Origin: Candidatus Poseidonia sp. | Lineage (GTDB): Archaea; Thermoplasmatota; Poseidoniia; Poseidoniales; Poseidoniaceae | NCBI GenBank assembly: GCA_016778305.1 | Contig: JADHPT010000005.1 | Coordinates: 42,566 to 106,565, forward strand | Length of the DNA stretch: 64,000 nt | Direction: 5' to 3' | Part shown: piece after piece, positions 1 to 64,000 of the stretch | Layout of the letters: every line of letters starts with the position of its first letter | Position numbering within the stretch: position 1 is the first letter of the stretch | Notes under the pieces: generated by a model | The model's database searches: none | Told to the model about the DNA's origin: nothing | Seen by the model: the letters and a program-made list of their open reading frames with translations, nothing else | Made by a program: the position numbers and the translations under genes

Positions 1-566
1 GCAAAACCAGGTATGTCCTTCACCAAAATTGTTGTTTTCCCCATTGCGTTTCCGGCTTCTTGGGCGAGGGCGATCGTGGCGTTGCTTGTGCTATCATGGC
101 GAACCAACTCAAGCAATTTCATGATCGGGACTGGATTGAAGAAATGCATACCAATCACACGCTCTGGTCGTGATGTAGCAGCCGCTATGTCTGCAATAGA
201 AAGCGAGGACGTATTTGTCCCCAGCACACAATGGCTCGGAGCGAGCGTGTCCAGTTGGGAGAAAATTGAGTGCTTAAGGTCGGGAATTTCAGGAACTGCT
301 TCGATCACAAGGTCAGCATCACTTACTGCCTTTTCTAGGTCGCTTACGGCCTCTAAGTTTGAACTCCATTGGGCTTTTTCTTCAGCAGTTGTCTTTCCTC
401 GGGCGATGCCTTTGTCCCAAAACGCATCAATGCGTTGCATGCCACGCTCCAATCCTTCAGGAAATGCATCGTAGAGCCGTGTCGTCCAACCTGCCTGTGC
501 GCAGACCTGAGCGATTCCTGCCCCCATTGTACCAGCGCCAATAACTGCAACGCGTTCAATCGCCAT
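1..566 (-). CDS. 3-hydroxyacyl-CoA dehydrogenase, N-terminal part (truncated by window edge)
   Basis: Reverse-strand translation from ATG at 566 reads MAIERVAVIGAGTMGAGIAQVCAQAGW... (Rossmann GAGTMGxGIA motif) and ...IGMHFFNPVPIMKLLELV..., typical of this family; open to window start. Confidence 0.9.
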   Translation of the reverse strand, partial: MAIERVAVIGAGTMGAGIAQVCAQAGWTTRLYDAFPEGLERGMQRIDAFWDKGIARGKTTAEEKAQWSSNLEAVSDLEKAVSDADLVIEAVPEIPDLKHSIFSQLDTLAPSHCVLGTNTSSLSIADIAAATSRPERVIGMHFFNPVPIMKLLELVRHDSTSNATIALAQEAGNAMGKTTILVKDIPGF

Positions 567-588
567 GCTTCTGCGAGGTTCTCCACCT

Positions 589-1512
589 TCATGATGCTTG
601 CTCGCCAGTGGTGTTGTTTCGTTGAGCTAACATTACGCCTCCGACGATCAGAGCAAACGCCAGCAGGAGAGAAGGCCCGAGTTTCTCATCGAGGAGGAGC
701 CAACCGCTCAAGATGCCGAAGGGTGGGACGAGGTAGACATAGAAGGCTGACTTTCCCGCTCCGATGGTATGGATGCCATCTGCAAACCAAACATAGGCGA
801 GAACGGTTGAAAATACCGCGAGGAAAAGAATACCCAACCATGCCTCTTGGTTTGGGGCATCAAATCCAAGGTTGTACGTTTCATACCCGGCCCACGGGGT
901 GAGGATCATGAAGCCTACGACCGAAGACCACACGGTCAGATGAAGAGGACCGAGTGGTGTGCGGGCATCATCTGGAATATTGGTCATAACCTTCTTCATG
1001 AGGATGGAAGAACTTGCCCAAGCAAGTGCTGACCCAGCGATGAAGGCATTTCCAATCCATCGGTCGATGGACGGGATATCGGTGTTGGGCGATGCAACAA
1101 AGAGAATCGCTACCCCTGCCAAAGCCATCAGCAGCCCGCCAAATAAGCGTCGTGTCATTGCTTCGTTGAGGAAAAAGACGGCTAGAATGGCAGTAAAAAG
1201 TGGATTAAAGGTGATCATCAGCGATGCATCTCCAGCAGCGGTGTACCCCATTCCGTACATGAAAAGGACCTGATAGAGGAAGGTTGAAAAAAATCCAATC
1301 CAGGCAATTTGACGCCACTGCATACGGGACGGCAGCACCCATTGTTTGGACCATTTGAGGTAGGCTAGAAAGAGAACGATGACGATGACATAACGAATCC
1401 ATGCAGCAGTGATGGGTGGTACATCAGCAGCTACAACACGTCCCGCAGGCCAGCCTAATCCCCAGATTGCAGCTACCAAAACGAGTTTGAAGTGAAGACT
1501 TGCATGCTTCAT
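589..1512 (-). CDS. EamA/DMT-family transporter
   Basis: 307 aa with about 10 hydrophobic segments and the EamA repeat (AAIWGLGWPAGRVVA..., ...WASSSILMKKV...). ATGA overlap with upstream gene at 1509-1512. Confidence 0.85.
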   Translation of the reverse strand: MKHASLHFKLVLVAAIWGLGWPAGRVVAADVPPITAAWIRYVIVIVLFLAYLKWSKQWVLPSRMQWRQIAWIGFFSTFLYQVLFMYGMGYTAAGDASLMITFNPLFTAILAVFFLNEAMTRRLFGGLLMALAGVAILFVASPNTDIPSIDRWIGNAFIAGSALAWASSSILMKKVMTNIPDDARTPLGPLHLTVWSSVVGFMILTPWAGYETYNLGFDAPNQEAWLGILFLAVFSTVLAYVWFADGIHTIGAGKSAFYVYLVPPFGILSGWLLLDEKLGPSLLLAFALIVGGVMLAQRNNTTGEQAS

Positions 1513-2048
1513 CCAAATCGCTCCAAGCCCAACTGCAACATCCTCGATCGGGGAAGCCCGATTTCGGGAAGTCCAGCAGCAGGGGCATGGAGTTTGAGGC
1601 CTTCAATTCTGCTCACATAGAGGCCGTAGCTAGCGATATCCTTGGGCTTGTAGGGCGTTTCCAGCCCCATGCGGTCCAGCGTTTCACAGGCTTTTTGCGA
1701 GTATATTGGGAAGAGGTTGGTCGAAAAGTGCATCCACTCGGATATACGCTGAGCGTCTACATCATCCAGTGTCATCAAATGTTCAAGCAAAGCTACATCG
1801 GGATAATTCGTGGTTCGAAGTACCATTTCTACTTCGTTCACAACATCTTCCGGCCATGCGAAGGGCGCCCGGTCGGACCAGACGTCAGCAATTCGCACGT
1901 GGTCTATGGAATGCTTGGTTTCAATGGCGTAGAGCGATTCGATGTAGGCTTCGTCTTCATAGGCGTCGTTTACCAACCGGGGAAGGGCCTCATAGAAGCG
2001 TTCGCACATCGCGGCGTCCACGCCGTAGAGAGCAACTGGGATCATCAC
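1509..2048 (-). CDS. conserved hypothetical protein, 179 aa
   Basis: Intact ORF between the oxygenase-like gene and the transporter, same strand, 4-nt overlap with the downstream gene. Confidence 0.7.
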   Translation of the reverse strand: MMIPVALYGVDAAMCERFYEALPRLVNDAYEDEAYIESLYAIETKHSIDHVRIADVWSDRAPFAWPEDVVNEVEMVLRTTNYPDVALLEHLMTLDDVDAQRISEWMHFSTNLFPIYSQKACETLDRMGLETPYKPKDIASYGLYVSRIEGLKLHAPAAGLPEIGLPRSRMLQLGLERFG

Positions 2049-2067
2049 AAATCAACCCGAATGAACA

Positions 2068-3228
2068 TCAGGCGCTTGCACCGATGCCAGAGGCAAGTTG
2101 GCGAGCAGTCAATGGCTTTTCAGCCACCCATTGTTGTTCGAACATTGCCTTGAGGTCCTCTTCGTCTTGAGCGGTTGGGAAGTGGTTGTGCATGTAGGTC
2201 TCCCACGCTGCATCATCACCCTCGAAAGCCACGCCTTCAACGGTCATGCGTTGACGCTTGAAGTGCCCAATTTCACGGTGGAAATTCTCGTGTGGAACGT
2301 AGAGCTTCGTGCTGCCTTCTGGAAGGTAGCCGTTGAGTTTCTCAACCTCGCGAACGATTTCGTCGTGGTAGTGCTGTCGAGCTTCTTCGTTGAGTGTTTC
2401 TTTGGAAACTTCGAGATCTGCTTCGAGTTTCTTTCGCTCATCCCAGCGTCCTTTGATTCCCCAAACATAGGCCCAGTGGGCAGATGAGGATTCATCGACA
2501 CCGAAGAGGTCGTGTGCAGTGGAGACCCACTTGTTGATGTAGCGTTGCAGCATGTCAAGAGGGATGACGCCAGCCTTGATGATACGGCGCAATCCGTTGG
2601 AACCAGTACCAAGGTGGAAGGATTCCTCCTTGAGCATGGGGCCCATACTGGCAGCGAGTGGCTTGAAGGCTGATGTTGAGAGCATACCGAGTTGGAATTT
2701 TCCATCACGGTCCACAAACATGGTGTAGCAGAAGAAGTCCAGCCAGTGTGGCATGGGTCGGTTGAAGGCTCCCAGGAGGCGATCTCCGTCCTGTGCGTTA
2801 CGCTCGAGAAGTTTTTGTGCCTCTCGTCGTCCTTGTTGGCCGAAATAGGTCATGAGGAGATAGGCCATTTGCCATCCGTGGCGTTGTTCTTCAGCCATGA
2901 TTCGTGCTGCAGCATAGCGGTCGTAATCGGTTGGAGCGGTCGCCAGTAGGTGTCGTTGTTGCTCAACTGAAGCGAATTCAGTATCACCTTGAACGGTAAT
3001 CATACTAACGAGGGCGTCTCTCATGCTTTGATGCGGGACTTGGAGAGAGCGTTCCCATTTGGCACGTCCCGTGTAATCACCGTACTCGATGAGGTCACCA
3101 GCACGTTCCCAGTCGAATTGAATGGAGAGGTCGAAATCTCCCATCCACTCACGCTTGTAGCCGACATTGTCTTGCCAGGCTTTGAAGTTCTCAATCCAGT
3201 CGTCCCAGGTCTTCGGTAGGTTGTCCAT
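2068..3228 (-). CDS. Phenylacetate/benzoyl-CoA epoxidase-like diiron oxygenase (PaaA/BoxB superfamily)
   Basis: 386 aa. Ferritin-like diiron motifs ...RIMAEEQRHGWQM... and ...MLKEESFHLGTGSNGL...; BoxB-like segment ...YTGRAKWERSLQVPHQSMRDALVSMITVQGDTEFASVEQQRHLL. Confidence 0.8.
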   Translation of the reverse strand: MDNLPKTWDDWIENFKAWQDNVGYKREWMGDFDLSIQFDWERAGDLIEYGDYTGRAKWERSLQVPHQSMRDALVSMITVQGDTEFASVEQQRHLLATAPTDYDRYAAARIMAEEQRHGWQMAYLLMTYFGQQGRREAQKLLERNAQDGDRLLGAFNRPMPHWLDFFCYTMFVDRDGKFQLGMLSTSAFKPLAASMGPMLKEESFHLGTGSNGLRRIIKAGVIPLDMLQRYINKWVSTAHDLFGVDESSSAHWAYVWGIKGRWDERKKLEADLEVSKETLNEEARQHYHDEIVREVEKLNGYLPEGSTKLYVPHENFHREIGHFKRQRMTVEGVAFEGDDAAWETYMHNHFPTAQDEEDLKAMFEQQWVAEKPLTARQLASGIGASA

Positions 3229-3252
3229 GTTAGGGTGTAGTCGGCGACCTGC

Positions 3253-3288
3253 TTATACCCTTTACGAACATGTTCGCCTGAACATGTT
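3253..3288 (-). promoter_or_regulatory. Putative promoter with tandem palindromic operator upstream of the diiron oxygenase gene
   Basis: GAACATGTTC (3266-3275) and GAACATGTT (3280-3288), 14-nt periodicity, just upstream of a minus-strand TATA-like GGGTATAAGC (3251-3260) about 28 nt from the ATG at 3228. Confidence 0.5.
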
Positions 3289-3910
3289 AGGGGCTTTGCC
3301 GACGAATCTCGTCGGTGAAGGCATGAAACACCGCTGACTCAATGCGTTGGAGTTGATTTGAAAGGGTCGACTTCGCAATGTTAAGCAAGCCCGCCAACTC
3401 CGTCAGATTGATGCGACGGGGGACGTCCCAGTATCCTTCGCGCGATGCCGCTTCAAAGACCTCACGTTGGCGTGGCGTCAAAAGTCGTGGACCCGTGCTC
3501 CTCGTCGATAGCAGTCGGTGCGGGATCTCATCGGAACGGAATCGATTGATCAGGTCTCGCATCTGTTCACGATGCCCTTCGACCGTCCACTCAACCCATC
3601 CGTCCCGTACCTCGAAGGGCGTTCGTGGAACGACGCCCAAGTCGATCAACGGGCGAAGAAAACCACCTCCACCCGCAGAGATGTCGACGTTGAAATAACC
3701 GTCTTCGAGGGGGGTCAATCTGTCAATTCCTTCATGCTGTGTGATGGTTTCGTCAAGTGGCACGTTTGCCCAACAACGAGCAGTCCCTCGCCCTTTCCCT
3801 AGGGGCATGTGTTGTTCAATTCGTAAGGTTGCCTTCGGATGAATTCGAGTCACATCACCGGCCCAATGCCCTTCTGGTAAGCGGACATCAATGCGCAGTT
3901 GTTGTGCCAT
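3287..3910 (-). CDS. HTH_10 (bacterio-opsin activator/Bat-type) transcriptional regulator
   Basis: C-terminal LTPRQREVFEAASREGYWDVPRRINLTELAGLLNIAKSTLSNQLQRIESAVFHAF matches the archaeal HTH_10 pattern. Confidence 0.85.
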   Translation of the reverse strand: MAQQLRIDVRLPEGHWAGDVTRIHPKATLRIEQHMPLGKGRGTARCWANVPLDETITQHEGIDRLTPLEDGYFNVDISAGGGGFLRPLIDLGVVPRTPFEVRDGWVEWTVEGHREQMRDLINRFRSDEIPHRLLSTRSTGPRLLTPRQREVFEAASREGYWDVPRRINLTELAGLLNIAKSTLSNQLQRIESAVFHAFTDEIRRQSP

Positions 3911-3922
3911 GCTTCTGTCCCT

Positions 3923-4912
3923 CTATGCCAGCGTCCGGGGGCGAACTTCTTGGTTTTGGACCACGGTTTTTCGGCTGACGTCGATCAATTCATTGAACGT
4001 GGTCGTCGTGCTTTCGCCAAGTATGGCTCCGGGGAGATAGCCATCACAAACACCAGAGGCAGCGAATACAGCATCTTCACTCTGACAGAGGTCATGTGCT
4101 TTCCACAATCGTGTTAGGTCATCGTTGACCATCGTTTCTGCTCGTGCCTCTTCTTCATCTGAGCGGAAGACAAGACGGCCTTCAAACAGTCCACCTAGGC
4201 CACGAATCGCAGTAGCTGAAATAACGCCCTCAGGTGCAGCACCGATTCCCATGAGCATGTCATAGGGCCCCTCGCTCTTGGCTGCCCAAATAGCGCCTGA
4301 GACATCGCCGTCTCCAAGAAGGTCGAGTTGAGCACCCGTTGCACGGATTTCTTTGAACAGGTCGTGATGGCGCTCTCGGTCCAACGCGATGATGCGAACA
4401 TCTTCTGCTTTGCAATCGAGAACATGCATCGCTTGTTCAATGTTGTAAGTGGCTCCACCGTCGAGAGCGACATGGTCTGCCAACAGCGGTCCGGTTGCTA
4501 ATTTGTCCATGTAGCAATCGGGTGCGTGCAGCAAGGCCCCTCGTGGAGCTGCAGCGAGTACTGCGATGGAGTTTGGAGTATTGTCTGCACAATTATTGGT
4601 GCATTCCAAGGGGTCGACGGCGATGTCAATCATCGGGGCTCCTTCCTGTCCGATCATCGAACCCAATTGCTCGCCGATGTAGAGCATGGGTGCTTCGTCA
4701 CGTTCTCCCTCGCCGATGGCGACACGTCCGTCAAAAGGAACGGCGTCAAAGGTACGACGCATGGCTTCAACCGCAGCATCATCAGCTGCATTTTTGTCAC
4801 CCTTGCCGCGCCATGCAGCGCTTGCAATAGCGGCTTGGTCAACCGCTTCGAGGAAATGGTGCGATAGGTCCGTGGTCATGCCCATGTGCGCAGGGACTCG
4901 CGGCAATGCCAT
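3923..4912 (-). CDS. glpX: Class II fructose-1,6-bisphosphatase (GlpX)
   Basis: 329 aa; ...AAWRGKGDKNAADDAAVEAMR..., ...GRVAIGEGERDEAPMLYIGE..., ...IDIAVDPLECTNNCADNTPNSIAVLAAAPRG.... Confidence 0.9.
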   Translation of the reverse strand: MALPRVPAHMGMTTDLSHHFLEAVDQAAIASAAWRGKGDKNAADDAAVEAMRRTFDAVPFDGRVAIGEGERDEAPMLYIGEQLGSMIGQEGAPMIDIAVDPLECTNNCADNTPNSIAVLAAAPRGALLHAPDCYMDKLATGPLLADHVALDGGATYNIEQAMHVLDCKAEDVRIIALDRERHHDLFKEIRATGAQLDLLGDGDVSGAIWAAKSEGPYDMLMGIGAAPEGVISATAIRGLGGLFEGRLVFRSDEEEARAETMVNDDLTRLWKAHDLCQSEDAVFAASGVCDGYLPGAILGESTTTTFNELIDVSRKTVVQNQEVRPRTLA

Positions 4913-4915
4913 GAA

Positions 4916-5377
4916 TCAAGCGGTTGATGAGCCTTTGAATTTCTCAACCACACAGAGATCTGTGAGCATGGCAGTGGGGTATTGTCCATCGTGATCTTTT
5001 TCCGATGATTTCACCATGTCAAAGGCACACAAGAGGCCTGCTGCAACACCAGTAAGGGCCTCCATCTCAATGCCCGTTTTGTAGTGGGCAGACACCTCAA
5101 CTTGACACCAAAGATCGTTGCCCTCCCACGTCCATTCGACCTTCGTTCCTTCCAGGGGAATCGGATGGCAATGTGGGATAATACGCGGTGTATCTTTGAC
5201 GGCCTGAATGGCTGCTATGGTCGAGGCTTCCATGACATTCCCTTTCTTGATGTCTCCGTCAACAATGGCTTGTTTGGTAGAGGCCTGAAGGCACAGTCTT
5301 CCCTTCGCCATCGCCCTTCGTTCGACGATTGGTTTCCCTCCGATTTCAACGATTCCTTCGATGCTTGTTTTGTTCAT
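4916..5377 (-). CDS. moaC: Cyclic pyranopterin monophosphate synthase MoaC
   Basis: MNKTSIEGIVEIGGKPIVERRA...ASTIAAIQAVKDTPRIIPHCHPIPLEGTKV...GIEMEALTGVAAGLLCAFDMVK; internal Met start chosen to give ATGA coupling with moaE. Confidence 0.9.
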   Translation of the reverse strand: MNKTSIEGIVEIGGKPIVERRAMAKGRLCLQASTKQAIVDGDIKKGNVMEASTIAAIQAVKDTPRIIPHCHPIPLEGTKVEWTWEGNDLWCQVEVSAHYKTGIEMEALTGVAAGLLCAFDMVKSSEKDHDGQYPTAMLTDLCVVEKFKGSSTA

Positions 5378-5799
5378 CCTAATCCCTCTTTCCATGTCGT
5401 TCCTAACGGTGTGACTTCTTTCTTCCAAATGGGCGCCTGGCGTTTCAGTTCATCGATGAGCCACGAACAGGCTTCAAAGGCTTCCTTGCGATGTGGACTA
5501 GCAACATGAATGGCTACGATGGGTTCTCCCGGTCCAACCGCACCCGTGCGGTGTGCCATTGCTACTCCGTGAAGACCGTAGGTCGATACCGCATCGGTTG
5601 CGAGGTCGAGCAGGACTGGGCGTAGTTGGTCATGCCACGCATCAAATTCCAGACGAAGAATTTCTGTTCCCTGATCAATTCCGCGAGTCAATCCAACAAA
5701 ACTGACCACAGCTCCGCAACCTTCGGTGTTGAGTTGCTGAAGCAAGGCCTCTGGGTCGAGCACGGTTCGTGCTTCTTCAACCACGATATGCTCGGCCAT
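5374..5799 (-). CDS. moaE: Molybdopterin synthase catalytic subunit MoaE
   Basis: GAVVSFVGLTRG...LEFDAWHDQ...HRTGAVGPGEPIVAIHVASPHRKEAFEACSWLIDELKRQAPIWKKE. Confidence 0.9.
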   Translation of the reverse strand: MAEHIVVEEARTVLDPEALLQQLNTEGCGAVVSFVGLTRGIDQGTEILRLEFDAWHDQLRPVLLDLATDAVSTYGLHGVAMAHRTGAVGPGEPIVAIHVASPHRKEAFEACSWLIDELKRQAPIWKKEVTPLGTTWKEGLG

Positions 5800-5850
5800 G
5801 GTCCTACGACGAGAACACATCATTCAAACCTCACGCCTCCATGGCATACC

Positions 5851-7134
5851 ATGGCCGAGGCTGCAAGCCACCACCCTCCCGTCCACATCATGGGCGCTGG
5901 CTTGTCAGGGTTGGCCGCAGCAACCTTGCTCGCGAGAGCCGGCCGTGAGGTCCACGTCCATGACATACGACAGGATTCAGGTGCTCGCTTTGACGGAGAT
6001 TTCCAAGCCTTGGAAAACTGGAGCATGGATGAAGATTTTTTTGAACAACTCAATGAATGGGGCCTCGCCCCCTCGAGTTTCAAAGCCACGACCTTCGACA
6101 CCGTAGACCTCATTCACCCTGACGATGTCATCACGCAAGCAAGGACATCGGGTGTGGCATACAGGATCGTCGAGCGTGGTACTTCGGATCACGCCATCGA
6201 CCAAGGCTTCAAGCGACAGGCGATCGAAGCCGGGGCGACCATCCACTACGGCTCTCGAGTCAAAGAGGAAGACTGCACCATCATCGCGTGCGGCCCGAAG
6301 GGGACCTCTGCAGTAGCCTACGGAGAGATGTTCAAAACAGACCATCCCAACCATATTGCGTTTCAATTGAACGATAAATTGGCACCAGGTTCCTATTCGT
6401 ACCTCATCATCATCGATGGAGTTGGCCTGATATGCACCTGCTTATGGCGCAAGCAACGAAAAAGTGAGCGCTTTCTCAATGAGACCATTGCTTGGTATGA
6501 ACGACATTACCCAGACTTGAATCGTCAACCAATCAAACGCGTGGGGGGAAAGGGAGATTTTACGATCAACCAGCACTACAAACAAGACGGCCGGTATTAT
6601 GTTGGCGAATCCGGTGGATTACAGGATTTCATGTGGGGCTTTGGAATGCGTATGGCGGTTTGGTCAGGCGTACTTGCAGCCCGTGACATCTTAGGCGAAG
6701 GTGATTATGAGCGCGACGTACGCCGCTATTTGATGCCATATGTGCGTACCAGTGTAGCGAATCGCTGGTTGATGAACCGTGTAGGTGACCGCATGTTCAA
6801 ACGGATGTGCAAGGCGTGGATGAAGGATCAAAACAAGCGTGGAGATGGCCTGATTTGGATTGGTAAATTATTCCGTCCGACACTGTTGAAACGCCTTCTG
6901 TATCGCTTGGTGAGTCCGTTCATGCTGGTCAAAGACGACAAGGCGATGGGTCGTGGAGTACGCCGTCTTCCCTTCCGCCCAGCATTGAAGCGAGACCACT
7001 GGGAACCATCGGATGAAGCAAAGGCCATTGGAGAGCAGTGGAAACAAGTTCGTCGCCAAGGTGGCCATGTATCCTTTGCAAACGACAACGAACCTGAAGT
7101 CCAAGTGCAAGAAAAGGCAGCGATTTCTTCATAA
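5851..7134 (+). CDS. FAD-dependent oxidoreductase (geranylgeranyl-reductase-like)
   Basis: N-terminal HIMGAGLSGLAAATLLARAGREVHVHD dinucleotide-binding motif; later GESGGLQDFMWGFGMRMAVWSGVLAARDIL as in GGR-like flavoproteins. Confidence 0.75.
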   Translation: MAEAASHHPPVHIMGAGLSGLAAATLLARAGREVHVHDIRQDSGARFDGDFQALENWSMDEDFFEQLNEWGLAPSSFKATTFDTVDLIHPDDVITQARTSGVAYRIVERGTSDHAIDQGFKRQAIEAGATIHYGSRVKEEDCTIIACGPKGTSAVAYGEMFKTDHPNHIAFQLNDKLAPGSYSYLIIIDGVGLICTCLWRKQRKSERFLNETIAWYERHYPDLNRQPIKRVGGKGDFTINQHYKQDGRYYVGESGGLQDFMWGFGMRMAVWSGVLAARDILGEGDYERDVRRYLMPYVRTSVANRWLMNRVGDRMFKRMCKAWMKDQNKRGDGLIWIGKLFRPTLLKRLLYRLVSPFMLVKDDKAMGRGVRRLPFRPALKRDHWEPSDEAKAIGEQWKQVRRQGGHVSFANDNEPEVQVQEKAAISS

Positions 7135-8024
7135 TGCCTTCCCGTGTGGGTAGAGGTATGAGCGACCTTTATGGATTGAAACTCGAACCGATGCCGAACC
7201 GTCTTGTCAATTACGGAGTGACAGACAATGGCATCGCTGTGATTGAACTAACCTCTGACTCAGCAGGAGCTCCTATTGAAGGAACCAACGACCGTTCACC
7301 CAACACCTACACTCACGGTATGATGCGTGACATCGACGAAGCAATTGTCAAGGCACGTTTCGATGACAGCGTCACCTGCATCGTCCTCACTGGAAACGGC
7401 GCATCTTTCTTCTCAGCTGGTGCATCCATTCAGATGCTCAACAGCGTCACACCTGGCTTCAAGTACAATTTCTGCCTTCACGCCAACGAGACCCTCTCTC
7501 GCCTCGAACAAACTTCAAAGCTCGTCGTCTGTGCTATCAACGGACACGCAGTCGGCGGTGGCCTTGAAATCGCAATGGCTGCTGATATTCGCATCGCACG
7601 AAAGAACTCCGGAAAAGTCGGCCTACCTGAAATCAACCTCGGCGTTCTCGCCGGGACTGGCGGTACGGCACGACTCACACGCCTCATCGGGAAGGCCAAG
7701 GCACTCGAAATGATGGTCACTGGCGAATTGATGTCCTTTGAGGACGCTCATGCTTGCAATCTCATCAATCACATTTGGGAAGGCGAAGCTGATGATTTCC
7801 GTCGTGACATCCTTGACTGGTGCAGTCAATTCACTCTGCCAAACAAGGCTGTCAAAGCAGTTGGCAACATCAAGCGGTCATGCCAAACGGGACCAGAAAT
7901 TCCCTTCGAGTACCACCTTGCTCTCGAGCGAGAACTCCAAGCGGCTCTCTTCAACAGCAACGACGCCAAAGAAGGCATCGCCGCTTACGTTGAGAAGCGT
8001 GTAGCAAACTTTACTGGCGAGTGA
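7134..8024 (+). CDS. Enoyl-CoA hydratase/isomerase family protein
   Basis: Crotonase motifs ...VLTGNGASFFSAGASIQML..., ...INGHAVGGGLEIAMAADIRIA..., ...LPEINLGVLAGTGGTARLTRLIGKAKALEMM.... An internal start at 7158 is possible. Confidence 0.9.
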   Translation: MPSRVGRGMSDLYGLKLEPMPNRLVNYGVTDNGIAVIELTSDSAGAPIEGTNDRSPNTYTHGMMRDIDEAIVKARFDDSVTCIVLTGNGASFFSAGASIQMLNSVTPGFKYNFCLHANETLSRLEQTSKLVVCAINGHAVGGGLEIAMAADIRIARKNSGKVGLPEINLGVLAGTGGTARLTRLIGKAKALEMMVTGELMSFEDAHACNLINHIWEGEADDFRRDILDWCSQFTLPNKAVKAVGNIKRSCQTGPEIPFEYHLALERELQAALFNSNDAKEGIAAYVEKRVANFTGE

Positions 8025-8047
8025 ACACAATAATCGGGTTGAAAACG

Positions 8048-8974
8048 ATGTCTGAATTCCACGTACCGGGCGATGTGCCTGATGAATTGATTGAAACATA
8101 TCTGGACAACCTTCGTGCCGCAACAGCAGGAACTGGGTCGATGAACCTCTTCGCTTGCGATCAAAAAATTGAACATTTGAATGACGACTTCTACGACGGG
8201 GGAATGTCTGTTCCACTCAGTTCCAACGATCCTGAGCACTTGTTTGAGATCGGAGCGAAGACCCACGAAGCAGGAACACTCGGCGTGCTTGCAGGCCAAC
8301 TCGGTCTCGTCTCCATGTATGCAAGGGACCACCCTGAAATTCCTTATTTGGTCAAACTTAACTCCAAATCCCACATGGTCAAAACTGGACAACGAGATCC
8401 GGTCTCCCAGGCTCTTTGGGACATGGACGATGTGATGTCCCTGATTCACAACGGGATCAACGTCGTCGGTATCGGCTACACCGTTTACATCGGAAGCGAA
8501 TACGAGCATGAAATGCTCACTGAAGCGGCACAATTCATTCGGCAAGCTCACGAACAAGGCATGATCTCAGTCGTGTGGATGTATCCTCGTGGAAAAGCAG
8601 TTCCTGATGAGAAAGACCCGCAACTTATCGCTGGGGCAGCAGGCGTTGCAGCCTGTCTTGGTGCGGATTTCGCCAAAGTCAACTACCCCAAGGCATGGGA
8701 AGGTATGACACAGGCAGAGTCGTTCAAAGTCGCAGTAGAGGCTGCTGGCCGAACACGAATTATCTGCTCGGGAGGAGGAACTCTGCCTCCTCGAGAGTTC
8801 CTTCAACGCCTTCACGACCAAATCAACGTCTCTGGATGCAAAGGCGCTGCTACTGGACGTAACATTCATCAAAAAGAAACTCAGGAAGCAGTCCGTATGA
8901 CTGCAGCCTGCCACGCTATCATCTGTGACGGGGCATCTGTTGACGAAGCTATGTCCATCTTCGAAGGAAATTGA
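8048..8974 (+). CDS. Class I fructose-bisphosphate aldolase (archaeal/DhnA type)
   Basis: NLFACDQKIEHLNDD..., YLVKLNSKSHM..., GADFAKVNYP..., ICSGGGTLPPREFLQRLHDQINVSGCKGAATGRNIHQ. Confidence 0.8.
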   Translation: MSEFHVPGDVPDELIETYLDNLRAATAGTGSMNLFACDQKIEHLNDDFYDGGMSVPLSSNDPEHLFEIGAKTHEAGTLGVLAGQLGLVSMYARDHPEIPYLVKLNSKSHMVKTGQRDPVSQALWDMDDVMSLIHNGINVVGIGYTVYIGSEYEHEMLTEAAQFIRQAHEQGMISVVWMYPRGKAVPDEKDPQLIAGAAGVAACLGADFAKVNYPKAWEGMTQAESFKVAVEAAGRTRIICSGGGTLPPREFLQRLHDQINVSGCKGAATGRNIHQKETQEAVRMTAACHAIICDGASVDEAMSIFEGN

Positions 8975-8978
8975 ATCA

Positions 8979-9035
8979 ATACGTGCCTCGTTGATGAGGT
9001 TCAGGCACAAAGGTTGCTTTTGCCCTTTTTTCTAT
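8979..9035 (+). terminator. Putative terminator: hairpin plus T-rich tract
   Basis: GTGCCT...AGGCAC inverted repeat just after the aldolase stop, followed by TTGCTTTTGCCCTTTTTTCT. Confidence 0.4.
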
Positions 9036-9163
9036 TCGACCCTGCCGCGTAGATCCAAAAACGTCGGGGCTTCATTGAAAGGAATTTCTAACGACAGGCA
9101 TCCAACAATGATTGGTTCACAATTCGAGTAGCCTCGCATCGAGGCAGGGTCCCAGGTAAGGGC

Positions 9164-9484
9164 TCAGAGTTTGGTCCTACCGGTGGTGAAATTGCCTTCA
9201 CTATTAACGATGATCGGTGTGCCTTCGATCCACTCTGGGCAATGTTCAGAAACCCAGTTTCGAGTGGCCCACTCGCAAATGTCGTAGCCTCCAGAGAGGA
9301 CCCCAGAGCGCTTGATGTATCCGACCTTGACGATGTCTTTGTCCTTGGAGAGCACGTTGCCGAGTTGTTGACTGGTTGTGCCATGACGCATGGTGCTGTT
9401 GATGTATTCCAAAATCTCAGCGGTATTACGTGGTCGGTCGCCTAAAAATTTCTTGATTTTTTCACGGATGCGTGTTGTCTTCAT
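9164..9484 (-). CDS. Small protein with predicted winged-helix-like N-terminus
   Basis: 106 aa: MKTTRIREKIKKFLGDRPRNTAEILEYINSTMRHGTTSQQLGNVLSKDKDIVKVGYIKRSG...; isolated gene with AT-rich flanks. Confidence 0.65.
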   Translation of the reverse strand: MKTTRIREKIKKFLGDRPRNTAEILEYINSTMRHGTTSQQLGNVLSKDKDIVKVGYIKRSGVLSGGYDICEWATRNWVSEHCPEWIEGTPIIVNSEGNFTTGRTKL

Positions 9485-9754
9485 GTTCTTCTCCTCCTGT
9501 CATTGATGTGGTGGCTCAAGTGGTATTGTGCCGCTGGTTTACAGGAGCGAGGCCGCTGATATAATGGTTCCTCCCTCGACCAACAATTTGGTTACACTTG
9601 ATGATGAAATATAGGTGTTTTTTCTACATTAGTTCCGCGAGGAGTAAGTAAATGAACACTTCTCGAGTGGAAATATAGAACCAAATGTAACTATTAAACT
9701 CTTCAAGAGTATAATTTATCAAGCATGAAAATTACGCCAAGTATGAGGTGACTG

Positions 9755-12265
9755 GTGATGCCGTCTGAAAGCATTCGTTCGGCAGCCCACAGAAAGATCT
9801 TGTTTTGGTTGAGTAGAGGGCCGAGTACGGTTTCCGAAATCTCAAAGCAATTTGACATGCGAATGCCCCACGCCTCGCTTGCGTGCCGACAATTACGCGC
9901 TCAGGGGTATGTTCTTCGTGACGAATCAGGGGGGCTACGAAACGCCCCAATGTACCTCAGCCAAACCGGTCTCGAACGCTTGGAAAACGATGGCTTGGAG
10001 AAATTAAAACGTCACGTGAGTGTAATTCCTGCAAATACAGACGCAGTGGTCGTCCAATCCGAATCTTCAAACGTGCTTCTTGGTTATGTCAAACCACCGT
10101 CATCTTCACTCTTTTTCATTCCAGATGCCATGAATCACCAGGGTCAAACTTCCACAGGAAATCAAGGGGGGACGTGGATTTTATTCCCAGTTGACAAAAT
10201 CAAGTGGTACATGTTGGATGATTTTTCACCCACGTCAGCACCCTCAGCAACGACATCGGGGACCCTCGCTGATTTTGGGAGCACTCCTACGAAGATTGGA
10301 CTAGCTCGTGGAAAGGTGCTTGAACAAGATCCGTTGACCACGCTGATCGAAGGTCAATGGTTCTCAAACACCGTCGAACCGCGAACTCCTCCTCAGTTTC
10401 TCTTCAACGGTGACCACTGTCTCGGGCAAGTATCGGGTACATCGCTGCAATACTTTCCTCCGAGTGGCATCACCGCACATTTGCCACATGAATTGGATCG
10501 CTCCCTCGTCGTCGAGGCTCTTGGGGAAGGAGCGATCTGCCTCACCGACGGGCAGGGGCGAAGGGAGCGTAAACTTCCGATACCCATTCTTCGCCAGTGG
10601 CTCGGTCTCCGTCATACAAGGATGTCTGTGAACCGCATTGAAGTCATGTACGAATCCATTCGTTCTGATTTGCTCAAGAATACTTCAAAAATTCCTCAAT
10701 CCCTGAGAAAGGATATATTTTCGGATTTTGGGGATGTTCAATGGTCCGTTGACGAAGTCAATGAGGGCACCATCGACACCTATGGAATGTCTGTCAATGG
10801 CTTATCAGCGCTCATATCATACCTCATTCAAGACTCGCAGTGGCCGTGTGTGGTCGACTGGCCCTTTGAAGAACCAGATGAGGACTTCTACCAACGTCTA
10901 ACTTTTCACCCAAAATGCAGATTGTTCATGACTCGTCGAGGTACTGGGCATTCAGTATCGAAAGGCTCAACCCATCTCGTGACCTCTCCAAATCTAGCAG
11001 AGGTCTATGCTCAAATTGGCTGCGATAGTTCTCTGCCGATCGTTCTCAATTCTCCGTCTTCGCCTTCACAATCCTCCTCTCCACCTCGCGAATACATGCC
11101 GAGGAATGCGACTGAATTATTGGCTCCATTGGTAGCAAATGAGGCAGCGATATTTACTTCTCCACTCCCAAAAGGAAGGCACGGTGATGCAATTTCTCAC
11201 AGCCTCAATGTCTTTCCGAAGGGTGATGCCCGCATGGCCAATGAACTCGAATCCACTCATCCCTTAGCAGCGTGGATTGCATCTCCTGAAGCTGAACGTT
11301 CCCAACGATGGTTGCGCACCCATCCTGACCTTCCTGACGGATGGGCAGATTTGCTGAAGGTTGATGCTCTTGATTTGGTTGATCTTCCAGAGGCCATTGC
11401 AAAAGCTACTCATCAATGGCAGACCCTCGCTTTACGGCGACTCAAGGCGAACCTCCCACATGCGCCAAAAGTGGCTCTTTCATTTGCGCAAGCACTTGAT
11501 GAATCACCCGTTGCACCATGGTATGCAACGGCCTTGGTGGCCAGTCTTCATCTTGCTGATGACACCTACAGCGACCTCTTTGACCAGGCCCTTCTTTCTT
11601 GGTTGGATACGCCTCATATGGCTGTCGAAGTCATTGAACATCTCTTTGGCTCCGCAGATGATCCGTTAACAAATACCCGTTTGGAGACGTGTCTCAAGGC
11701 CGCACGTATCCATCCTAAGTCATCATTGCTTTACCTTTGGTCTCGGGGGATCGATGCTCTCCAGCAAAACCTTCCTTGGACGACGGAACTTCAACGACAG
11801 ATCATGACGTTACTGCCGCATTCATGGTGGTTGCCTTACGGGAATGAATGGATTGTGAATCAATTGAACACGGCGTCAGGAAGGGTCTGGTTGAGTCAGA
11901 ATCCACTGCCCTGGCTCGCCATTATTGGTCGAACAGAAGGTGAACGATGTGGCTTTCCCGGTCATGAAGTACACCATCCGGGATGTCAATTAACAGGCGA
12001 AGATCTTCTCGGAATCCATCTGTTGCCCGACGGTCCCGGTTCAGGACCACTTCGAGACCTCTTTCAGGCAATTTATGCTCGTGACCATCAACTTCCCGTT
12101 CCCATTGTATCCTCACATGGGGACGGAGCATGGCTTGTTCAACCGATTGAAACATGGCCAATGCTTGGTGCCACGGTCATGCACCACGGTGACGAAGTCA
12201 TCGGACGCGTGCTCTTCGGAAGGAGTTTCGCTTACAGAATGTCTTCAGCGTCACCGATGAAGTGA
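9755..12265 (+). CDS. Large protein with N-terminal winged-helix (MarR/ArsR-like) domain, otherwise uncharacterised
   Basis: 836 aa; N-term AHRKILFWLSRGPSTVSEISKQFDMRMPHASLACRQLRAQGYVLRDES looks like wHTH; no family recognised in the remainder. Confidence 0.75.
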   Translation: MMPSESIRSAAHRKILFWLSRGPSTVSEISKQFDMRMPHASLACRQLRAQGYVLRDESGGLRNAPMYLSQTGLERLENDGLEKLKRHVSVIPANTDAVVVQSESSNVLLGYVKPPSSSLFFIPDAMNHQGQTSTGNQGGTWILFPVDKIKWYMLDDFSPTSAPSATTSGTLADFGSTPTKIGLARGKVLEQDPLTTLIEGQWFSNTVEPRTPPQFLFNGDHCLGQVSGTSLQYFPPSGITAHLPHELDRSLVVEALGEGAICLTDGQGRRERKLPIPILRQWLGLRHTRMSVNRIEVMYESIRSDLLKNTSKIPQSLRKDIFSDFGDVQWSVDEVNEGTIDTYGMSVNGLSALISYLIQDSQWPCVVDWPFEEPDEDFYQRLTFHPKCRLFMTRRGTGHSVSKGSTHLVTSPNLAEVYAQIGCDSSLPIVLNSPSSPSQSSSPPREYMPRNATELLAPLVANEAAIFTSPLPKGRHGDAISHSLNVFPKGDARMANELESTHPLAAWIASPEAERSQRWLRTHPDLPDGWADLLKVDALDLVDLPEAIAKATHQWQTLALRRLKANLPHAPKVALSFAQALDESPVAPWYATALVASLHLADDTYSDLFDQALLSWLDTPHMAVEVIEHLFGSADDPLTNTRLETCLKAARIHPKSSLLYLWSRGIDALQQNLPWTTELQRQIMTLLPHSWWLPYGNEWIVNQLNTASGRVWLSQNPLPWLAIIGRTEGERCGFPGHEVHHPGCQLTGEDLLGIHLLPDGPGSGPLRDLFQAIYARDHQLPVPIVSSHGDGAWLVQPIETWPMLGATVMHHGDEVIGRVLFGRSFAYRMSSASPMK

Positions 12266-12279
12266 TATAGAGTCGTCTT

Positions 12280-12555
12280 GAGCCGATGATACCGTACCTG
12301 CAACATCGGGCTGAGCTACTGTGAAACATTGCTATGACGTCTGACACCATGAGTACGGCCGCAAATCGAAGACTGGGATGACCCTTCGGGGCGTGATTCC
12401 CGGTGCAAATGCGGTAAACCATCGGTAGGTTATGGGTCCTTGGACGACGAGAGGATGACCTCAAGACAACCACCCTACCGGACAGAACGCCCCGATGCCG
12501 AGGGTCAGGCCTCCGAGGAAACGATGAACGAGGCCGTTAGGTGTCGGGGCACAGT
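12280..12555 (+). ncRNA. Candidate structured non-coding RNA (identity unresolved)
   Basis: 356-nt intergenic region with several perfect stems: CCGATG/CATCGG (12282-12308), CGGTAGG/CCTACCG (12423-12480), GAGG-ATGA-CCTC, CCC-TTCG-GGG, GGCCTC/GAGGCC, and CGGGGCGT (12387-12394) complementary to ACGCCCCG (12487-12494). Local strings GCGGTAAACC and GGACAGAAC resemble RNase P conserved regions, but no CR-I was found. Confidence 0.45.
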
Positions 12556-12620
12556 TTTCCAAAAACCTCTTCTCAACGCTCGTATGTTGCGATGACCTCA
12601 AAGGCTGTTGGTCCCAACCG

Positions 12621-13646
12621 TTGTTCATGGAGGGCGCCTACCGCTTTCAGCGATGTTTGGTCGGCGGCACCTTCGACCGCTTTCATGCAGGACACCGTCT
12701 CCTACTTGGGGCGGCTGAGCATCAGGCAGCTCATCTTGAAATACATATCACGAGCGACCGAATGGCCGATGCAAAAGCGGCCAACATAGAATCATTTGAA
12801 ACACGACGGGAGCACCTATTGCAGTGGATTGATCAGCACGCTCATCTGCGTGGAACAGTGTTTGAATTGAACGATATGCAAGGTCCAGCACCCAACCATC
12901 CCACTGCGGACTGTATCGTAGCCACACCCGAAACGCGTGGTCAATGTGAACACATCAATGTATTACGAACGGCCAACAACTTACCCCCCTTGCACATCAT
13001 CGAGGTCGACCATCTTGCAGATCACTGCGGAGGAATCATCAGTTCTTCCCGAATACGCAATGGCAAAATTGACACAGAAGGCCATCCGTGGGTGAGTTCC
13101 TCGATGTCACAAAACGTATTGTTGATGCATCCTGGCCTTGACCAAGAACTCAAAACGCCGATGGGGACACTCTTCGAAGGTCCAGAAGATGCTCCAGACA
13201 TAGCGATGTTCGCCGCATTGGAAGATCGTGCATTGGGTCAAAACATGCTCATTGCAGTTGGGGACGTCACGGTGCGAACCATGCTCGAAATGGGCATCAC
13301 CCCCGACATCGCACTGATCGACGGACAAACAAAACGAGTACATCTTCCAGAACAAGAACAGGTGGACTCCGGCTCCTTTTCCCATCGCCTGCGTGCAGTG
13401 AACCCACCCGGTCAACTGACACCATCACTTCTCACGGCGCTTGAAAAAGCAGTAGATGAAGAAGAACCTTGTTTGATTGATGTTGAAGGGGAAGAAGATC
13501 TGGCCCCTCTCTATGCACATCTTCTTGCCCCCATTGGATCCATCGTTGTCTACGGCCAACCAGGACTGGGAGTCGTGGTACAATTGACGAGTATAGCAAC
13601 CAAAGAACGATGTCGTCGTTTACTCGAATATTTTGAGGTGGAATGA
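12621..13646 (+). CDS. Fused phosphopantetheine adenylyltransferase (archaeal CoaD-like) + GTP-dependent dephospho-CoA kinase (DUF359)
   Basis: N-term CLVGGTFDRFHAGHRLLL (nucleotidyltransferase HxGH) and GGIISSSRIRNG; C-term LIAVGDVTVRTMLEMGITPDIALIDGQTKR...AVNPPGQLTPSLLTAL...IDVEGEEDLAPLYAHLLAPIGSIVVYGQPGLGVV as in DUF359. Confidence 0.85.
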   Translation: MFMEGAYRFQRCLVGGTFDRFHAGHRLLLGAAEHQAAHLEIHITSDRMADAKAANIESFETRREHLLQWIDQHAHLRGTVFELNDMQGPAPNHPTADCIVATPETRGQCEHINVLRTANNLPPLHIIEVDHLADHCGGIISSSRIRNGKIDTEGHPWVSSSMSQNVLLMHPGLDQELKTPMGTLFEGPEDAPDIAMFAALEDRALGQNMLIAVGDVTVRTMLEMGITPDIALIDGQTKRVHLPEQEQVDSGSFSHRLRAVNPPGQLTPSLLTALEKAVDEEEPCLIDVEGEEDLAPLYAHLLAPIGSIVVYGQPGLGVVVQLTSIATKERCRRLLEYFEVE

Positions 13647-14771
13647 GTGGACCATCCACTTGTTTCAATCTCCGTATGTGTGCGAAACGGAGACCATTGG
13701 ATCGATGGTTGCCTCGATGCCCTCGTCTCACAGACCTATCCGAATGTGGAAATTCTCCTTGTTGATGACGGCTCAACGGACGGAGGCTCCGAACGCGTCA
13801 ACCATTGGCACGACCCACATGGAGAGCGAGGCCCCCCAGTTCGTGTACACCATCAACCAGCTTTGGGTCTCTCAGCAGGTCGCCATTGGGCAGTTGAACA
13901 TGCCAAAGGAACATGGGTTGCCATTACGGACATTGATGTACGTCCCGAGCATGATTGGATTACAAACCTCGTCTTGGCTTCAAGTCCAGTCGATGATGTT
14001 GAAAAAGTGGTAGCGGTTACAGGCCGTACCGTCTTTGATCGTGCAGAGGACCTCGTAAGCCGAATTCGTTCGGTTGAAATTGCCTCAAAGTATCGCTCGA
14101 GGCCCAGGAGAACGAGTTTAGCCAACGGCCCCTGCTCCATGTTTCATCGTGAGTCGCTTCGCACCATAGGTGGATTTGATCCCACCTGGTACCATGCAGA
14201 AGATATGGAAGTAAGTTTGCGCCTTTTAGAGGCTGGGGGCACCATTGTCTATGCACCAGATGCCCTGGTACGACACGTCCCGGAAAGAGGGACAACTCTC
14301 TTCCTTCACAAACGGCGTCGTGATGCGAGAGCCCACGTCCGAATTCTCCGTCATCATCCAAGAAGGAAACGAAAGGGTCCGGCCTTTGATTTTCTAGGGA
14401 GTTCAACGATGGTTCTCTTGCTCTTACCGATTTGGCTCCTCATCGCTGGTTTCAGCCTTCCCTTCGCGAGTTCATTGCTCGGGAGCGTGGCAAATACGCC
14501 AGTAATTCTTGATGAATGGAGCATTCAAGGCCTCTTCCTCTCCGCCGTCCTCTTGGTGGTACAGGAAGCAATTTTGTGGCGTGGTTCGTTGGGCGTTGTC
14601 AATCGTGTCGTCATCAACTCATCAACCAAAGGGAAACTGAGTATTATGATCGGTGTCCGCTGGTTAACGTTTCGATGGAGTATCGCACTCTGGCAAGGAA
14701 CACTCTTGGGTTGTCTGGACGCTCTGCTCGGGCGTCACGGTCATCGGAATCTTTTCAGTTCCAGGCCTTGA
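13647..14771 (+). CDS. Family 2 glycosyltransferase, membrane-associated
   Basis: SISVCVRNGDHWIDGCLDALVSQTYPNVEILLVDDGSTDGG..., ITDIDVRPEHDW, C-terminal hydrophobic segments. Confidence 0.9.
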   Translation: MDHPLVSISVCVRNGDHWIDGCLDALVSQTYPNVEILLVDDGSTDGGSERVNHWHDPHGERGPPVRVHHQPALGLSAGRHWAVEHAKGTWVAITDIDVRPEHDWITNLVLASSPVDDVEKVVAVTGRTVFDRAEDLVSRIRSVEIASKYRSRPRRTSLANGPCSMFHRESLRTIGGFDPTWYHAEDMEVSLRLLEAGGTIVYAPDALVRHVPERGTTLFLHKRRRDARAHVRILRHHPRRKRKGPAFDFLGSSTMVLLLLPIWLLIAGFSLPFASSLLGSVANTPVILDEWSIQGLFLSAVLLVVQEAILWRGSLGVVNRVVINSSTKGKLSIMIGVRWLTFRWSIALWQGTLLGCLDALLGRHGHRNLFSSRP

Positions 14772-15335
14772 TCAATCGATGTTTTCATCACCGGGTGGAA
14801 CACGGCTCGCATGGTTGAGGGCGAACCCTGTAGCGATCAGGGCAATGCTCACTGAATAAACACCGACATCAATCCAACCATCGTGCTGAAGGCCGAACCA
14901 GAAATAAAACACAAAGCCGAGCAAGAGGCACCAAGCAGCCATTGTTCGTTGTCCTCCACCAATTGTCATGTCGCCCAATGCAGTCCATGTGTCGTTGATG
15001 ACGAGGCCTCGGAACCATGCTGAGAGGTTACCGGATTCGTTGATAGGTTTGAATCCGAAGAAGATCAATGCAAGGCAGAATGCCATGAAAATTGAGTCTC
15101 CAAGAATCTCAAAGTGAAATCCATCTTTTGCTTCACCAAATGCTGCATTCGTTGCCTCAAAGGTCAACAAGCCTCCCCAGGAGATATGTTGGGTAGGATG
15201 GGCCATGCTCATCGTGTTGAGAACAGCCAACAGGAGTCCCCAAGCACCGAGGATGATGAACCAGTTGGAGTAGAATGGAACCGTTCCGTTACCGGAGGTT
15301 TTAGACGAATCAACGCTTACCTTGTCGTCGCTCAT
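14772..15335 (-). CDS. Predicted multi-pass membrane protein
   Basis: Hydrophobic segments (FIILGAWGLLLAVLNTM, FMAFCLALIFFGF, AAWCLLLGFVFYFWFGL, ...); start placed at MSDDKVS. Confidence 0.6.
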   Translation of the reverse strand: MSDDKVSVDSSKTSGNGTVPFYSNWFIILGAWGLLLAVLNTMSMAHPTQHISWGGLLTFEATNAAFGEAKDGFHFEILGDSIFMAFCLALIFFGFKPINESGNLSAWFRGLVINDTWTALGDMTIGGGQRTMAAWCLLLGFVFYFWFGLQHDGWIDVGVYSVSIALIATGFALNHASRVPPGDENID

Positions 15336-15408
15336 GTTCCTGCGGACTGACGAGGTGCATTTAAGCACACCGAACCAGAACGAGAGGCGATTCAACCATC
15401 ACCACGCT

Positions 15409-16650
15409 TCAAAGCGAGGTTTGGTGATGGTAGGCTGCTCTGAAAACAAGTGCCATTTCCTCCTCGGCAGCTTTCATGATTTCAGGGGCATCGATATTTC
15501 CAGGAATGCAGGAGTTAATTTCCTTGGAGCGGCCATAACGACCCTTGCTGATGGTTCGAGCAGTCACCAATCCGAGCATATCAAGATTTGAAATAAGACC
15601 TGAGATACGACGCTGAGTGAGTGGATTTTGTCGAATGTGTTTGCAGGCTTGACGATAAATGTCGTAAACTTGACCGGTTTGGACATTCTTGAGTCCATTT
15701 TGTTCATTGAGTAGCACGGCAGCCAAGACCAATTTCTGTTGGCTTGGCAGGGTTGAGATCACAGGTGTCATTTGGTCGGCTTCGATTTGACTCTGGGCCC
15801 CCCTGACATGGTTTTGATTCACCGAATGTTCTCCTTGCTTCTCCGCTCTTTCTGCTGAGATTCTCAAAAGGTCCAATGCACATCGTGCATCTCCATGCTC
15901 CTGAGCGGCGAGTGCTGCGCAAAGTTCGATGACACCCGGTCCGATGACGCCTTCGTTCAACCCCTCGAGGGCGCGCTGCCGGAGAATATCCTGAAGTTGC
16001 TCAGCATCATATGGCTTGAACAAAACGTCCAATTGGCCAAGTCTTGAACGGACTCTTGGGTCAAGGAAATCCGTGAATTTTAGGTCGTTGGAAATTCCAA
16101 TAACACAAGCACGGGCCTTTTTGAGTGAGGAGTTGAGGCTGGTCAAATTGTACAAGAGGTCATCTCCAACTTTGCGGACCAGGTGATCAATTTCATCCAG
16201 GACGATGACAAAAACACCACCGCGCTGGTCCATTCGGCGAATCAGTTCGTTGAAGACACGATCCGTTGGCCATCCAGTGAAGGGGATCTCATCCTGTTCG
16301 TAGGATTCCAGAAGCGAATTTCCAATGTGGCTGAGAACTCGATATTGTGTGTCAATCTGGCGACAGTTCACCATGATGGATTCAACCTGACTCCCCATGG
16401 ATTCCCCCTTGGCTTTCAGGTGGTGACAAACATAGGCCGTGACCGCCGTTTTACCAGCACCAGTTACGCCGTAGAGTGTCATGTTTGAGGGGATATGTCC
16501 TTTCAGTGCCTCCCAGAGGTTGTAGGAAATGGTATCGATCTCTTCGTTGCGGTGAGGGAGTTGACTTGGTCGGTAATTATGACGAAGATTTTCTTTGTTT
16601 TTGAAGAGCGTTTTCTGCGAAATGAATTTGTCGAAGATGTTGTCCTTCAT
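15409..16650 (-). CDS. Orc1/Cdc6 replication initiator, AAA+ ATPase
   Basis: 413 aa: LTLYGVTGAGKTAVTAYVCHHL (Walker A), FVIVLDEIDHLV (Walker B), ...NDLKFTDFLDPRVRSRL... sensor; C-terminal winged-helix. Confidence 0.92.
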   Translation of the reverse strand: MKDNIFDKFISQKTLFKNKENLRHNYRPSQLPHRNEEIDTISYNLWEALKGHIPSNMTLYGVTGAGKTAVTAYVCHHLKAKGESMGSQVESIMVNCRQIDTQYRVLSHIGNSLLESYEQDEIPFTGWPTDRVFNELIRRMDQRGGVFVIVLDEIDHLVRKVGDDLLYNLTSLNSSLKKARACVIGISNDLKFTDFLDPRVRSRLGQLDVLFKPYDAEQLQDILRQRALEGLNEGVIGPGVIELCAALAAQEHGDARCALDLLRISAERAEKQGEHSVNQNHVRGAQSQIEADQMTPVISTLPSQQKLVLAAVLLNEQNGLKNVQTGQVYDIYRQACKHIRQNPLTQRRISGLISNLDMLGLVTARTISKGRYGRSKEINSCIPGNIDAPEIMKAAEEEMALVFRAAYHHQTSL

Positions 16651-16664
16651 TCAAATTCACCCCG

Positions 16665-16672
16665 CTTTTATA
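16665..16672 (-). promoter_or_regulatory. TATA-box-like element upstream of orc1/cdc6
   Basis: Minus strand GGTATAAAAGCGGG, 15-22 nt upstream of annotated ATG. Confidence 0.4.
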
Positions 16673-16814
16673 CCTAATAGCAAAGGGTCCATTTCGGACC
16701 GAACGCCATATGTCCCTTGAGTCCGAGTCCCCCTTATATGCCTGTCCACTCCTTCCATTGGATGACATGAATTTGAGAACAAGGAACGGCTCATATGCAG
16801 ATATAAAGAGAGCA

Positions 16815-16838
16815 GGTGAAAAAGAAAAAAAGAACAAT
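16815..16838 (-). terminator. Oligo-T terminator downstream of MBL-fold gene
   Basis: Minus strand GTTCTTTTTTTCTTTTTCAC directly after the stop at 16839, consistent with archaeal T-rich termination. Confidence 0.45.
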
Positions 16839-17651
16839 TCAAGGCCATGAGAATTGGTCGAAGGAATTCTTGATGGTCCAACCATCTGTCTTCCACACGA
16901 TGGAGTCACCGTCTGAAAGTTGGGTAACGTGGGCGGGGAGTTCAGGAACCTCCTTGGTCAATGTGGTTTCGAATTTCGTGTCTTCATCGATGAAGGTATG
17001 GGTAATAGCCAATGGCGTCGAGCACCGCAAAGCCAACGCTTCCACATCTTTTGGCTTGTGATGATGTGTCGAGGGGACCCAATCTGGAAAACCCATCTCA
17101 AGAACAGCGATTGACGATCGCTCAATCGCCTCGTGAAGTGCATCACATGGCCCCGAATCTCCGCTGTGAACAAAGTTCGCACCGCTTTGATGCTCAAATC
17201 GATAGCCATGAGGGTCCACGGCATCTTCGTGATGAACCTCAAAGCGTTCCCATGTCCAACCGTCGTCGGTTGTTCCAACATCCCGTTCGTCCCACACAAC
17301 CGTCTCAAGAATGCTCTCCAAGGAACCAGGGAAGGCGAGTTGGCACAATTGAGTTAGACGCTCTTTCACAATGGGTGAACCAACAACACGGAGTGGCTGT
17401 AACTGCTCTCGGTCGGAAATGTATTTGCGCTCGAGCAAGAGGAACGGAAATCCAAAGACGTGGTCGCCGTGTACGTGAGTGACAAAGACGGTTCGGAGGT
17501 GAGCGGGCGAATAACCGATTCTTCGCATGCCGATCAGTGCAGTTGGGGGTGCGTCGATGATGTGTTGCTCGTCAAACATCGCAAACGAATGATGTCTGCC
17601 GTGAGGAAGGAAAGCATTTCCAGTCCCCAGCATCACGATGCGATGGTCCAT
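16839..17651 (-). CDS. Metallo-beta-lactamase-fold hydrolase (RNase Z-like)
   Basis: MDHRIVMLGTGNAFLPHGRHHS..., VFVTHVHGDHVFGFPFLL, FVHSGDSGPCDAL, ITHTFIDE; start at MDHR. Confidence 0.8.
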   Translation of the reverse strand: MDHRIVMLGTGNAFLPHGRHHSFAMFDEQHIIDAPPTALIGMRRIGYSPAHLRTVFVTHVHGDHVFGFPFLLLERKYISDREQLQPLRVVGSPIVKERLTQLCQLAFPGSLESILETVVWDERDVGTTDDGWTWERFEVHHEDAVDPHGYRFEHQSGANFVHSGDSGPCDALHEAIERSSIAVLEMGFPDWVPSTHHHKPKDVEALALRCSTPLAITHTFIDEDTKFETTLTKEVPELPAHVTQLSDGDSIVWKTDGWTIKNSFDQFSWP

Positions 17652-17801
17652 TGAGGTGGCTAACACGCCCTCCTTCTTCTTCTCATCGGTGTTTCTTAGT
17701 TGACCGATGTTGCATCCTTGGAAAGATGTGAATTCATACCAATGATGATAAAGCAACCTTAGGTGGGAAAACCATCGCCACTATGTGGTTGAGGTGAAGG
17801 T

Positions 17802-19049
17802 ATGGCTGATGGTTGGTCTGCAAAAAATCCCTACATGAGTAAAATTACTGAGAATTTCGTTCTCAACGGTGAAGGGTCGCGAAAAGAAACCCGTCACATC
17901 GTCTTCGAACTTGGAGACTCAGGCTTGGACTACAAAGTCGGCGATGCGCTTGGTGTGGTCGCTGAAAATCCCCCTCACATCGTTGACGAATTGATTGCAC
18001 TCCAAGGCTGGAATCCAGAGGCAGAGGTCACGACCCACAAAGGAGAACGCACCCTCCGTGAGGCATTGAAAAAGGATTTTGAAGTACACCTCGCCAACAA
18101 AAAATTCGTCCAATCGCTCACAGAAAAGGTGATTTCAAGCGGCATGAAGATCTCCATGAACATCGTATCCCGGTCCCGCAACAACGAGACCTGGGAAGCA
18201 ACTGAAGACGCAACAACGCTACTTCGCCCCTCTGTTCCTTCCGATGACCCCGCCTCTCAAATCGAAGCCATCGTTGCTGACGCCAAAGCCATCGAAAACT
18301 ACCTATGGACTCGGGATTATATCGACATCATGCGTGAATTTGAGGTAAAATACCCACATGAAGAATTCCTTGAACTCGCTGACCGCCTCAAACCCCGTCT
18401 CTACTCCATCGCATCTTCTCATGATGCCCACCCTGGCTTCGTGGAATTGACTGTTGGAATTGTTCGATTTGAGTACAACGGGCGAGCCCGTGGCGGGCTT
18501 TGCACCCAATTCATGGCCGATGAAATTGACACTTCAGGAGCTCCAATCGGTGTCTTTATGTCACCGACCAAGTCCTTTATCCTTCCAGAAGACAAAGAAA
18601 CCGATATCATCATGGTTGGTCCAGGAACAGGAATAGCTCCTTTCCGAGCCTTCATGGAGCAGCGAGTTCACGATGGTGGTACAGGTAAGAATTGGCTCTT
18701 CTTTGGAGATCAATCAGAGAAAACTGAATTCTATTACAAGGATGAAATCGAACAGTGGATCGATGAAGGTCACATGTACAGATTTACAACTGCATGGTCA
18801 CGCGACCAAGAAGAGAAAATCTACGTTCAACACCGCCTGAAAGAACACGGCGCAGAAGTGTGGGAATGGTTTGAGCGCGGTGCTTACTTCTACATCTGTG
18901 GCGACAAGCAATACATGGCGAAGGACGTTCACAAAGCCCTCATTGACATCGCCGTTGAACACGGTGGCATGTCACTTGACGATGCTACTCATTTCATCGA
19001 AAAGACGATGATGAAGGAACAAAAGCGCTACCTTCGAGACGTCTACTGA
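17802..19049 (+). CDS. CysJ/cytochrome P450 reductase-like FAD/NAD(P)-binding oxidoreductase (no flavodoxin domain)
   Basis: ETRHIVFELGDSGLDYKVGDALGVVAEN, RLKPRLYSIASS, GGLCTQFMAD, MVGPGTGIAPFRAFMEQR, WLFFGDQ, YFYICGDKQYMAKDV. Confidence 0.85.
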   Translation: MADGWSAKNPYMSKITENFVLNGEGSRKETRHIVFELGDSGLDYKVGDALGVVAENPPHIVDELIALQGWNPEAEVTTHKGERTLREALKKDFEVHLANKKFVQSLTEKVISSGMKISMNIVSRSRNNETWEATEDATTLLRPSVPSDDPASQIEAIVADAKAIENYLWTRDYIDIMREFEVKYPHEEFLELADRLKPRLYSIASSHDAHPGFVELTVGIVRFEYNGRARGGLCTQFMADEIDTSGAPIGVFMSPTKSFILPEDKETDIIMVGPGTGIAPFRAFMEQRVHDGGTGKNWLFFGDQSEKTEFYYKDEIEQWIDEGHMYRFTTAWSRDQEEKIYVQHRLKEHGAEVWEWFERGAYFYICGDKQYMAKDVHKALIDIAVEHGGMSLDDATHFIEKTMMKEQKRYLRDVY

Positions 19050-19052
19050 TCT

Positions 19053-19556
19053 TCACTCCGACGGGAGTGGAATGCTGACTACTGGGACTGCTGAGGCTCG
19101 TGCCAAATCTTCCATTCGCTTGGTCCAAACCGAATCAGGTCCTGGGAATGCCAACATGTGCGTCGCATGCTTGAGCATGCGTTTTCCAAGGTCAGCAATT
19201 GCTTCTGGACGACCTGAATCGACTCCGTCTGATGAACGCGGACCCGCCCACGCCTCAGTAAAAACCGCAATGGGAATGTTGTTGTTATCAGCCCAGCGCT
19301 CGGCTAGAAAATCAACCCCGCTCGCACCGCCCAGTATGATGACATCTGGATAACCCTGGTACTTCACCCACTGTTCAATTTCGGTTTCAAGGAAGGAGTA
19401 ATCATAAAATTTAGAATTTCCACAAATGACCAAATTGATGATTCGCCCATCGTTATTCAGGTCCTTTCCTGCTAGTTTCCGCAACACACTGCTGCCGGTT
19501 GCCTCTGCTCCGCTCATGTTATACCATAGGCGTAGGGGGTTATCAAATCTCGGCAT
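19053..19556 (-). CDS. SLOG/YspA-like (DUF2493-type) nucleotide-binding protein
   Basis: INLVICGNSKFYDYSFLETEIEQWVKYQGYPDVIILGGASGVDFLAERWADNNNIPIAVFTEAW matches the YspA cpYpsA-related SLOG pattern. Confidence 0.65.
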   Translation of the reverse strand: MPRFDNPLRLWYNMSGAEATGSSVLRKLAGKDLNNDGRIINLVICGNSKFYDYSFLETEIEQWVKYQGYPDVIILGGASGVDFLAERWADNNNIPIAVFTEAWAGPRSSDGVDSGRPEAIADLGKRMLKHATHMLAFPGPDSVWTKRMEDLARASAVPVVSIPLPSE

Positions 19557-19656
19557 TATTTTTCATTTCTAAGTCAATTTCTACCAATCTGCAATCAAAT
19601 TTCTTCCGTTTTTCGGTTAATTCCTCTGCTCAGATCGAGGTAAATCGTAAGAATGA

Positions 19657-20730
19657 TTGGCCCGTCATGAAGACGTGAAAGATTCCTCGGATGCAAGCGT
19701 TCCTGCAGCACCTCGCCTTCCACCAGTTGGTGGATGGCCTCGAGCGATTGTACTTCGCATCCTGGCATTGGCGCTCGCTGGCTATGCCGTATCAAATAAC
19801 CAAGATGGATTGGGGGCAATTATCGTTCTCTTCGTACTGGTAGTCCCCTTTGAACGGCTCTTCCCACGTCACGACCATCAGGGGTTTCGCCGTCCGCATC
19901 TCGAACTTGATGTAGGCTATGCATTTGCCTCGCCTGTCCTTCAGAGCGTTGGTTTGGTAGCGGCCGTTCTCGTTGGTGTTCTGAGTTTAGCTTGGATTCC
20001 CGGATTGTTGCTTCGCCCCTACGTTCAGTCAATACCTGAACCATATCTGCTCATCGTGGGTGTGATGTTGTTTGACTTGATGGGCTATTGGACTCACCGT
20101 TTCTACCATGAGGTACCTCAACTTTGGCGTTTTCATGCCATCCACCATTCACCAGAAGACATGGATTGGGCCAGCGGTTTTCGCGCCCATCCTTTTGATG
20201 GTACGCTGATCGCTCCAGCGTTTTTCTTTCTTATCGCAGCCGGTTTCTCCGCAGAAACTTCAGGGTTGATTGCCATTGCCCAAATCTTACTCGGGCTGTT
20301 CCTCCACGCAAATGTCCGTCTTTGGTTACGTCCGCTATCGAAGATCATCATGACACCCGAATTTCATCACTGGCATCACTCCAATGAGGAGGATGCCATA
20401 TGGTGCAATTATTCGACCTTCTTGCCCCTGTGGGATTTGATCTTTGGAACATATTACATGCCCAGCGACAAACGCCCAACCGTATACGGAATTGATGAAC
20501 ACATTCCAATGACCATGATGGAGCAATTGCAATACCCGCTGACCGGTATCGGTAACCCACTGCGCATCATTCGTCATCCATGGCGCTCATTCAAGAGGAT
20601 GCTTGTGACTTTACGAGGCATCTTGGGCATGATGAGGCGCTCCATGTTTCGTCCTCGGGGTCAGCCTTTTGTCCGTGCAGTCGCTTATGTTCAGGGAGAT
20701 GACGAATCCGTGGTTGAAACCCCACCTTGA
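19657..20730 (+). CDS. Sterol desaturase/fatty acid hydroxylase superfamily membrane protein
   Basis: His-box series HRFYH, HAIHH, FLHANV, HHWHHSNE within a multi-pass protein. Confidence 0.88.
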   Translation: MARHEDVKDSSDASVPAAPRLPPVGGWPRAIVLRILALALAGYAVSNNQDGLGAIIVLFVLVVPFERLFPRHDHQGFRRPHLELDVGYAFASPVLQSVGLVAAVLVGVLSLAWIPGLLLRPYVQSIPEPYLLIVGVMLFDLMGYWTHRFYHEVPQLWRFHAIHHSPEDMDWASGFRAHPFDGTLIAPAFFFLIAAGFSAETSGLIAIAQILLGLFLHANVRLWLRPLSKIIMTPEFHHWHHSNEEDAIWCNYSTFLPLWDLIFGTYYMPSDKRPTVYGIDEHIPMTMMEQLQYPLTGIGNPLRIIRHPWRSFKRMLVTLRGILGMMRRSMFRPRGQPFVRAVAYVQGDDESVVETPP

Positions 20731-20793
20731 ATCGCTTCTTCCACGTGAAATATCACCGCTTTGCTCATAGATTGCTTCGGTTGCCGTGGTTCT

Positions 20794-22134
20794 ATGGGCT
20801 TCAAGCGTGTTCTCATTGCAAACCGAGGCGAAATTGCGCTCCGCATCCTCCGCACCTTGCGCGATATGGGCATTGAGGCAGCGATTATTCACGGTCGAGA
20901 AGACCGCCTCTCGCTTCCTGTTCGCATGGCAGATATTGCTTATCCGAATTACCGAACCAACCCCTTAGACTCCTATCTCGACATTGAATCAGTGGTACAG
21001 GCTGCAAAAGAATTGGAATGCGACGCAGTACATCCAGGTTACGGTTTCTTAGCCGAAAACGCCGCATTCGTAGCTCGCCTTGAGGAGGAAGGAATTACCT
21101 TCATCGGTCCAGCATCGGGTGTCATCACGTTGCTCGGCGATAAGATCGAGGCCCGAGCAGCGATGGAAGCGGCCGGACTTCCAACCGCGAAAGGCTCTTC
21201 AGAACCTATTTCCAGTGCTGATGTCGCAAGTGAACTCGCTGATGAAATCGGTTACCCCGTCATCATCAAGGCAGCAGCTGGCGGTGGTGGCATAGGCATG
21301 CAGATTGTCGAGAAGGCCGATGAATTTGAAGGCGCTCTCAAACTGTGTCAATCACGAGCACGGTCGGCCTTCGGTGACGAACGGGTCTTTGTTGAGAAAT
21401 ACATCCAAGGAGCTCAGCACGTCGAGTTCCAGGTTCTTGCCGATGGTAAGAAGGCGATACATTTCGGTGAACGCTTTTGCTCCATCCAACGCCGACATCA
21501 GAAGTTGGTTGAAGAGGGTCCATGGTTGGATGATGCCAAGCGAGCAGAAATCGGAGACCTCGTGTGCCGCGGAGCTGAATCCGTTGGCTACAAGGGCCTT
21601 GCAACCTTTGAATTCCTTCGCGATGCACACGGTGACTTTTACTTCCTCGAAGTCAATCCGCGCGTCCAAGTTGAACACACCGTTACCGAATTGATTACCG
21701 GCCATAATCTGGTTGAACTCGGAATTCGGGTGGCACAAGGAGAAGCACTGCCACTTTCCCAAGAGGACATCACGTGGCGAGGTCACTCAATTCAATGCAG
21801 ATTGAATGCAGAAGATCCACGTGAATTCGTGCCCAGTCCTGGTCGTTTGTGGGAGTGCCATTTCCCGAGTGGCTTCGGTGTCCGATGTGACACACACGCT
21901 CACCCCGGATACGAAATGCCAGGTTGCTTTGACTCCCTGCTTGCAAAATTACTCGTTTGGGGGCGTGATCGTGAAGACGCTATCGCTCGAATGAAGACGG
22001 CACTTGATGAAACCATCATCACGGGTGTTGAACATCTCATTCCGCTGCACCGCAGGATTATGGATGAGAAGGATTTCAACAGCGGTGACATCACGATTCA
22101 GTATATCGACATGCATCAAGAACTTCTTGGATGA
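20794..22134 (+). CDS. accC: Biotin carboxylase subunit (acetyl/propionyl-CoA carboxylase type)
   Basis: KRVLIANRGEIALRILRTLRDMGIE, VHPGYGFLAENAAFV, KAAAGGGGIGM, GERFCSIQRRHQKLVEE, FLEVNPRVQVEHTVTE. Confidence 0.92.
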   Translation: MGFKRVLIANRGEIALRILRTLRDMGIEAAIIHGREDRLSLPVRMADIAYPNYRTNPLDSYLDIESVVQAAKELECDAVHPGYGFLAENAAFVARLEEEGITFIGPASGVITLLGDKIEARAAMEAAGLPTAKGSSEPISSADVASELADEIGYPVIIKAAAGGGGIGMQIVEKADEFEGALKLCQSRARSAFGDERVFVEKYIQGAQHVEFQVLADGKKAIHFGERFCSIQRRHQKLVEEGPWLDDAKRAEIGDLVCRGAESVGYKGLATFEFLRDAHGDFYFLEVNPRVQVEHTVTELITGHNLVELGIRVAQGEALPLSQEDITWRGHSIQCRLNAEDPREFVPSPGRLWECHFPSGFGVRCDTHAHPGYEMPGCFDSLLAKLLVWGRDREDAIARMKTALDETIITGVEHLIPLHRRIMDEKDFNSGDITIQYIDMHQELLG

Positions 22135-22152
22135 TTTTGGAGGTGGTTTGTT

Positions 22153-23076
22153 ATGAGTGTTCTTATTGTCGGAAGTATCGCTTACGACTCGGTGGAATCT
22201 CCCGCCGGCTCCGTGACCAATGCTTTGGGTGGCTCTGCCACCTACAGCGGTTTGTCGTGTCAATTCATTCAGCGTCTCCACGATGGTCCAAATGCCAGCC
22301 TCGTGGGCGTCGTAGGTTCTGATTTCACCTCAGCAGACCGTGAGGTTTTGTCTCAATCAGGTCTTGAACTCAGTGGACTTGAGGTGGCTGAAGGTGAAAC
22401 CTTTCGATGGGAAGGCGCCTATCACGGGGCGATGGCTGAAGCGGAAACACGTGCGACCTACCTCAACGTGTTCGAACATTTTGAGCCACGAGTTCCCGAC
22501 CATGCAAAGCAGCCAACGATTTTGTTCTGCGCAAACCTTCACCCGGTCATTCAACGAAACGTGATGGAGCAAACATCGCCCCTTCGCTTCACGATGCTCG
22601 ATTCGATGAATCTCTGGATCGACATCGCTCGTGTTGAATTGCTCGAGGTGATGACGGCTGCAGATTTGGTCATCATCAATGACGGTGAGGCACGCATGCT
22701 CTCTCAAGAAGACAATCTCGTTCGTGCCATGCATGACCTTGCGGAGCAGACGGAGACGACCACGCTGATCGTCAAGCGAGGTGAGCACGGCGTGCTTGCC
22801 CTGCATCGTGGTGAATTGCTCGCACTCCCGGCCTACCCTACTGGCAACCTCGTTGACCCCACAGGTTGTGGTGATACCTTTGCAGGGGCACTGGCCTCAC
22901 ATCTTTCCCAACGTACTCATGCTTTGGAAATGGCCGAATTGCGCGACGGTTTGATGATGGCTACAGTGATGGCGAGTTTCACCCTTGAAGCCTTTGGAAC
23001 TGATGCCCTACGAGCCTTAGAGGTCCAAGAATTCGATAGTCGTTATGCGGCCTATCGTGCGATGCTCGGACTTTGA
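22153..23076 (+). CDS. PfkB/ribokinase-family carbohydrate kinase
   Basis: N-term SVLIVGSIAYDSVESPAGS...ALGGSATYSGL; C-term NLVDPTGCGDTFAGALASHL (PfkB signature). Confidence 0.9.
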   Translation: MSVLIVGSIAYDSVESPAGSVTNALGGSATYSGLSCQFIQRLHDGPNASLVGVVGSDFTSADREVLSQSGLELSGLEVAEGETFRWEGAYHGAMAEAETRATYLNVFEHFEPRVPDHAKQPTILFCANLHPVIQRNVMEQTSPLRFTMLDSMNLWIDIARVELLEVMTAADLVIINDGEARMLSQEDNLVRAMHDLAEQTETTTLIVKRGEHGVLALHRGELLALPAYPTGNLVDPTGCGDTFAGALASHLSQRTHALEMAELRDGLMMATVMASFTLEAFGTDALRALEVQEFDSRYAAYRAMLGL

Positions 23077-23077
23077 A

Positions 23078-24538
23078 TCAACGGTCATCCAAGCGGCGAA
23101 CATGAACGGTCTCATCTTCTGATGTCGTAGGGGTTAAATCGCCAAATGAAAGTGCATCAAGGCTTTCTTGAAGTTCACTCGTGAGTTCCTCGGCTGCAGC
23201 CAATATGGCGCGTCCACGTGCTGCAATACGGTCCGCAGCCTCCCGTTCTAACAAACCGCCATTCTCGACCGACAGGCGGTCTAAGATTTCCTCGTTGGGG
23301 GGTGTATTGCTCTCGGTTTGCTCACGAAGTGCAGATGAGGTTTCACTTGTACCGAAGGGTGAGGGGCGAGCCGGGCCAATCGTGTTGCCGAGCAGGGTGG
23401 CGGATACATCTCTGATCCTTCTCAAGAACCCTCTGCCCTGAGGTGGCCGAGAGGTAAACCCTGTCACGCGTCGAGGTGTGAATGGCGTATCCTCCATTCT
23501 TCGTGGTTCCCTGGGTTTGAGAACTTGGGGGGTTTGAGGTAGGGGATCTGGGAGTTCTTCAGGCTCGATGATGGCCTCAAGAAGTTCAGCATCCAACATG
23601 AGGTCCTCACCATTGTCTTCAGGCTCCTCAACCGCTTGTTGATGGGAGGGAATGTGAACTTCCGACCGACCCCAAAACGAGGGCAGTGGCTGAGGTGTAT
23701 CCGCCGTCGTAGGTATGCCTGCTCCTTGATGCATCGGTGGAGCAACAGCATGGACGGGGAGGAGAATTGGGTGGGAGATGGGCCCTGGGCGATGGTCAGG
23801 GCTGTATGTTGCCGTCTCAGCCTGACTTTGTTGACCGTGATAAGTGGTGAGAAAACTGGGCAAAAGCGTGGGAACTGGAGGGATGGACTGGTCGGTTGGC
23901 AACCAATCCATCTCATCTTCAATCAGAGGGGCATCAGAAACATCGCTTGATTCTGGGAGGAGTAAACGGTCAATGGACGCAGGTTGGTGGATGATCACGG
24001 GCAACTCAGGGGCAGGTAAGATCTCTGAATCGTTCCAGCCTCCATAACTCGCCGCAAGAATGGCTTCGTAATTGGTCCTCGCCTCCTCAACCGACTTCCC
24101 TTTCAACACTTTGTTAACCATAAACCCAAGTCGGTGCAGGGTCGCCTCATTTCCAAATAGAACGTGTGAATCACCGGATGATGCATGAACCGTAAAGGTC
24201 GGTTGCTTTGTGAGGAAGCGAGCCAAGATGAACAAAGCTCCCAATCCAATGAAGGCGAGGCGGTAAAGCGGGGGATCCATCAAGCGGTATCCAATCCAAA
24301 TAAATGCGCCACCAAGAACGACCAGCCAAGCAGGGACCAAGTGCGTTGAGTGGTGTTGGACAGTGTCGATGGCACCCAGTCGCACGTCAATGCCCGTGGT
24401 ACGACGGCCTCGGATGCTTAGCATGCGCTCATCCAGATGAATGTTCACCCGTTCCGATGATTCTGCCAACCGAAGCGACGGAAACACTTCCGTGTCCACC
24501 CCACTCGTTGGTACAGAATGCTGCCCAATTTCGTGCAT
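23078..24538 (-). CDS. Membrane-anchored protein with long Pro/Glu-rich low-complexity C-terminus
   Basis: 486 aa; two hydrophobic helices (LVVLGGAFIWIGYRL, LAFIGLGALFILARFL), then a disordered Pro-rich region; no family recognised. Confidence 0.65.
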   Translation of the reverse strand: MHEIGQHSVPTSGVDTEVFPSLRLAESSERVNIHLDERMLSIRGRRTTGIDVRLGAIDTVQHHSTHLVPAWLVVLGGAFIWIGYRLMDPPLYRLAFIGLGALFILARFLTKQPTFTVHASSGDSHVLFGNEATLHRLGFMVNKVLKGKSVEEARTNYEAILAASYGGWNDSEILPAPELPVIIHQPASIDRLLLPESSDVSDAPLIEDEMDWLPTDQSIPPVPTLLPSFLTTYHGQQSQAETATYSPDHRPGPISHPILLPVHAVAPPMHQGAGIPTTADTPQPLPSFWGRSEVHIPSHQQAVEEPEDNGEDLMLDAELLEAIIEPEELPDPLPQTPQVLKPREPRRMEDTPFTPRRVTGFTSRPPQGRGFLRRIRDVSATLLGNTIGPARPSPFGTSETSSALREQTESNTPPNEEILDRLSVENGGLLEREAADRIAARGRAILAAAEELTSELQESLDALSFGDLTPTTSEDETVHVRRLDDR

Positions 24539-24637
24539 CCCGTTCCTCGGTCCATTGGTGAGAGGTTAAGAAACCACCGCAAAACTTCCACCTCTTGAGG
24601 CAAGATAGTTCCTTGATGGAGAAACGCCGAGAGCCAA

Positions 24638-25672
24638 TCAATCTTGACGTTCTGCTCGTGCAGAGCCCATGATTCGAGGTCTTGAATCAAGTTGGGCTAT
24701 GAGGACAGAGGGTGGATCAGTAGTACGAATGAAGAGAGGGCTCTCCCACTTCACGGTCACCTGCTCTCCTTCAGCATGGTCCACTCGGCCGACAACAAAT
24801 TGCAAGTCAACGCTAGCGTGGACGACATCTCCCTTGGCAAGGACTCGCTTTTGAAAAGGCGAAGTTTTCAGATGGACCAACGAAGTACTGTGCTGTTCAA
24901 TCGCAAGCGGTGGCGTGATTCCAGTTTGCTTGTCTTCAACGGCAGGATGGACGATGATGCTGCTTCCTGTTAGGTGCTCTTCCTTCGCGTTCCGAAGAGC
25001 GAGGCCGACTCGATCACCCGCAGAGGCAACGGGCACGTCATCATCCATGACCTGCAGTGATTTTGCAGTGCCAGGTCCACGGGCTGGGAGCAACATCAAT
25101 TCGTCGTGGACGTTAACGCTGCCTGCTTGGACGTATCCAATCGCCACCAGGCCGATACCTTTGACGTTGAAATGTTGGTCAACGGGGAGTACGAGTGGTG
25201 CTTGGGTATTGGCGAGAAGTTCCGGCTCTTTCTCGTCCATCAACCTGTAGAGGCACTCACGCAGGTGAACGCCATCATTGGTTTCAAAGGTCCAATCCTT
25301 CAAGCCTGCTTGCTTGAATAACATTGCCGCTTGGTCTTCATCAACCCATTCGCCTTGTGGTGGATTGAGGACAGCAAGCCCGTTTTCGATACCTGCACTG
25401 GCAAAGGCGACCAAAACCTCACCGAGGGTTGCATCGATGGCGGTGACTTCGATTACGCCGACGCGAGCGGTTGAAAGGGCGTTGAGAAAGGGGGGCAATC
25501 GCTCAGGATATTTTGCAGGGCGTATCAGAGAGAGGATGCGCGCGCCGTCTTGCCCTGCTTCTTTGTGAACGTAGGTGTGAACGTCTCGTTGATCAGCTGC
25601 TTTTGCAATGCTTTTTGCGAGGTCATCGGAGCCGATGATGGCGATGTTGAGTACGACCATATCTGCACCCAA
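24638..25672 (-). CDS. EF-Tu/SelB-like translation-factor paralogue lacking GTPase motifs
   Basis: LNIAIIGSDDLAKSIAKAADQRD at the G1 position lacks GxxxxGK[ST]; domain II-like DQHFNVKGIGLVAIGYVQAGSVNVHDELMLLP; domain III-like C-terminus. Confidence 0.7.
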   Translation of the reverse strand: MGADMVVLNIAIIGSDDLAKSIAKAADQRDVHTYVHKEAGQDGARILSLIRPAKYPERLPPFLNALSTARVGVIEVTAIDATLGEVLVAFASAGIENGLAVLNPPQGEWVDEDQAAMLFKQAGLKDWTFETNDGVHLRECLYRLMDEKEPELLANTQAPLVLPVDQHFNVKGIGLVAIGYVQAGSVNVHDELMLLPARGPGTAKSLQVMDDDVPVASAGDRVGLALRNAKEEHLTGSSIIVHPAVEDKQTGITPPLAIEQHSTSLVHLKTSPFQKRVLAKGDVVHASVDLQFVVGRVDHAEGEQVTVKWESPLFIRTTDPPSVLIAQLDSRPRIMGSARAERQD

Positions 25673-25701
25673 CGGTCAGGGCTTCATGAAGGATAGGGTA
25701 T

Positions 25702-26214
25702 TCATTCCTTACGCTTGGCCTTCTGTGCCAGCATGTTTTCACGGATCGCCTCTGCCTTTTCCCACTCTTCTTGTTCGCCATCAGTATTCGGTGAAAATTG
25801 AGGCACGGGTATCGGGCGCATCATGGAGTCGATGGCAACAAAAAAGAAGTAACCTTCGCAAATAATTTTCTTTTCCCACGTTGCTTTGCTCATGGTATAT
25901 GCCGTGACTTTGGTGCAGGCAGTGTGGCTGCTGGTGTAGACTACTTGGCCAGTTACTTCCAACAGATCACCCTGGCGAGCGGGCGCGATGAAAGTAAGCG
26001 TGTCGATGGAAATCGTGACGAATTCACGATGGGCAAACTTAGCACATGCGATGCCTCCAGCCTTGTCCATTAATGAAAGAAGGCGACCGCCGAAGAGCGT
26101 ATTGTAGGCGTTGGTGTCCTGTGGAAAGACCTCTTCGATTAGCGTTACGGGCTCGGTTGAGTAGGGGTCCATGGTCTGTCCACAGCCTTCTCCCTCATAA
26201 TTCATCGTCAACAA
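25702..26214 (-). CDS. Hotdog-fold acyl-CoA thioesterase
   Basis: EEVFPQDTNAYNTLFGGRLLSLMDKAGGIACAKFAHREFVTISIDTLTFIAPARQGDLLEVTGQV. Confidence 0.88.
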   Translation of the reverse strand: MLTMNYEGEGCGQTMDPYSTEPVTLIEEVFPQDTNAYNTLFGGRLLSLMDKAGGIACAKFAHREFVTISIDTLTFIAPARQGDLLEVTGQVVYTSSHTACTKVTAYTMSKATWEKKIICEGYFFFVAIDSMMRPIPVPQFSPNTDGEQEEWEKAEAIRENMLAQKAKRKE

Positions 26215-26301
26215 TCAAGCCCCTTGACGCACAATTCCGCCGTAACCACAAAGCGACGAGATTTTAGGGGGTGCACCCCTCCCTACCTCGTAGGTGACAC
26301 C

Positions 26302-29300
26302 ATGCAAACCAAATCACCCCGAAAAAGCACGCCATTATTTCTTGTATTTCTGATGCTACTCGCACCTTTTGCAGCAGCCAATGTGACGAATTTTGCCAAT
26401 GGAAACGAAGAAGCAGAAATCGTCATCCGTGACGGAAATCCCCTTGTGAATATCGATGACGGAGCCATCAATCTCCCCGACGGAGAAACGGTGACGGGCG
26501 CCACGATGACCATTTCGACCTCGATGGTTGAGCATGCTGCTCAATCCCGTATAGATTTGGAGAATGGAGCTCAAGAAGGAAAGAACGTATGGGATCCTGC
26601 CGACAACAATCAGCTAACGCAATTTAGCGATATCTCATTATTCCAAATAGAAGTTGATAACACACCCACACCTGTTTCGCTCAAGGCTGAAGGCTTCCTC
26701 ACTGACTTTGAGGGAACGGGTGCAAACTTCAATGACCGGACCGACCCCAACGACATGCCGCTCTCTGGCGCCGGTTGGGAACATGGCCGCTTGAGTGCTA
26801 GCGATACACCTGCAGGATGTGCTTCTGGCGACGAATGCTGGGGAACGAATCTGGTTGATAACAACTATACCGACGATAACGGTGTTGCTGAATTCAAAGT
26901 ATCATTGCATTCCGCAGAACTCTTTGTCGACCCCCTCCTAAAATCAAAGACGGTGACCTTTGATTCCTGGCACAATCTTGAAACAGCCGTAGGGACGCAA
27001 AGCAACACGCTTCGCTTTTTGGACTGCGCATATGTTGAAATCCGCTCGTCTCCCAATCCTGGCTTCCCACCGGACAACAGTGGCTTCTCTCACATCAGCT
27101 TTGACACAAGTGCGAGCACTGGTATTCAATACGGAAGCAATTATGCTCAAGGTGCTGGAGGAAGTCAGAACGGCAAAATCCGGTCTGGCTGCACCGGTCT
27201 GCAAAACGGGTCCGATTGGGAATACGGGCTTGCTGGACAATCCACAAGTTCATCCAATCCAAGCGGTTGGATGTCGCTGGGTATTGATCTCAACGACTAC
27301 ATCGACGAGTATGTACAACTACGCTTCGTGATGCACCATACCGCAAGCACTCTTCCCAACGTCGATGATAATATGTCGGGGTGGTATATTGACAACTTCC
27401 TCCTAGGAGACCTCCTACCTCAAAACGGAAGCATGATCGTTCGCGGCATGACCCCTTCGGTCATGGGTGGCGAAAACCATCCAAACGGTTACGGCCTCCT
27501 TTCACTCGAGGCAGAAACATCCTCAAGTGCCACCTTGACCGTAGACGTTCTCGACACCACAAATAACATCATTGTTGATAAGAACGGGAACCTGATGGAA
27601 GGTCTCAGCGGTGACATCATTGAACTGTGGGACATTGATTCTCAACTCAATCGCGCCGTCAATCTACGGTTTAATTTCAATTCAGGTCCAGATCGCCTTT
27701 CGACTCCAATTCTGCACGGTTTCAGCATCGGGACCCGCGTCGGTACAGGTTTCAATTTCACGTCCATCGGGCCGTCGGCTATCGATGATGGTGTGTGGCA
27801 AACCACTGGTGGCGGCGAGCCGATGATGTATACTCCGGAACTTGTGAAACATCAATTTTCACCATCTCTTAAACGCAGTAAATTCAGCCAGCCGATAACC
27901 TCCATCACACCCTACATCCAAGATGCTTGCACGGAGGCACCCGGCATAGAGATCAATCCAACTGGAAGTATCAACTCAATCCCACTCGACGACGGCGTGA
28001 AGACGAACTTCGCAGCCCCCCTCTTTGGTTTCAGCGCAATATTGTCCTACCAAGGTGCCTGTGACGTCGGAGGAATGTGGTTTGATCTCGAATTTGGACA
28101 TCATGCAGATGATTTACGAATTGACATCGCCAATGATGGTGATGTCGACTACGGCTTCACAGAGCCTGCTTTCGGCATGTTCGGCCGCCAAACTCAATTT
28201 ATTTCAAGTACGGTTGACAACATCAACTACGGTAGCGACCACGCATCCATGACCTTGGGTGTTAACGGAGCTGCACAAGGTGCGTTCTTCCTCCTACCAG
28301 CAGGTGCTGAGGTATCAAGCGCAGAATTGAGTTTTGACCAAGTCAGCATCCGCTCCAACAGCGATGATTCGGAAGGATTCGAACTGTCGCTCATGGCCGG
28401 TTCCCAATCTCAGGATTTAGGAGACATGCCAAACGCAACCCAAATCCTTCCTGAGATGTTGAGTCCGTCGATGCCTCTGAAGGACTCCTTGAACAATTTG
28501 TTGACCAATCCTTCAGTGCCTGGCACTCATCAAGACGAATTTGGACGCTACTGGGTGATGTTCCGACTGGGCGTTGATTCCCCCAATGCTTCTTCTGGAA
28601 CGAGCCTGAAAGTCGTTGACCTCGACATCGTTTACAATTATTCAACGACCTTGAACTCCAACGACGGTCTCGATATTGAATTGAATCAGGGTGTCGCTTT
28701 GTGGACCGGTGGCGCAACGGCTACCGTCCCCATTGCCGTTCATACATCCAGCGGCGGCAGCGTGAAATTCTCTGACTTGTCAGTGACCTCCAGCACGGGG
28801 TACACCAATACCATCTCCCTTACAAATAACCCAGTAGGCCTCTATCCGAGCGGAGATATTTACGAAGTAGTGACCACTCACGTTGTGGATACGGTTACTG
28901 GAACGAGTCTCTCTGAAGCCTGGCTGACCTTTGAAACACCAACTGACTACATCAAACTCGCTTATTCAGACTTCAATGCCTTCAGCGAGGCGAGCGATGT
29001 CAATAATTACGTCACGCTCGAGGCAACCTCATCGGCTAGCGACATCACCAATGGAAAGCAGGTCACTTGGCATTTCCGAGTCAACCCCGCATGGGACGAC
29101 ACCGAAGCAGTTCGTCTCTATGCTGGATTGACGACTACCAATAACGTCAACGGATTGCCGGATGCTGTATTGCTCGATCCTGCCGTAGGAAATGCGGTTG
29201 AAAACGATGCAGGCATTACCATGTTCACGCTTCAAAACAGCATCGGTATCACCCAATCATTGACAGGGGCAGAATCAGGACAAGACATCAATCTCGTCGG

Positions 29301-32142
29301 GCAAATCCGCCTCGAGGATTTGAATCAAGCACCCGACCCATCATCCTACTTCATGGTCCTCGAAATCAAGCACGTCAACACCACTGACGGCAACATCACC
29401 ATCGAATGGGAAGAAGTAGCCAATCGTTCAGGTGTGATCGGCGGCGATTTCAACTGGAACATCGATCTTGGAAGCGCTGCAGGAAGCGAAACCTACCGTT
29501 TCGCAGTGCGAGGTTATGAGGGCGGCGATTTGCTTTGCCCACCTGCCGAATACAATCCCGATGAGACCTGCGGCATTCCCTTTGATATCTCAATTGATAC
29601 CTATGAGCCCAATCTCCTTGACATACAGGTATTGAGCCCCGGTACTGATGCAAACGTCGAAGAAAACTGGAGAACCTTGGTGGACGACACGTGGGTTGTT
29701 CCTCAGCAAAGCCAGAAGATTCGCATGTCCAGTCAGGACCTTCCTAGCCCACCTGCAAGCCTGGACTTGCACATTTGGGTTGAGCACGATCACGACGCTA
29801 ACGACGACGGACAACCCGATGCTGACGAATACATCACCGTCACCATGAACGGTGATGGAGCAGCTCCAACTGCCAACTACACCGGGGAATACAACGACGT
29901 AGCGAACGAAGGACTTGAAGGCAAAGTTTCAATGTGGATTGAGGGCTTTGATCTAGCAGGTAACCCCATTGACGGTGGCTCCTCTGGATTCGATGACGAC
30001 CGCATCACCTACGTCTCCATGACCTCAAAGACACCGGTGATTCGAAATTTCTTCATTGAAGATTCGCAGGGCAACGGCTTCCTGAACTCGAATGCCAACC
30101 AGTGGGACGGCACCTGGAACCAAACCATGTACGCTGGAAATACCTACCACCTCATCATGGAAGCCAGTGACGATAACGGATGGCGTGACGTAGATTTCTT
30201 CCAGTTGAATCTCGACAAAACATCAGATGACATGGTCATCTATTACTTCCCTCGAAATGGAACGGCATGGACCAACAGCCCGCACATCGAAATTGTGGAT
30301 GATGGGACAACCTCACCCTCCATGCTCAACATGGATGGATTTGCGCTCATCGACCCGTTTGAATCAGATTTCATCCTCAACATCCCTATCCGCATCAATT
30401 GGGGGATTGTTGGCATGGACGGTAAGGACCTCGAACCTCGTTTGCAAATGCAAGATCTTGACAATCCACTGTACACCATGCTCTCGGGTGTGCCGGGCCG
30501 ATACATCCAAATTTGGCGATATTATGACGGCATTCAACTTGATTTGCGAACGGATGAAGTCAACAATCTGATGGTCACTCCAACCTTTGAGGATATGAGT
30601 GAACCAACGACACAAGATATCCGTCAAGGATTTGTCTTTGCAGGTGACACCATTCGCTTTAACGGGCAATATGCATTCAGAGAAGGGATTTACAACAGCG
30701 TTTACATCAACCCTGAAGTTGAACTCACGATGGAAATCATCCGCAAAGATGCTACGGAAGATTTCGCTAAGGGCTACATCTCGACACCAGGAGAGACCAT
30801 CACGCACACCTTTACGGGCGGTGTCTTTGACTTCAACATCACAGCCCCGGTCTTCACCAACGAGTATGAATACGAATTCAAACTGATCAACCTACCAGAT
30901 GGGGCAGAAGACTTCACCTCTGCTTTCTGTGCTACCTCGACGTCCTTTGGATGTGAATCGTTCACCCTCAAGGTCGACCGTACGCCACCCGAAGTTGTCT
31001 CCAATACATGGCTCGCCCAAAAGGGTGCATTGGACGCCAGTGCTCCTGATCGCATCATCAGCAATGTCCTCTCGACTGCAGTGTACCATTGCGTGGACAT
31101 GCAGGTCCAAATCAAAGAGCAAGAAGCCATGTTCCCCGGTGACCTGCAGGTCAATTGGATGTTCTACCAAGACAATATCAACGATATCAAATGGAATGAA
31201 TATGTCAAGTACTTCGATGCAGAACCAGGATCACAGACGCTTTCCTTGAGTACCATGAGCGGTGGCTACCTTGCCACAGCAGAGTGCGTTGACCTCTGGC
31301 CAATCACCAATGACATCTACGAACCTGAAGGTGATTGGGACGACATTGAACTCATCTTCTGGGTCTCTGGTGCGGATTCTGCGGGATCAACCGTCCGTTT
31401 GGGCGGTGGACCTCAAGAGGACGGCTCAGTACTTCCTATCTTCTCAGGCCAACCCCAATACAAGTCGGAGTACACCTTCATCCGTGAAGAAGCAAAATTC
31501 GAAATTCAAGATGTCTTGATCGATTCAGAACCACGAGTCGGAGAGAGCATGGATTTGCGCATCAAGGTCAAGAACACCGGAAGTATGGCTGGCACTGCCG
31601 ACTTGGTCATTAAATCCGTCACCGACGGTGGGACGCCGGTTGTTGAACTCGTCGTTCAATCAGATGAATTAGGGATTGCAGAAACGAGCGATTGGATAGA
31701 AGTCACCCTCGAACCTTTCGGTGCTCAAACAACTGGGATGTACTACGTCATCACTCTCAACGGTTCGAGTACTCCTCTCTATGATGGTTCAGTGGAAGGA
31801 GATGCATTCAACGTCCAGGTAGCACTCGAGGAAGATAGTTCTTCGATGCTCCTCATCGTTGTTCTCTTGGTCGCTGTCATCGGCATTCTAGGGACACTGG
31901 TTTTCGTCTTCGCACGTCGTGGAGCAGGTGGAGGTGAATCCATGTTTGATGATGAATACGAGGAAGAAGACGATGCAGGCTACGATGAACAAAAGGTTCT
32001 CGCACAGATTCCAGCAAATGTCGACCCCGAAATGGCACGAGCAATGGAAGCATTCCCTCAATGGACTCAAGAAGAAATCCAAGGCTATTTCGACCAAGGA
32101 TGGAACGTTGAATCTCTGCACGACTGGGTCAACAATCAGTGA
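26302..32142 (+). CDS. Giant secreted/surface protein with C-terminal TM anchor and CARDB-like domain
   Basis: About 1946 aa from MQTKSPRKSTPLFLVFLMLLAPFAAA (signal peptide); C-term EIQDVLIDSEPRVGESMDLRIKVKNTGSMAGTADLVIK (CARDB-like), TM LLIVVLLVAVIGILGTLVFVFARR, acidic cytoplasmic tail. Confidence 0.85.
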   Translation: MQTKSPRKSTPLFLVFLMLLAPFAAANVTNFANGNEEAEIVIRDGNPLVNIDDGAINLPDGETVTGATMTISTSMVEHAAQSRIDLENGAQEGKNVWDPADNNQLTQFSDISLFQIEVDNTPTPVSLKAEGFLTDFEGTGANFNDRTDPNDMPLSGAGWEHGRLSASDTPAGCASGDECWGTNLVDNNYTDDNGVAEFKVSLHSAELFVDPLLKSKTVTFDSWHNLETAVGTQSNTLRFLDCAYVEIRSSPNPGFPPDNSGFSHISFDTSASTGIQYGSNYAQGAGGSQNGKIRSGCTGLQNGSDWEYGLAGQSTSSSNPSGWMSLGIDLNDYIDEYVQLRFVMHHTASTLPNVDDNMSGWYIDNFLLGDLLPQNGSMIVRGMTPSVMGGENHPNGYGLLSLEAETSSSATLTVDVLDTTNNIIVDKNGNLMEGLSGDIIELWDIDSQLNRAVNLRFNFNSGPDRLSTPILHGFSIGTRVGTGFNFTSIGPSAIDDGVWQTTGGGEPMMYTPELVKHQFSPSLKRSKFSQPITSITPYIQDACTEAPGIEINPTGSINSIPLDDGVKTNFAAPLFGFSAILSYQGACDVGGMWFDLEFGHHADDLRIDIANDGDVDYGFTEPAFGMFGRQTQFISSTVDNINYGSDHASMTLGVNGAAQGAFFLLPAGAEVSSAELSFDQVSIRSNSDDSEGFELSLMAGSQSQDLGDMPNATQILPEMLSPSMPLKDSLNNLLTNPSVPGTHQDEFGRYWVMFRLGVDSPNASSGTSLKVVDLDIVYNYSTTLNSNDGLDIELNQGVALWTGGATATVPIAVHTSSGGSVKFSDLSVTSSTGYTNTISLTNNPVGLYPSGDIYEVVTTHVVDTVTGTSLSEAWLTFETPTDYIKLAYSDFNAFSEASDVNNYVTLEATSSASDITNGKQVTWHFRVNPAWDDTEAVRLYAGLTTTNNVNGLPDAVLLDPAVGNAVENDAGITMFTLQNSIGITQSLTGAESGQDINLVGQIRLEDLNQAPDPSSYFMVLEIKHVNTTDGNITIEWEEVANRSGVIGGDFNWNIDLGSAAGSETYRFAVRGYEGGDLLCPPAEYNPDETCGIPFDISIDTYEPNLLDIQVLSPGTDANVEENWRTLVDDTWVVPQQSQKIRMSSQDLPSPPASLDLHIWVEHDHDANDDGQPDADEYITVTMNGDGAAPTANYTGEYNDVANEGLEGKVSMWIEGFDLAGNPIDGGSSGFDDDRITYVSMTSKTPVIRNFFIEDSQGNGFLNSNANQWDGTWNQTMYAGNTYHLIMEASDDNGWRDVDFFQLNLDKTSDDMVIYYFPRNGTAWTNSPHIEIVDDGTTSPSMLNMDGFALIDPFESDFILNIPIRINWGIVGMDGKDLEPRLQMQDLDNPLYTMLSGVPGRYIQIWRYYDGIQLDLRTDEVNNLMVTPTFEDMSEPTTQDIRQGFVFAGDTIRFNGQYAFREGIYNSVYINPEVELTMEIIRKDATEDFAKGYISTPGETITHTFTGGVFDFNITAPVFTNEYEYEFKLINLPDGAEDFTSAFCATSTSFGCESFTLKVDRTPPEVVSNTWLAQKGALDASAPDRIISNVLSTAVYHCVDMQVQIKEQEAMFPGDLQVNWMFYQDNINDIKWNEYVKYFDAEPGSQTLSLSTMSGGYLATAECVDLWPITNDIYEPEGDWDDIELIFWVSGADSAGSTVRLGGGPQEDGSVLPIFSGQPQYKSEYTFIREEAKFEIQDVLIDSEPRVGESMDLRIKVKNTGSMAGTADLVIKSVTDGGTPVVELVVQSDELGIAETSDWIEVTLEPFGAQTTGMYYVITLNGSSTPLYDGSVEGDAFNVQVALEEDSSSMLLIVVLLVAVIGILGTLVFVFARRGAGGGESMFDDEYEEEDDAGYDEQKVLAQIPANVDPEMARAMEAFPQWTQEEIQGYFDQGWNVESLHDWVNNQ

Positions 32143-32151
32143 GGCATCTGC

Positions 32152-32958
32152 ATGACATCCCAGCATGACTGGGCCGACATGGTCTGGACAGACCCTGAAG
32201 GCGGTCGGGTAATTCTTCATGGGACACTCCCTACCGTGGTCTTCCCCAACGCCATGCGTCCCAGAGATCACTGGCATGGATTGGCATTGCTCGACGCCCC
32301 CGACATCGTAGACTTGTGGGTTCAAGAAGAGAAGGACGAGGCTGAATCGCAAGGAATTAACCTCACACATGGTCTTCTTTCTGGAGGGGCATTTGGAAAG
32401 TACCTCGAAGGCATCAACGAACTCGACGACATCCAGGGCGGCAGATTTCCAGACCCGGAACCACGCCGTCTTCAACGAAATGCAGATCGCCATGAGCGGC
32501 CCGTATTCTTCATTGAACCGCTTGCGGATGATGAGGATTGGAGTGACTATCTCACACAAGAGGCGAAAGCGGTTTCTCACTGGAGAAAGTTGCTCGGTAT
32601 GGTCCGCGTCACGAAACGATGGAAACGCTTTGTGAAGGCCCATCTCTTTCGTGCTCAACCTCCCCCAAAGGGACAGTCAACCGATTTGTCAAGTGCCAGT
32701 GTACTGGCAGGGGCTTGGTGGGACATGTGTGAGTGGCTCAGTAATCCCCTTCTTCATCAGCGAAGAGATGAACGCTATGCCGCCCGAATTCGTGGTGCCT
32801 TAGCGTCCTTACGTGAAGATCATGGAGATGATGCGACCCTTCTGGTCGCACTTCACATGCCTCAAAGGCACGGCATGTTGGAAGCGCTTAGCGGTCACCC
32901 TCGGCCAGAGGAGATTTCATCAACACCAACGGACACCGTTGGCATGGAGGAGGAATGA
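32152..32958 (+). CDS. Conserved hypothetical protein, 268 aa
   Basis: Intact ORF, 9 nt after the giant surface protein and abutting the TBP-like gene. Confidence 0.65.
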   Translation: MTSQHDWADMVWTDPEGGRVILHGTLPTVVFPNAMRPRDHWHGLALLDAPDIVDLWVQEEKDEAESQGINLTHGLLSGGAFGKYLEGINELDDIQGGRFPDPEPRRLQRNADRHERPVFFIEPLADDEDWSDYLTQEAKAVSHWRKLLGMVRVTKRWKRFVKAHLFRAQPPPKGQSTDLSSASVLAGAWWDMCEWLSNPLLHQRRDERYAARIRGALASLREDHGDDATLLVALHMPQRHGMLEALSGHPRPEEISSTPTDTVGMEEE

Positions 32959-32959
32959 G

Positions 32960-33502
32960 ATGGCAGTCGGATCGATGGATGTTCGCGTTGAAAATCAACT
33001 CGTTCGCTTCGTCTGTCCGACCCCCGTTAATCACGACCAAGTCGTCAGTGAAGTTGGAGGACAACGGAACAGCGGTGTCGTCATCAAAGCCCTTGACCGC
33101 CCTCGCGCCACCTTGGTGATCGATGAAGAAGGCCGTATTGTTGTTCATGGTACGCACCGCATTGAAGCGGCGCGTGCAGCTGCCAAGGAATTGCTGCTGC
33201 GTTTGGGTATGGATGACAGTGGCCTTGTAGCAGAGATGGGGCCGGTTGTTGCTTCGTTCCAATTTGAACAAAACATCAACCTTCAGGCGATTCCTGCCGA
33301 ATTGACATCAGGCAAAGCAGAATACGACCAACGCCTTGGTTGCACGACAATTCACGATTCACGTCATAACCTAACCGTTCAGCTTTGGCCAAACGGGAAA
33401 GGGATTGTCGCAGATGCTCGTCACCCCAACATGGTGGCGATGGCTGCGGTGTATTGGAAGTCAGTCTTCTCCGAAGGCGGATATTTTGTCGAACGTATTT
33501 GA
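32960..33502 (+). CDS. Divergent TATA-binding-protein (TBP)-like protein
   Basis: 180 aa from ATG at 32960. Two TBP-like half repeats: VRVENQLVRFVCPTPVNHDQVVSEV...RPRATLVIDEEGRIVVHGTHRIEAARAAAKELLLRL and PVVASFQFEQNINLQAIPAELTSGKAEYDQRLGCTTIHDSRHNLTVQLWPNGKGIVADARHPNMVAMAAVYW. Confidence 0.72.
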   Translation: MAVGSMDVRVENQLVRFVCPTPVNHDQVVSEVGGQRNSGVVIKALDRPRATLVIDEEGRIVVHGTHRIEAARAAAKELLLRLGMDDSGLVAEMGPVVASFQFEQNINLQAIPAELTSGKAEYDQRLGCTTIHDSRHNLTVQLWPNGKGIVADARHPNMVAMAAVYWKSVFSEGGYFVERI

Positions 33503-33511
33503 GGCGATGGC

Positions 33512-34393
33512 ATGACCTACGACGGTCCGATTCTGGATAATCACTTCCACCTCAATCGAAACGGACGCTATTTAGACGCCGCAAAAGATTTCCAGCGAGC
33601 AGGTGGAACCGATATCGTCCTGGTTCACTGTCCAGATTTCCGCCAACCACCTGAGACACTCAAAGGCCACACTGAAACCTACGCCGATACACTTGCTATG
33701 GCTGAAGCCGTTCGCCACGAGGTGGGTCTGGGTGTGAGGGTGGTCCTCGGGCCACATCCTGCAGCATTTGCCCATCAGTTTGAACGCTGGGTGGAGGAAG
33801 AAGGAGATGCTGGGCAGGAGCGAGCCATTGAGAATTACCGACATTCCATCGATGCTGCTCTTCATTTTGTTCACGAAGGGAAGGCGCACGCCATCGGAGA
33901 GGTTGGGCGCCCTCACTGGAAGGTTTCAGAGCACATTTGGGACCTTTCCAACATGCTACTGGATGAAACCATGCATCTTGCTGCACAGGAGGGCATTCCT
34001 TTACAATTGCACGTAGAAGGCGAAAGTGATGCAACCTATCCAGACCTTGCCGCTAGAGCCACGAAACAGGGAATGGATTTGGTCAAACTCGTTCGTCACT
34101 ACTCGCCCCCCGATGTGCGTGCGAGCCATACTCACGGCCTGACTCCAAGCGTGTTAATCGGTAAAGGGGCACTCGATCGCCTGATTGAAACACAAGGTGC
34201 CTCGAGCCACGGCTTTTTCTTAGAGACGGATTATATGGACGACCCTCGAAGACCGGGTGCTGTTTTGGGTCCAAAGACGGTGCCGAAGCGAACAAAACAA
34301 CTTCTTGAAGCGGGTATTGATGAGGATGTTCTGTGGACGACGCACCACGAGTTGGCAATGAAAGTCTACGGGGAGCCTCCAGCTGCACCATGA
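33512..34393 (+). CDS. TatD-like/amidohydrolase-superfamily metal-dependent hydrolase
   Basis: ILDNHFHLNRNGRYLDA, VVLGPHP, AHAIGEVGRPHW, IPLQLHVEG, ASHTHG. Confidence 0.8.
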   Translation: MTYDGPILDNHFHLNRNGRYLDAAKDFQRAGGTDIVLVHCPDFRQPPETLKGHTETYADTLAMAEAVRHEVGLGVRVVLGPHPAAFAHQFERWVEEEGDAGQERAIENYRHSIDAALHFVHEGKAHAIGEVGRPHWKVSEHIWDLSNMLLDETMHLAAQEGIPLQLHVEGESDATYPDLAARATKQGMDLVKLVRHYSPPDVRASHTHGLTPSVLIGKGALDRLIETQGASSHGFFLETDYMDDPRRPGAVLGPKTVPKRTKQLLEAGIDEDVLWTTHHELAMKVYGEPPAAP

Positions 34394-34436
34394 ATTGAGA
34401 TTGACCCGATAAGGCACCCAATCTCCCATCACATTC

Positions 34437-35549
34437 ATGAAAGAGAATCCACACCCTTCCATTGTGGCCGCTATGCAACCCGGGCGAAGTTTGGTTCTCG
34501 TCACCCTCGCGCTGCTTCTCGCCTCCGTGCCGGTTAGCGCTCAGGCTCCAACTGCGCCAGGTGTTGAAATCGACTGCGATGAGAAACAGCCTGAGCTGGA
34601 CGTGCATCCGCTCAATACTCCTTCTATCGAAATCAAATGCACGGTCAAGAACCCTTCTTCATTCCAAGAATCCATCAGCGTTGAGAAGCAGTGGGATGGC
34701 ATTGAAGTTGACATGATGCTGGATGAAGATACATTTGACCTTGGACCCGATGAAGAAGAGGATTTCACCGTGACTTTTTCCGGACAAACACGTATGTCCT
34801 CCTCAATTTCCTACGAATTTACCCTGATTGCAACAGTCACCAATGTCGGCGTGTTGGATTGGCCAGAAGCACTTGCTTCAAACGCCAGCGTGAACGGTGA
34901 TTTGAACATTGGAACCTACGGGATGGTCGATCTGGATATTTCCGATAAGAGCACGAGGACCATGGGCAAGGGCGAGGAAGTCAAGGTATCTTTCCAGTTC
35001 CAAAACAACGGTAATGATGAGGATAAAATCAGTGTCAATATCGTCAATGCAGACGAACTCGAAGAACTTGGTTTCACCTTCCCTGATGGCACATTCGTTG
35101 CTGAAACCGTGAGCGAAGACGGCGTCTCTACGGTTCGAGAACTCACCATTCGGGCGCCTTCTACAATCGTTGAAGATTCTCGACATCAACTCATTTTCCA
35201 GGCAGAGAGTGAAAACGATCCGGATGCTGCGTTGAGCGAGACTACAATTTCTGTGCAGTTGGAAGCCAGTGCAGCCGCAGGTGGCTTGGGAGGCGGTCTT
35301 GAGGAAGTGAATAAAGACACATTGGTTCTCTACGGAAGCATCGCAGGTGCCGCCATCTTTGGTTTGATTCTCGTTGTCGCTATGGCTCGTGCGCTGCGCC
35401 GCCGTGCCAACTCACAACCGATGTACGTGCCCACTGTGGATCTTGAGGATGAGGCTGAAGATGAGGACGAGTTGGACCTCTCAGACCTCGACGACCTCTT
35501 CCTAGAGGATGATGATGACGACCTTGACGCCGCCTTTGCTGATTTGTGA
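34437..35549 (+). CDS. Secreted, membrane-anchored protein with Ig-like/CARDB-like repeats and highly acidic C-terminal tail
   Basis: Signal peptide (LVLVTLALLLASVPVSAQA), TM (LYGSIAGAAIFGLILVVAMARAL), tail DLEDEAEDEDELDLSDLDDLFLEDDDDDLDAAFADL. Confidence 0.75.
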   Translation: MKENPHPSIVAAMQPGRSLVLVTLALLLASVPVSAQAPTAPGVEIDCDEKQPELDVHPLNTPSIEIKCTVKNPSSFQESISVEKQWDGIEVDMMLDEDTFDLGPDEEEDFTVTFSGQTRMSSSISYEFTLIATVTNVGVLDWPEALASNASVNGDLNIGTYGMVDLDISDKSTRTMGKGEEVKVSFQFQNNGNDEDKISVNIVNADELEELGFTFPDGTFVAETVSEDGVSTVRELTIRAPSTIVEDSRHQLIFQAESENDPDAALSETTISVQLEASAAAGGLGGGLEEVNKDTLVLYGSIAGAAIFGLILVVAMARALRRRANSQPMYVPTVDLEDEAEDEDELDLSDLDDLFLEDDDDDLDAAFADL

Positions 35550-35600
35550 AACCGAGCAAACGGCATTCTCCCTAAGGTCATGAACTCGGCCGATGTACTT

Positions 35601-35662
35601 CACTCCGAAGGGTAACACTCAAAGGCTTGGTGTAGCACACTACACCTGTTATCTACGGAGTG
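35601..35662 (+). promoter_or_regulatory. Nested inverted repeats upstream of the FabI-FAS/PKS-PPTase gene cluster
   Basis: Outer CACTCCG (35601-35607)/CGGAGTG (35656-35662); inner GGTGTAG-CACA-CTACACC (35629-35646), perfect 7-bp arms. Confidence 0.45.
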
Positions 35663-35668
35663 TTTTTC

Positions 35669-36460
35669 ATGATAGGACTGGAAGGTAAAATCGCCTTTGT
35701 TTTCGGGGTGGCCAGTGAGGACTCCATCGCTTGGGCGATCTGTAAACAATTAGCAGCGGCTGGCGTGACCCTCTACCTGGGATACCAGAAGCGATTCATG
35801 AGCAGGGTCTTCAAGCTCAAAGACGAGTTGCCCGCCATTGACGGATTTTATCCACTTGACGTCGCAGGCGACGAATCAACCGCTGAATTCTTCACAGCCT
35901 TTTCAAAAGATCACCCCGGCAAAAAAGCAGATATTCTCATCCACGCCATTGGTTTCGCTCCTCGGGCTTGCTTTGATCGTCCAATTCTCTTTGTGGAGGA
36001 CCAAGATATCAACACCGCCATGACCATCTCTGCTAATTCCCTTCAGCGTTGCCTCAAACATGCCTTGCCGTACCTCAACCCCGGGTCTTCAACGGTCACG
36101 CTCACCTATGCTGCTTCAAATCGATACGTCCCCAATTACGGTATCATGTCCATGGCAAAGGCAGCCCTCGAATGCTGGACACGTGAATTGGCATGCCATC
36201 TCGGTCCAGAAGGGCATCGCATCAATGCCATCTCTTCGGGGCCCATTCGCACCATCGCCGCCGGAGGCATCCCGGGCTTTGATCGGATTCTTGACCACGT
36301 TGAAGCCAATGCTCCTCTACGACGAAACGTCAGCCAAGCAGATGTGGCAGGAGCGACGCTTTGGCTCTCAAGCCCCCTGTCCTCGGGAGTTACAGGGCAG
36401 TGCATTTACGTCGACGCAGGCTATTCGATTACGATGGTACCCGAGAGCATCATGAATTGA
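35669..36460 (+). CDS. fabI: Enoyl-[acyl-carrier-protein] reductase, FabI type (SDR)
   Basis: GKIAFVFGVASEDSIAWAICKQL, HAIGFAPR, NPGSSTVTLTYAASNRYVPNYGIMSMAKAALE (Y-x6-K), GPEGHRINAISSGPIRTIAAGGI, GVTGQCIYVDAGYSI. ORF track starts at GTG 35660; ATG at 35669 preferred. Confidence 0.92.
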   Translation: MIGLEGKIAFVFGVASEDSIAWAICKQLAAAGVTLYLGYQKRFMSRVFKLKDELPAIDGFYPLDVAGDESTAEFFTAFSKDHPGKKADILIHAIGFAPRACFDRPILFVEDQDINTAMTISANSLQRCLKHALPYLNPGSSTVTLTYAASNRYVPNYGIMSMAKAALECWTRELACHLGPEGHRINAISSGPIRTIAAGGIPGFDRILDHVEANAPLRRNVSQADVAGATLWLSSPLSSGVTGQCIYVDAGYSITMVPESIMN

Positions 36461-36469
36461 GGTGAAAGA

Positions 36470-39400
36470 ATGCCACTGACCACAGAAGACGGCAAACCTT
36501 GCGAGGGTATTGACCAAGGTCCTTTCGAACCAATCGCCGTCGTCGGCCTTGGTGCATTGATGCCGGATGCGGATTCAATTGACGCATTCTGGCAGAATAT
36601 CATCGATTCGAAAGTGAGCATAGCGCCACTTCCCGAGGGCCGTTGGCCTGGCCCCATCAAGCACTTTTGGAAAGAAGGTGAGCCCGGCAAGCACACGGAA
36701 GGGTTCACGTATTCCAAAATCGGCGCCCTGGTGAAAGAAGCTGAATTCGACTGGCGTCGCTGGCGTCAACCGCCCGGAACCTTGGCTCAGATTGACCCGT
36801 GCCAACTTTGGGCGGTAACCGTCGCAGCCGATGCTATTGAGCACGCTGGTTACGATGGCGATGAACGCGACATTGACCGAACCCGCACGGGTGTTGTCTT
36901 TGCGAATGCTTTGGGTGGTGAAAACAGGAACCTCTCGAACATTCGTGTCTGGTCCCACCACACGGCTTCATTGGCTCAACAGCATGGCCTGCCTGCATCA
37001 AATGCTGAAGCCTTCACCGAGGACATTATCGAAGGAACACCCCGAGTTAACGAAGACACCATGCCTGGCGAATTGGCCAATGTTGTTTCAGGACGTGTTG
37101 CTAATTTGCTCGATCTTCAGGGGCCCAACCACGCAATGGATGCAGCATGTGCCTCCTCAATGGCTGCTGTCTTGGACGCTTGCCGACTGCTGCAGATGCG
37201 GCAAGTCGACATCATGCTGGCCGGAGCCACTGACCGAACCATGGACCCAGCGACCTTCTCTAAATTTTCTGCAATTGGTGCTCTTTCACCAACGCACTCC
37301 TCTCCCTTTGACGCACGTGCTAACGGATTCGTGATGGGGGAAGGCGCTGGTGTTCTTGTCCTCAAGCGATTGAAGGATGCGATCCGTGATGAAGATGAAA
37401 TATATTCTGTGATTCGAGGTATTGGCGGTTCATCGGACGGGCGTGGAAAAGGCATCACGGCTCCCAGCCAACGAGGTCAAATTCAAGCGATAGCACGTGC
37501 CTACAGCCAAGCAGGATATCCCGCATCAAGTGTTGAATTGGTCGAAGCCCACGGGACCTCAACGAAAGTAGGCGATGCGACCGAACTCTCAACGCTCTCA
37601 CGCCTCTGGACCGGCGTCGGAGGAACAGGAAAGGTAGCAGTAGGCTCAATCAAATCCCAGATCGGCCACCTCAAGGCCGCCGCTGGCATTGCGGGTATCA
37701 TGAAGACGGTCATGGCCCTGCATCACCGCACGATTCCCCCAAGTGCGAACTTCGAAACGCCAAATCCAACCGTGGACTGGTCCAACATCCCCTTCTTTGT
37801 CCCAACCCAGCCGCTTGAATGGCCTCGTCCAGAACATCACCCTCGCCGTGCAGGAGTCTCAGCCTTCGGTTTTGGAGGTACAAATTTCCACGTTGCTTTG
37901 GAAGGTTTTGAGCCCGACTACCACCTTCCACTGGCTTCTGAATGGGATGCACGCTGGAAGGCCTACAGCCGCCAAGAGCAGGCTCAAGCACCCTCCATTG
38001 TGGATGAAAAAGCAACACCTTCGCTCTCTCACGAAGCCATGAAGGCGATTGAAGGAGGAGTCCTTCTGCTCTCCGGAACCTCCGTTGATTCCCTCAGGGA
38101 ACAACTTGCAGCCCTTTCTTTTTCCGGCCCTCTCTTCGATGACGACCCGCGGGGTCGCCGCCTTTCTGAGGCACTTCAAACCTCGAGTTCCGACTTCGAC
38201 GAAACTGCAGCGGCCCGTTTGGCCCTCGTAGCAACTTCGTGGGCAGAATTTACCAAGCGACAAAACTTGGCAATCAAGGCCCTTGACGATCGAGACAAAT
38301 GGGGTTTCCTCCAAGCCCAAGGCGTCTTGGTCAGCACGGATTCACCCATGCCTCCAAAAGCCAAAATCGCCCACATGTATCCCGGTCAAGGCAGCCAATA
38401 CGTCGGAATGACGCACGACCTTGTTCAGCGATTTACCGCACCTGGAGAGGTCTGGAAGCAAGCCGATGAGACGATGGTTGAGGTTTTGGACGGTGAAACC
38501 CTTTCGAGTTTCGTGTTGCGAAGCAACCTCAATGGAGACGAACGCAAGGAAGCCGAGCATAAATTGAAGCAAACTGAATACACTCAGCCCGCCATGCTCA
38601 CTGCTGATTTGGCGATTGAACGAACCCTCAACACCTACGGACATCACCCTGATATGGTTGCAGGGCATTCCCTTGGCGAATATGCTGCTCTGATGTCCTC
38701 TGGTATTCTTGATATGGACGGTGCATTACGTGCCGCAGCAGCTCGGGGTACCGAAATGGGCTCTGTAGAGATTGACGATAAAGGCCTCATGGCCAGCGTA
38801 ACCGCACCTTACGAAGAGGTAGAAACTGTTCTCAATGAAGCAGAAGGATACGTTATTGCCGCCAACAAAAATTCCCCCAAAATGACGGTGATTGCTGGCG
38901 AAACAGCACCGGTTCAAGCCGTCATGGCTTCCTTTGAGGCCAAGGGATTCAACTGTGTCCCTCTTGCCACATCACACGCCTTCCACTCTCGTATCGTTGC
39001 TCCAGCCAATGAGCCGTTGCGCCGCTTTTTGGAAGGATTGAGCATTCGGTGGCCGACCATTCCAATCACTGCCAACGTGGACGGTACCTTCTATCCGACC
39101 GAAGGAGAGGATGCAAAACTCAGTATTCTGGAAAAACTTGCTCCGCAAATGGCTTCTGCAGTTGAATGGACAAAGCAAATCGAGACCATGTATGGCGCAG
39201 GTGCACGCATTTTTGTTGAAGTTGGACCCAAACGAGCCCTGTCGATGTTTGCATCGCAAATTCTCGAAGGTCAACCTCACCTGCCGATCATGTCCAACCA
39301 TCCAAAACAAGGCGGTATTGCCACCTTCTTCACCGCTATCGGGGCCTTGGCCTTGGCTGGACGGCCCCCCCAGTGGCCTGCTCTGGATTCGCAAGCCATG

Positions 39401-42400
39401 CAGGAAGGATTCCGTGCAGGTCCGCTTGAAGCCTATCAAGCAGCCCCGCTCCAAACGCGTTCATCCACCTCCGAACTCGAGTCTCTTCGTACCCGTGCAC
39501 GCCCCTTGCCGAATTCCGGTGGTACGGCAACGATTGCACCCACTGTTTCGGTCGTCCAAACGGGACCACTCGATTCCGATGATGCAACAACAAAGGCCGT
39601 TCAGGCCTATGTTGGTGACCGCATTGCAAAGTTCAGCGGCTACCCCGCATCCTTCTGTCACGGCCACGTACACCTTCAACACGGGCTTGGACTCACACCG
39701 CAAGAAGTTCAGGATGTCATCTCAACGCTTGCCTCCGAGGCTGAAACGGACGCTGAGTTTGACACTTCAACGATTCAAACTGCGGGGGACCTCAACCGTT
39801 GGGTCCGAGCACCGCCCTCTTCGTGGGCGCCCATGGCAACATTGACCGCTCCACCAGCAAGCGCGCAGATGCAACCTGTGACGACGGCCTCAGCACTTCA
39901 AGCACCTGCAATCTCACAACGAGACGTCGACCCCTATGTCGTCAGCGGGATCTCCTTAGGTTTGCCAGGGATGGAGCGGGTCTTTTCAGAAGATACCTTT
40001 GAACAATTGGTACGTGGTGATACCTGCATCAGTGAGGTTTCAGACGAATACAAGCAACGGCTGCTTGACAAGAACATTGTACGCTTGATCAAAGGACGGG
40101 ATGGCTCGGTCAACATGGACCAAGCCAAGGTCTTCGGTGACATCCCTCAACTCGCTGGTTTGAAGGGGGCCTTTGACCTTGCAGAAGAATTTGGAATTGA
40201 CCCGAAGGCGGTTGTAGCCTGGGATATTAGTACCCAACTTGCCGTTGCTGCGGGGCTGTTGGCACTTCGTGATGCGGGCATTCCACTCACTCCAGTTGAA
40301 CAAGTAGGGAAGGGTGGACTTCGCCTGATTCGCAACTGGCAGGTACCACAACTCCAACGAGATCGCACTGGAATCGTCTTTTCTTCATGCTTCCCCGGCT
40401 TGCAGATGGGTGTGAAGCACGCAAAGACAGATGGCGATGACGGCGAAGGCCGTTTCGACCGAAGGTACCTCTTCCAAACCCTCAACATGGGGCATTCCCA
40501 ATTCGCCCAATACACGGGTATTCGTGGACCGAATACCACCATTAACCTCGCTTGTGCTTCAGCAACAGCAGCCTTCGGTGTTGCCGAGGACTGGTTGGAT
40601 GCTGGACGAGTGGACCGTGTGGTCATCATCAGCGGGGACGATGTCACAGGAGATGACTTGTGGGAATGGATTGCAGGTGGCTTTGCTGCCTCAGGCGCAG
40701 CCGCCACGGGGAATGTTGTGGAAGAAACAGCCCTGCCCTTTGACCGCAGGAGAAACGGCTTGGTTCTCGGCATGGGGGCAGCAGCCTTCGTGGTTGAACG
40801 GCATTCAGAAGCAGAGCAACGTGGTGTTCAACCCATTGCTGAATTCCTTGGTTCAACAACAGCCAATTCAGCATATCACGGGACACGTCTTGACGTTGAG
40901 CACGTAGGTCAAGTCGTGAATGGCTTTGTCAGTGACATGGAACAACGATGGGGCATTAACCGTCACGAAATTGCTCCGAAGACGGTCTTCTTTTCCCATG
41001 AAACCTACACTCCCGCCCGCGGTGGCTCGGCTCAGTCCGAAGTCAAAGCCTTGAGGAATACATTTGGAGACTCCACCGACAAATTGGTGATCGCCAATAC
41101 CAAAGGGATCACCGGCCATCCCATGGCGGTTGGTATTGAGGACGCAAGCATGTTCTATGGCTTGCTCACGCGTCGTATTCCACCCATTGCGAACCACAAG
41201 GAGAGGGACCCTGAATTGGGTGATTTGAATCTCTCCAAGGGCGGTGATTATCCACAACTCGAATACGGGTTGCGTTTTGCTGCTGGGTTTGGATCACAAA
41301 TCGCCCTCTCACTCATGCGTCGTTGGCCCATTGAAGGCGAGCGCATTAACGGTGCAAAATTGCTTGCCTGGACGCGTCGTCTCGCCGGAACCGACGAGGT
41401 CGTTATGCGAGTGTTGCAAAATAAATTGGTCGCCTACGTCGATGGTGAAAACAACCTCCACGGAGGTATTCAAGGCGATGTGTGGCCTCCCACTGCAGCG
41501 TGGGAAGGCTTGCCATCACCAACCGAGCCCTCCGCTCCTGAACCAACACCCAAGGCCATCACTTCAACCCCCGAACCAACACCCGTTCCAATGCCTCCAC
41601 CAGCGCCTGCAACAGCAACTCCGGTCAGCGATGAAGGCATGGTAGGCGTGGTCATTGAGGTCGTCGTCAACCATACTGGCTATCCCGCAGACTTTGTGGA
41701 ACTAGACCAGGACCTCGAAGGTGAATTGGGTATTGACACCGTCAAACAGGCTGAAATCATGGCCGATATCCGAGACCGATTTGACCTTCCTATCGATGAA
41801 GACTTTGTCCTGTCGGATTACCCGACCTTGAACCACATGATTGGTTATATCCAACAGATGCAAGGCAGGGTACCGCCTACGCTTCCCTCAGCCCCGGCCT
41901 CAGTGGAGCCAGCACCAACTCCTCCGGCAACGCCTTTAGCGGTACCTGCAGCGATACAAGCACCAGCGATTATCGATGATGCAGACATGACGGCAACCGT
42001 GGTTGAGGTTGTGGTTGAGCATACGGGCTATCCGGCAGATTTCATCGAATTGGATCAAGACCTCGAGGGCGAATTGGGCATTGATACTGTCAAACAAGCA
42101 GAAATCATGGCCGATATCCGAGACCGATTCAATTTGCCAATCGATGAAGACTTTGTCTTGTCGGATTACCCGACCTTGAACCACATGATCGGATACATCC
42201 AACGCATGAGCGGTGGAGATTCGCCATCAAGCGCTCCGGCCTTGCCAACACCGCCTGTCGTTGAATCGGCACCAGAGCCAAGCATTGAACCTGCCAAGGC
42301 AGCAGCACTTCCTCAGGCATCAAACCCCGATATTGAAGCAGTTTTGATCGAGGTTGTCGTCGATCACACGGGCTATCCTGCTGATTTCATAGAGCTCGAC

Positions 42401-45274
42401 CAAGATCTCGAAGGAGAATTGGGCATTGATACCGTCAAACAAGCCGAGATCATGGCTGAAATTCGTGATCGATTTTCTCTACCAGTGGACGAAGATTTCG
42501 TCCTCTCGGACCATCCTACGCTGAACCACTTCACTGCATATATCACCAAGATGCAAGGTGGTACATCTGCATCCCCAGCGGCCGAGCCCACCGATGCACC
42601 AGGAAGGCCCGCAGTCCCACAACAAGCAGTGAATCAATCAACGATTGAAGGCAGTCGTCGCTGGCAGATCGAAGTCGAGGATTGCCCAGGAACGCCTTCG
42701 CTGTTGGATGTCAGTGGAACGGTGATCGTCACCGATGACGGTTGGGGCATCGCAGAAGCCTTCTGTCGTCGCATGGAAGCACGAGGTTTGAAGGCGATTC
42801 GTATTGGCTTTGAAAGCCGAATACGTGACCCATCTGTACTGGATGAAGGGGGCCGAACGGTCTACCGTGCTGACCCAGAGCAGCCAGAACACGTCGCTTG
42901 GGTCGCCCAACAATTAGCGGATACCTCGCTCGCTGGTTTGGTTCACATGGCCTCGATAAAATTGGCCTCTGAACAGTGGGACGAAGACACCTATCCTTCT
43001 TCCCAAATAGCGCTCTCAGGTCACGGATGGTTTGGTCTTCTCAAAGAGTTGAACAGCCAGTTGGCAGAGGGGAAACAGGCCTTCATCGCTTCTGTAACCG
43101 CAATGGACGGACGACATGGCAACCTCGGTGATCGCTTCAATTCCGTCCAATGTGCAGCCTCGGGCGTGACGAAATCCTATGCCTTTGAGCGTCCGGATCT
43201 GCGATGCAGAGCCCTTGACCTTCACCCTGACCTCGTATTCGATGAAGAGGTTGCAGCCGCTCGTATCGAAAGCGATCTGTTCGAACTTGATGGCGAGGTT
43301 GAAATTGGCCTGGATCGGGATGGGCGCCGCTGGACCTTGGTTGCTTTTGCAGAAGACGTCGTCGATGAACTCACACCGCTCACTTCCGCCGATACTTGGC
43401 TCGTTTCTGGCGGTGGCTCGGGAGTAACCGCGGCGTCCATCATCGGTGTCGCGACGTCAAGTCGTAATGCCGGCGCTCATTTCGAATTACTCGGGCGCTC
43501 ACGCCTCATCGAATCCACGAAAGATTGGATTGACTGGAATGCTGCCCAACTCGAAGAGGAAAAGAATGCCCTACGGGAACGCATGCTGGCGGCAAGTGAA
43601 ACGGGCAAAGTCACCATGGTTGAATGGAATGCTTCATGGCAGAGTTTCACTCGAAGCCGAGATGTTTACCTCACATTGCACGCACTTGAACAAACGGGCA
43701 ACAAGGCGTCCTACCATTCCATTGACGTGATGGACAGCGAAGGCTTGGCCGATTTGGGTCGTGAACTTGGTCGAAAGATCACTGGTATTGTCCACGGAGC
43801 AGGTTTAGAAGATTCAAAACTCGTTGATGACAAGGCTTACACCACCTTTGACAAGGTGGTTCGTGTCAAAGTCGACGGTTGGAGAGCCTTGCTTGGAGCC
43901 GTGAGGGCATCAGGCTTGGACTATCCCCAATTTGCCTGCTGTTTCACAAGTGTCGCTGGTCGATTTGGTAACGCCGGGCAAACAGATTACGCTGCTGCAA
44001 ACTCAGTCCTCGACGCTGAAATGGCACGCATCACGGCAGCGGGTCAAGGAAGAGGGGTTGCCATTGGATGGACGGGCTGGCGAGACGTTGGAATGGCCAC
44101 ACGTGGTTCGATTGAAGCCGTGTTCGCTGCTGCTGGCATCGAGACCCTTTCGGTTAAAGACGGTGTCAATATCTTCGTTGATGAGGCTCTTCGAGGTGGA
44201 AAACGCCGAGTTATTGGTTGTGGCTCCTTGGGCCTCATGGACCGCTTCAATTCCTTCAGGGACGCTCCTCTCAAACTACCACCTGGAATGGCCGCTACGA
44301 TTGCAGATCCAGCCCGTTTCCCCTTTATTGACCGTGTTTTGACGGTTGAAGAAGGTCAAAGCCTCACCACACAAACGACGCTCTCAACCCAAGAACATCC
44401 CTTCCTGATTGACCATGCCATCGAGAATGTACCTTACCACCCCGGTGTAATGGCTCTTGAGATGTTCGCTCAAAACGCCTTGTTGCTGCGACCTTCAACC
44501 TGTCTCGCTGGATTTGAAGAAGTACGCTTTGGCTTGCCTGTCAAATTGTTAAAAGGACCCGTGACGGTTCGTATCAAGGCTGAAGTTGAACGTCAAGAAG
44601 GAGATATGACTTGGATTCGCTGCCATTTGCTTTCTGATTTGAGCAACTCCAAAGGTGAAGTCTTTGGTGAGCGTGAGCATCATGTAGCACTGGTACGTTT
44701 GGTTGAGAAATGTGATGATCTGTGCCCCTTCCTCCAACGTGAAGTGGACGAGCTACCGAGTATCGGCACACCGGCGGCTGGGACCCTCACGCACAATCCA
44801 GACTTCATTTACAGCCGCTATTTCCACGGCCCGCGCTTCCAATCACACGGAGGTGTGCTTCGCGGCGTTGGCGATGAAGAACTCATGGGCATTGACGGAC
44901 TGGCACTGATGCGCCATCAACTTCCACAAACCGATCAATTTGCGAGTGAGTCCGAAGGTGAAGAAGTCCTGCTTGAGTCGCTACCAATGCTCATTGAGGC
45001 AGGCTTCCAGAACGCTGGTCTCGTCGCCATGGAGACGCTGGGCTTCAGCAGCCTGCCAGTTGGTATCACGTGGTCGACCATGTTACGGGTTCCAGAGCAA
45101 CATGAGACCCTTCGCTTGAGGAGTGTTCAAACCTCGGCGAAGGAAGAAGGCGTCACCGTTCACGACGTTCTCATCGTCGGGGAGGATGATGCCCCGGTAC
45201 TCGCCTTGAAGGGCTTGGAGCTCAAGGCCATGGCGCAGGTAGAAGAGGGTCAGCGCTTCTCGCTTGACCGATGA
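36470..45274 (+). CDS. Type I fatty acid/polyketide synthase, PfaA-like: KS-AT-KS-ACP-ACP-ACP-(pseudoKR)KR-DH
   Basis: 2934 aa. KS1 MDAACASS/EAHGTSTKVGD/GHLKAAAG; AT YPGQGSQYVGM + AGHSLGEYA; KS2 NLACASATAA + SHETYTPARGGS + GITGHP; three LGIDTVKQAEIM ACP repeats; KR SGGGSGVTAAS + FTSVAGRFGNAGQTDYAAAN; DH HPFLIDHAIENVPYHPGVMALE. Confidence 0.93.
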   Translation: MPLTTEDGKPCEGIDQGPFEPIAVVGLGALMPDADSIDAFWQNIIDSKVSIAPLPEGRWPGPIKHFWKEGEPGKHTEGFTYSKIGALVKEAEFDWRRWRQPPGTLAQIDPCQLWAVTVAADAIEHAGYDGDERDIDRTRTGVVFANALGGENRNLSNIRVWSHHTASLAQQHGLPASNAEAFTEDIIEGTPRVNEDTMPGELANVVSGRVANLLDLQGPNHAMDAACASSMAAVLDACRLLQMRQVDIMLAGATDRTMDPATFSKFSAIGALSPTHSSPFDARANGFVMGEGAGVLVLKRLKDAIRDEDEIYSVIRGIGGSSDGRGKGITAPSQRGQIQAIARAYSQAGYPASSVELVEAHGTSTKVGDATELSTLSRLWTGVGGTGKVAVGSIKSQIGHLKAAAGIAGIMKTVMALHHRTIPPSANFETPNPTVDWSNIPFFVPTQPLEWPRPEHHPRRAGVSAFGFGGTNFHVALEGFEPDYHLPLASEWDARWKAYSRQEQAQAPSIVDEKATPSLSHEAMKAIEGGVLLLSGTSVDSLREQLAALSFSGPLFDDDPRGRRLSEALQTSSSDFDETAAARLALVATSWAEFTKRQNLAIKALDDRDKWGFLQAQGVLVSTDSPMPPKAKIAHMYPGQGSQYVGMTHDLVQRFTAPGEVWKQADETMVEVLDGETLSSFVLRSNLNGDERKEAEHKLKQTEYTQPAMLTADLAIERTLNTYGHHPDMVAGHSLGEYAALMSSGILDMDGALRAAAARGTEMGSVEIDDKGLMASVTAPYEEVETVLNEAEGYVIAANKNSPKMTVIAGETAPVQAVMASFEAKGFNCVPLATSHAFHSRIVAPANEPLRRFLEGLSIRWPTIPITANVDGTFYPTEGEDAKLSILEKLAPQMASAVEWTKQIETMYGAGARIFVEVGPKRALSMFASQILEGQPHLPIMSNHPKQGGIATFFTAIGALALAGRPPQWPALDSQAMQEGFRAGPLEAYQAAPLQTRSSTSELESLRTRARPLPNSGGTATIAPTVSVVQTGPLDSDDATTKAVQAYVGDRIAKFSGYPASFCHGHVHLQHGLGLTPQEVQDVISTLASEAETDAEFDTSTIQTAGDLNRWVRAPPSSWAPMATLTAPPASAQMQPVTTASALQAPAISQRDVDPYVVSGISLGLPGMERVFSEDTFEQLVRGDTCISEVSDEYKQRLLDKNIVRLIKGRDGSVNMDQAKVFGDIPQLAGLKGAFDLAEEFGIDPKAVVAWDISTQLAVAAGLLALRDAGIPLTPVEQVGKGGLRLIRNWQVPQLQRDRTGIVFSSCFPGLQMGVKHAKTDGDDGEGRFDRRYLFQTLNMGHSQFAQYTGIRGPNTTINLACASATAAFGVAEDWLDAGRVDRVVIISGDDVTGDDLWEWIAGGFAASGAAATGNVVEETALPFDRRRNGLVLGMGAAAFVVERHSEAEQRGVQPIAEFLGSTTANSAYHGTRLDVEHVGQVVNGFVSDMEQRWGINRHEIAPKTVFFSHETYTPARGGSAQSEVKALRNTFGDSTDKLVIANTKGITGHPMAVGIEDASMFYGLLTRRIPPIANHKERDPELGDLNLSKGGDYPQLEYGLRFAAGFGSQIALSLMRRWPIEGERINGAKLLAWTRRLAGTDEVVMRVLQNKLVAYVDGENNLHGGIQGDVWPPTAAWEGLPSPTEPSAPEPTPKAITSTPEPTPVPMPPPAPATATPVSDEGMVGVVIEVVVNHTGYPADFVELDQDLEGELGIDTVKQAEIMADIRDRFDLPIDEDFVLSDYPTLNHMIGYIQQMQGRVPPTLPSAPASVEPAPTPPATPLAVPAAIQAPAIIDDADMTATVVEVVVEHTGYPADFIELDQDLEGELGIDTVKQAEIMADIRDRFNLPIDEDFVLSDYPTLNHMIGYIQRMSGGDSPSSAPALPTPPVVESAPEPSIEPAKAAALPQASNPDIEAVLIEVVVDHTGYPADFIELDQDLEGELGIDTVKQAEIMAEIRDRFSLPVDEDFVLSDHPTLNHFTAYITKMQGGTSASPAAEPTDAPGRPAVPQQAVNQSTIEGSRRWQIEVEDCPGTPSLLDVSGTVIVTDDGWGIAEAFCRRMEARGLKAIRIGFESRIRDPSVLDEGGRTVYRADPEQPEHVAWVAQQLADTSLAGLVHMASIKLASEQWDEDTYPSSQIALSGHGWFGLLKELNSQLAEGKQAFIASVTAMDGRHGNLGDRFNSVQCAASGVTKSYAFERPDLRCRALDLHPDLVFDEEVAAARIESDLFELDGEVEIGLDRDGRRWTLVAFAEDVVDELTPLTSADTWLVSGGGSGVTAASIIGVATSSRNAGAHFELLGRSRLIESTKDWIDWNAAQLEEEKNALRERMLAASETGKVTMVEWNASWQSFTRSRDVYLTLHALEQTGNKASYHSIDVMDSEGLADLGRELGRKITGIVHGAGLEDSKLVDDKAYTTFDKVVRVKVDGWRALLGAVRASGLDYPQFACCFTSVAGRFGNAGQTDYAAANSVLDAEMARITAAGQGRGVAIGWTGWRDVGMATRGSIEAVFAAAGIETLSVKDGVNIFVDEALRGGKRRVIGCGSLGLMDRFNSFRDAPLKLPPGMAATIADPARFPFIDRVLTVEEGQSLTTQTTLSTQEHPFLIDHAIENVPYHPGVMALEMFAQNALLLRPSTCLAGFEEVRFGLPVKLLKGPVTVRIKAEVERQEGDMTWIRCHLLSDLSNSKGEVFGEREHHVALVRLVEKCDDLCPFLQREVDELPSIGTPAAGTLTHNPDFIYSRYFHGPRFQSHGGVLRGVGDEELMGIDGLALMRHQLPQTDQFASESEGEEVLLESLPMLIEAGFQNAGLVAMETLGFSSLPVGITWSTMLRVPEQHETLRLRSVQTSAKEEGVTVHDVLIVGEDDAPVLALKGLELKAMAQVEEGQRFSLDR
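41640..42560 (+). repeat. Three tandem acyl-carrier-protein repeats inside the FAS/PKS gene
   Basis: Near-identical HTGYPADFxELDQDLEGELGIDTVKQAEIMAxIRDRFxLPxDEDFVLSDxPTLNH modules starting about 41640, 41985 and 42330, separated by Pro/Ala-rich linkers. Confidence 0.92.
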
Positions 45275-45286
45275 TTCGGTGAGGTC

Positions 45287-46045
45287 ATGGATTCGAGCGT
45301 CATCGAACTTCCTCTTTCAGGTGGAGTACATCGGGCATTCATGATGCCATTCAAGGATCTTTCATTGGAGAAGGTCCCGCTAGCGAATCCGGATGAAGTG
45401 GCCACCTTCGTTACTGAAAAACGAAGAAGGGAACATCTCAGCGGCCGATATTTGCTGGGTTTAGCGCTCAGTGAATGGGGTTGTGGAGATCTGTCCTATC
45501 TTGAAGTCCAACGTGATGAGTTCCGCGCACCTCGATTGGCCTACATCCAAGGTGTTTGGCAGCGTAGGGCATTGCCTTCAATTTCCATCGGCCACGCTGG
45601 TGGTCATGCCTTCGTAGCCCTTGCTCCCGCAGAGGTAGGTATTGGCATCGACGGTGAGTTGCTCGAACGCGAATTGGCTGTAAATGCCTTTGACCTCATG
45701 GCCAAAGGGGAAGAACTCCACGAACTTCTGTCGCAACCCCAGCATGCAATGCGAATGTGGGTCAAGAAAGAAGCAGTGCAAAAAGCAATGGGTTTGGGAA
45801 TGCATCTCAACCCTCGGGATATTCAACTTTCAATTGAAAGTAATAATCAAATTATTTCAATTGAAAATTTAAAAATCCAATTGGATTATTACGAACACAA
45901 TGGATACAGAATCGCCTTGGCTACAACCCCGCAAGAGGTTCGCCCAATGAGTGCAGAAGACACCCTCTTGGAGGAAACGAGATCGGCAATGGATGCGAAT
46001 CCAGACTGGGGCGTTGGATGCAAAACAAATCGCAAGGGTCTCTAA
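45287..46045 (+). CDS. Sfp-type 4'-phosphopantetheinyl transferase
   Basis: EKRRREHLSGRYLLGLAL, SISIGHAGGHAFVALAPAEVGIGIDGELLERE, MRMWVKKEAVQKAMGLG (WxxKEAxxKAxG); 12 nt after the FAS/PKS stop. Confidence 0.85.
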   Translation: MDSSVIELPLSGGVHRAFMMPFKDLSLEKVPLANPDEVATFVTEKRRREHLSGRYLLGLALSEWGCGDLSYLEVQRDEFRAPRLAYIQGVWQRRALPSISIGHAGGHAFVALAPAEVGIGIDGELLERELAVNAFDLMAKGEELHELLSQPQHAMRMWVKKEAVQKAMGLGMHLNPRDIQLSIESNNQIISIENLKIQLDYYEHNGYRIALATTPQEVRPMSAEDTLLEETRSAMDANPDWGVGCKTNRKGL

Positions 46046-46513
46046 TTACTTCCACAGGCGACTTGACTCCCATGGGAGATCCAATGCTATTCCGATTTCA
46101 GTGAGGATGACGAAATTTAACAATATATAGGCCAATACGCTACCGATGGCAACGACCAGTGAAGTGTTGATCACGCGCTGACGTTGACGACGCACCTCGT
46201 CGAGGGTGCAGATGCCATCTCTTCGGAAATAAAGGACCAAACCTGCGATGACAAAGGCAATTGAGAGGATGCTAAGGGCGGGACGGAACCACCAATACCC
46301 GTTTTCTCCCCAATACAGATTATTTGAGAGGGCCGTAGCAGATGACACGCTAGCAAGGCCAAACATGACCAGCACCACGCTTGGGAAACAGCACATGGAT
46401 GCGAGGAAGGCGGAGCCTCCTACGACCTTCCAAAGCGATTTGACATCGCCTGATGCAACGGGCTCGCTCATGATCTTCAGTAGGTAGGGGAGTTTTTGAA
46501 AGATTGTTCTCAA
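46046..46513 (-). CDS. Small multi-pass membrane protein (weak MerT-like resemblance)
   Basis: GGSAFLASMCCFPSVVLVMFGLASVSSA (Cys-Cys in TM1), further TMs, ...FRRDGICTLDEVRRQRQRV; family call tentative. Confidence 0.5.
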   Translation of the reverse strand: MRTIFQKLPYLLKIMSEPVASGDVKSLWKVVGGSAFLASMCCFPSVVLVMFGLASVSSATALSNNLYWGENGYWWFRPALSILSIAFVIAGLVLYFRRDGICTLDEVRRQRQRVINTSLVVAIGSVLAYILLNFVILTEIGIALDLPWESSRLWK

Positions 46514-48156
46514 CTGCAGTCATTGAAGTCTGAACTCGTGTTCAATCCATCGTGGTAAAGTTTGAGCGGAAGAACGGGCGTTCCGTCCGACCATTTGCCC
46601 ATTTGGGTAAGCATCGTCTCGTCAGTCAAGTACTGATATGCCCAGTCTGCGGTGAAGGTGTCACCGCGACTCTGGGCAACGATGAAGTCAGCTTGCGCAT
46701 CGATCCTCCTGTAGAAACTCCAATCTGAAAGGGTGTCATGGGCGGGGTCGGCCTGCAAATAATGACTTGCTATGAGTCGTGGGAAACCATATTTATCAGA
46801 TTGAACCTCAATCAATTGGTTTCGTTCAGTTGGTAATTGTGGAAACATTTGCTGGAAAAAAGCCCCGGGGCAAACGCCTACTGACATATCATCTCTTGAA
46901 ACGCCGATTTGAACCAGCGTCTGTTCAGGGAGGTTGGTCAGATTTGGTTGAAGGCTGGCTTGGGCAGGACGGCTCGCTGGGGCCTCGAGAGCGACGACCA
47001 AGGAATGGTTTGCCCAGCCCCGGCTGAGGACATCATCCAGAGTGATGAAGGTATATGCCGCCCCGAGGCTGTGGCCGCCCACCCATAGATCGCTGGGATT
47101 GACGTTTATGTCACCCAAATGGGCGTTGACCTCAGCATGCCTTGGTGCTTGCATCGTCATCAAGTTGAGGTGTTCAATAGCCGCCCGAATAGCAACATCA
47201 CGATAGGTATGTTGCAAGAAATCACTTTCCCCTCCAAGGTCCGTGGCTTCGAAGTCTTCATGGCCGTCAGGTCGGAGGTCTGAAGGATACTGGAGAAGCG
47301 CCACAGCCATGCCTTTCGCTGCAAGATGCTTCATCCAATCTTGGTAAGCATCAGCGTCGGGATAACCGAATCCGTGTAGGAGGATGGCGAGAGGAATCGA
47401 TTCAACTCCCTTATCTTCTGCAATGAGGGGCAAGGTCAGATAGACGCTGAAGGTGATGTCATCTTCGAGTTCCCCCTGGACTGCCTTGACCTCTTCAGGC
47501 ATCTCGTATGCTTCGCTGAATTGCACGGTATCAAAGGGTCCTGGAGCAGCCCCGTAGCCGATGACGGGAGCATCGGGTGGTGATGGTGCAAAGCCAATGA
47601 GTGCGGGTACGCCCGGAACGATAAGCCAAGCCGCAAAAAATACGCCGCAGAGATGGAGAATACGAGGCCAAGCAATCCTTTGTTGCCCCATTTCCCTGAT
47701 GGTGGGCATCCCACTAAGAGCCAGCAGAAGCGAAACGAGTATCACCCCAAAGAGGGTGGGAAGGAGCAAGAACGCACCGCGCAGGTAAAAAACATCCATG
47801 AGGAAATGAATGGTGGTCGAACCGAAGGTCAAACCGATGAGGAAATACATGGTGAGACGTATCCTTGGTGAAGCCTCTCGGGCCAATCGCTTGCGTACGA
47901 GGTAGGCTGATGATACGATGAACATCACGAAGAGGAGCACGCCTTCCATTGACGAGCGTAGAGCCATGGTCCATTCAAGAGAGCGAACCGCATGAGGCCA
48001 CACAGCATCTACGATATCTTTGCCCTGAAGCAGTCGCAGAATCATTTCCCCGTAGGATGCGAAGAAACCCAAAGCCAGGGCGAGAACAGCCGTCATTAGG
48101 GGTGGCCGTGAAGCGAGGGTAGTTTCTTCCTCCGCTGCCAAAGACTCCATTATCAT
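46510..48156 (-). CDS. Membrane protein with C-terminal alpha/beta-hydrolase domain
   Basis: N-terminal TM helices; IPLAILLHGFGYPDADAYQDWMKHLAAKGMAVALLQYP; WVGGHSLGAAYTFI (GxSxG). Confidence 0.78.
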   Translation of the reverse strand: MIMESLAAEEETTLASRPPLMTAVLALALGFFASYGEMILRLLQGKDIVDAVWPHAVRSLEWTMALRSSMEGVLLFVMFIVSSAYLVRKRLAREASPRIRLTMYFLIGLTFGSTTIHFLMDVFYLRGAFLLLPTLFGVILVSLLLALSGMPTIREMGQQRIAWPRILHLCGVFFAAWLIVPGVPALIGFAPSPPDAPVIGYGAAPGPFDTVQFSEAYEMPEEVKAVQGELEDDITFSVYLTLPLIAEDKGVESIPLAILLHGFGYPDADAYQDWMKHLAAKGMAVALLQYPSDLRPDGHEDFEATDLGGESDFLQHTYRDVAIRAAIEHLNLMTMQAPRHAEVNAHLGDINVNPSDLWVGGHSLGAAYTFITLDDVLSRGWANHSLVVALEAPASRPAQASLQPNLTNLPEQTLVQIGVSRDDMSVGVCPGAFFQQMFPQLPTERNQLIEVQSDKYGFPRLIASHYLQADPAHDTLSDWSFYRRIDAQADFIVAQSRGDTFTADWAYQYLTDETMLTQMGKWSDGTPVLPLKLYHDGLNTSSDFNDCS

Positions 48157-48195
48157 CTAAAAAGCCCCTCGCCTTCAAGAAGATTCGTTTCGAAT

Positions 48196-49614
48196 TCAGG
48201 CCCCTACATTGCGAATTTCGGGAGTCTGATCCGCAAAGAGGAATTCCAGCATAGCAGCCCACATGACGAATTCAATGCTCGCTTCGAGATTTTCTTGTCC
48301 TCCAACAACCGAAACCATGTTCTCGAGGGTGTCGGTTGGAGAATGGTAAGCCGAATAATCAGCGTCATAGGCCCCTAAGTGGAAGATTGTTTGAGCGCCC
48401 AGATCCCTAAACGTCACGTGGTCTGAGCGTCCAAAAGTGTCCTCGTGGACATCCATAACGAGGTTGTAGTGGTCGTCCCAGTGTTGGTCACAACCAGCAC
48501 CATAACTGTCTTCGATACGAAGGTCCATCGGTGCCTTCAACACGTTACGATGAACGTGGTCGAGGATACTTGTAATGGCAACATCTTGGACTTCGGGGTC
48601 AATGTCTGGTCCCGACCATGCATGGTATGGGAAAGGGTCGCCATTTTCTTTCACGGCAGGCCACGAGATGCCCATCATGTCCATATTGATATAGAATCGA
48701 AGTTCCTTATCCTGCGGAAGACATGCATCACAATCGTTGTTTGCAAAGGCATTGGAGCCTCGCAAACCTTCTTCCTCAGAGGACCATAATGCAAGGAATG
48801 TGTCGCATTCAACCTCGAGGTCAACCAAAACCTGAGCGAGAAGCATGATCGAAACGGTGCCTGCAGTATTGTCGTAGGCGCCTTCCCAGGTGCCGCCACC
48901 GGGCGGTCCAGCAGGTGGAGCGATGTCCATGTGTGCGCCCATACCTTGTACGCAATCATCTGTCCGACCTTCTTTCCAAGCAACGACGTTCAGAGACTCG
49001 GGCTGAGTGGGATTCAAGGTGTCGATGACACGCATGAGATGGGTGTCGTAACCCAATCCCTCAAAATGGCCTTGGAAGTAGGAAGCTGCTCGCTCAAATT
49101 GGGCATTTGGACTGCCCATCCAGCGGAAGTTGTAGGACCCACAGTCTGCCGAAGGCGTGTCACAGGTAATGTAATCCATTTTTTCGAACCATTCCGATCC
49201 GCTCATGGCAGGTGTTCCGTTTCCTACGGTGGGATTCAACACGGTCTTACGACCTTCAGCATCGTAAATCGTCAATTCAACGGCCTCAGTATAAGGCGTG
49301 GTTAACAACTTGAGTTGGACTCGGTCACCGTCTACAGGCACTGAACTATCAATATCGATTGAACCGTTGACGAAGAACAAGACATCATGTGCTGGAGCGG
49401 AGATTCGCAACCCTTCTCCCATAAGGAGGAGTTCGTGGAATTCTCCAGCTCGAACCACGGCATCACTTGCTGAAAGGCCGTCAATTGTCAGCACACTGTC
49501 AGCGTCAACGCCGACATCATCTCCATCCCTACCAAAGCATCCTGCGAGTGGGGTGAGCAACATCAAGAGCACGATGAGAAGCGCCTTGCGAGTCTTCTGC
49601 CCGTGACCTGACAT
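48196..49614 (-). CDS. M28-family zinc metallopeptidase, predicted lipoprotein
   Basis: LLIVLLMLLTPLAGCFG lipobox; GMGAHMDIAPP, GAYDNTAGTVSIML, LALWSSEEEGLRGSNAF, FYINMDMMG. Confidence 0.85.
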   Translation of the reverse strand: MSGHGQKTRKALLIVLLMLLTPLAGCFGRDGDDVGVDADSVLTIDGLSASDAVVRAGEFHELLLMGEGLRISAPAHDVLFFVNGSIDIDSSVPVDGDRVQLKLLTTPYTEAVELTIYDAEGRKTVLNPTVGNGTPAMSGSEWFEKMDYITCDTPSADCGSYNFRWMGSPNAQFERAASYFQGHFEGLGYDTHLMRVIDTLNPTQPESLNVVAWKEGRTDDCVQGMGAHMDIAPPAGPPGGGTWEGAYDNTAGTVSIMLLAQVLVDLEVECDTFLALWSSEEEGLRGSNAFANNDCDACLPQDKELRFYINMDMMGISWPAVKENGDPFPYHAWSGPDIDPEVQDVAITSILDHVHRNVLKAPMDLRIEDSYGAGCDQHWDDHYNLVMDVHEDTFGRSDHVTFRDLGAQTIFHLGAYDADYSAYHSPTDTLENMVSVVGGQENLEASIEFVMWAAMLEFLFADQTPEIRNVGA

Positions 49615-49675
49615 ATCCCTTCTTCTCGCATGCTCTTCTTAGGTCTTAGCCTTCTGCCGAAAGATGGAGATGGAC

Positions 49676-50341
49676 TCAATAGGGTACGTCTTTCCAACCG
49701 ATTTTGTAGCCGATGATGTTGAAGGTACGGTGGAGGACGGGCGTAAAGAGAATGAGTCCAATCATGGGCAAGCGAAGTTCTTCTGCGGCTAATACCGACG
49801 TGCCGAGAAAGAGTTGGCCCCACAAAAACACCATGATCGCAAACGGTAGCGTGTCGAGGAGCGGGGCTTTTGAGGAGATGTCACCCTCCCGCTTGAGCCC
49901 ACGACGTCGCTTGAAGAAGGAGCCCGTACTATCGCCGACCAAACAAGCCAAACCAAGGAAGGTTCCGAGAATAAATGCCGTTCCTAAGGTACCTCCCACA
50001 TCAAACCAGGTTTGCTCTGAACCGATGAGGGGGTTAGCGAACACGGTTGAACCGGTCAAAACGCCATCAATCGTGCCCTCGGGGAGTGTGGTGGCCATGA
50101 TGACGCACAAGAGTCCGGATGTGAGGGAGCCGCCGATGAGACCGTTCCATGTTTTTCCGTCTCCAAGCATTCGGTTGCCGTCCTTCATGACACGTCCACC
50201 GTCGATTGGCCACGGACCGTAACCGGTCTTAGGGAACCATTTCCCCCACATCATGGCAAAGGTATTGGCGAGGAAACCTGGCAAATAGAGCCAGAGCGTA
50301 AGCAGACAAAGGAGAAAGAAATTCACGATAGGGCACCTCAA
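49676..50341 (-). CDS. carS: CDP-archaeol synthase (CarS/DUF46)
   Basis: LWLYLPGFLANTFAMMWGKWFPKTGYGPWPIDGGRVMKDGNRMLGDGKTWNGLIGG, a CarS hallmark. Confidence 0.9.
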   Translation of the reverse strand: MRCPIVNFFLLCLLTLWLYLPGFLANTFAMMWGKWFPKTGYGPWPIDGGRVMKDGNRMLGDGKTWNGLIGGSLTSGLLCVIMATTLPEGTIDGVLTGSTVFANPLIGSEQTWFDVGGTLGTAFILGTFLGLACLVGDSTGSFFKRRRGLKREGDISSKAPLLDTLPFAIMVFLWGQLFLGTSVLAAEELRLPMIGLILFTPVLHRTFNIIGYKIGWKDVPY

Positions 50342-50441
50342 GATGGCTTCTTGGGCAAAATGTCCTCACGGCGAGCCTTTCATACTTCCGTGGCTCACTT
50401 CATGCACAGTGGGGATACTGACGTAACTCAGCGTTGAGAGG

Positions 50442-50513
50442 TGCGGATAGCGGGAGTCGAACCCACGACATAAGGTTGGAAACCTCAGATGATAACCACT
50501 TCACCATATCCGC
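50442..50513 (-). tRNA. tRNA-Gly (anticodon UCC), no encoded CCA
   Basis: GCGGATATGGTGAAGTGGTTATCATCTGAGGTTTCCAACCTTATGTCGTGGGTTCGACTCCCGCTATCCGCA folds as a cloverleaf: 7-bp acceptor GCGGATA/TATCCGC, anticodon loop TTTCCAA, T-loop TTCGACT. Confidence 0.95.
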
Positions 50514-50575
50514 AGTGTGGTGTGCCGACCCAGCAACCTCTACTCTTTGAGTCAATCGGTGGACGGACTTCATGT

Positions 50576-53500
50576 TCACTTTTTGCGCCGAAGGTCGTCA
50601 AAGACCGACGAGTTCACGCTCCGCTTCCGAACGGTCGGCGGGGCATTCTGTTGGCCGATCATAGGAGGTGAGGGGCTCCGGGGGCTGATGCCCCGACTGT
50701 GTCGCATCTCTTCCGCTCTGGCTACGCGCATGGCGTCGCTTCGCACGTTACGGCTGTGACCACGGATCATGAGCGCCCCCATCAGGACAAAGAGCACCAG
50801 CGCACCGAGAGCTGCTTGCACCATTGAATTCTCAGCCAGTGCGGTCAATGCCGATGTTTGCTCGCTGTCGTAAACGGTTACCGGGGCGTTCGAATCCTCA
50901 GTCCGCAATACGACGGTGACGGTGTCCATGGGGATCTCTGCACCTGGCTCATAGGCGGTTAGCAAAATTTGGTGATTACCAACATCACGTGCATTGCCTG
51001 AGAAGGTGACGGTTTGTGAATTTCCACTCTCAGAGGTGAACGTGAGGAAGTGACCCGATGATTCTCCCGTTACGCTGGAGGTCGCCAACCAGTCAATATT
51101 CGCGGCAAAGGCTGAGGCCATGGACGTGGTTAAGGTACAGCTGAAGGTGAAATATCCGCTTGCTGCAAGGTCCAGGTCAATGGTCAACGGTGTGCAGGAA
51201 AGACTTGCTTCCGCTGAGTTCCGAGAAGCATCATCGGGCCAGTGATCCGGCTTGTGTGCTCCTAAAGATTGATTGTCGCCCCAGCCATCACCATCGCTGT
51301 CAACGTGTTGACTTCGTTCATCAGGGAAGGCATCCGTATCGTCTGCCCATCCGTCGGCGTCGGTGTCCAAACATCCTTGCTGGCTTCCTCGAGTCGAGGT
51401 TCCAGCCACTAGCGGGCATGAATCCCCGTCGGTTCCAGTCGCTTCATCTCCGTATCCGTCGCCATCTGTATCGTACCACTGTGAATCATCTGCAGGCCAA
51501 AGATCGTTTGAGTCACTCACCGTATCTCCGTCAGTGTCAACGCAACCGTACAGGTCAAGAATCGACGTGCCTGCCGTGGCGTTGCAGGCATCAGGAGTCA
51601 TTCCGTCGGCATTGTCACCGTATCCGTCACCGTCGGCGTCGGCCCATTGCGTTGCTTCGGCGGGGAAGGCATCGTTGGTATCGGAGGTTCCGTCAGCGTC
51701 GCTGTCCAAGCAGCCAAAGCGATCCATCGTTGAGGAACCGGATTCACTCGGGCACACGTCAGCCTCGTGACCGTTGATGTTGTCACCAAAACCGTCACCG
51801 TCGCTGTCAACGGATTGTGTTGGTTCGTCAGGGAATGCGTCTGCACCATCGCTCGTGTTCCAGCCGCTTAGGTTGCCAACTGGCAGCGTTGGGTCCGAGA
51901 CACCATCGCCATCACTGTCCACACATCCGAGCCGGTCAGAGGTTGAATTTCCGCTGATGAGCGGGCAGACGTCTTCGACGTCATCATAACCATCTCCATC
52001 GCTGTCAGTCGTTCGTGTTGGGTCATTGGGGAAGGCATCTGTTCCGTTGGATACGCCGTCAGCGTCACTGTCAACACAGCCGAAGCGGTCAATGGTTGAC
52101 GTTCCTGCTTCTCCCGGGCAAGCATCGGGTTGTATACCACTCGCATTGTCTCCATAGCCGTCGCCGTCCTGGTCAAGCCATTGAGTGGCAAGATTGGGCA
52201 ATGCGTCGACGACGTCATCCCATCCATCTCCATCCGTATCGGGGCAACCGAGTCGGTAGCCCTGGGTTGAGTTCCCCGCTTGGCTGGTGCATGAATCTGG
52301 CTCTACGCCACCAGGGTTGTCGCCGTAGCCATCGCCGTCAGCATCCATCCATTGGGTAAATTCGTCGGGGTGAGAGTCGTCTTGGTTTGCCCACCCGTCA
52401 GCATCGCTATCGGGGCAGCCATAGGTGCCATTTTGCCACGATTGACCGTGTTCTGAAGGACATGCATCGGGTAAATTTCCAGCTGCATTGTCGCCGTATC
52501 CGTCACCGTCAGTATCGTTCCACTGGGTTGTATCGGTCATGAAGGCATCAGCGCCGTCGTTGACTGTCCATGAGGCGTCGGGATCTGAATAGCCATCTCC
52601 GTCTTGGTCAGGACAGCCCTTTCTATCGTGCATCGAGGTGCCAAAGAAGGCAGGACAGTCATCGTCCAATCCGTCGTCGTAGCCATCTCCGTCACTGTCG
52701 CCCCAGCGAGTAGGGTCGTTGGGGTAGGCGTCAGCACCGTCGTCAATGGTCCACAGTGAATCTGCGTCAGAGTAGCCGTCGCCGTCTGTATCAGGACAGC
52801 CCAAGCGATCTTGAGTGGAAGTGCCTGAGAATGTTGGGCATTGGTCTCCGTTGGTTCCCGCAGGGTTGTCGCCGTATCCGTCTCCGTCCCCGTCAACCCA
52901 TTGGGTGGCATCGCTTGGGAAGGCGTCGGCTCCGTTACCGACCGTCCAAGAACTGTCGTTGTCCGAGGAACCGTCATTGTCGGAATCGGGACAACCGAAA
53001 CGGTCACGAGTCGATGTACCGGATGCTGACGGGCACGCGTCGGCTTGGAAACCACTGGCCTCATCCCCGTAACCGTCAGCATCAGCGTCCGCCCATTGAG
53101 TTGATTCGCTCGGGAAGGCATCATCAACATCGGCGTAACCATCACCATCGCTGTCTGCACAACCGAGTCGACCGAGTTGTGTGGATGTGCCCGCCGTTGA
53201 GGGGCAAGCATCGGGGTTGTTTCCAGTCGCATTATCACCGTATCCGTCGCCGTCTCCGTCAGCCCACTGCGTGGCATCAGAGACGAATGCATCCGCATTA
53301 TTTGCAGCGACCGTCCATCCAGAATCAGGATCCGAGTAACCATCACCGTCCGTATCGGTACAACCGTAGCGGTCTTGATTAGACAAACCGCTGCTCGAGG
53401 GACAAGCATCTCCTGTTGTTGCAGGGGGTGGGTTGTCGCCGTATCCGTCACCATCGCTGTCAATCCACTGTGTGGCATCATTGGGGTAAGCGTCAGCGCC

Positions 53501-56185
53501 GAGCGCTACGCCCCACGAACCATCTGGGTCAGAATAGCCATCGCCGTCGCCGTCGGGGCAACCGTTCCGATCTTGGTCTGACGGTCCAGCAACACTGGCA
53601 CATGCATCAGCACCGTTTGATGTGGTCCATCCGCTATCTGCATCCGAGAAGGAATCCCCGTCGGAGTCCGTACATCCGTAACGGTCACCGGTGGAATTGC
53701 CAGCGGTTGAGGTACAGGCATCGGCCTCGTTACCTGCAGCGTTGTCGCCATATCCATCATAATCGGTGTCAGCCCATTGACTTAGATCCGAAGGGAAGGC
53801 ATCTGCGCCGTCGTTAACAGTCCATCCGCTGTCAGGATTGGAATAGCCGTCACCGTCGGTGTCAGGACATCCATCTCGATCTTGGCTGGAGGTTCCTGCA
53901 GTCGTGTTGCAGTCATCTTGATCATCGATGTATCCGTCCAAATCAGCATCTTGCGTAAGGTTGGTGAGGCTGTAATCACCCGTCATTGCAAGGGCGAAGA
54001 ATTGGGGACCGGTCGGGATGCTGGTGCCCACGACGTGAACTTCCCACGTACCTTGAGCGGGAGCAGACAACGTCATCCCGAGGAGATTGTCAACATTGTT
54101 GCTCAGATTTGTCCACGTTCCTGCAGGGCTCTTGACTGCCAAATCAACATCGTTCACCAAGTTCGTGGAAGCCGCAGGGGTAGAGGCAGGATCCGTCCAA
54201 GAAAGTGCGAAACTGATGTCGTCAGCACTGGAGGATACGTTAAACGACCATCCACGATCGTCATTGGTTGACACTGATTGGTCTTGCAACCACGATGTGT
54301 TGAGGGCTTGTGACATGTTCACTCGACCCCATCCTTCGTGATCGTTTGGTGCCGCTTCACCCGCACCGTTCGTGGACGAACTGTACTGTCCTGTCATGTC
54401 GTGAGCACTGGCGGTGAAGATGGCTTTGACGAGGGCAGAAGTTGGATTGCTTTCTCCGAGGTTTTCCGTAAGGTGTTCCAACAGAAGGGCCGTAGCACCT
54501 GCGGTGAGTGGGGTTGCCATGCTCGTGCCGCCCATGTAAGTGTAACTTGCGTTATGAGCCAACCATCCAGTATCGGTCGTGCTACGAGATTTTGCCGAGA
54601 GAATCATGGTCCCAGGGGCTGAAAAGTCTGGTTTGAGGCGGTCGTCATCGGTCGGTCCTCGGGAGGAAAATGCCGCCATTCCATCGGGGTTGTCGGCCAA
54701 TTTATCGGTTGAAATTGGTGAGGCATACTTCGTACTGCCCCACACCCAAGACATGTTCGCACGTGCATTTTCAGTAGCGCCTACGGTGAGTACATTCTTT
54801 GCAGTCGCAGGTGAGCCCATGGAATCCAAATCGATTTCACCGTCGCGTGGATTGGTGTCAACACCCTCGTTGGCTGCTGCGAAAAGAATCACCAATTCAT
54901 CGTAGGTTCGAGCACTGCTATCGGCTTGCATCGACGATGTCGTGTATTGACCTGCGACGCTTGAGCCCCATGAATTGGTGTGTACTTGGCTTCCGTTGTC
55001 CCAAGCGAGTTTGAACAAATCGTTGAGGTCATTGGGTATTCCGAGCAACTCCTCCGCTCCACCACGCGTGGTGGCAATGGAATGGAAGAGAAGGTGTGCT
55101 TCTGGGGCAGCTCCGATAATATCTCCGTTGCTGTGAGTTCCATCACCCAATACCGAGCCTGCAACGTGCGTTCCGTGACCGTGTTTGTCTTCAGCGTCGT
55201 CACCGCACGGACTCATCCCGTAATAGGTGCAGGTGGAGGCGGGAGGCGGGAAGGAGAGAATACCGGTAATGTGGTCGCGGAAATCAGGATGCATGTTTGA
55301 ATTGTTCACGCCGTTGTCGAGGCCCGTGTCGGCTACGGTAACGATGATACCGGTCCCGTCCAGTCCGTTCCATCCGCTGTCAATGCTTGCCATGTTGGTG
55401 TTGTCCCACAGGTCATCGACATGCATGACTTCGATACCCTTGCTGTTCAATATTTCAAAGAAGGGCTTTGGCTCAATCCATTCAATCTCGGGTTGGGCTG
55501 CGAGCCAAGTCAAGCCATCAGCGTCGACCGCCATGGTGGCAAAACGCCCTGAATGCGAATCCAAGGCGATGCCGCTTCGTTCGTTGATACCATCAGGGAG
55601 CTCCTCACCAGAAAGAACCACGTTGACAATGGCGCCTTCCTGGTTGACGAAGGGGTTGGCAATCTCCATTTCAACGCCCAGCAAGCCACGTGCGAGGTCG
55701 GTACGGATTTTGTCGGTGGAGTCCATGACGGCCATGCCCTGTACGTTCAAGGACGCAAGTTGGGCGGGCGTTTTGTCGTTGACGTCACAGTGGAATCCGG
55801 TCGGCGGAAGGAATGAATAGCACTTGATGCCTTCATCAGCGAGATCGTGGAACCATTGCGATGGCACTGGATAGGCGTGACTGAGGATGTGGAAACCACT
55901 GACGCTTTCCTCACCCGTTCGCTCGGTCCATTCCGTAGGGGAGAGCAACGAAACATCACGGTAGAGCAGGTGTGTTGTGTCCGTTGCATCATCACTTGTC
56001 AGCCAGCCGTGTTCACTGTCCGCTCTTGGTGCGATATTCAGCATGGAGAGCAGTTCCAAATCGGCATCTGTTTCAACGTCAATATCCGTGGACTGCACTC
56101 CATTCGCCATGGCGATAGGGGCCATGAGTTGAAGCAACATCAGGCCGATAAGGAGGATGGAACTGGGGCGGCGACTGGTCAGCAT
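50576..56185 (-). CDS. Giant secreted subtilisin-like (S8) protease with long Ca-binding TSP3-type repeat array and C-terminal TM
   Basis: 1869 aa; VTVADTGLDNG, DKHGHGTHVAGSVLG, MGGTSMATPLTAGATALLL (D-H-S triad); then many DxDGDGYxD repeats; C-terminal TM (LGALVLFVLMGALMIRG). Confidence 0.93.
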   Translation of the reverse strand: MLTSRRPSSILLIGLMLLQLMAPIAMANGVQSTDIDVETDADLELLSMLNIAPRADSEHGWLTSDDATDTTHLLYRDVSLLSPTEWTERTGEESVSGFHILSHAYPVPSQWFHDLADEGIKCYSFLPPTGFHCDVNDKTPAQLASLNVQGMAVMDSTDKIRTDLARGLLGVEMEIANPFVNQEGAIVNVVLSGEELPDGINERSGIALDSHSGRFATMAVDADGLTWLAAQPEIEWIEPKPFFEILNSKGIEVMHVDDLWDNTNMASIDSGWNGLDGTGIIVTVADTGLDNGVNNSNMHPDFRDHITGILSFPPPASTCTYYGMSPCGDDAEDKHGHGTHVAGSVLGDGTHSNGDIIGAAPEAHLLFHSIATTRGGAEELLGIPNDLNDLFKLAWDNGSQVHTNSWGSSVAGQYTTSSMQADSSARTYDELVILFAAANEGVDTNPRDGEIDLDSMGSPATAKNVLTVGATENARANMSWVWGSTKYASPISTDKLADNPDGMAAFSSRGPTDDDRLKPDFSAPGTMILSAKSRSTTDTGWLAHNASYTYMGGTSMATPLTAGATALLLEHLTENLGESNPTSALVKAIFTASAHDMTGQYSSSTNGAGEAAPNDHEGWGRVNMSQALNTSWLQDQSVSTNDDRGWSFNVSSSADDISFALSWTDPASTPAASTNLVNDVDLAVKSPAGTWTNLSNNVDNLLGMTLSAPAQGTWEVHVVGTSIPTGPQFFALAMTGDYSLTNLTQDADLDGYIDDQDDCNTTAGTSSQDRDGCPDTDGDGYSNPDSGWTVNDGADAFPSDLSQWADTDYDGYGDNAAGNEADACTSTAGNSTGDRYGCTDSDGDSFSDADSGWTTSNGADACASVAGPSDQDRNGCPDGDGDGYSDPDGSWGVALGADAYPNDATQWIDSDGDGYGDNPPPATTGDACPSSSGLSNQDRYGCTDTDGDGYSDPDSGWTVAANNADAFVSDATQWADGDGDGYGDNATGNNPDACPSTAGTSTQLGRLGCADSDGDGYADVDDAFPSESTQWADADADGYGDEASGFQADACPSASGTSTRDRFGCPDSDNDGSSDNDSSWTVGNGADAFPSDATQWVDGDGDGYGDNPAGTNGDQCPTFSGTSTQDRLGCPDTDGDGYSDADSLWTIDDGADAYPNDPTRWGDSDGDGYDDGLDDDCPAFFGTSMHDRKGCPDQDGDGYSDPDASWTVNDGADAFMTDTTQWNDTDGDGYGDNAAGNLPDACPSEHGQSWQNGTYGCPDSDADGWANQDDSHPDEFTQWMDADGDGYGDNPGGVEPDSCTSQAGNSTQGYRLGCPDTDGDGWDDVVDALPNLATQWLDQDGDGYGDNASGIQPDACPGEAGTSTIDRFGCVDSDADGVSNGTDAFPNDPTRTTDSDGDGYDDVEDVCPLISGNSTSDRLGCVDSDGDGVSDPTLPVGNLSGWNTSDGADAFPDEPTQSVDSDGDGFGDNINGHEADVCPSESGSSTMDRFGCLDSDADGTSDTNDAFPAEATQWADADGDGYGDNADGMTPDACNATAGTSILDLYGCVDTDGDTVSDSNDLWPADDSQWYDTDGDGYGDEATGTDGDSCPLVAGTSTRGSQQGCLDTDADGWADDTDAFPDERSQHVDSDGDGWGDNQSLGAHKPDHWPDDASRNSAEASLSCTPLTIDLDLAASGYFTFSCTLTTSMASAFAANIDWLATSSVTGESSGHFLTFTSESGNSQTVTFSGNARDVGNHQILLTAYEPGAEIPMDTVTVVLRTEDSNAPVTVYDSEQTSALTALAENSMVQAALGALVLFVLMGALMIRGHSRNVRSDAMRVARAEEMRHSRGISPRSPSPPMIGQQNAPPTVRKRSVNSSVFDDLRRKK
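51280..53950 (-). repeat. Protein-coding tandem repeat array (Asp/Gly-rich, thrombospondin type 3-like)
   Basis: Repeated DADGDGYGDNxxGxxxDACPxxAGTSTxDRxGCxDxDGDGYSDxDxxW units in the S8 protease gene. Confidence 0.9.
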
Positions 56186-56296
56186 ATCTCCCTCTATGCA
56201 GGCCTACCACATGAAAGATTGCATATCAGGACTGGTGCTTGCTTGTGGTTGAATTCTTAGCGAGGGTTCAAGAATGCCGAGCATGGGCGTGATTCT

Positions 56297-58150
56297 ATGA
56301 CGAGGGGACATGCATCCAAAGGCAGCAAAGATGCGATGAGTCCAGAGGATCTCAACGAGGGTGCTCAAGTACTCGGCCGACAAATTTGGCGTGTTGTCCC
56401 CTATGCCAAAAAATATCCAAAGCGAGTTGCAACGGGTATTTTCGCCAATGCAGCCGCCCGGTTTTTTGACCTCATGCCCTTTGTTGCCATCGGTTTGGCG
56501 GTTGATTACTTCACCACAGATATCCTGACTGGGCCTCAAATCGTACAGGACATGGTGACGACCATCCACAGCGACCCAGCCTTCGGTTATGGCATCCTCA
56601 TTTTCCTCTGTTTCCTCTGTTTGGCTCTGTTCCAGGGCATCTCTGAATATGCTTGGCAAACGCTCGGATACAATATTCAGCACGATTTGAGAATGGATGC
56701 TACGCGTTCGCTTATCGCCATGGAGGCATCCTACTACGACCTCAGGCAGACGGGTCAAATCATGTCGGTTCTTTCAAGCGACGTCAATCAACTGGAGGAC
56801 GTTGTTTCAGATTCTTCAACATCGATTATTCGAATTGTCATCACCTTTGCAACCGCCTTCATCATCCTGTCGATCATGTCCTTAAAACTCGCAGCCGTTC
56901 TCTTCGTTCCGCTCTTATTCATCGTGCCTGCCGTGTATTGGTTCTCCACTCGCGTGCAGCGAAAATACCGCAAACAACGAGAATCCACGGGCGACATTAA
57001 CGCCGTCCTTGAAAACCTGGTATCGGGAATCGCAGTGGTGCAGGCTTACAATGCACAAAATTGGGAAGCAAATCGTGTAGGCAAACAATCGGGCGAATAT
57101 CGTGACCAAGCCATGGGTGCCAGCAAAGATAGGAATCGCTTCATACCAATGATTTATGCCATTGCTGGCGTTGCCTTCGGTCTCTTGGTTACTGCGGGTG
57201 GTCATCTGGCCAGTCAGAATGAAATCACGACGGGCCAACTCGTGACCTTCCTTCTCATCAGCACACGAATGACCATGCCGATGTTCATCTTTGGTATTCT
57301 GGTCAATCAGCTCCAGCGCGGTGAGGCTGCAGCAAAACGTGTTTTTGCGGTCGTTGACCTCGAACCTACCATCGTTGACAAGGAGGGCGCAAAAGTGCTT
57401 GAAGGGGGCATTCAATCCGTTGAGTTCAACGACGTTTATTTCACCTATCCCAACACCACGATCAAGGTGCTCAACGGTATCACTTTCAAGGTGGAAGCAG
57501 GTGATTTCCTTGGCGTCATGGGCCATACTGGGGCAGGAAAAACAACCATTCTCAAACTACTGATGCGCTATTACACGCCCGACAGCGGCGAAGTGCTCAT
57601 CAACGGTGAGCCAATTACCGATTTCACACTGCATTCACTCCGTGAAGCCATTGGATTTGTCAGTCAAGACCCCTTCCTCTTCTACGGAAGCGTTCGCGAC
57701 AACGTCGTCTACAACCAAGAATCCAACGAAGAAATGCTGAAGGATGCACTTACGATGGCTGGTGCGTGGAATTTCGTTCAAGAGTTGGAAAACGGTCTGG
57801 ACACGATGGTCGGCGATCGCGGTGCCATGTTGAGCGGTGGGCAACGAGCCCGTATCTCACTCGCAAGAGCCATTTTGAGAGCACCAAGTCTGTTGATTCT
57901 TGACGAGGCCAGCAGTGCACTGGATGCTGAAACAGAGCGACGTATCCAAGAAAACCTTCTTTCATCAGGAAAGAACCGTGCTACCATTGCGGTTGCTCAC
58001 CGATTGAGTACCATTCGCAACGCTAATGAAATCCTTTCCATGGTAGACGGAGCTATCGTCGAACGTGGCGTCCACGACGATTTGGTTGCTTCAGGCGGCG
58101 TTTATGCCAGCCAATGGACGATTCAAACAGGCGACATGGCCGGTCTGTGA
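56297..58150 (+). CDS. ABC transporter, fused permease-ATPase (exporter type)
   Basis: GVMGHTGAGKTTILKLLMRYY (Walker A), MLSGGQRARISLARAIL, LLILDEASSALDAETE. Confidence 0.93.
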   Translation: MTRGHASKGSKDAMSPEDLNEGAQVLGRQIWRVVPYAKKYPKRVATGIFANAAARFFDLMPFVAIGLAVDYFTTDILTGPQIVQDMVTTIHSDPAFGYGILIFLCFLCLALFQGISEYAWQTLGYNIQHDLRMDATRSLIAMEASYYDLRQTGQIMSVLSSDVNQLEDVVSDSSTSIIRIVITFATAFIILSIMSLKLAAVLFVPLLFIVPAVYWFSTRVQRKYRKQRESTGDINAVLENLVSGIAVVQAYNAQNWEANRVGKQSGEYRDQAMGASKDRNRFIPMIYAIAGVAFGLLVTAGGHLASQNEITTGQLVTFLLISTRMTMPMFIFGILVNQLQRGEAAAKRVFAVVDLEPTIVDKEGAKVLEGGIQSVEFNDVYFTYPNTTIKVLNGITFKVEAGDFLGVMGHTGAGKTTILKLLMRYYTPDSGEVLINGEPITDFTLHSLREAIGFVSQDPFLFYGSVRDNVVYNQESNEEMLKDALTMAGAWNFVQELENGLDTMVGDRGAMLSGGQRARISLARAILRAPSLLILDEASSALDAETERRIQENLLSSGKNRATIAVAHRLSTIRNANEILSMVDGAIVERGVHDDLVASGGVYASQWTIQTGDMAGL

Positions 58151-58153
58151 ACC

Positions 58154-58711
58154 TCAAGCGGATGCTTGGCGGCCAGTAACGATGTTGGCGATGCCCACGA
58201 GAAGGACAAGTCCAGATAGCCACAAGGGCATCAATGGAACGAAGTCGTAGGGCAAGTGCAAGATGTCCAGCAATGATTCCCCTCGAGAAAAGGTGCCGCC
58301 CAAGGAGGCGGTCGTTAGGATCAGCCCCGATGCGGCCATGCCACCGAGCATCTGCCAACGTTTTCCCCACTTTTCTGCCCAGATACTGGGGCCCTGTCGG
58401 TACCGTACGTTCAGCACACCCAATGCAAGGCCAAGAGAAGCGCAGGAAAGGAACATTTTGTTGATGAGTAACGGATGGTCAATGCCATCTCCAGGGCTTG
58501 AAGCAATACCCGTAGCAATCGCCATTGGCATCGCTAACAAACCAAATGCGAGGGCGAAATGTGCAACATTGTCAAAGAGATTGACATGACGCTGCAGGCC
58601 GAGAAGATGGTGGCTGGCAAGTCCTGCAAAGAGGAAGGCTGCTCCAGCCATGGCAAAGGACCCGACGGTGAGCTCGGTGCTCACGACGTGAAGCGTACCT
58701 GAACTCACCAT
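58154..58711 (-). CDS. Multi-pass membrane protein (possible DUF2231/cytochrome b-like)
   Basis: Four or more TM segments with regularly placed His (ASHHLL, DNVAHFALAF, IDHPLLINK); coupled to the downstream-listed gene at 58711. Confidence 0.55.
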   Translation of the reverse strand: MVSSGTLHVVSTELTVGSFAMAGAAFLFAGLASHHLLGLQRHVNLFDNVAHFALAFGLLAMPMAIATGIASSPGDGIDHPLLINKMFLSCASLGLALGVLNVRYRQGPSIWAEKWGKRWQMLGGMAASGLILTTASLGGTFSRGESLLDILHLPYDFVPLMPLWLSGLVLLVGIANIVTGRQASA

Positions 58712-59685
58712 CAGATCTGACCTCCTTCAAATTCCTCATCGGTGAGTTTCGGTATGTTCATGCCCTCGGGCCGACGGTTCTGAAGTGCCATGAAACCTGC
58801 CATGAAGACAACAATGAGGGCAAATGATTGCACGTATGCGGCGCTTTCGTCAACCGTCCAAGGAGCCTCTTCGCTACGCAATTGGAACCAAGGCGTCGTT
58901 TGTGAGGGACCTTCTCCTTCCAAATGGGCGCGCCATTCAACCACGGTCGGTTGAAGCGAGGCTGGTAGGTCGAAGGACCATGTTCCATCGCTCAAAATCA
59001 TGACTTCGGTCGTCTGTATTTCGCCTCCGGCGACCCTCCATTCAACCTCAACGGATTCAACAAAGGCGGTCTCTAATTGCATTGTCGTGCTTTCACCGAG
59101 GAGGCGTTGGGTGGTGGGGGCGTAGTCGGATGTCAATCGGGGGAGGTCTTCCGGCACGAGCACCACCTCCACGACAGCGGGAGTGTTACTTTGTCCAAAG
59201 AACGGGGCTTCACTTCCGTCTTCAGTTCCATGGTGAATGGCTCCGTGCAACTCGTATTGGCCGATGCTAGGGGCGCGCAAGGTCCAGGTTACGTTGCGCT
59301 GATCTTGGGATGGAAGCACGGTGATTTCGACATAATTTTCAGTCCCACCTTCGCTGTTGGAGATGATGGTCCACCCGTCGTCGGATGGCAAGTCTCCCGC
59401 TCCCGAAAGGCTGCTGAGGAGAAAGACGCCGAGGAGCCCTTGTTGTGTGGTTTCGATATTCTCGATGCTAACGGTCACGCTGGTCAGCAATCCTTCATAC
59501 GCCACTGCTTCGCTGTGCAGCGAGACGATTGAAGTGGACGACCGGTTCATGTCGGCGTCACCGTGACACGCACCCCCGCATTGAGCATCAAAAGCGCCCT
59601 CTCCGACTCCGCTCGGGTTGGCTGAGCCGAGACTGGGTGCGAATAACAACAGCGTAGCGAGCATGACCCAGAAGTTTCGACGCAT
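58711..59685 (-). CDS. Secreted, TM-anchored protein with N-terminal CxxxCH motif
   Basis: Signal peptide, then FDAQCGGACHGDADMN; C-terminal TM (SFALIVVFMAGFMAL). Confidence 0.7.
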   Translation of the reverse strand: MRRNFWVMLATLLLFAPSLGSANPSGVGEGAFDAQCGGACHGDADMNRSSTSIVSLHSEAVAYEGLLTSVTVSIENIETTQQGLLGVFLLSSLSGAGDLPSDDGWTIISNSEGGTENYVEITVLPSQDQRNVTWTLRAPSIGQYELHGAIHHGTEDGSEAPFFGQSNTPAVVEVVLVPEDLPRLTSDYAPTTQRLLGESTTMQLETAFVESVEVEWRVAGGEIQTTEVMILSDGTWSFDLPASLQPTVVEWRAHLEGEGPSQTTPWFQLRSEEAPWTVDESAAYVQSFALIVVFMAGFMALQNRRPEGMNIPKLTDEEFEGGQI

Positions 59686-62177
59686 CAGCGCTCACCTCCT
59701 CGACTGAGATTTCGCTGAAGCAGGACGATGGATCCCAGCAGGAGTAAGATGCCGAGGCCAAAACCTCCCGTCGCCGATGCCTCTGGAGTTTCCACGGCAG
59801 GTGGTTCAATGCTGAGGCTGATGGTATCCATGGCGTTGAGATAGATTCGGTCTTGGTCAACGGGCTGGATGGTATATTCATTCAAACCGCTCATCGGAGG
59901 ATTGTCCGTGAACGAGGTATCGTTCACCGTTGCAATCATTTGACCGCCCCGTAGGATATTGAAAGCAGCCTCGTCTCCGTTCCACGACCATGAGAGGTCG
60001 ACCCTTCCGTTACCGTCATGAAGAACCATCAGGCTTTGCACCTGTGGTCCAACGGTCGGCTGAAGCGTCTGGGTGGTGCTGTTGGTGGCACCAAACTCAT
60101 CGCTCACGGTGAGGGTCAAGTCCACGACACCTTTTGGCACCAAGGTCAGCGTGTGTCCCGACGCGCTTCCTGTCGTCCACGACCACGTGTAGGTCAGGTC
60201 CTTTCCGTCAGGGTCTGTTGATGATTCTGCGGACAAGACCACCTCTTCGCCGAACCAAACATTCGTCGAGAGGACCGAAAAAGCAGCACTTGGGGGGAGG
60301 TTGGCGATGACGAGGGTGTGTTCGACGCCTTCGCTAAAGGCTTCACCGTCCCAAACGCTGACATGCATCGTCCAGGTTTGACCGGGCGCTAATTTATCGA
60401 TGGGAACAAGGGTTGAATTTTCAAGTCCAGCATCTCGAAATCCATTCTTGTACCAGTTGGTCCATAGTTCGACAGCATCACCATCTGCATCGCTGGCCAA
60501 TAATTCTGGTGCGAGTTCGCTGAGTGATGTGGAGGATTCAGGCCACTGCAGGACTACAGAAGGGACTGCGTTGAGAATGGTTGCCTTCTCGCTGGTACTG
60601 CTTGCTTCCAATTCGCCGTCGCTTACGATGACCTGCACCGTCCACTCATCGCCTTTGCTAAGGGCTGACATGGGGAGACTTGCCTCGGTGAAGGTGGAGT
60701 ATTCTTGGCCCTGATTGAACCATCGAATGGAGGTAATACTGACCGTATCGCCGTCAGCATCGTCATGTTCGAGATTCATCACAAGGTCGTGCATGGCCGT
60801 CATGCTGCTTGAATTGAGTTGCAGGCTGATGATGACGGGAGCGACGTTAGCGATGGTGATGGAGTCACTTTCTTGCCACGTTGACCAGCCAATGCCGTCT
60901 GAAGCCCGAACGCTTGCTTTCCAAACCTCACCTTTGGCGGTCATGGTAGAAGGAAGAGGGTTCATGCCGTTAGCAGCTTCAATGATTTGACCGTTGACGG
61001 TCCAGATGATTTCGTTGTCAACAATGGCGTCCCCGTCTCCGTCAACTTCGTCCCACTGAACCTGAATGTCTGAGGTGGTATTGGTGGGTGAGGGTGCGAC
61101 GAGACTGACTTGGCTCACAACCGGGGGCGTATTGCCGCTGGCGATGGTCACGTTGGGGGATGGGGTCCAGGCACCAAAGCCCTCACCATCATGTCCGCGA
61201 ACTTCAACGGACCAAACATCGTTGCTGCGTGTTGCGATCGCTGGCAAGGTTGTGGAATTGTCGAGTTCAGGTACAACTTGGCCGTTAAGTTTCCATTGAA
61301 CATGCATGTCAATCGGGTCACCGTCTGCATCATCTGAAAGGTACTGGAAGGACAACTCCGTGCTGGAATCTGGTGCTGTGTCGCTCAGTTGAACGTTGGT
61401 GACCAGCGGCAGCGAATTGGCGATGATGAGCGGCGAAGACATGACCGCCGTTCCAGCATCAATTCCATCGGATGGCGTCACTTCAACGGTCCATGATTGA
61501 TGCTTTGCCGTGGCTGATGAAGGGAGGGTTGCAGTGGTGTGGGAGGGCATGAGGCTGTTGTTGAGGTGCCAAGCAAAACTCGTGCCCGCTTCGCCATCAC
61601 CATCGCTATCGCTGAAGGTATAGGTCGCGAGAAGGGCATCCTCTGTTGTAGGGTTGGCAGGCTGGAGGGTAAGTGAAGACACCGTGGGGGCATTGTTGGC
61701 CGACACTGCTTCACTCAGTGAAATGCTGGTGGTGGCATAATCGTCGCCTCCTGTATTCTGCAGTCCGTTTCCAGAGAGTACGGCGAGATTGAATTGCACC
61801 GAACCCGAGCCGCTCGATGGTGAGGTCCAATCCACGGTCCAGGACGTGCTGGTCCAGGTATCATGGGTTGCTTGAACTCCGTTTGAACTTACTTGAGCGG
61901 CTGAACTTGGATTTGACAGGCTTCCTTTGCTTACCTGTAGGTTGAAGCCCCCGCTTGCAGGAGTGGTAGACATGCCGATACTCAAGGCGTAGGTCGTCGA
62001 CGCATCATAGGCTGATGGAAGGCCGGTCAATACTGGTGATACACTGCCTGCGGCGCCGGAATGGCATCCACAACCAGAGGAGGCACTGTTGAATCTCCCG
62101 TCTTTTTTTGCGTCTACTATGGCGCTCTGACTCATCAAGAGCAAGAGGAGCGTCACGAGCAGAACCTGCGGCCTCAT
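59685..62177 (-). CDS. Large secreted protein with N-terminal CxCH/reeler-like domain and Ig/PKD-type repeats, C-terminal TM
   Basis: 830 aa: signal peptide, SSGCGCHSGAAGSVSP; repeated DADGDxxxxxxxWxxNG units; PKD-like FSVLSTNVWFGEEVVLSAESSTDPDGKDLTYTWSW; TM GLGILLLLGSIVLL. Confidence 0.78.
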   Translation of the reverse strand: MRPQVLLVTLLLLLMSQSAIVDAKKDGRFNSASSGCGCHSGAAGSVSPVLTGLPSAYDASTTYALSIGMSTTPASGGFNLQVSKGSLSNPSSAAQVSSNGVQATHDTWTSTSWTVDWTSPSSGSGSVQFNLAVLSGNGLQNTGGDDYATTSISLSEAVSANNAPTVSSLTLQPANPTTEDALLATYTFSDSDGDGEAGTSFAWHLNNSLMPSHTTATLPSSATAKHQSWTVEVTPSDGIDAGTAVMSSPLIIANSLPLVTNVQLSDTAPDSSTELSFQYLSDDADGDPIDMHVQWKLNGQVVPELDNSTTLPAIATRSNDVWSVEVRGHDGEGFGAWTPSPNVTIASGNTPPVVSQVSLVAPSPTNTTSDIQVQWDEVDGDGDAIVDNEIIWTVNGQIIEAANGMNPLPSTMTAKGEVWKASVRASDGIGWSTWQESDSITIANVAPVIISLQLNSSSMTAMHDLVMNLEHDDADGDTVSITSIRWFNQGQEYSTFTEASLPMSALSKGDEWTVQVIVSDGELEASSTSEKATILNAVPSVVLQWPESSTSLSELAPELLASDADGDAVELWTNWYKNGFRDAGLENSTLVPIDKLAPGQTWTMHVSVWDGEAFSEGVEHTLVIANLPPSAAFSVLSTNVWFGEEVVLSAESSTDPDGKDLTYTWSWTTGSASGHTLTLVPKGVVDLTLTVSDEFGATNSTTQTLQPTVGPQVQSLMVLHDGNGRVDLSWSWNGDEAAFNILRGGQMIATVNDTSFTDNPPMSGLNEYTIQPVDQDRIYLNAMDTISLSIEPPAVETPEASATGGFGLGILLLLGSIVLLQRNLSRGGER

Positions 62178-62221
62178 GAACGAAACTTAATCGAATCCTT
62201 ATTTGATTGTTCGTCATTCAT

Positions 62222-62518
62222 TCAAGGGGATGGCTCCGGTTTCTCCTGGTTCATGCCCGCTTTCTGGTCGAGGTATACAATCAGCATTGAAACAAGCAAA
62301 AACAGCGGAATACCGGCGATTAACGCCCACACGCCGATACTCAAGCCTTGAATGCGCAGGTCGTCAAAAATCTCTCCAATCAGAATAACGGCGACGACCA
62401 GAAGAACCCGAAGCAAGAGCATAACAGGTCGGACAGAATGCCAAATCGCCTCGGCTTCGCCGCGTTGATCTGGTTGGTCAAGGTCAACCAACCGTTGCCC
62501 CAGTGACCGACCCGCCAT
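62222..62518 (-). CDS. Small membrane protein (two TM helices)
   Basis: 98 aa: LLLRVLLVVAVILIGEIF and GVWALIAGIPLFLLVSMLIVYL. Confidence 0.6.
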   Translation of the reverse strand: MAGRSLGQRLVDLDQPDQRGEAEAIWHSVRPVMLLLRVLLVVAVILIGEIFDDLRIQGLSIGVWALIAGIPLFLLVSMLIVYLDQKAGMNQEKPEPSP

Positions 62519-62583
62519 GTCGTGCTTTTACGCGTCAGCAGTCATAGAGATTGGCCTCCTTGGCGAATCGATGAGGTTGGTTT

Positions 62584-63747
62584 TCACGCCGTACGAATGC
62601 GGTCGTCAATTTGTGCACCTTCGCCAGCACGGCCTCCGGTACGACGAACTTCTCGCCAGGCTTTGATGACGCCTTGCCCGTATGCCCACTGGGCCAAAAA
62701 GACGAAGAGAGGCGCCAAAAATACCGTGCCCAATGACCGGTGCGGTGATGTTCCAATCGCTGCCCCGAGCCATGAAAGTGCGATGTAGAAGCTCACCAGT
62801 CCCAAGGGGATGTGGAAGGCAACACGTGCAAGGTCCCATTCGCCTGAAAGACTGAACCATAGGTCGGCCTCAGCGCCGCCCGAGAGACCCCCCAGGAGCA
62901 TGGCGGTAAGTGCGATGACCACGATTGGCGGGAAGAAGCCGATGGCTGTGTGCGACCAGGTGGCGATTTCAGGCCAACGCTTGTTGGCAACCATCCGAGT
63001 GTAGCCGTAATTTCGCATTTGCTTCATGTAGGGCTTGAAGGGGCGGCGGCGGCGATGTGGCATCACGTTGGAAGGGTCGATGAAGAGTTTGTGTCCAGCA
63101 CGTTGTATCTTGGCGTCCAATACCACATCTTCTGCGCCAATGCATCCTTCTTCAAAGAAGCCTACTTCTCGCAGGTTGGCCATGCGATGGGCGCAATTGA
63201 CGCCGGGGTTGTGCGTGATCGGGACGAGTTCTCCCTTGGGTTGGGCACCGTAGCGCGTGCCTGCGGTCATGAATTTGGTGCAAAAGGCCACGTCGGCACA
63301 TTTCGCACCGAAGGGGTCGTCGTCGGGAGCAAAATTGGGTCCGCCCACGGCCCCAACTTCGGGGTTGTCAAACCAGCGAATGAGTTTCTCAACCCAGTCC
63401 AGCGGCGGCACGGTATCATCGTCCGTGAAGAGCACCAGGTCGTGGTCCATTTGCTTGAGGGCGAAATTACAGGCGTCGGCACGGTTGCGAGATGGGTCTT
63501 CAATCCACGTAGCACCGTGTTTTTCACACACGGCTTTGGTGTGGTCTTTGGATTTGGAGTCGGAAATAACGATTTCAAAATGCGGATAGGTTTGCATTCC
63601 CAGTCGTTCAAGAACGATGTCCAATTCATCCGCATTGTTGATGGTTGGAATCAATACAGCCGCTTTGTACGGCGTCCCGTCAGCCTTGGAAAGAACCGGA
63701 ACGGCCTGCGTGGAGTCGCCCATACCTGTCCCAGACGCCCGCCTCAT
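62584..63747 (-). CDS. Family 2 glycosyltransferase with C-terminal TM segments
   Basis: KAAVLIPTINNADELDIVLERLGMQTYPHFEIVISDSKSKDHT..., LVLFTDDDTVPPLDWVEKL, GAVGGPNFAP, GAEDVVLDAKIQRAG. Confidence 0.92.
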   Translation of the reverse strand: MRRASGTGMGDSTQAVPVLSKADGTPYKAAVLIPTINNADELDIVLERLGMQTYPHFEIVISDSKSKDHTKAVCEKHGATWIEDPSRNRADACNFALKQMDHDLVLFTDDDTVPPLDWVEKLIRWFDNPEVGAVGGPNFAPDDDPFGAKCADVAFCTKFMTAGTRYGAQPKGELVPITHNPGVNCAHRMANLREVGFFEEGCIGAEDVVLDAKIQRAGHKLFIDPSNVMPHRRRRPFKPYMKQMRNYGYTRMVANKRWPEIATWSHTAIGFFPPIVVIALTAMLLGGLSGGAEADLWFSLSGEWDLARVAFHIPLGLVSFYIALSWLGAAIGTSPHRSLGTVFLAPLFVFLAQWAYGQGVIKAWREVRRTGGRAGEGAQIDDRIRTA

Positions 63748-63768
63748 AAGAAATCAAGGGCAGAAATT

Positions 63769-64000
63769 TCATTCAGCAGGAACGCCATAGGTGGTGTCGA
63801 TGGTCCTACCTTGACGGGTGTCCGTGATGGTTACATCGATGGTGCAGTCGCCTGAGCAGATGTCTGTACCGGTTTCCACGATGGTCACACCGTCACCGAC
63901 GGACCAAACTTGGTCGTCAGTTGTTCCAAACTCGACGAGGCCGCAAACGCCGCCAGATCCGCCAGGGTTGTCACATGTTACGGGTGCTGCGCCGTCAACG
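63769..64000 (-). CDS. C-terminus of a truncated, probably secreted protein
   Basis: Open frame from window end: VDGAAPVTCDNPGGSGGVCGLVEFGTTDDQVWSVGDGVTIVETGTDICSGDCTIDVTITDTRQGRTIDTTYGVPAE*. Confidence 0.6.
   Translation of the reverse strand, partial: VDGAAPVTCDNPGGSGGVCGLVEFGTTDDQVWSVGDGVTIVETGTDICSGDCTIDVTITDTRQGRTIDTTYGVPAE

What the first reader, a model, noticed from the sequence alone, without database searches (positions are those of the whole stretch)
32960..33502. Divergent second TBP-like protein
The 180-aa length and two-fold repeat match archaeal TBP. The second half (VASFQFEQNINLQAIPAELTSGKAEYDQRLGCTTI...) tracks the TBP core, but the first half and several DNA-contact positions look altered (ALDRPRATLVIDEEGRIVVHG). 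It may be a specialised TBP paralogue, or a TBP-fold protein with a new role, located between a hypothetical gene and a TatD-like gene.
Basis: partly seen in the sequence, partly recalled or inferred. Interest (0 to 1): 0.72.

Follow-up and report, generated by a model that had tools for sequence, protein, structure and literature searches.

The report
Degenerate second TATA-binding protein, TatD-linked
A marine archaeon, and nearly every sequenced species of its order, carries beside its normal TATA-binding protein a second one that has kept the saddle fold but lost most of the residues used to grip DNA and recruit the transcription machinery, so a core transcription factor seems to have been turned to another use.

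Summary
Window 32960-33502 (+) encodes a 180-aa protein with two TBP repeats (Pfam TBP 6e-11). Its AlphaFold model (pLDDT 92.5) matches only TBPs among strong PDB hits. The genome has a canonical TBP elsewhere, so this is a second copy. It is single-copy in 186 of 194 genomes of the order (34/34 good ones) and under strong purifying selection (dN/dS about 0.04).

It is not a near-TBP. Three of the four DNA-intercalating Phe are gone; one is always Asp/Glu. The lobe-2 Asn and Thr contacts and the EPEQF TFB-contact loop are lost. One aromatic remains (Trp/Phe143).

It sits in a tight trio, hypothetical - TBP2 - TatD-like hydrolase, seen in 21/21 order loci examined. Elsewhere in the phylum the same TatD-like gene follows a TBP, canonical or divergent, in 20 of 80 loci and never in another arrangement. 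TBP2's closest profile relative is one of those TatD-linked TBPs. TBP2 is therefore best read as the TatD-linked ancestral TBP copy, freed by duplication and neofunctionalised.

A general TATA/TFB role is unlikely. A role as nucleic-acid- or protein-binding saddle for the operon's TatD-like hydrolase is my best mechanism, but it is inferred. I found no earlier description.

The parts
32960..33502 (+). TBP2: 180-aa divergent two-repeat TBP paralogue (ATG 32960, stop TGA 33500-33502)
   Evidence: Pfam TBP 6e-11; AF2 and Foldseek give TBP fold; single-copy orthologues in 186/194 genomes of the order
32978..33208 (+). TBP2 lobe 1 (aa about 7-83): R16 invariant; intercalating-Phe positions are N37 (never aromatic) and D55 (Asp/Glu in 22/22); minor-groove Thr is H63 (invariant)
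   Evidence: alignment A1, column read-out; register fixed by the P48...G58...HG64 stretch
33239..33478 (+). TBP2 lobe 2 (aa about 94-173): contact Asn replaced (P95), stirrup EPEQFPG shortened to D-x-R-L-G, last Phe kept as W143 (Trp in f1, Phe in f2), Thr position variable (A151)
32152..32958 (+). gene0: order-specific 268-aa protein upstream, ends 1 nt before the TBP2 start; probably a very divergent TraB/PrgY-fold protein whose GTAHV-like His is Pro
   Evidence: found in 34 order genomes and 0/111 other phylum genomes sampled; AF2 pLDDT 93; Foldseek top hit is a Tetrahymena complex IV subunit, E 1.3e-3, prob 0.99; hhalign to TraB profile 24.7 against a shuffled maximum of 16.3
33512..34393 (+). 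TatD-like metal-dependent hydrolase, 9 nt after the TBP2 stop, metal-site residues intact (HxH, GE, QLH, RHY, ETD)
   Evidence: Pfam TatD_DNase 1.7e-23; conserved columns in A4; phylum-wide family, 135/145 genomes

Best explanation
TBP2 descends from an ancestral Thermoplasmatota TBP gene that lay directly upstream of a TatD-like hydrolase gene. After a duplication, an unlinked copy kept the general TATA/TFB role, and the TatD-linked copy stayed in place and was neofunctionalised. SHOWN by sequence: TBP homology and predicted fold, paralogy, order-wide retention under purifying selection, the tight colinear trio gene0-TBP2-TatD, TBP->TatD order elsewhere in the phylum, and loss of most DNA-intercalating and TFB-contact residues. 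INFERRED: it no longer bends TATA DNA or recruits TFB. Its saddle, with invariant R16, D/E55, H63 and aromatic 143 on what in TBP is the concave face, is used as a non-bending nucleic-acid-binding (or protein-binding) module. The partner proposed is the co-encoded TatD-like hydrolase, as the TBP-like N-domain of RNase HIII holds the substrate for a nuclease. Gene0, probably a catalytically dead TraB-like fold, would be a third partner. My estimates: descent and loss of the general TBP role about 0.85; partnership with TatD about 0.35.
For: TBP homology and fold. Canonical TBP elsewhere in the same genome; 21 further order genomes also carry one. Retention: 186/194 genomes, 34/34 good ones, one copy each, 21/21 genera; median dN/dS 0.044 within the genus. 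Operon: the trio is colinear on one strand in 21/21 loci from both families although flanking genes differ between groups, with a 1-nt and a 9-nt gap in the window. Ancestry: of 80 TatD-centred loci outside the order, 20 have a TBP upstream on the same strand (16 within 160 bp, in 11 families) and none in another arrangement. TBP2 best matches the f11 TatD-linked divergent TBP: hhalign score 76, E 2e-11, against at most 58 for canonical TBPs. A tree branch of 95/81 separates TBP2 plus f11-linked from all other TBPs. Shared derived features are lobe-1 Phe loss, x-H-G, and stirrup-2 Leu. Residue losses; signature positions from PMC7221094. TBP2 diverges like its operon partners (33-61% identity; gene0 31-52%, TatD 40-68%) and much faster than canonical TBP (73-94%). 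The RNase H3 N-domain precedent is PMC4132731.
Against: Because TBP->TatD linkage predates the divergence and includes canonical TBPs, adjacency alone does not prove that TBP2 works with TatD. One aromatic contact (W/F143) persists, and N12 in most members, so some DNA grip is possible. The tree grouping rests on long branches. TBP2's pI (mostly 5-6.6) does not itself suggest strong nucleic-acid binding, although the canonical TBPs here are more acidic still. No coordinates of the model were available, so placing R16/D55/H63/W143 on the concave face rests on alignment to known TBP contacts.
Confidence: 0.6

Rival explanations
1. TBP2 is a promoter-selective general factor that works with the order's own divergent second TFB (TFB2), forming an orthogonal TBP2-TFB2 pair for a gene subset, as proposed for multiple TBP/TFB in haloarchaea and for viral TBP/TFIIB pairs.
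For: The order carries a second TFB of about 350 aa in 10 of 11 sampled order genomes. It keeps zinc ribbon, B-reader and GRSI, but its PRT Thr and its BRE-recognition helix are changed, and nothing close to it exists in the rest of the phylum sample (518-535 bits against at most 221 outside the order). One aromatic and the saddle remain in TBP2.
Against: Three of four intercalating Phe and the acidic stirrup are lost. The f11 genomes with the TBP2-like TatD-linked TBP have no TFB2-like protein. TBP2 evolves faster than TFB2 (33-36% against 50-51% between distant members), and is linked to TatD, not to TFB2. Co-occurrence is uninformative because both are order-wide.
Confidence: 0.18
2. TBP2 is a regulator of canonical initiation: a decoy that pairs with canonical TBP, TFB or RNA polymerase and titrates it, without its own promoter function.
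For: It keeps the TBP saddle fold and is conserved order-wide. Paralogues of basal factors turned inhibitors are known in archaea (TFS4, PMC5715097, seen).
Against: TFB-contact residues are missing (PMC7221094), and the operon context is a hydrolase rather than a stress or regulatory gene.
Confidence: 0.12
3. TBP2 has become an enzyme- or ligand-binding-like protein: the conserved polar set R16, D/E55, H63, H136 and D123 forms a new binding or active site in the saddle, unrelated to nucleic acid.
For: R16 and H63 are invariant, D/E55 occurs in 22/22, and D123 and H136 are nearly invariant. Such polar conservation is unusual for a TBP saddle.
Against: I know of no enzyme with this fold and these residues, D55 is not shared by the f11 relative (Leu there), and the residues are not shown to be close in space.
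Confidence: 0.07
4. Not a TBP descendant: an unrelated repeat protein that resembles TBP by convergence.
For: Only 13-19% identity to TBPs of known structure and weak NCBIfam scores.
Against: Significant profile matches in both repeats to TBPs only, TBP-only strong fold matches, and synteny with TatD-linked true TBPs plus an intermediate sequence family.
Confidence: 0.03

Closest known systems
Archaeal TATA-binding protein (Pfam PF00352; structures 1ais, 1pcz, 1mp9, 2z8u)
   Same: Two TBP repeats, predicted saddle fold, length 180 aa, collinear profile match
   Different: Three of four intercalating Phe, the lobe-2 Asn/Thr contacts and the EPEQF stirrup are lost; new invariant Arg16, Asp/Glu55, His63; fast evolution; a canonical TBP is present in the same genome
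TatD-linked divergent TBP of other Thermoplasmatota (family f11; L210, L269, L271, L273, L277)
   Same: Directly upstream of the same TatD-like gene; lobe-1 Phe lost, x-H-G instead of x-T-G, stirrup-2 Phe to Leu; best profile match to TBP2
   Different: Keeps a full-length stirrup 2 and Phe at the last position, has Leu at position 55, and lacks the gene0 partner
Multiple TBPs of haloarchaea and other archaea (e.g. TbpD/TfbA of Halobacterium, PMC2121645)
   Same: Extra TBP copies in one archaeal genome
   Different: Those are studied as promoter-selecting general factors (PMC2121645); TBP2 has lost the residues for that
TBP-like N-domain of RNase HIII (PMC4132731)
   Same: TBP-related fold used outside transcription, next to a nuclease activity
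   Different: RNase HIII is a single-chain fusion; TBP2 is a free two-lobe protein co-encoded with a TatD-like hydrolase, and function is only inferred
Eukaryotic and viral TBP-related factors, e.g. KSHV ORF24 (PMC12529657) and viral TBP/TFIIB pairs (PMC7221094)
   Same: Diverged TBP domain with altered DNA- or TFIIB-contact positions
   Different: Cellular archaeal gene, order-wide; no co-diverged TFB across the whole TBP2-like family

Membership tests
TBP superfamily (fold and homology) | Two tandem TBP repeats recognisable by profile | tested here: met
   PF00352 6e-11, two stretches; A1 profile hits TBP chains only at significant E
TBP superfamily (fold and homology) | Saddle fold | tested here: met
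   AF2 pLDDT 92.5; 44 best PDB hits all TBP, TM 0.71-0.81
General (TATA-binding, TFB-recruiting) archaeal TBP | Four intercalating Phe, two per lobe | tested here: not met
   N37, D55, stirrup Leu/Arg, W143 in P0001; family-wide pattern
General (TATA-binding, TFB-recruiting) archaeal TBP | Minor-groove Asn and Thr in both lobes | tested here: not met
   N12 kept in most members, but T to H63, N to P95, T to A151; contact positions from general TBP knowledge
General (TATA-binding, TFB-recruiting) archaeal TBP | Acidic C-lobe stirrup residues contacting TFB Arg and Thr (C.L3.2, C.L3.4 of PMC7221094) | tested here: not met
   EPEQFPG is shortened to D-x-R-L-G; one acid (D123) remains, the second position is lost or variable
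General (TATA-binding, TFB-recruiting) archaeal TBP | Sole or interchangeable TBP of the cell | tested here: not met
   Canonical TBP elsewhere in the own genome and in 21 sampled order genomes; interchangeability itself not testable
General (TATA-binding, TFB-recruiting) archaeal TBP | Binds and bends TATA DNA, supports transcription | not testable with these tools
   needs EMSA and in vitro transcription
TatD-linked divergent TBP lineage (f11 type) | Gene immediately upstream of the TatD-like gene, same strand | tested here: met
   9-nt gap in the window; 21/21 order loci
TatD-linked divergent TBP lineage (f11 type) | Common descent apart from canonical TBPs | tested here: inconclusive
   hhalign 76 against at most 58, branch 95/81, but long branches
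TraB/PrgY family (for gene0) | Significant TraB profile match and GTAHV-type motif | tested here: not met
   no Pfam TraB hit in 20 members; only fold and sub-threshold profile similarity

The most novel reading that the evidence does not exclude
A cellular TATA-binding protein that has left transcription. In the order, probably Ca. Poseidoniales (Marine Group II), the TatD-linked TBP copy has become a dedicated saddle subunit of a conserved gene0-TBP2-TatD machine acting on nucleic acid. The neighbouring Thermoplasmatota preserve the intermediate stages, from a canonical TBP next to TatD, through a divergent TatD-linked TBP, to TBP2 with gene0.
Probability: 0.3. Interest if true: 0.75.

Novelty: new variant of a known kind. 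Interest (0 to 1): 0.6.

Why it matters
TBP is needed for transcription initiation in all archaea and eukaryotes, so a cell-encoded TBP kept under purifying selection without most of its DNA- and TFB-contact residues is a natural experiment in how a core factor can be repurposed. If the organism is Marine Group II, these are among the most abundant archaea of the surface ocean (PMC6461757) and nearly every species would carry it. The phylum preserves intermediate stages, which makes the path from general TBP to TBP2 directly testable. It also warns annotators that a 'TATA-binding protein' hit in these genomes is not necessarily the general factor.

Tried and rejected
(1) 'TBP2 is just the genome's only TBP, badly diverged': rejected, canonical TBP on another contig. 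(2) 'Invention of this order only': softened, related TatD-linked divergent TBPs exist in family f11. (3) 'Same as the sister family's second TBP' (f3): rejected on synteny (different conserved neighbourhood) and profile (hhalign 44). (4) 'Virus- or phage-derived TBP': no relatives in the phage records or viral contigs. (5) TBP2-TFB2 pairing: kept only as a rival, because f11 has TBP2-like proteins but no TFB2. (6) Gene0 as a known enzyme: no convincing Pfam or PDB sequence match; only a weak TraB link. (7) TatD adjacency as proof of functional coupling: rejected as proof, since canonical TBPs share it. (8) A scan of genome contigs with A1 failed for lack of conserved stretches. The one scan run, with an f11 TatD-like protein, named those organisms only as Thermoplasmata or Candidatus Thermoplasmatota MAGs. 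(9) The first TraB alignment contained wrong frames and was redone.

Full report
OBSERVATION. The ORF at 32960-33502 (+) is exactly as reported: 180 aa, ATG start, flanked by a hypothetical gene (32152-32958, ending one base before) and a TatD-family gene (33512-34393, nine bases after). Pfam TBP is the only family it matches (6e-11). Archaeal TBP models of NCBIfam match far below their cut-offs, so it is TBP-like but not an ordinary TBP. A profile of 22 orthologues (A1) finds TBPs first among PDB chains, in both repeats. The AF2 model from that alignment has pLDDT 92.5, and its 44 best structural matches are all TBPs.

PARALOGUE, NOT THE MAIN TBP. The same genome has a canonical TBP on another contig (210 aa, L004:3601-4233), and 21 other genomes of the order also carry one. 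TBP2 was found in 186 of 194 genomes of the order, one copy each, in all 21 genera and in 34 of 34 good-quality genomes. One of the misses (G039) has gene0 at a contig end, with TBP2 expected just off the contig. Within the window's genus the median dN/dS is 0.044. It is a maintained gene, not decay.

ORGANISM. Two families with genomes of about 1.5-2.2 Mb and 1.1-2.1 Mb (most about 1.9 and 1.4 Mb) and a smaller-genome sister family (f3) fit Ca. Poseidoniales (Marine Group II) with its two families (my inference; compare PMC6461757). The f11 relatives are MAGs titled Thermoplasmata or Candidatus Thermoplasmatota archaeon.

WHAT HAS CHANGED. Using known TBP contact positions (general knowledge; the conserved loop Phe and the acidic C-lobe stirrup pair are described in PMC7221094), the family columns read as follows. 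Lobe-1 stirrup Phe is N/S/T/V/Q/A at position 37, never aromatic. Lobe-1 second Phe is Asp or Glu 55 in all 22. Lobe-1 minor-groove Thr is His63, invariant. Lobe-2 Asn is P/G/D/E. The lobe-2 stirrup EPEQFPG is shortened to D-x-R-L-G with no Phe. Lobe-2 second Phe is Trp or Phe 143 in all. Lobe-2 Thr is variable. Arg16 is invariant. Position 55 is unambiguous because the stretch P-R-A-T-L-V-I-D-x-x-G-R-I-V-V-H-G aligns without gaps to P-K-x-x-x-L-x-F-x-S-G-K-x-V-x-T-G. Three of four wedges and the TFB-contact loop are therefore gone.

OPERON. In 21 of 21 loci from both families the trio gene0-TBP2-TatD is colinear and tightly packed, while flanking genes differ between two groups of genera. Gene0 is order-specific (34 order genomes, 0 of 111 elsewhere in the phylum sample). 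It has no convincing Pfam or PDB sequence match. A confident model (pLDDT 93, pTM 0.90) points weakly to the TraB fold: the top Foldseek hit is a Tetrahymena complex IV subunit, a complex reported to hold a TraB-family protein (PMC10060162; that the matched chain is that protein was not verified). A colinear profile alignment to the order's true TraB proteins scores 24.7 against at most 16.3 for 20 shuffles. The TraB-type GTAHV histidine would be proline here. The TatD-like protein keeps its metal-site residues.

ANCESTRY. The TatD-like gene is phylum-wide (135 of 145 genomes). In several other families it lies directly downstream of a TBP. In 80 TatD-centred loci from outside the order, 20 had a TBP upstream on the same strand (16 within 160 bp, four at 0.4-1.6 kb), and none had a TBP downstream or on the other strand. 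In most lineages that TBP is canonical. In f11, f12, f28, f32 and f33 the TatD-linked TBP scores well below the canonical ones (43-111 against 204-232 bits for full-length ones; the f28 copy is short). The f11 ones share with TBP2 the loss of the lobe-1 Phe, an x-H-G in place of x-T-G, and Leu for the stirrup-2 Phe. By profile comparison TBP2 is closer to f11-linked TBPs (score 76) than to canonical TBPs (at most 58), other divergent TBPs (at most 54) or the order's own canonical TBP (30). A tree groups TBP2 with f11-linked on one side of a 95/81 branch, with a long-branch caveat. The sister family's second TBP lies in a different conserved neighbourhood and is not the same gene.

FUNCTION. 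The loss of contacts, a divergence rate matching its operon partners rather than the canonical TBP, and the stable operon argue that TBP2 left general initiation. The partnership with the TatD-like hydrolase is the best mechanism I can offer, with RNase HIII's TBP-like substrate-binding domain as precedent (PMC4132731). The linkage itself is inherited and cannot prove it. A TBP2-TFB2 pair is possible, since the order has its own divergent TFB, but f11 has the TBP2-like protein without any TFB2. No earlier description of TBP2 or of the TBP-TatD linkage was found in the open-access library; subscription papers were not searchable.

VERDICT. It is a new variant of a known kind, interest 0.6. The decisive experiments are DNA/TFB binding assays and pull-downs with the operon partners.

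Noticed in passing
L054:1381-3078 (G069:C152, genus g21): Canonical TBP with an in-frame insertion of roughly 350-370 aa between the two lobes (581-aa frame); Pfam finds only TBP in it. In G184 of the same genus only the N-lobe is found, in a 489-aa frame. Could be a real domain insertion or an assembly effect.
   Followed up: partly
L004:3601-4233 and canonical TBPs L035-L053: Canonical TBPs of this order carry a lineage-specific insertion of variable length (about 20-60 aa) early in lobe 2 (after ATYALHYPEDY...), absent from the sister family f3.
   Followed up: partly
G000:C30:71506-72390 (L122:5495-6391, - strand): Order-specific second TFB (TFB2, about 350 aa) with conserved zinc ribbon and GRSI but changed BRE-recognition helix (TLRGLLRIL for TIRNRYKEL); nothing close elsewhere in the phylum sample.
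   Followed up: partly
L115:5416-5964, L117:5194-5742, L119:5235-5783, L120:2851-3399 (family f3): The sister family has its own second, different divergent TBP, in another conserved neighbourhood.
   Followed up: partly
L198:2851-3961 (G305): Two TBP genes in tandem, one canonical and one divergent, in another Thermoplasmatota family.
   Followed up: no
window 32152-32958: Gene0 looks like a very divergent, active-site-less TraB/PrgY-fold protein, conserved and confined to the order.
   Followed up: partly
window 26224-32142: 1972-aa apparent secreted or surface protein upstream of the trio with no Pfam match.
   Followed up: no
window 35660-45274: SDR/enoyl-reductase gene followed by a 2934-aa multidomain protein that reads like a polyketide or PUFA synthase (by eye; only the SDR was checked with Pfam), adjacent to the trio in part of the order.
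   Followed up: no
G000:C1:66099-66431: Weak match (30 bits) to the N-terminal part of the TFB2 profile in a 401-aa frame: possible third TFB-like protein.
   Followed up: no
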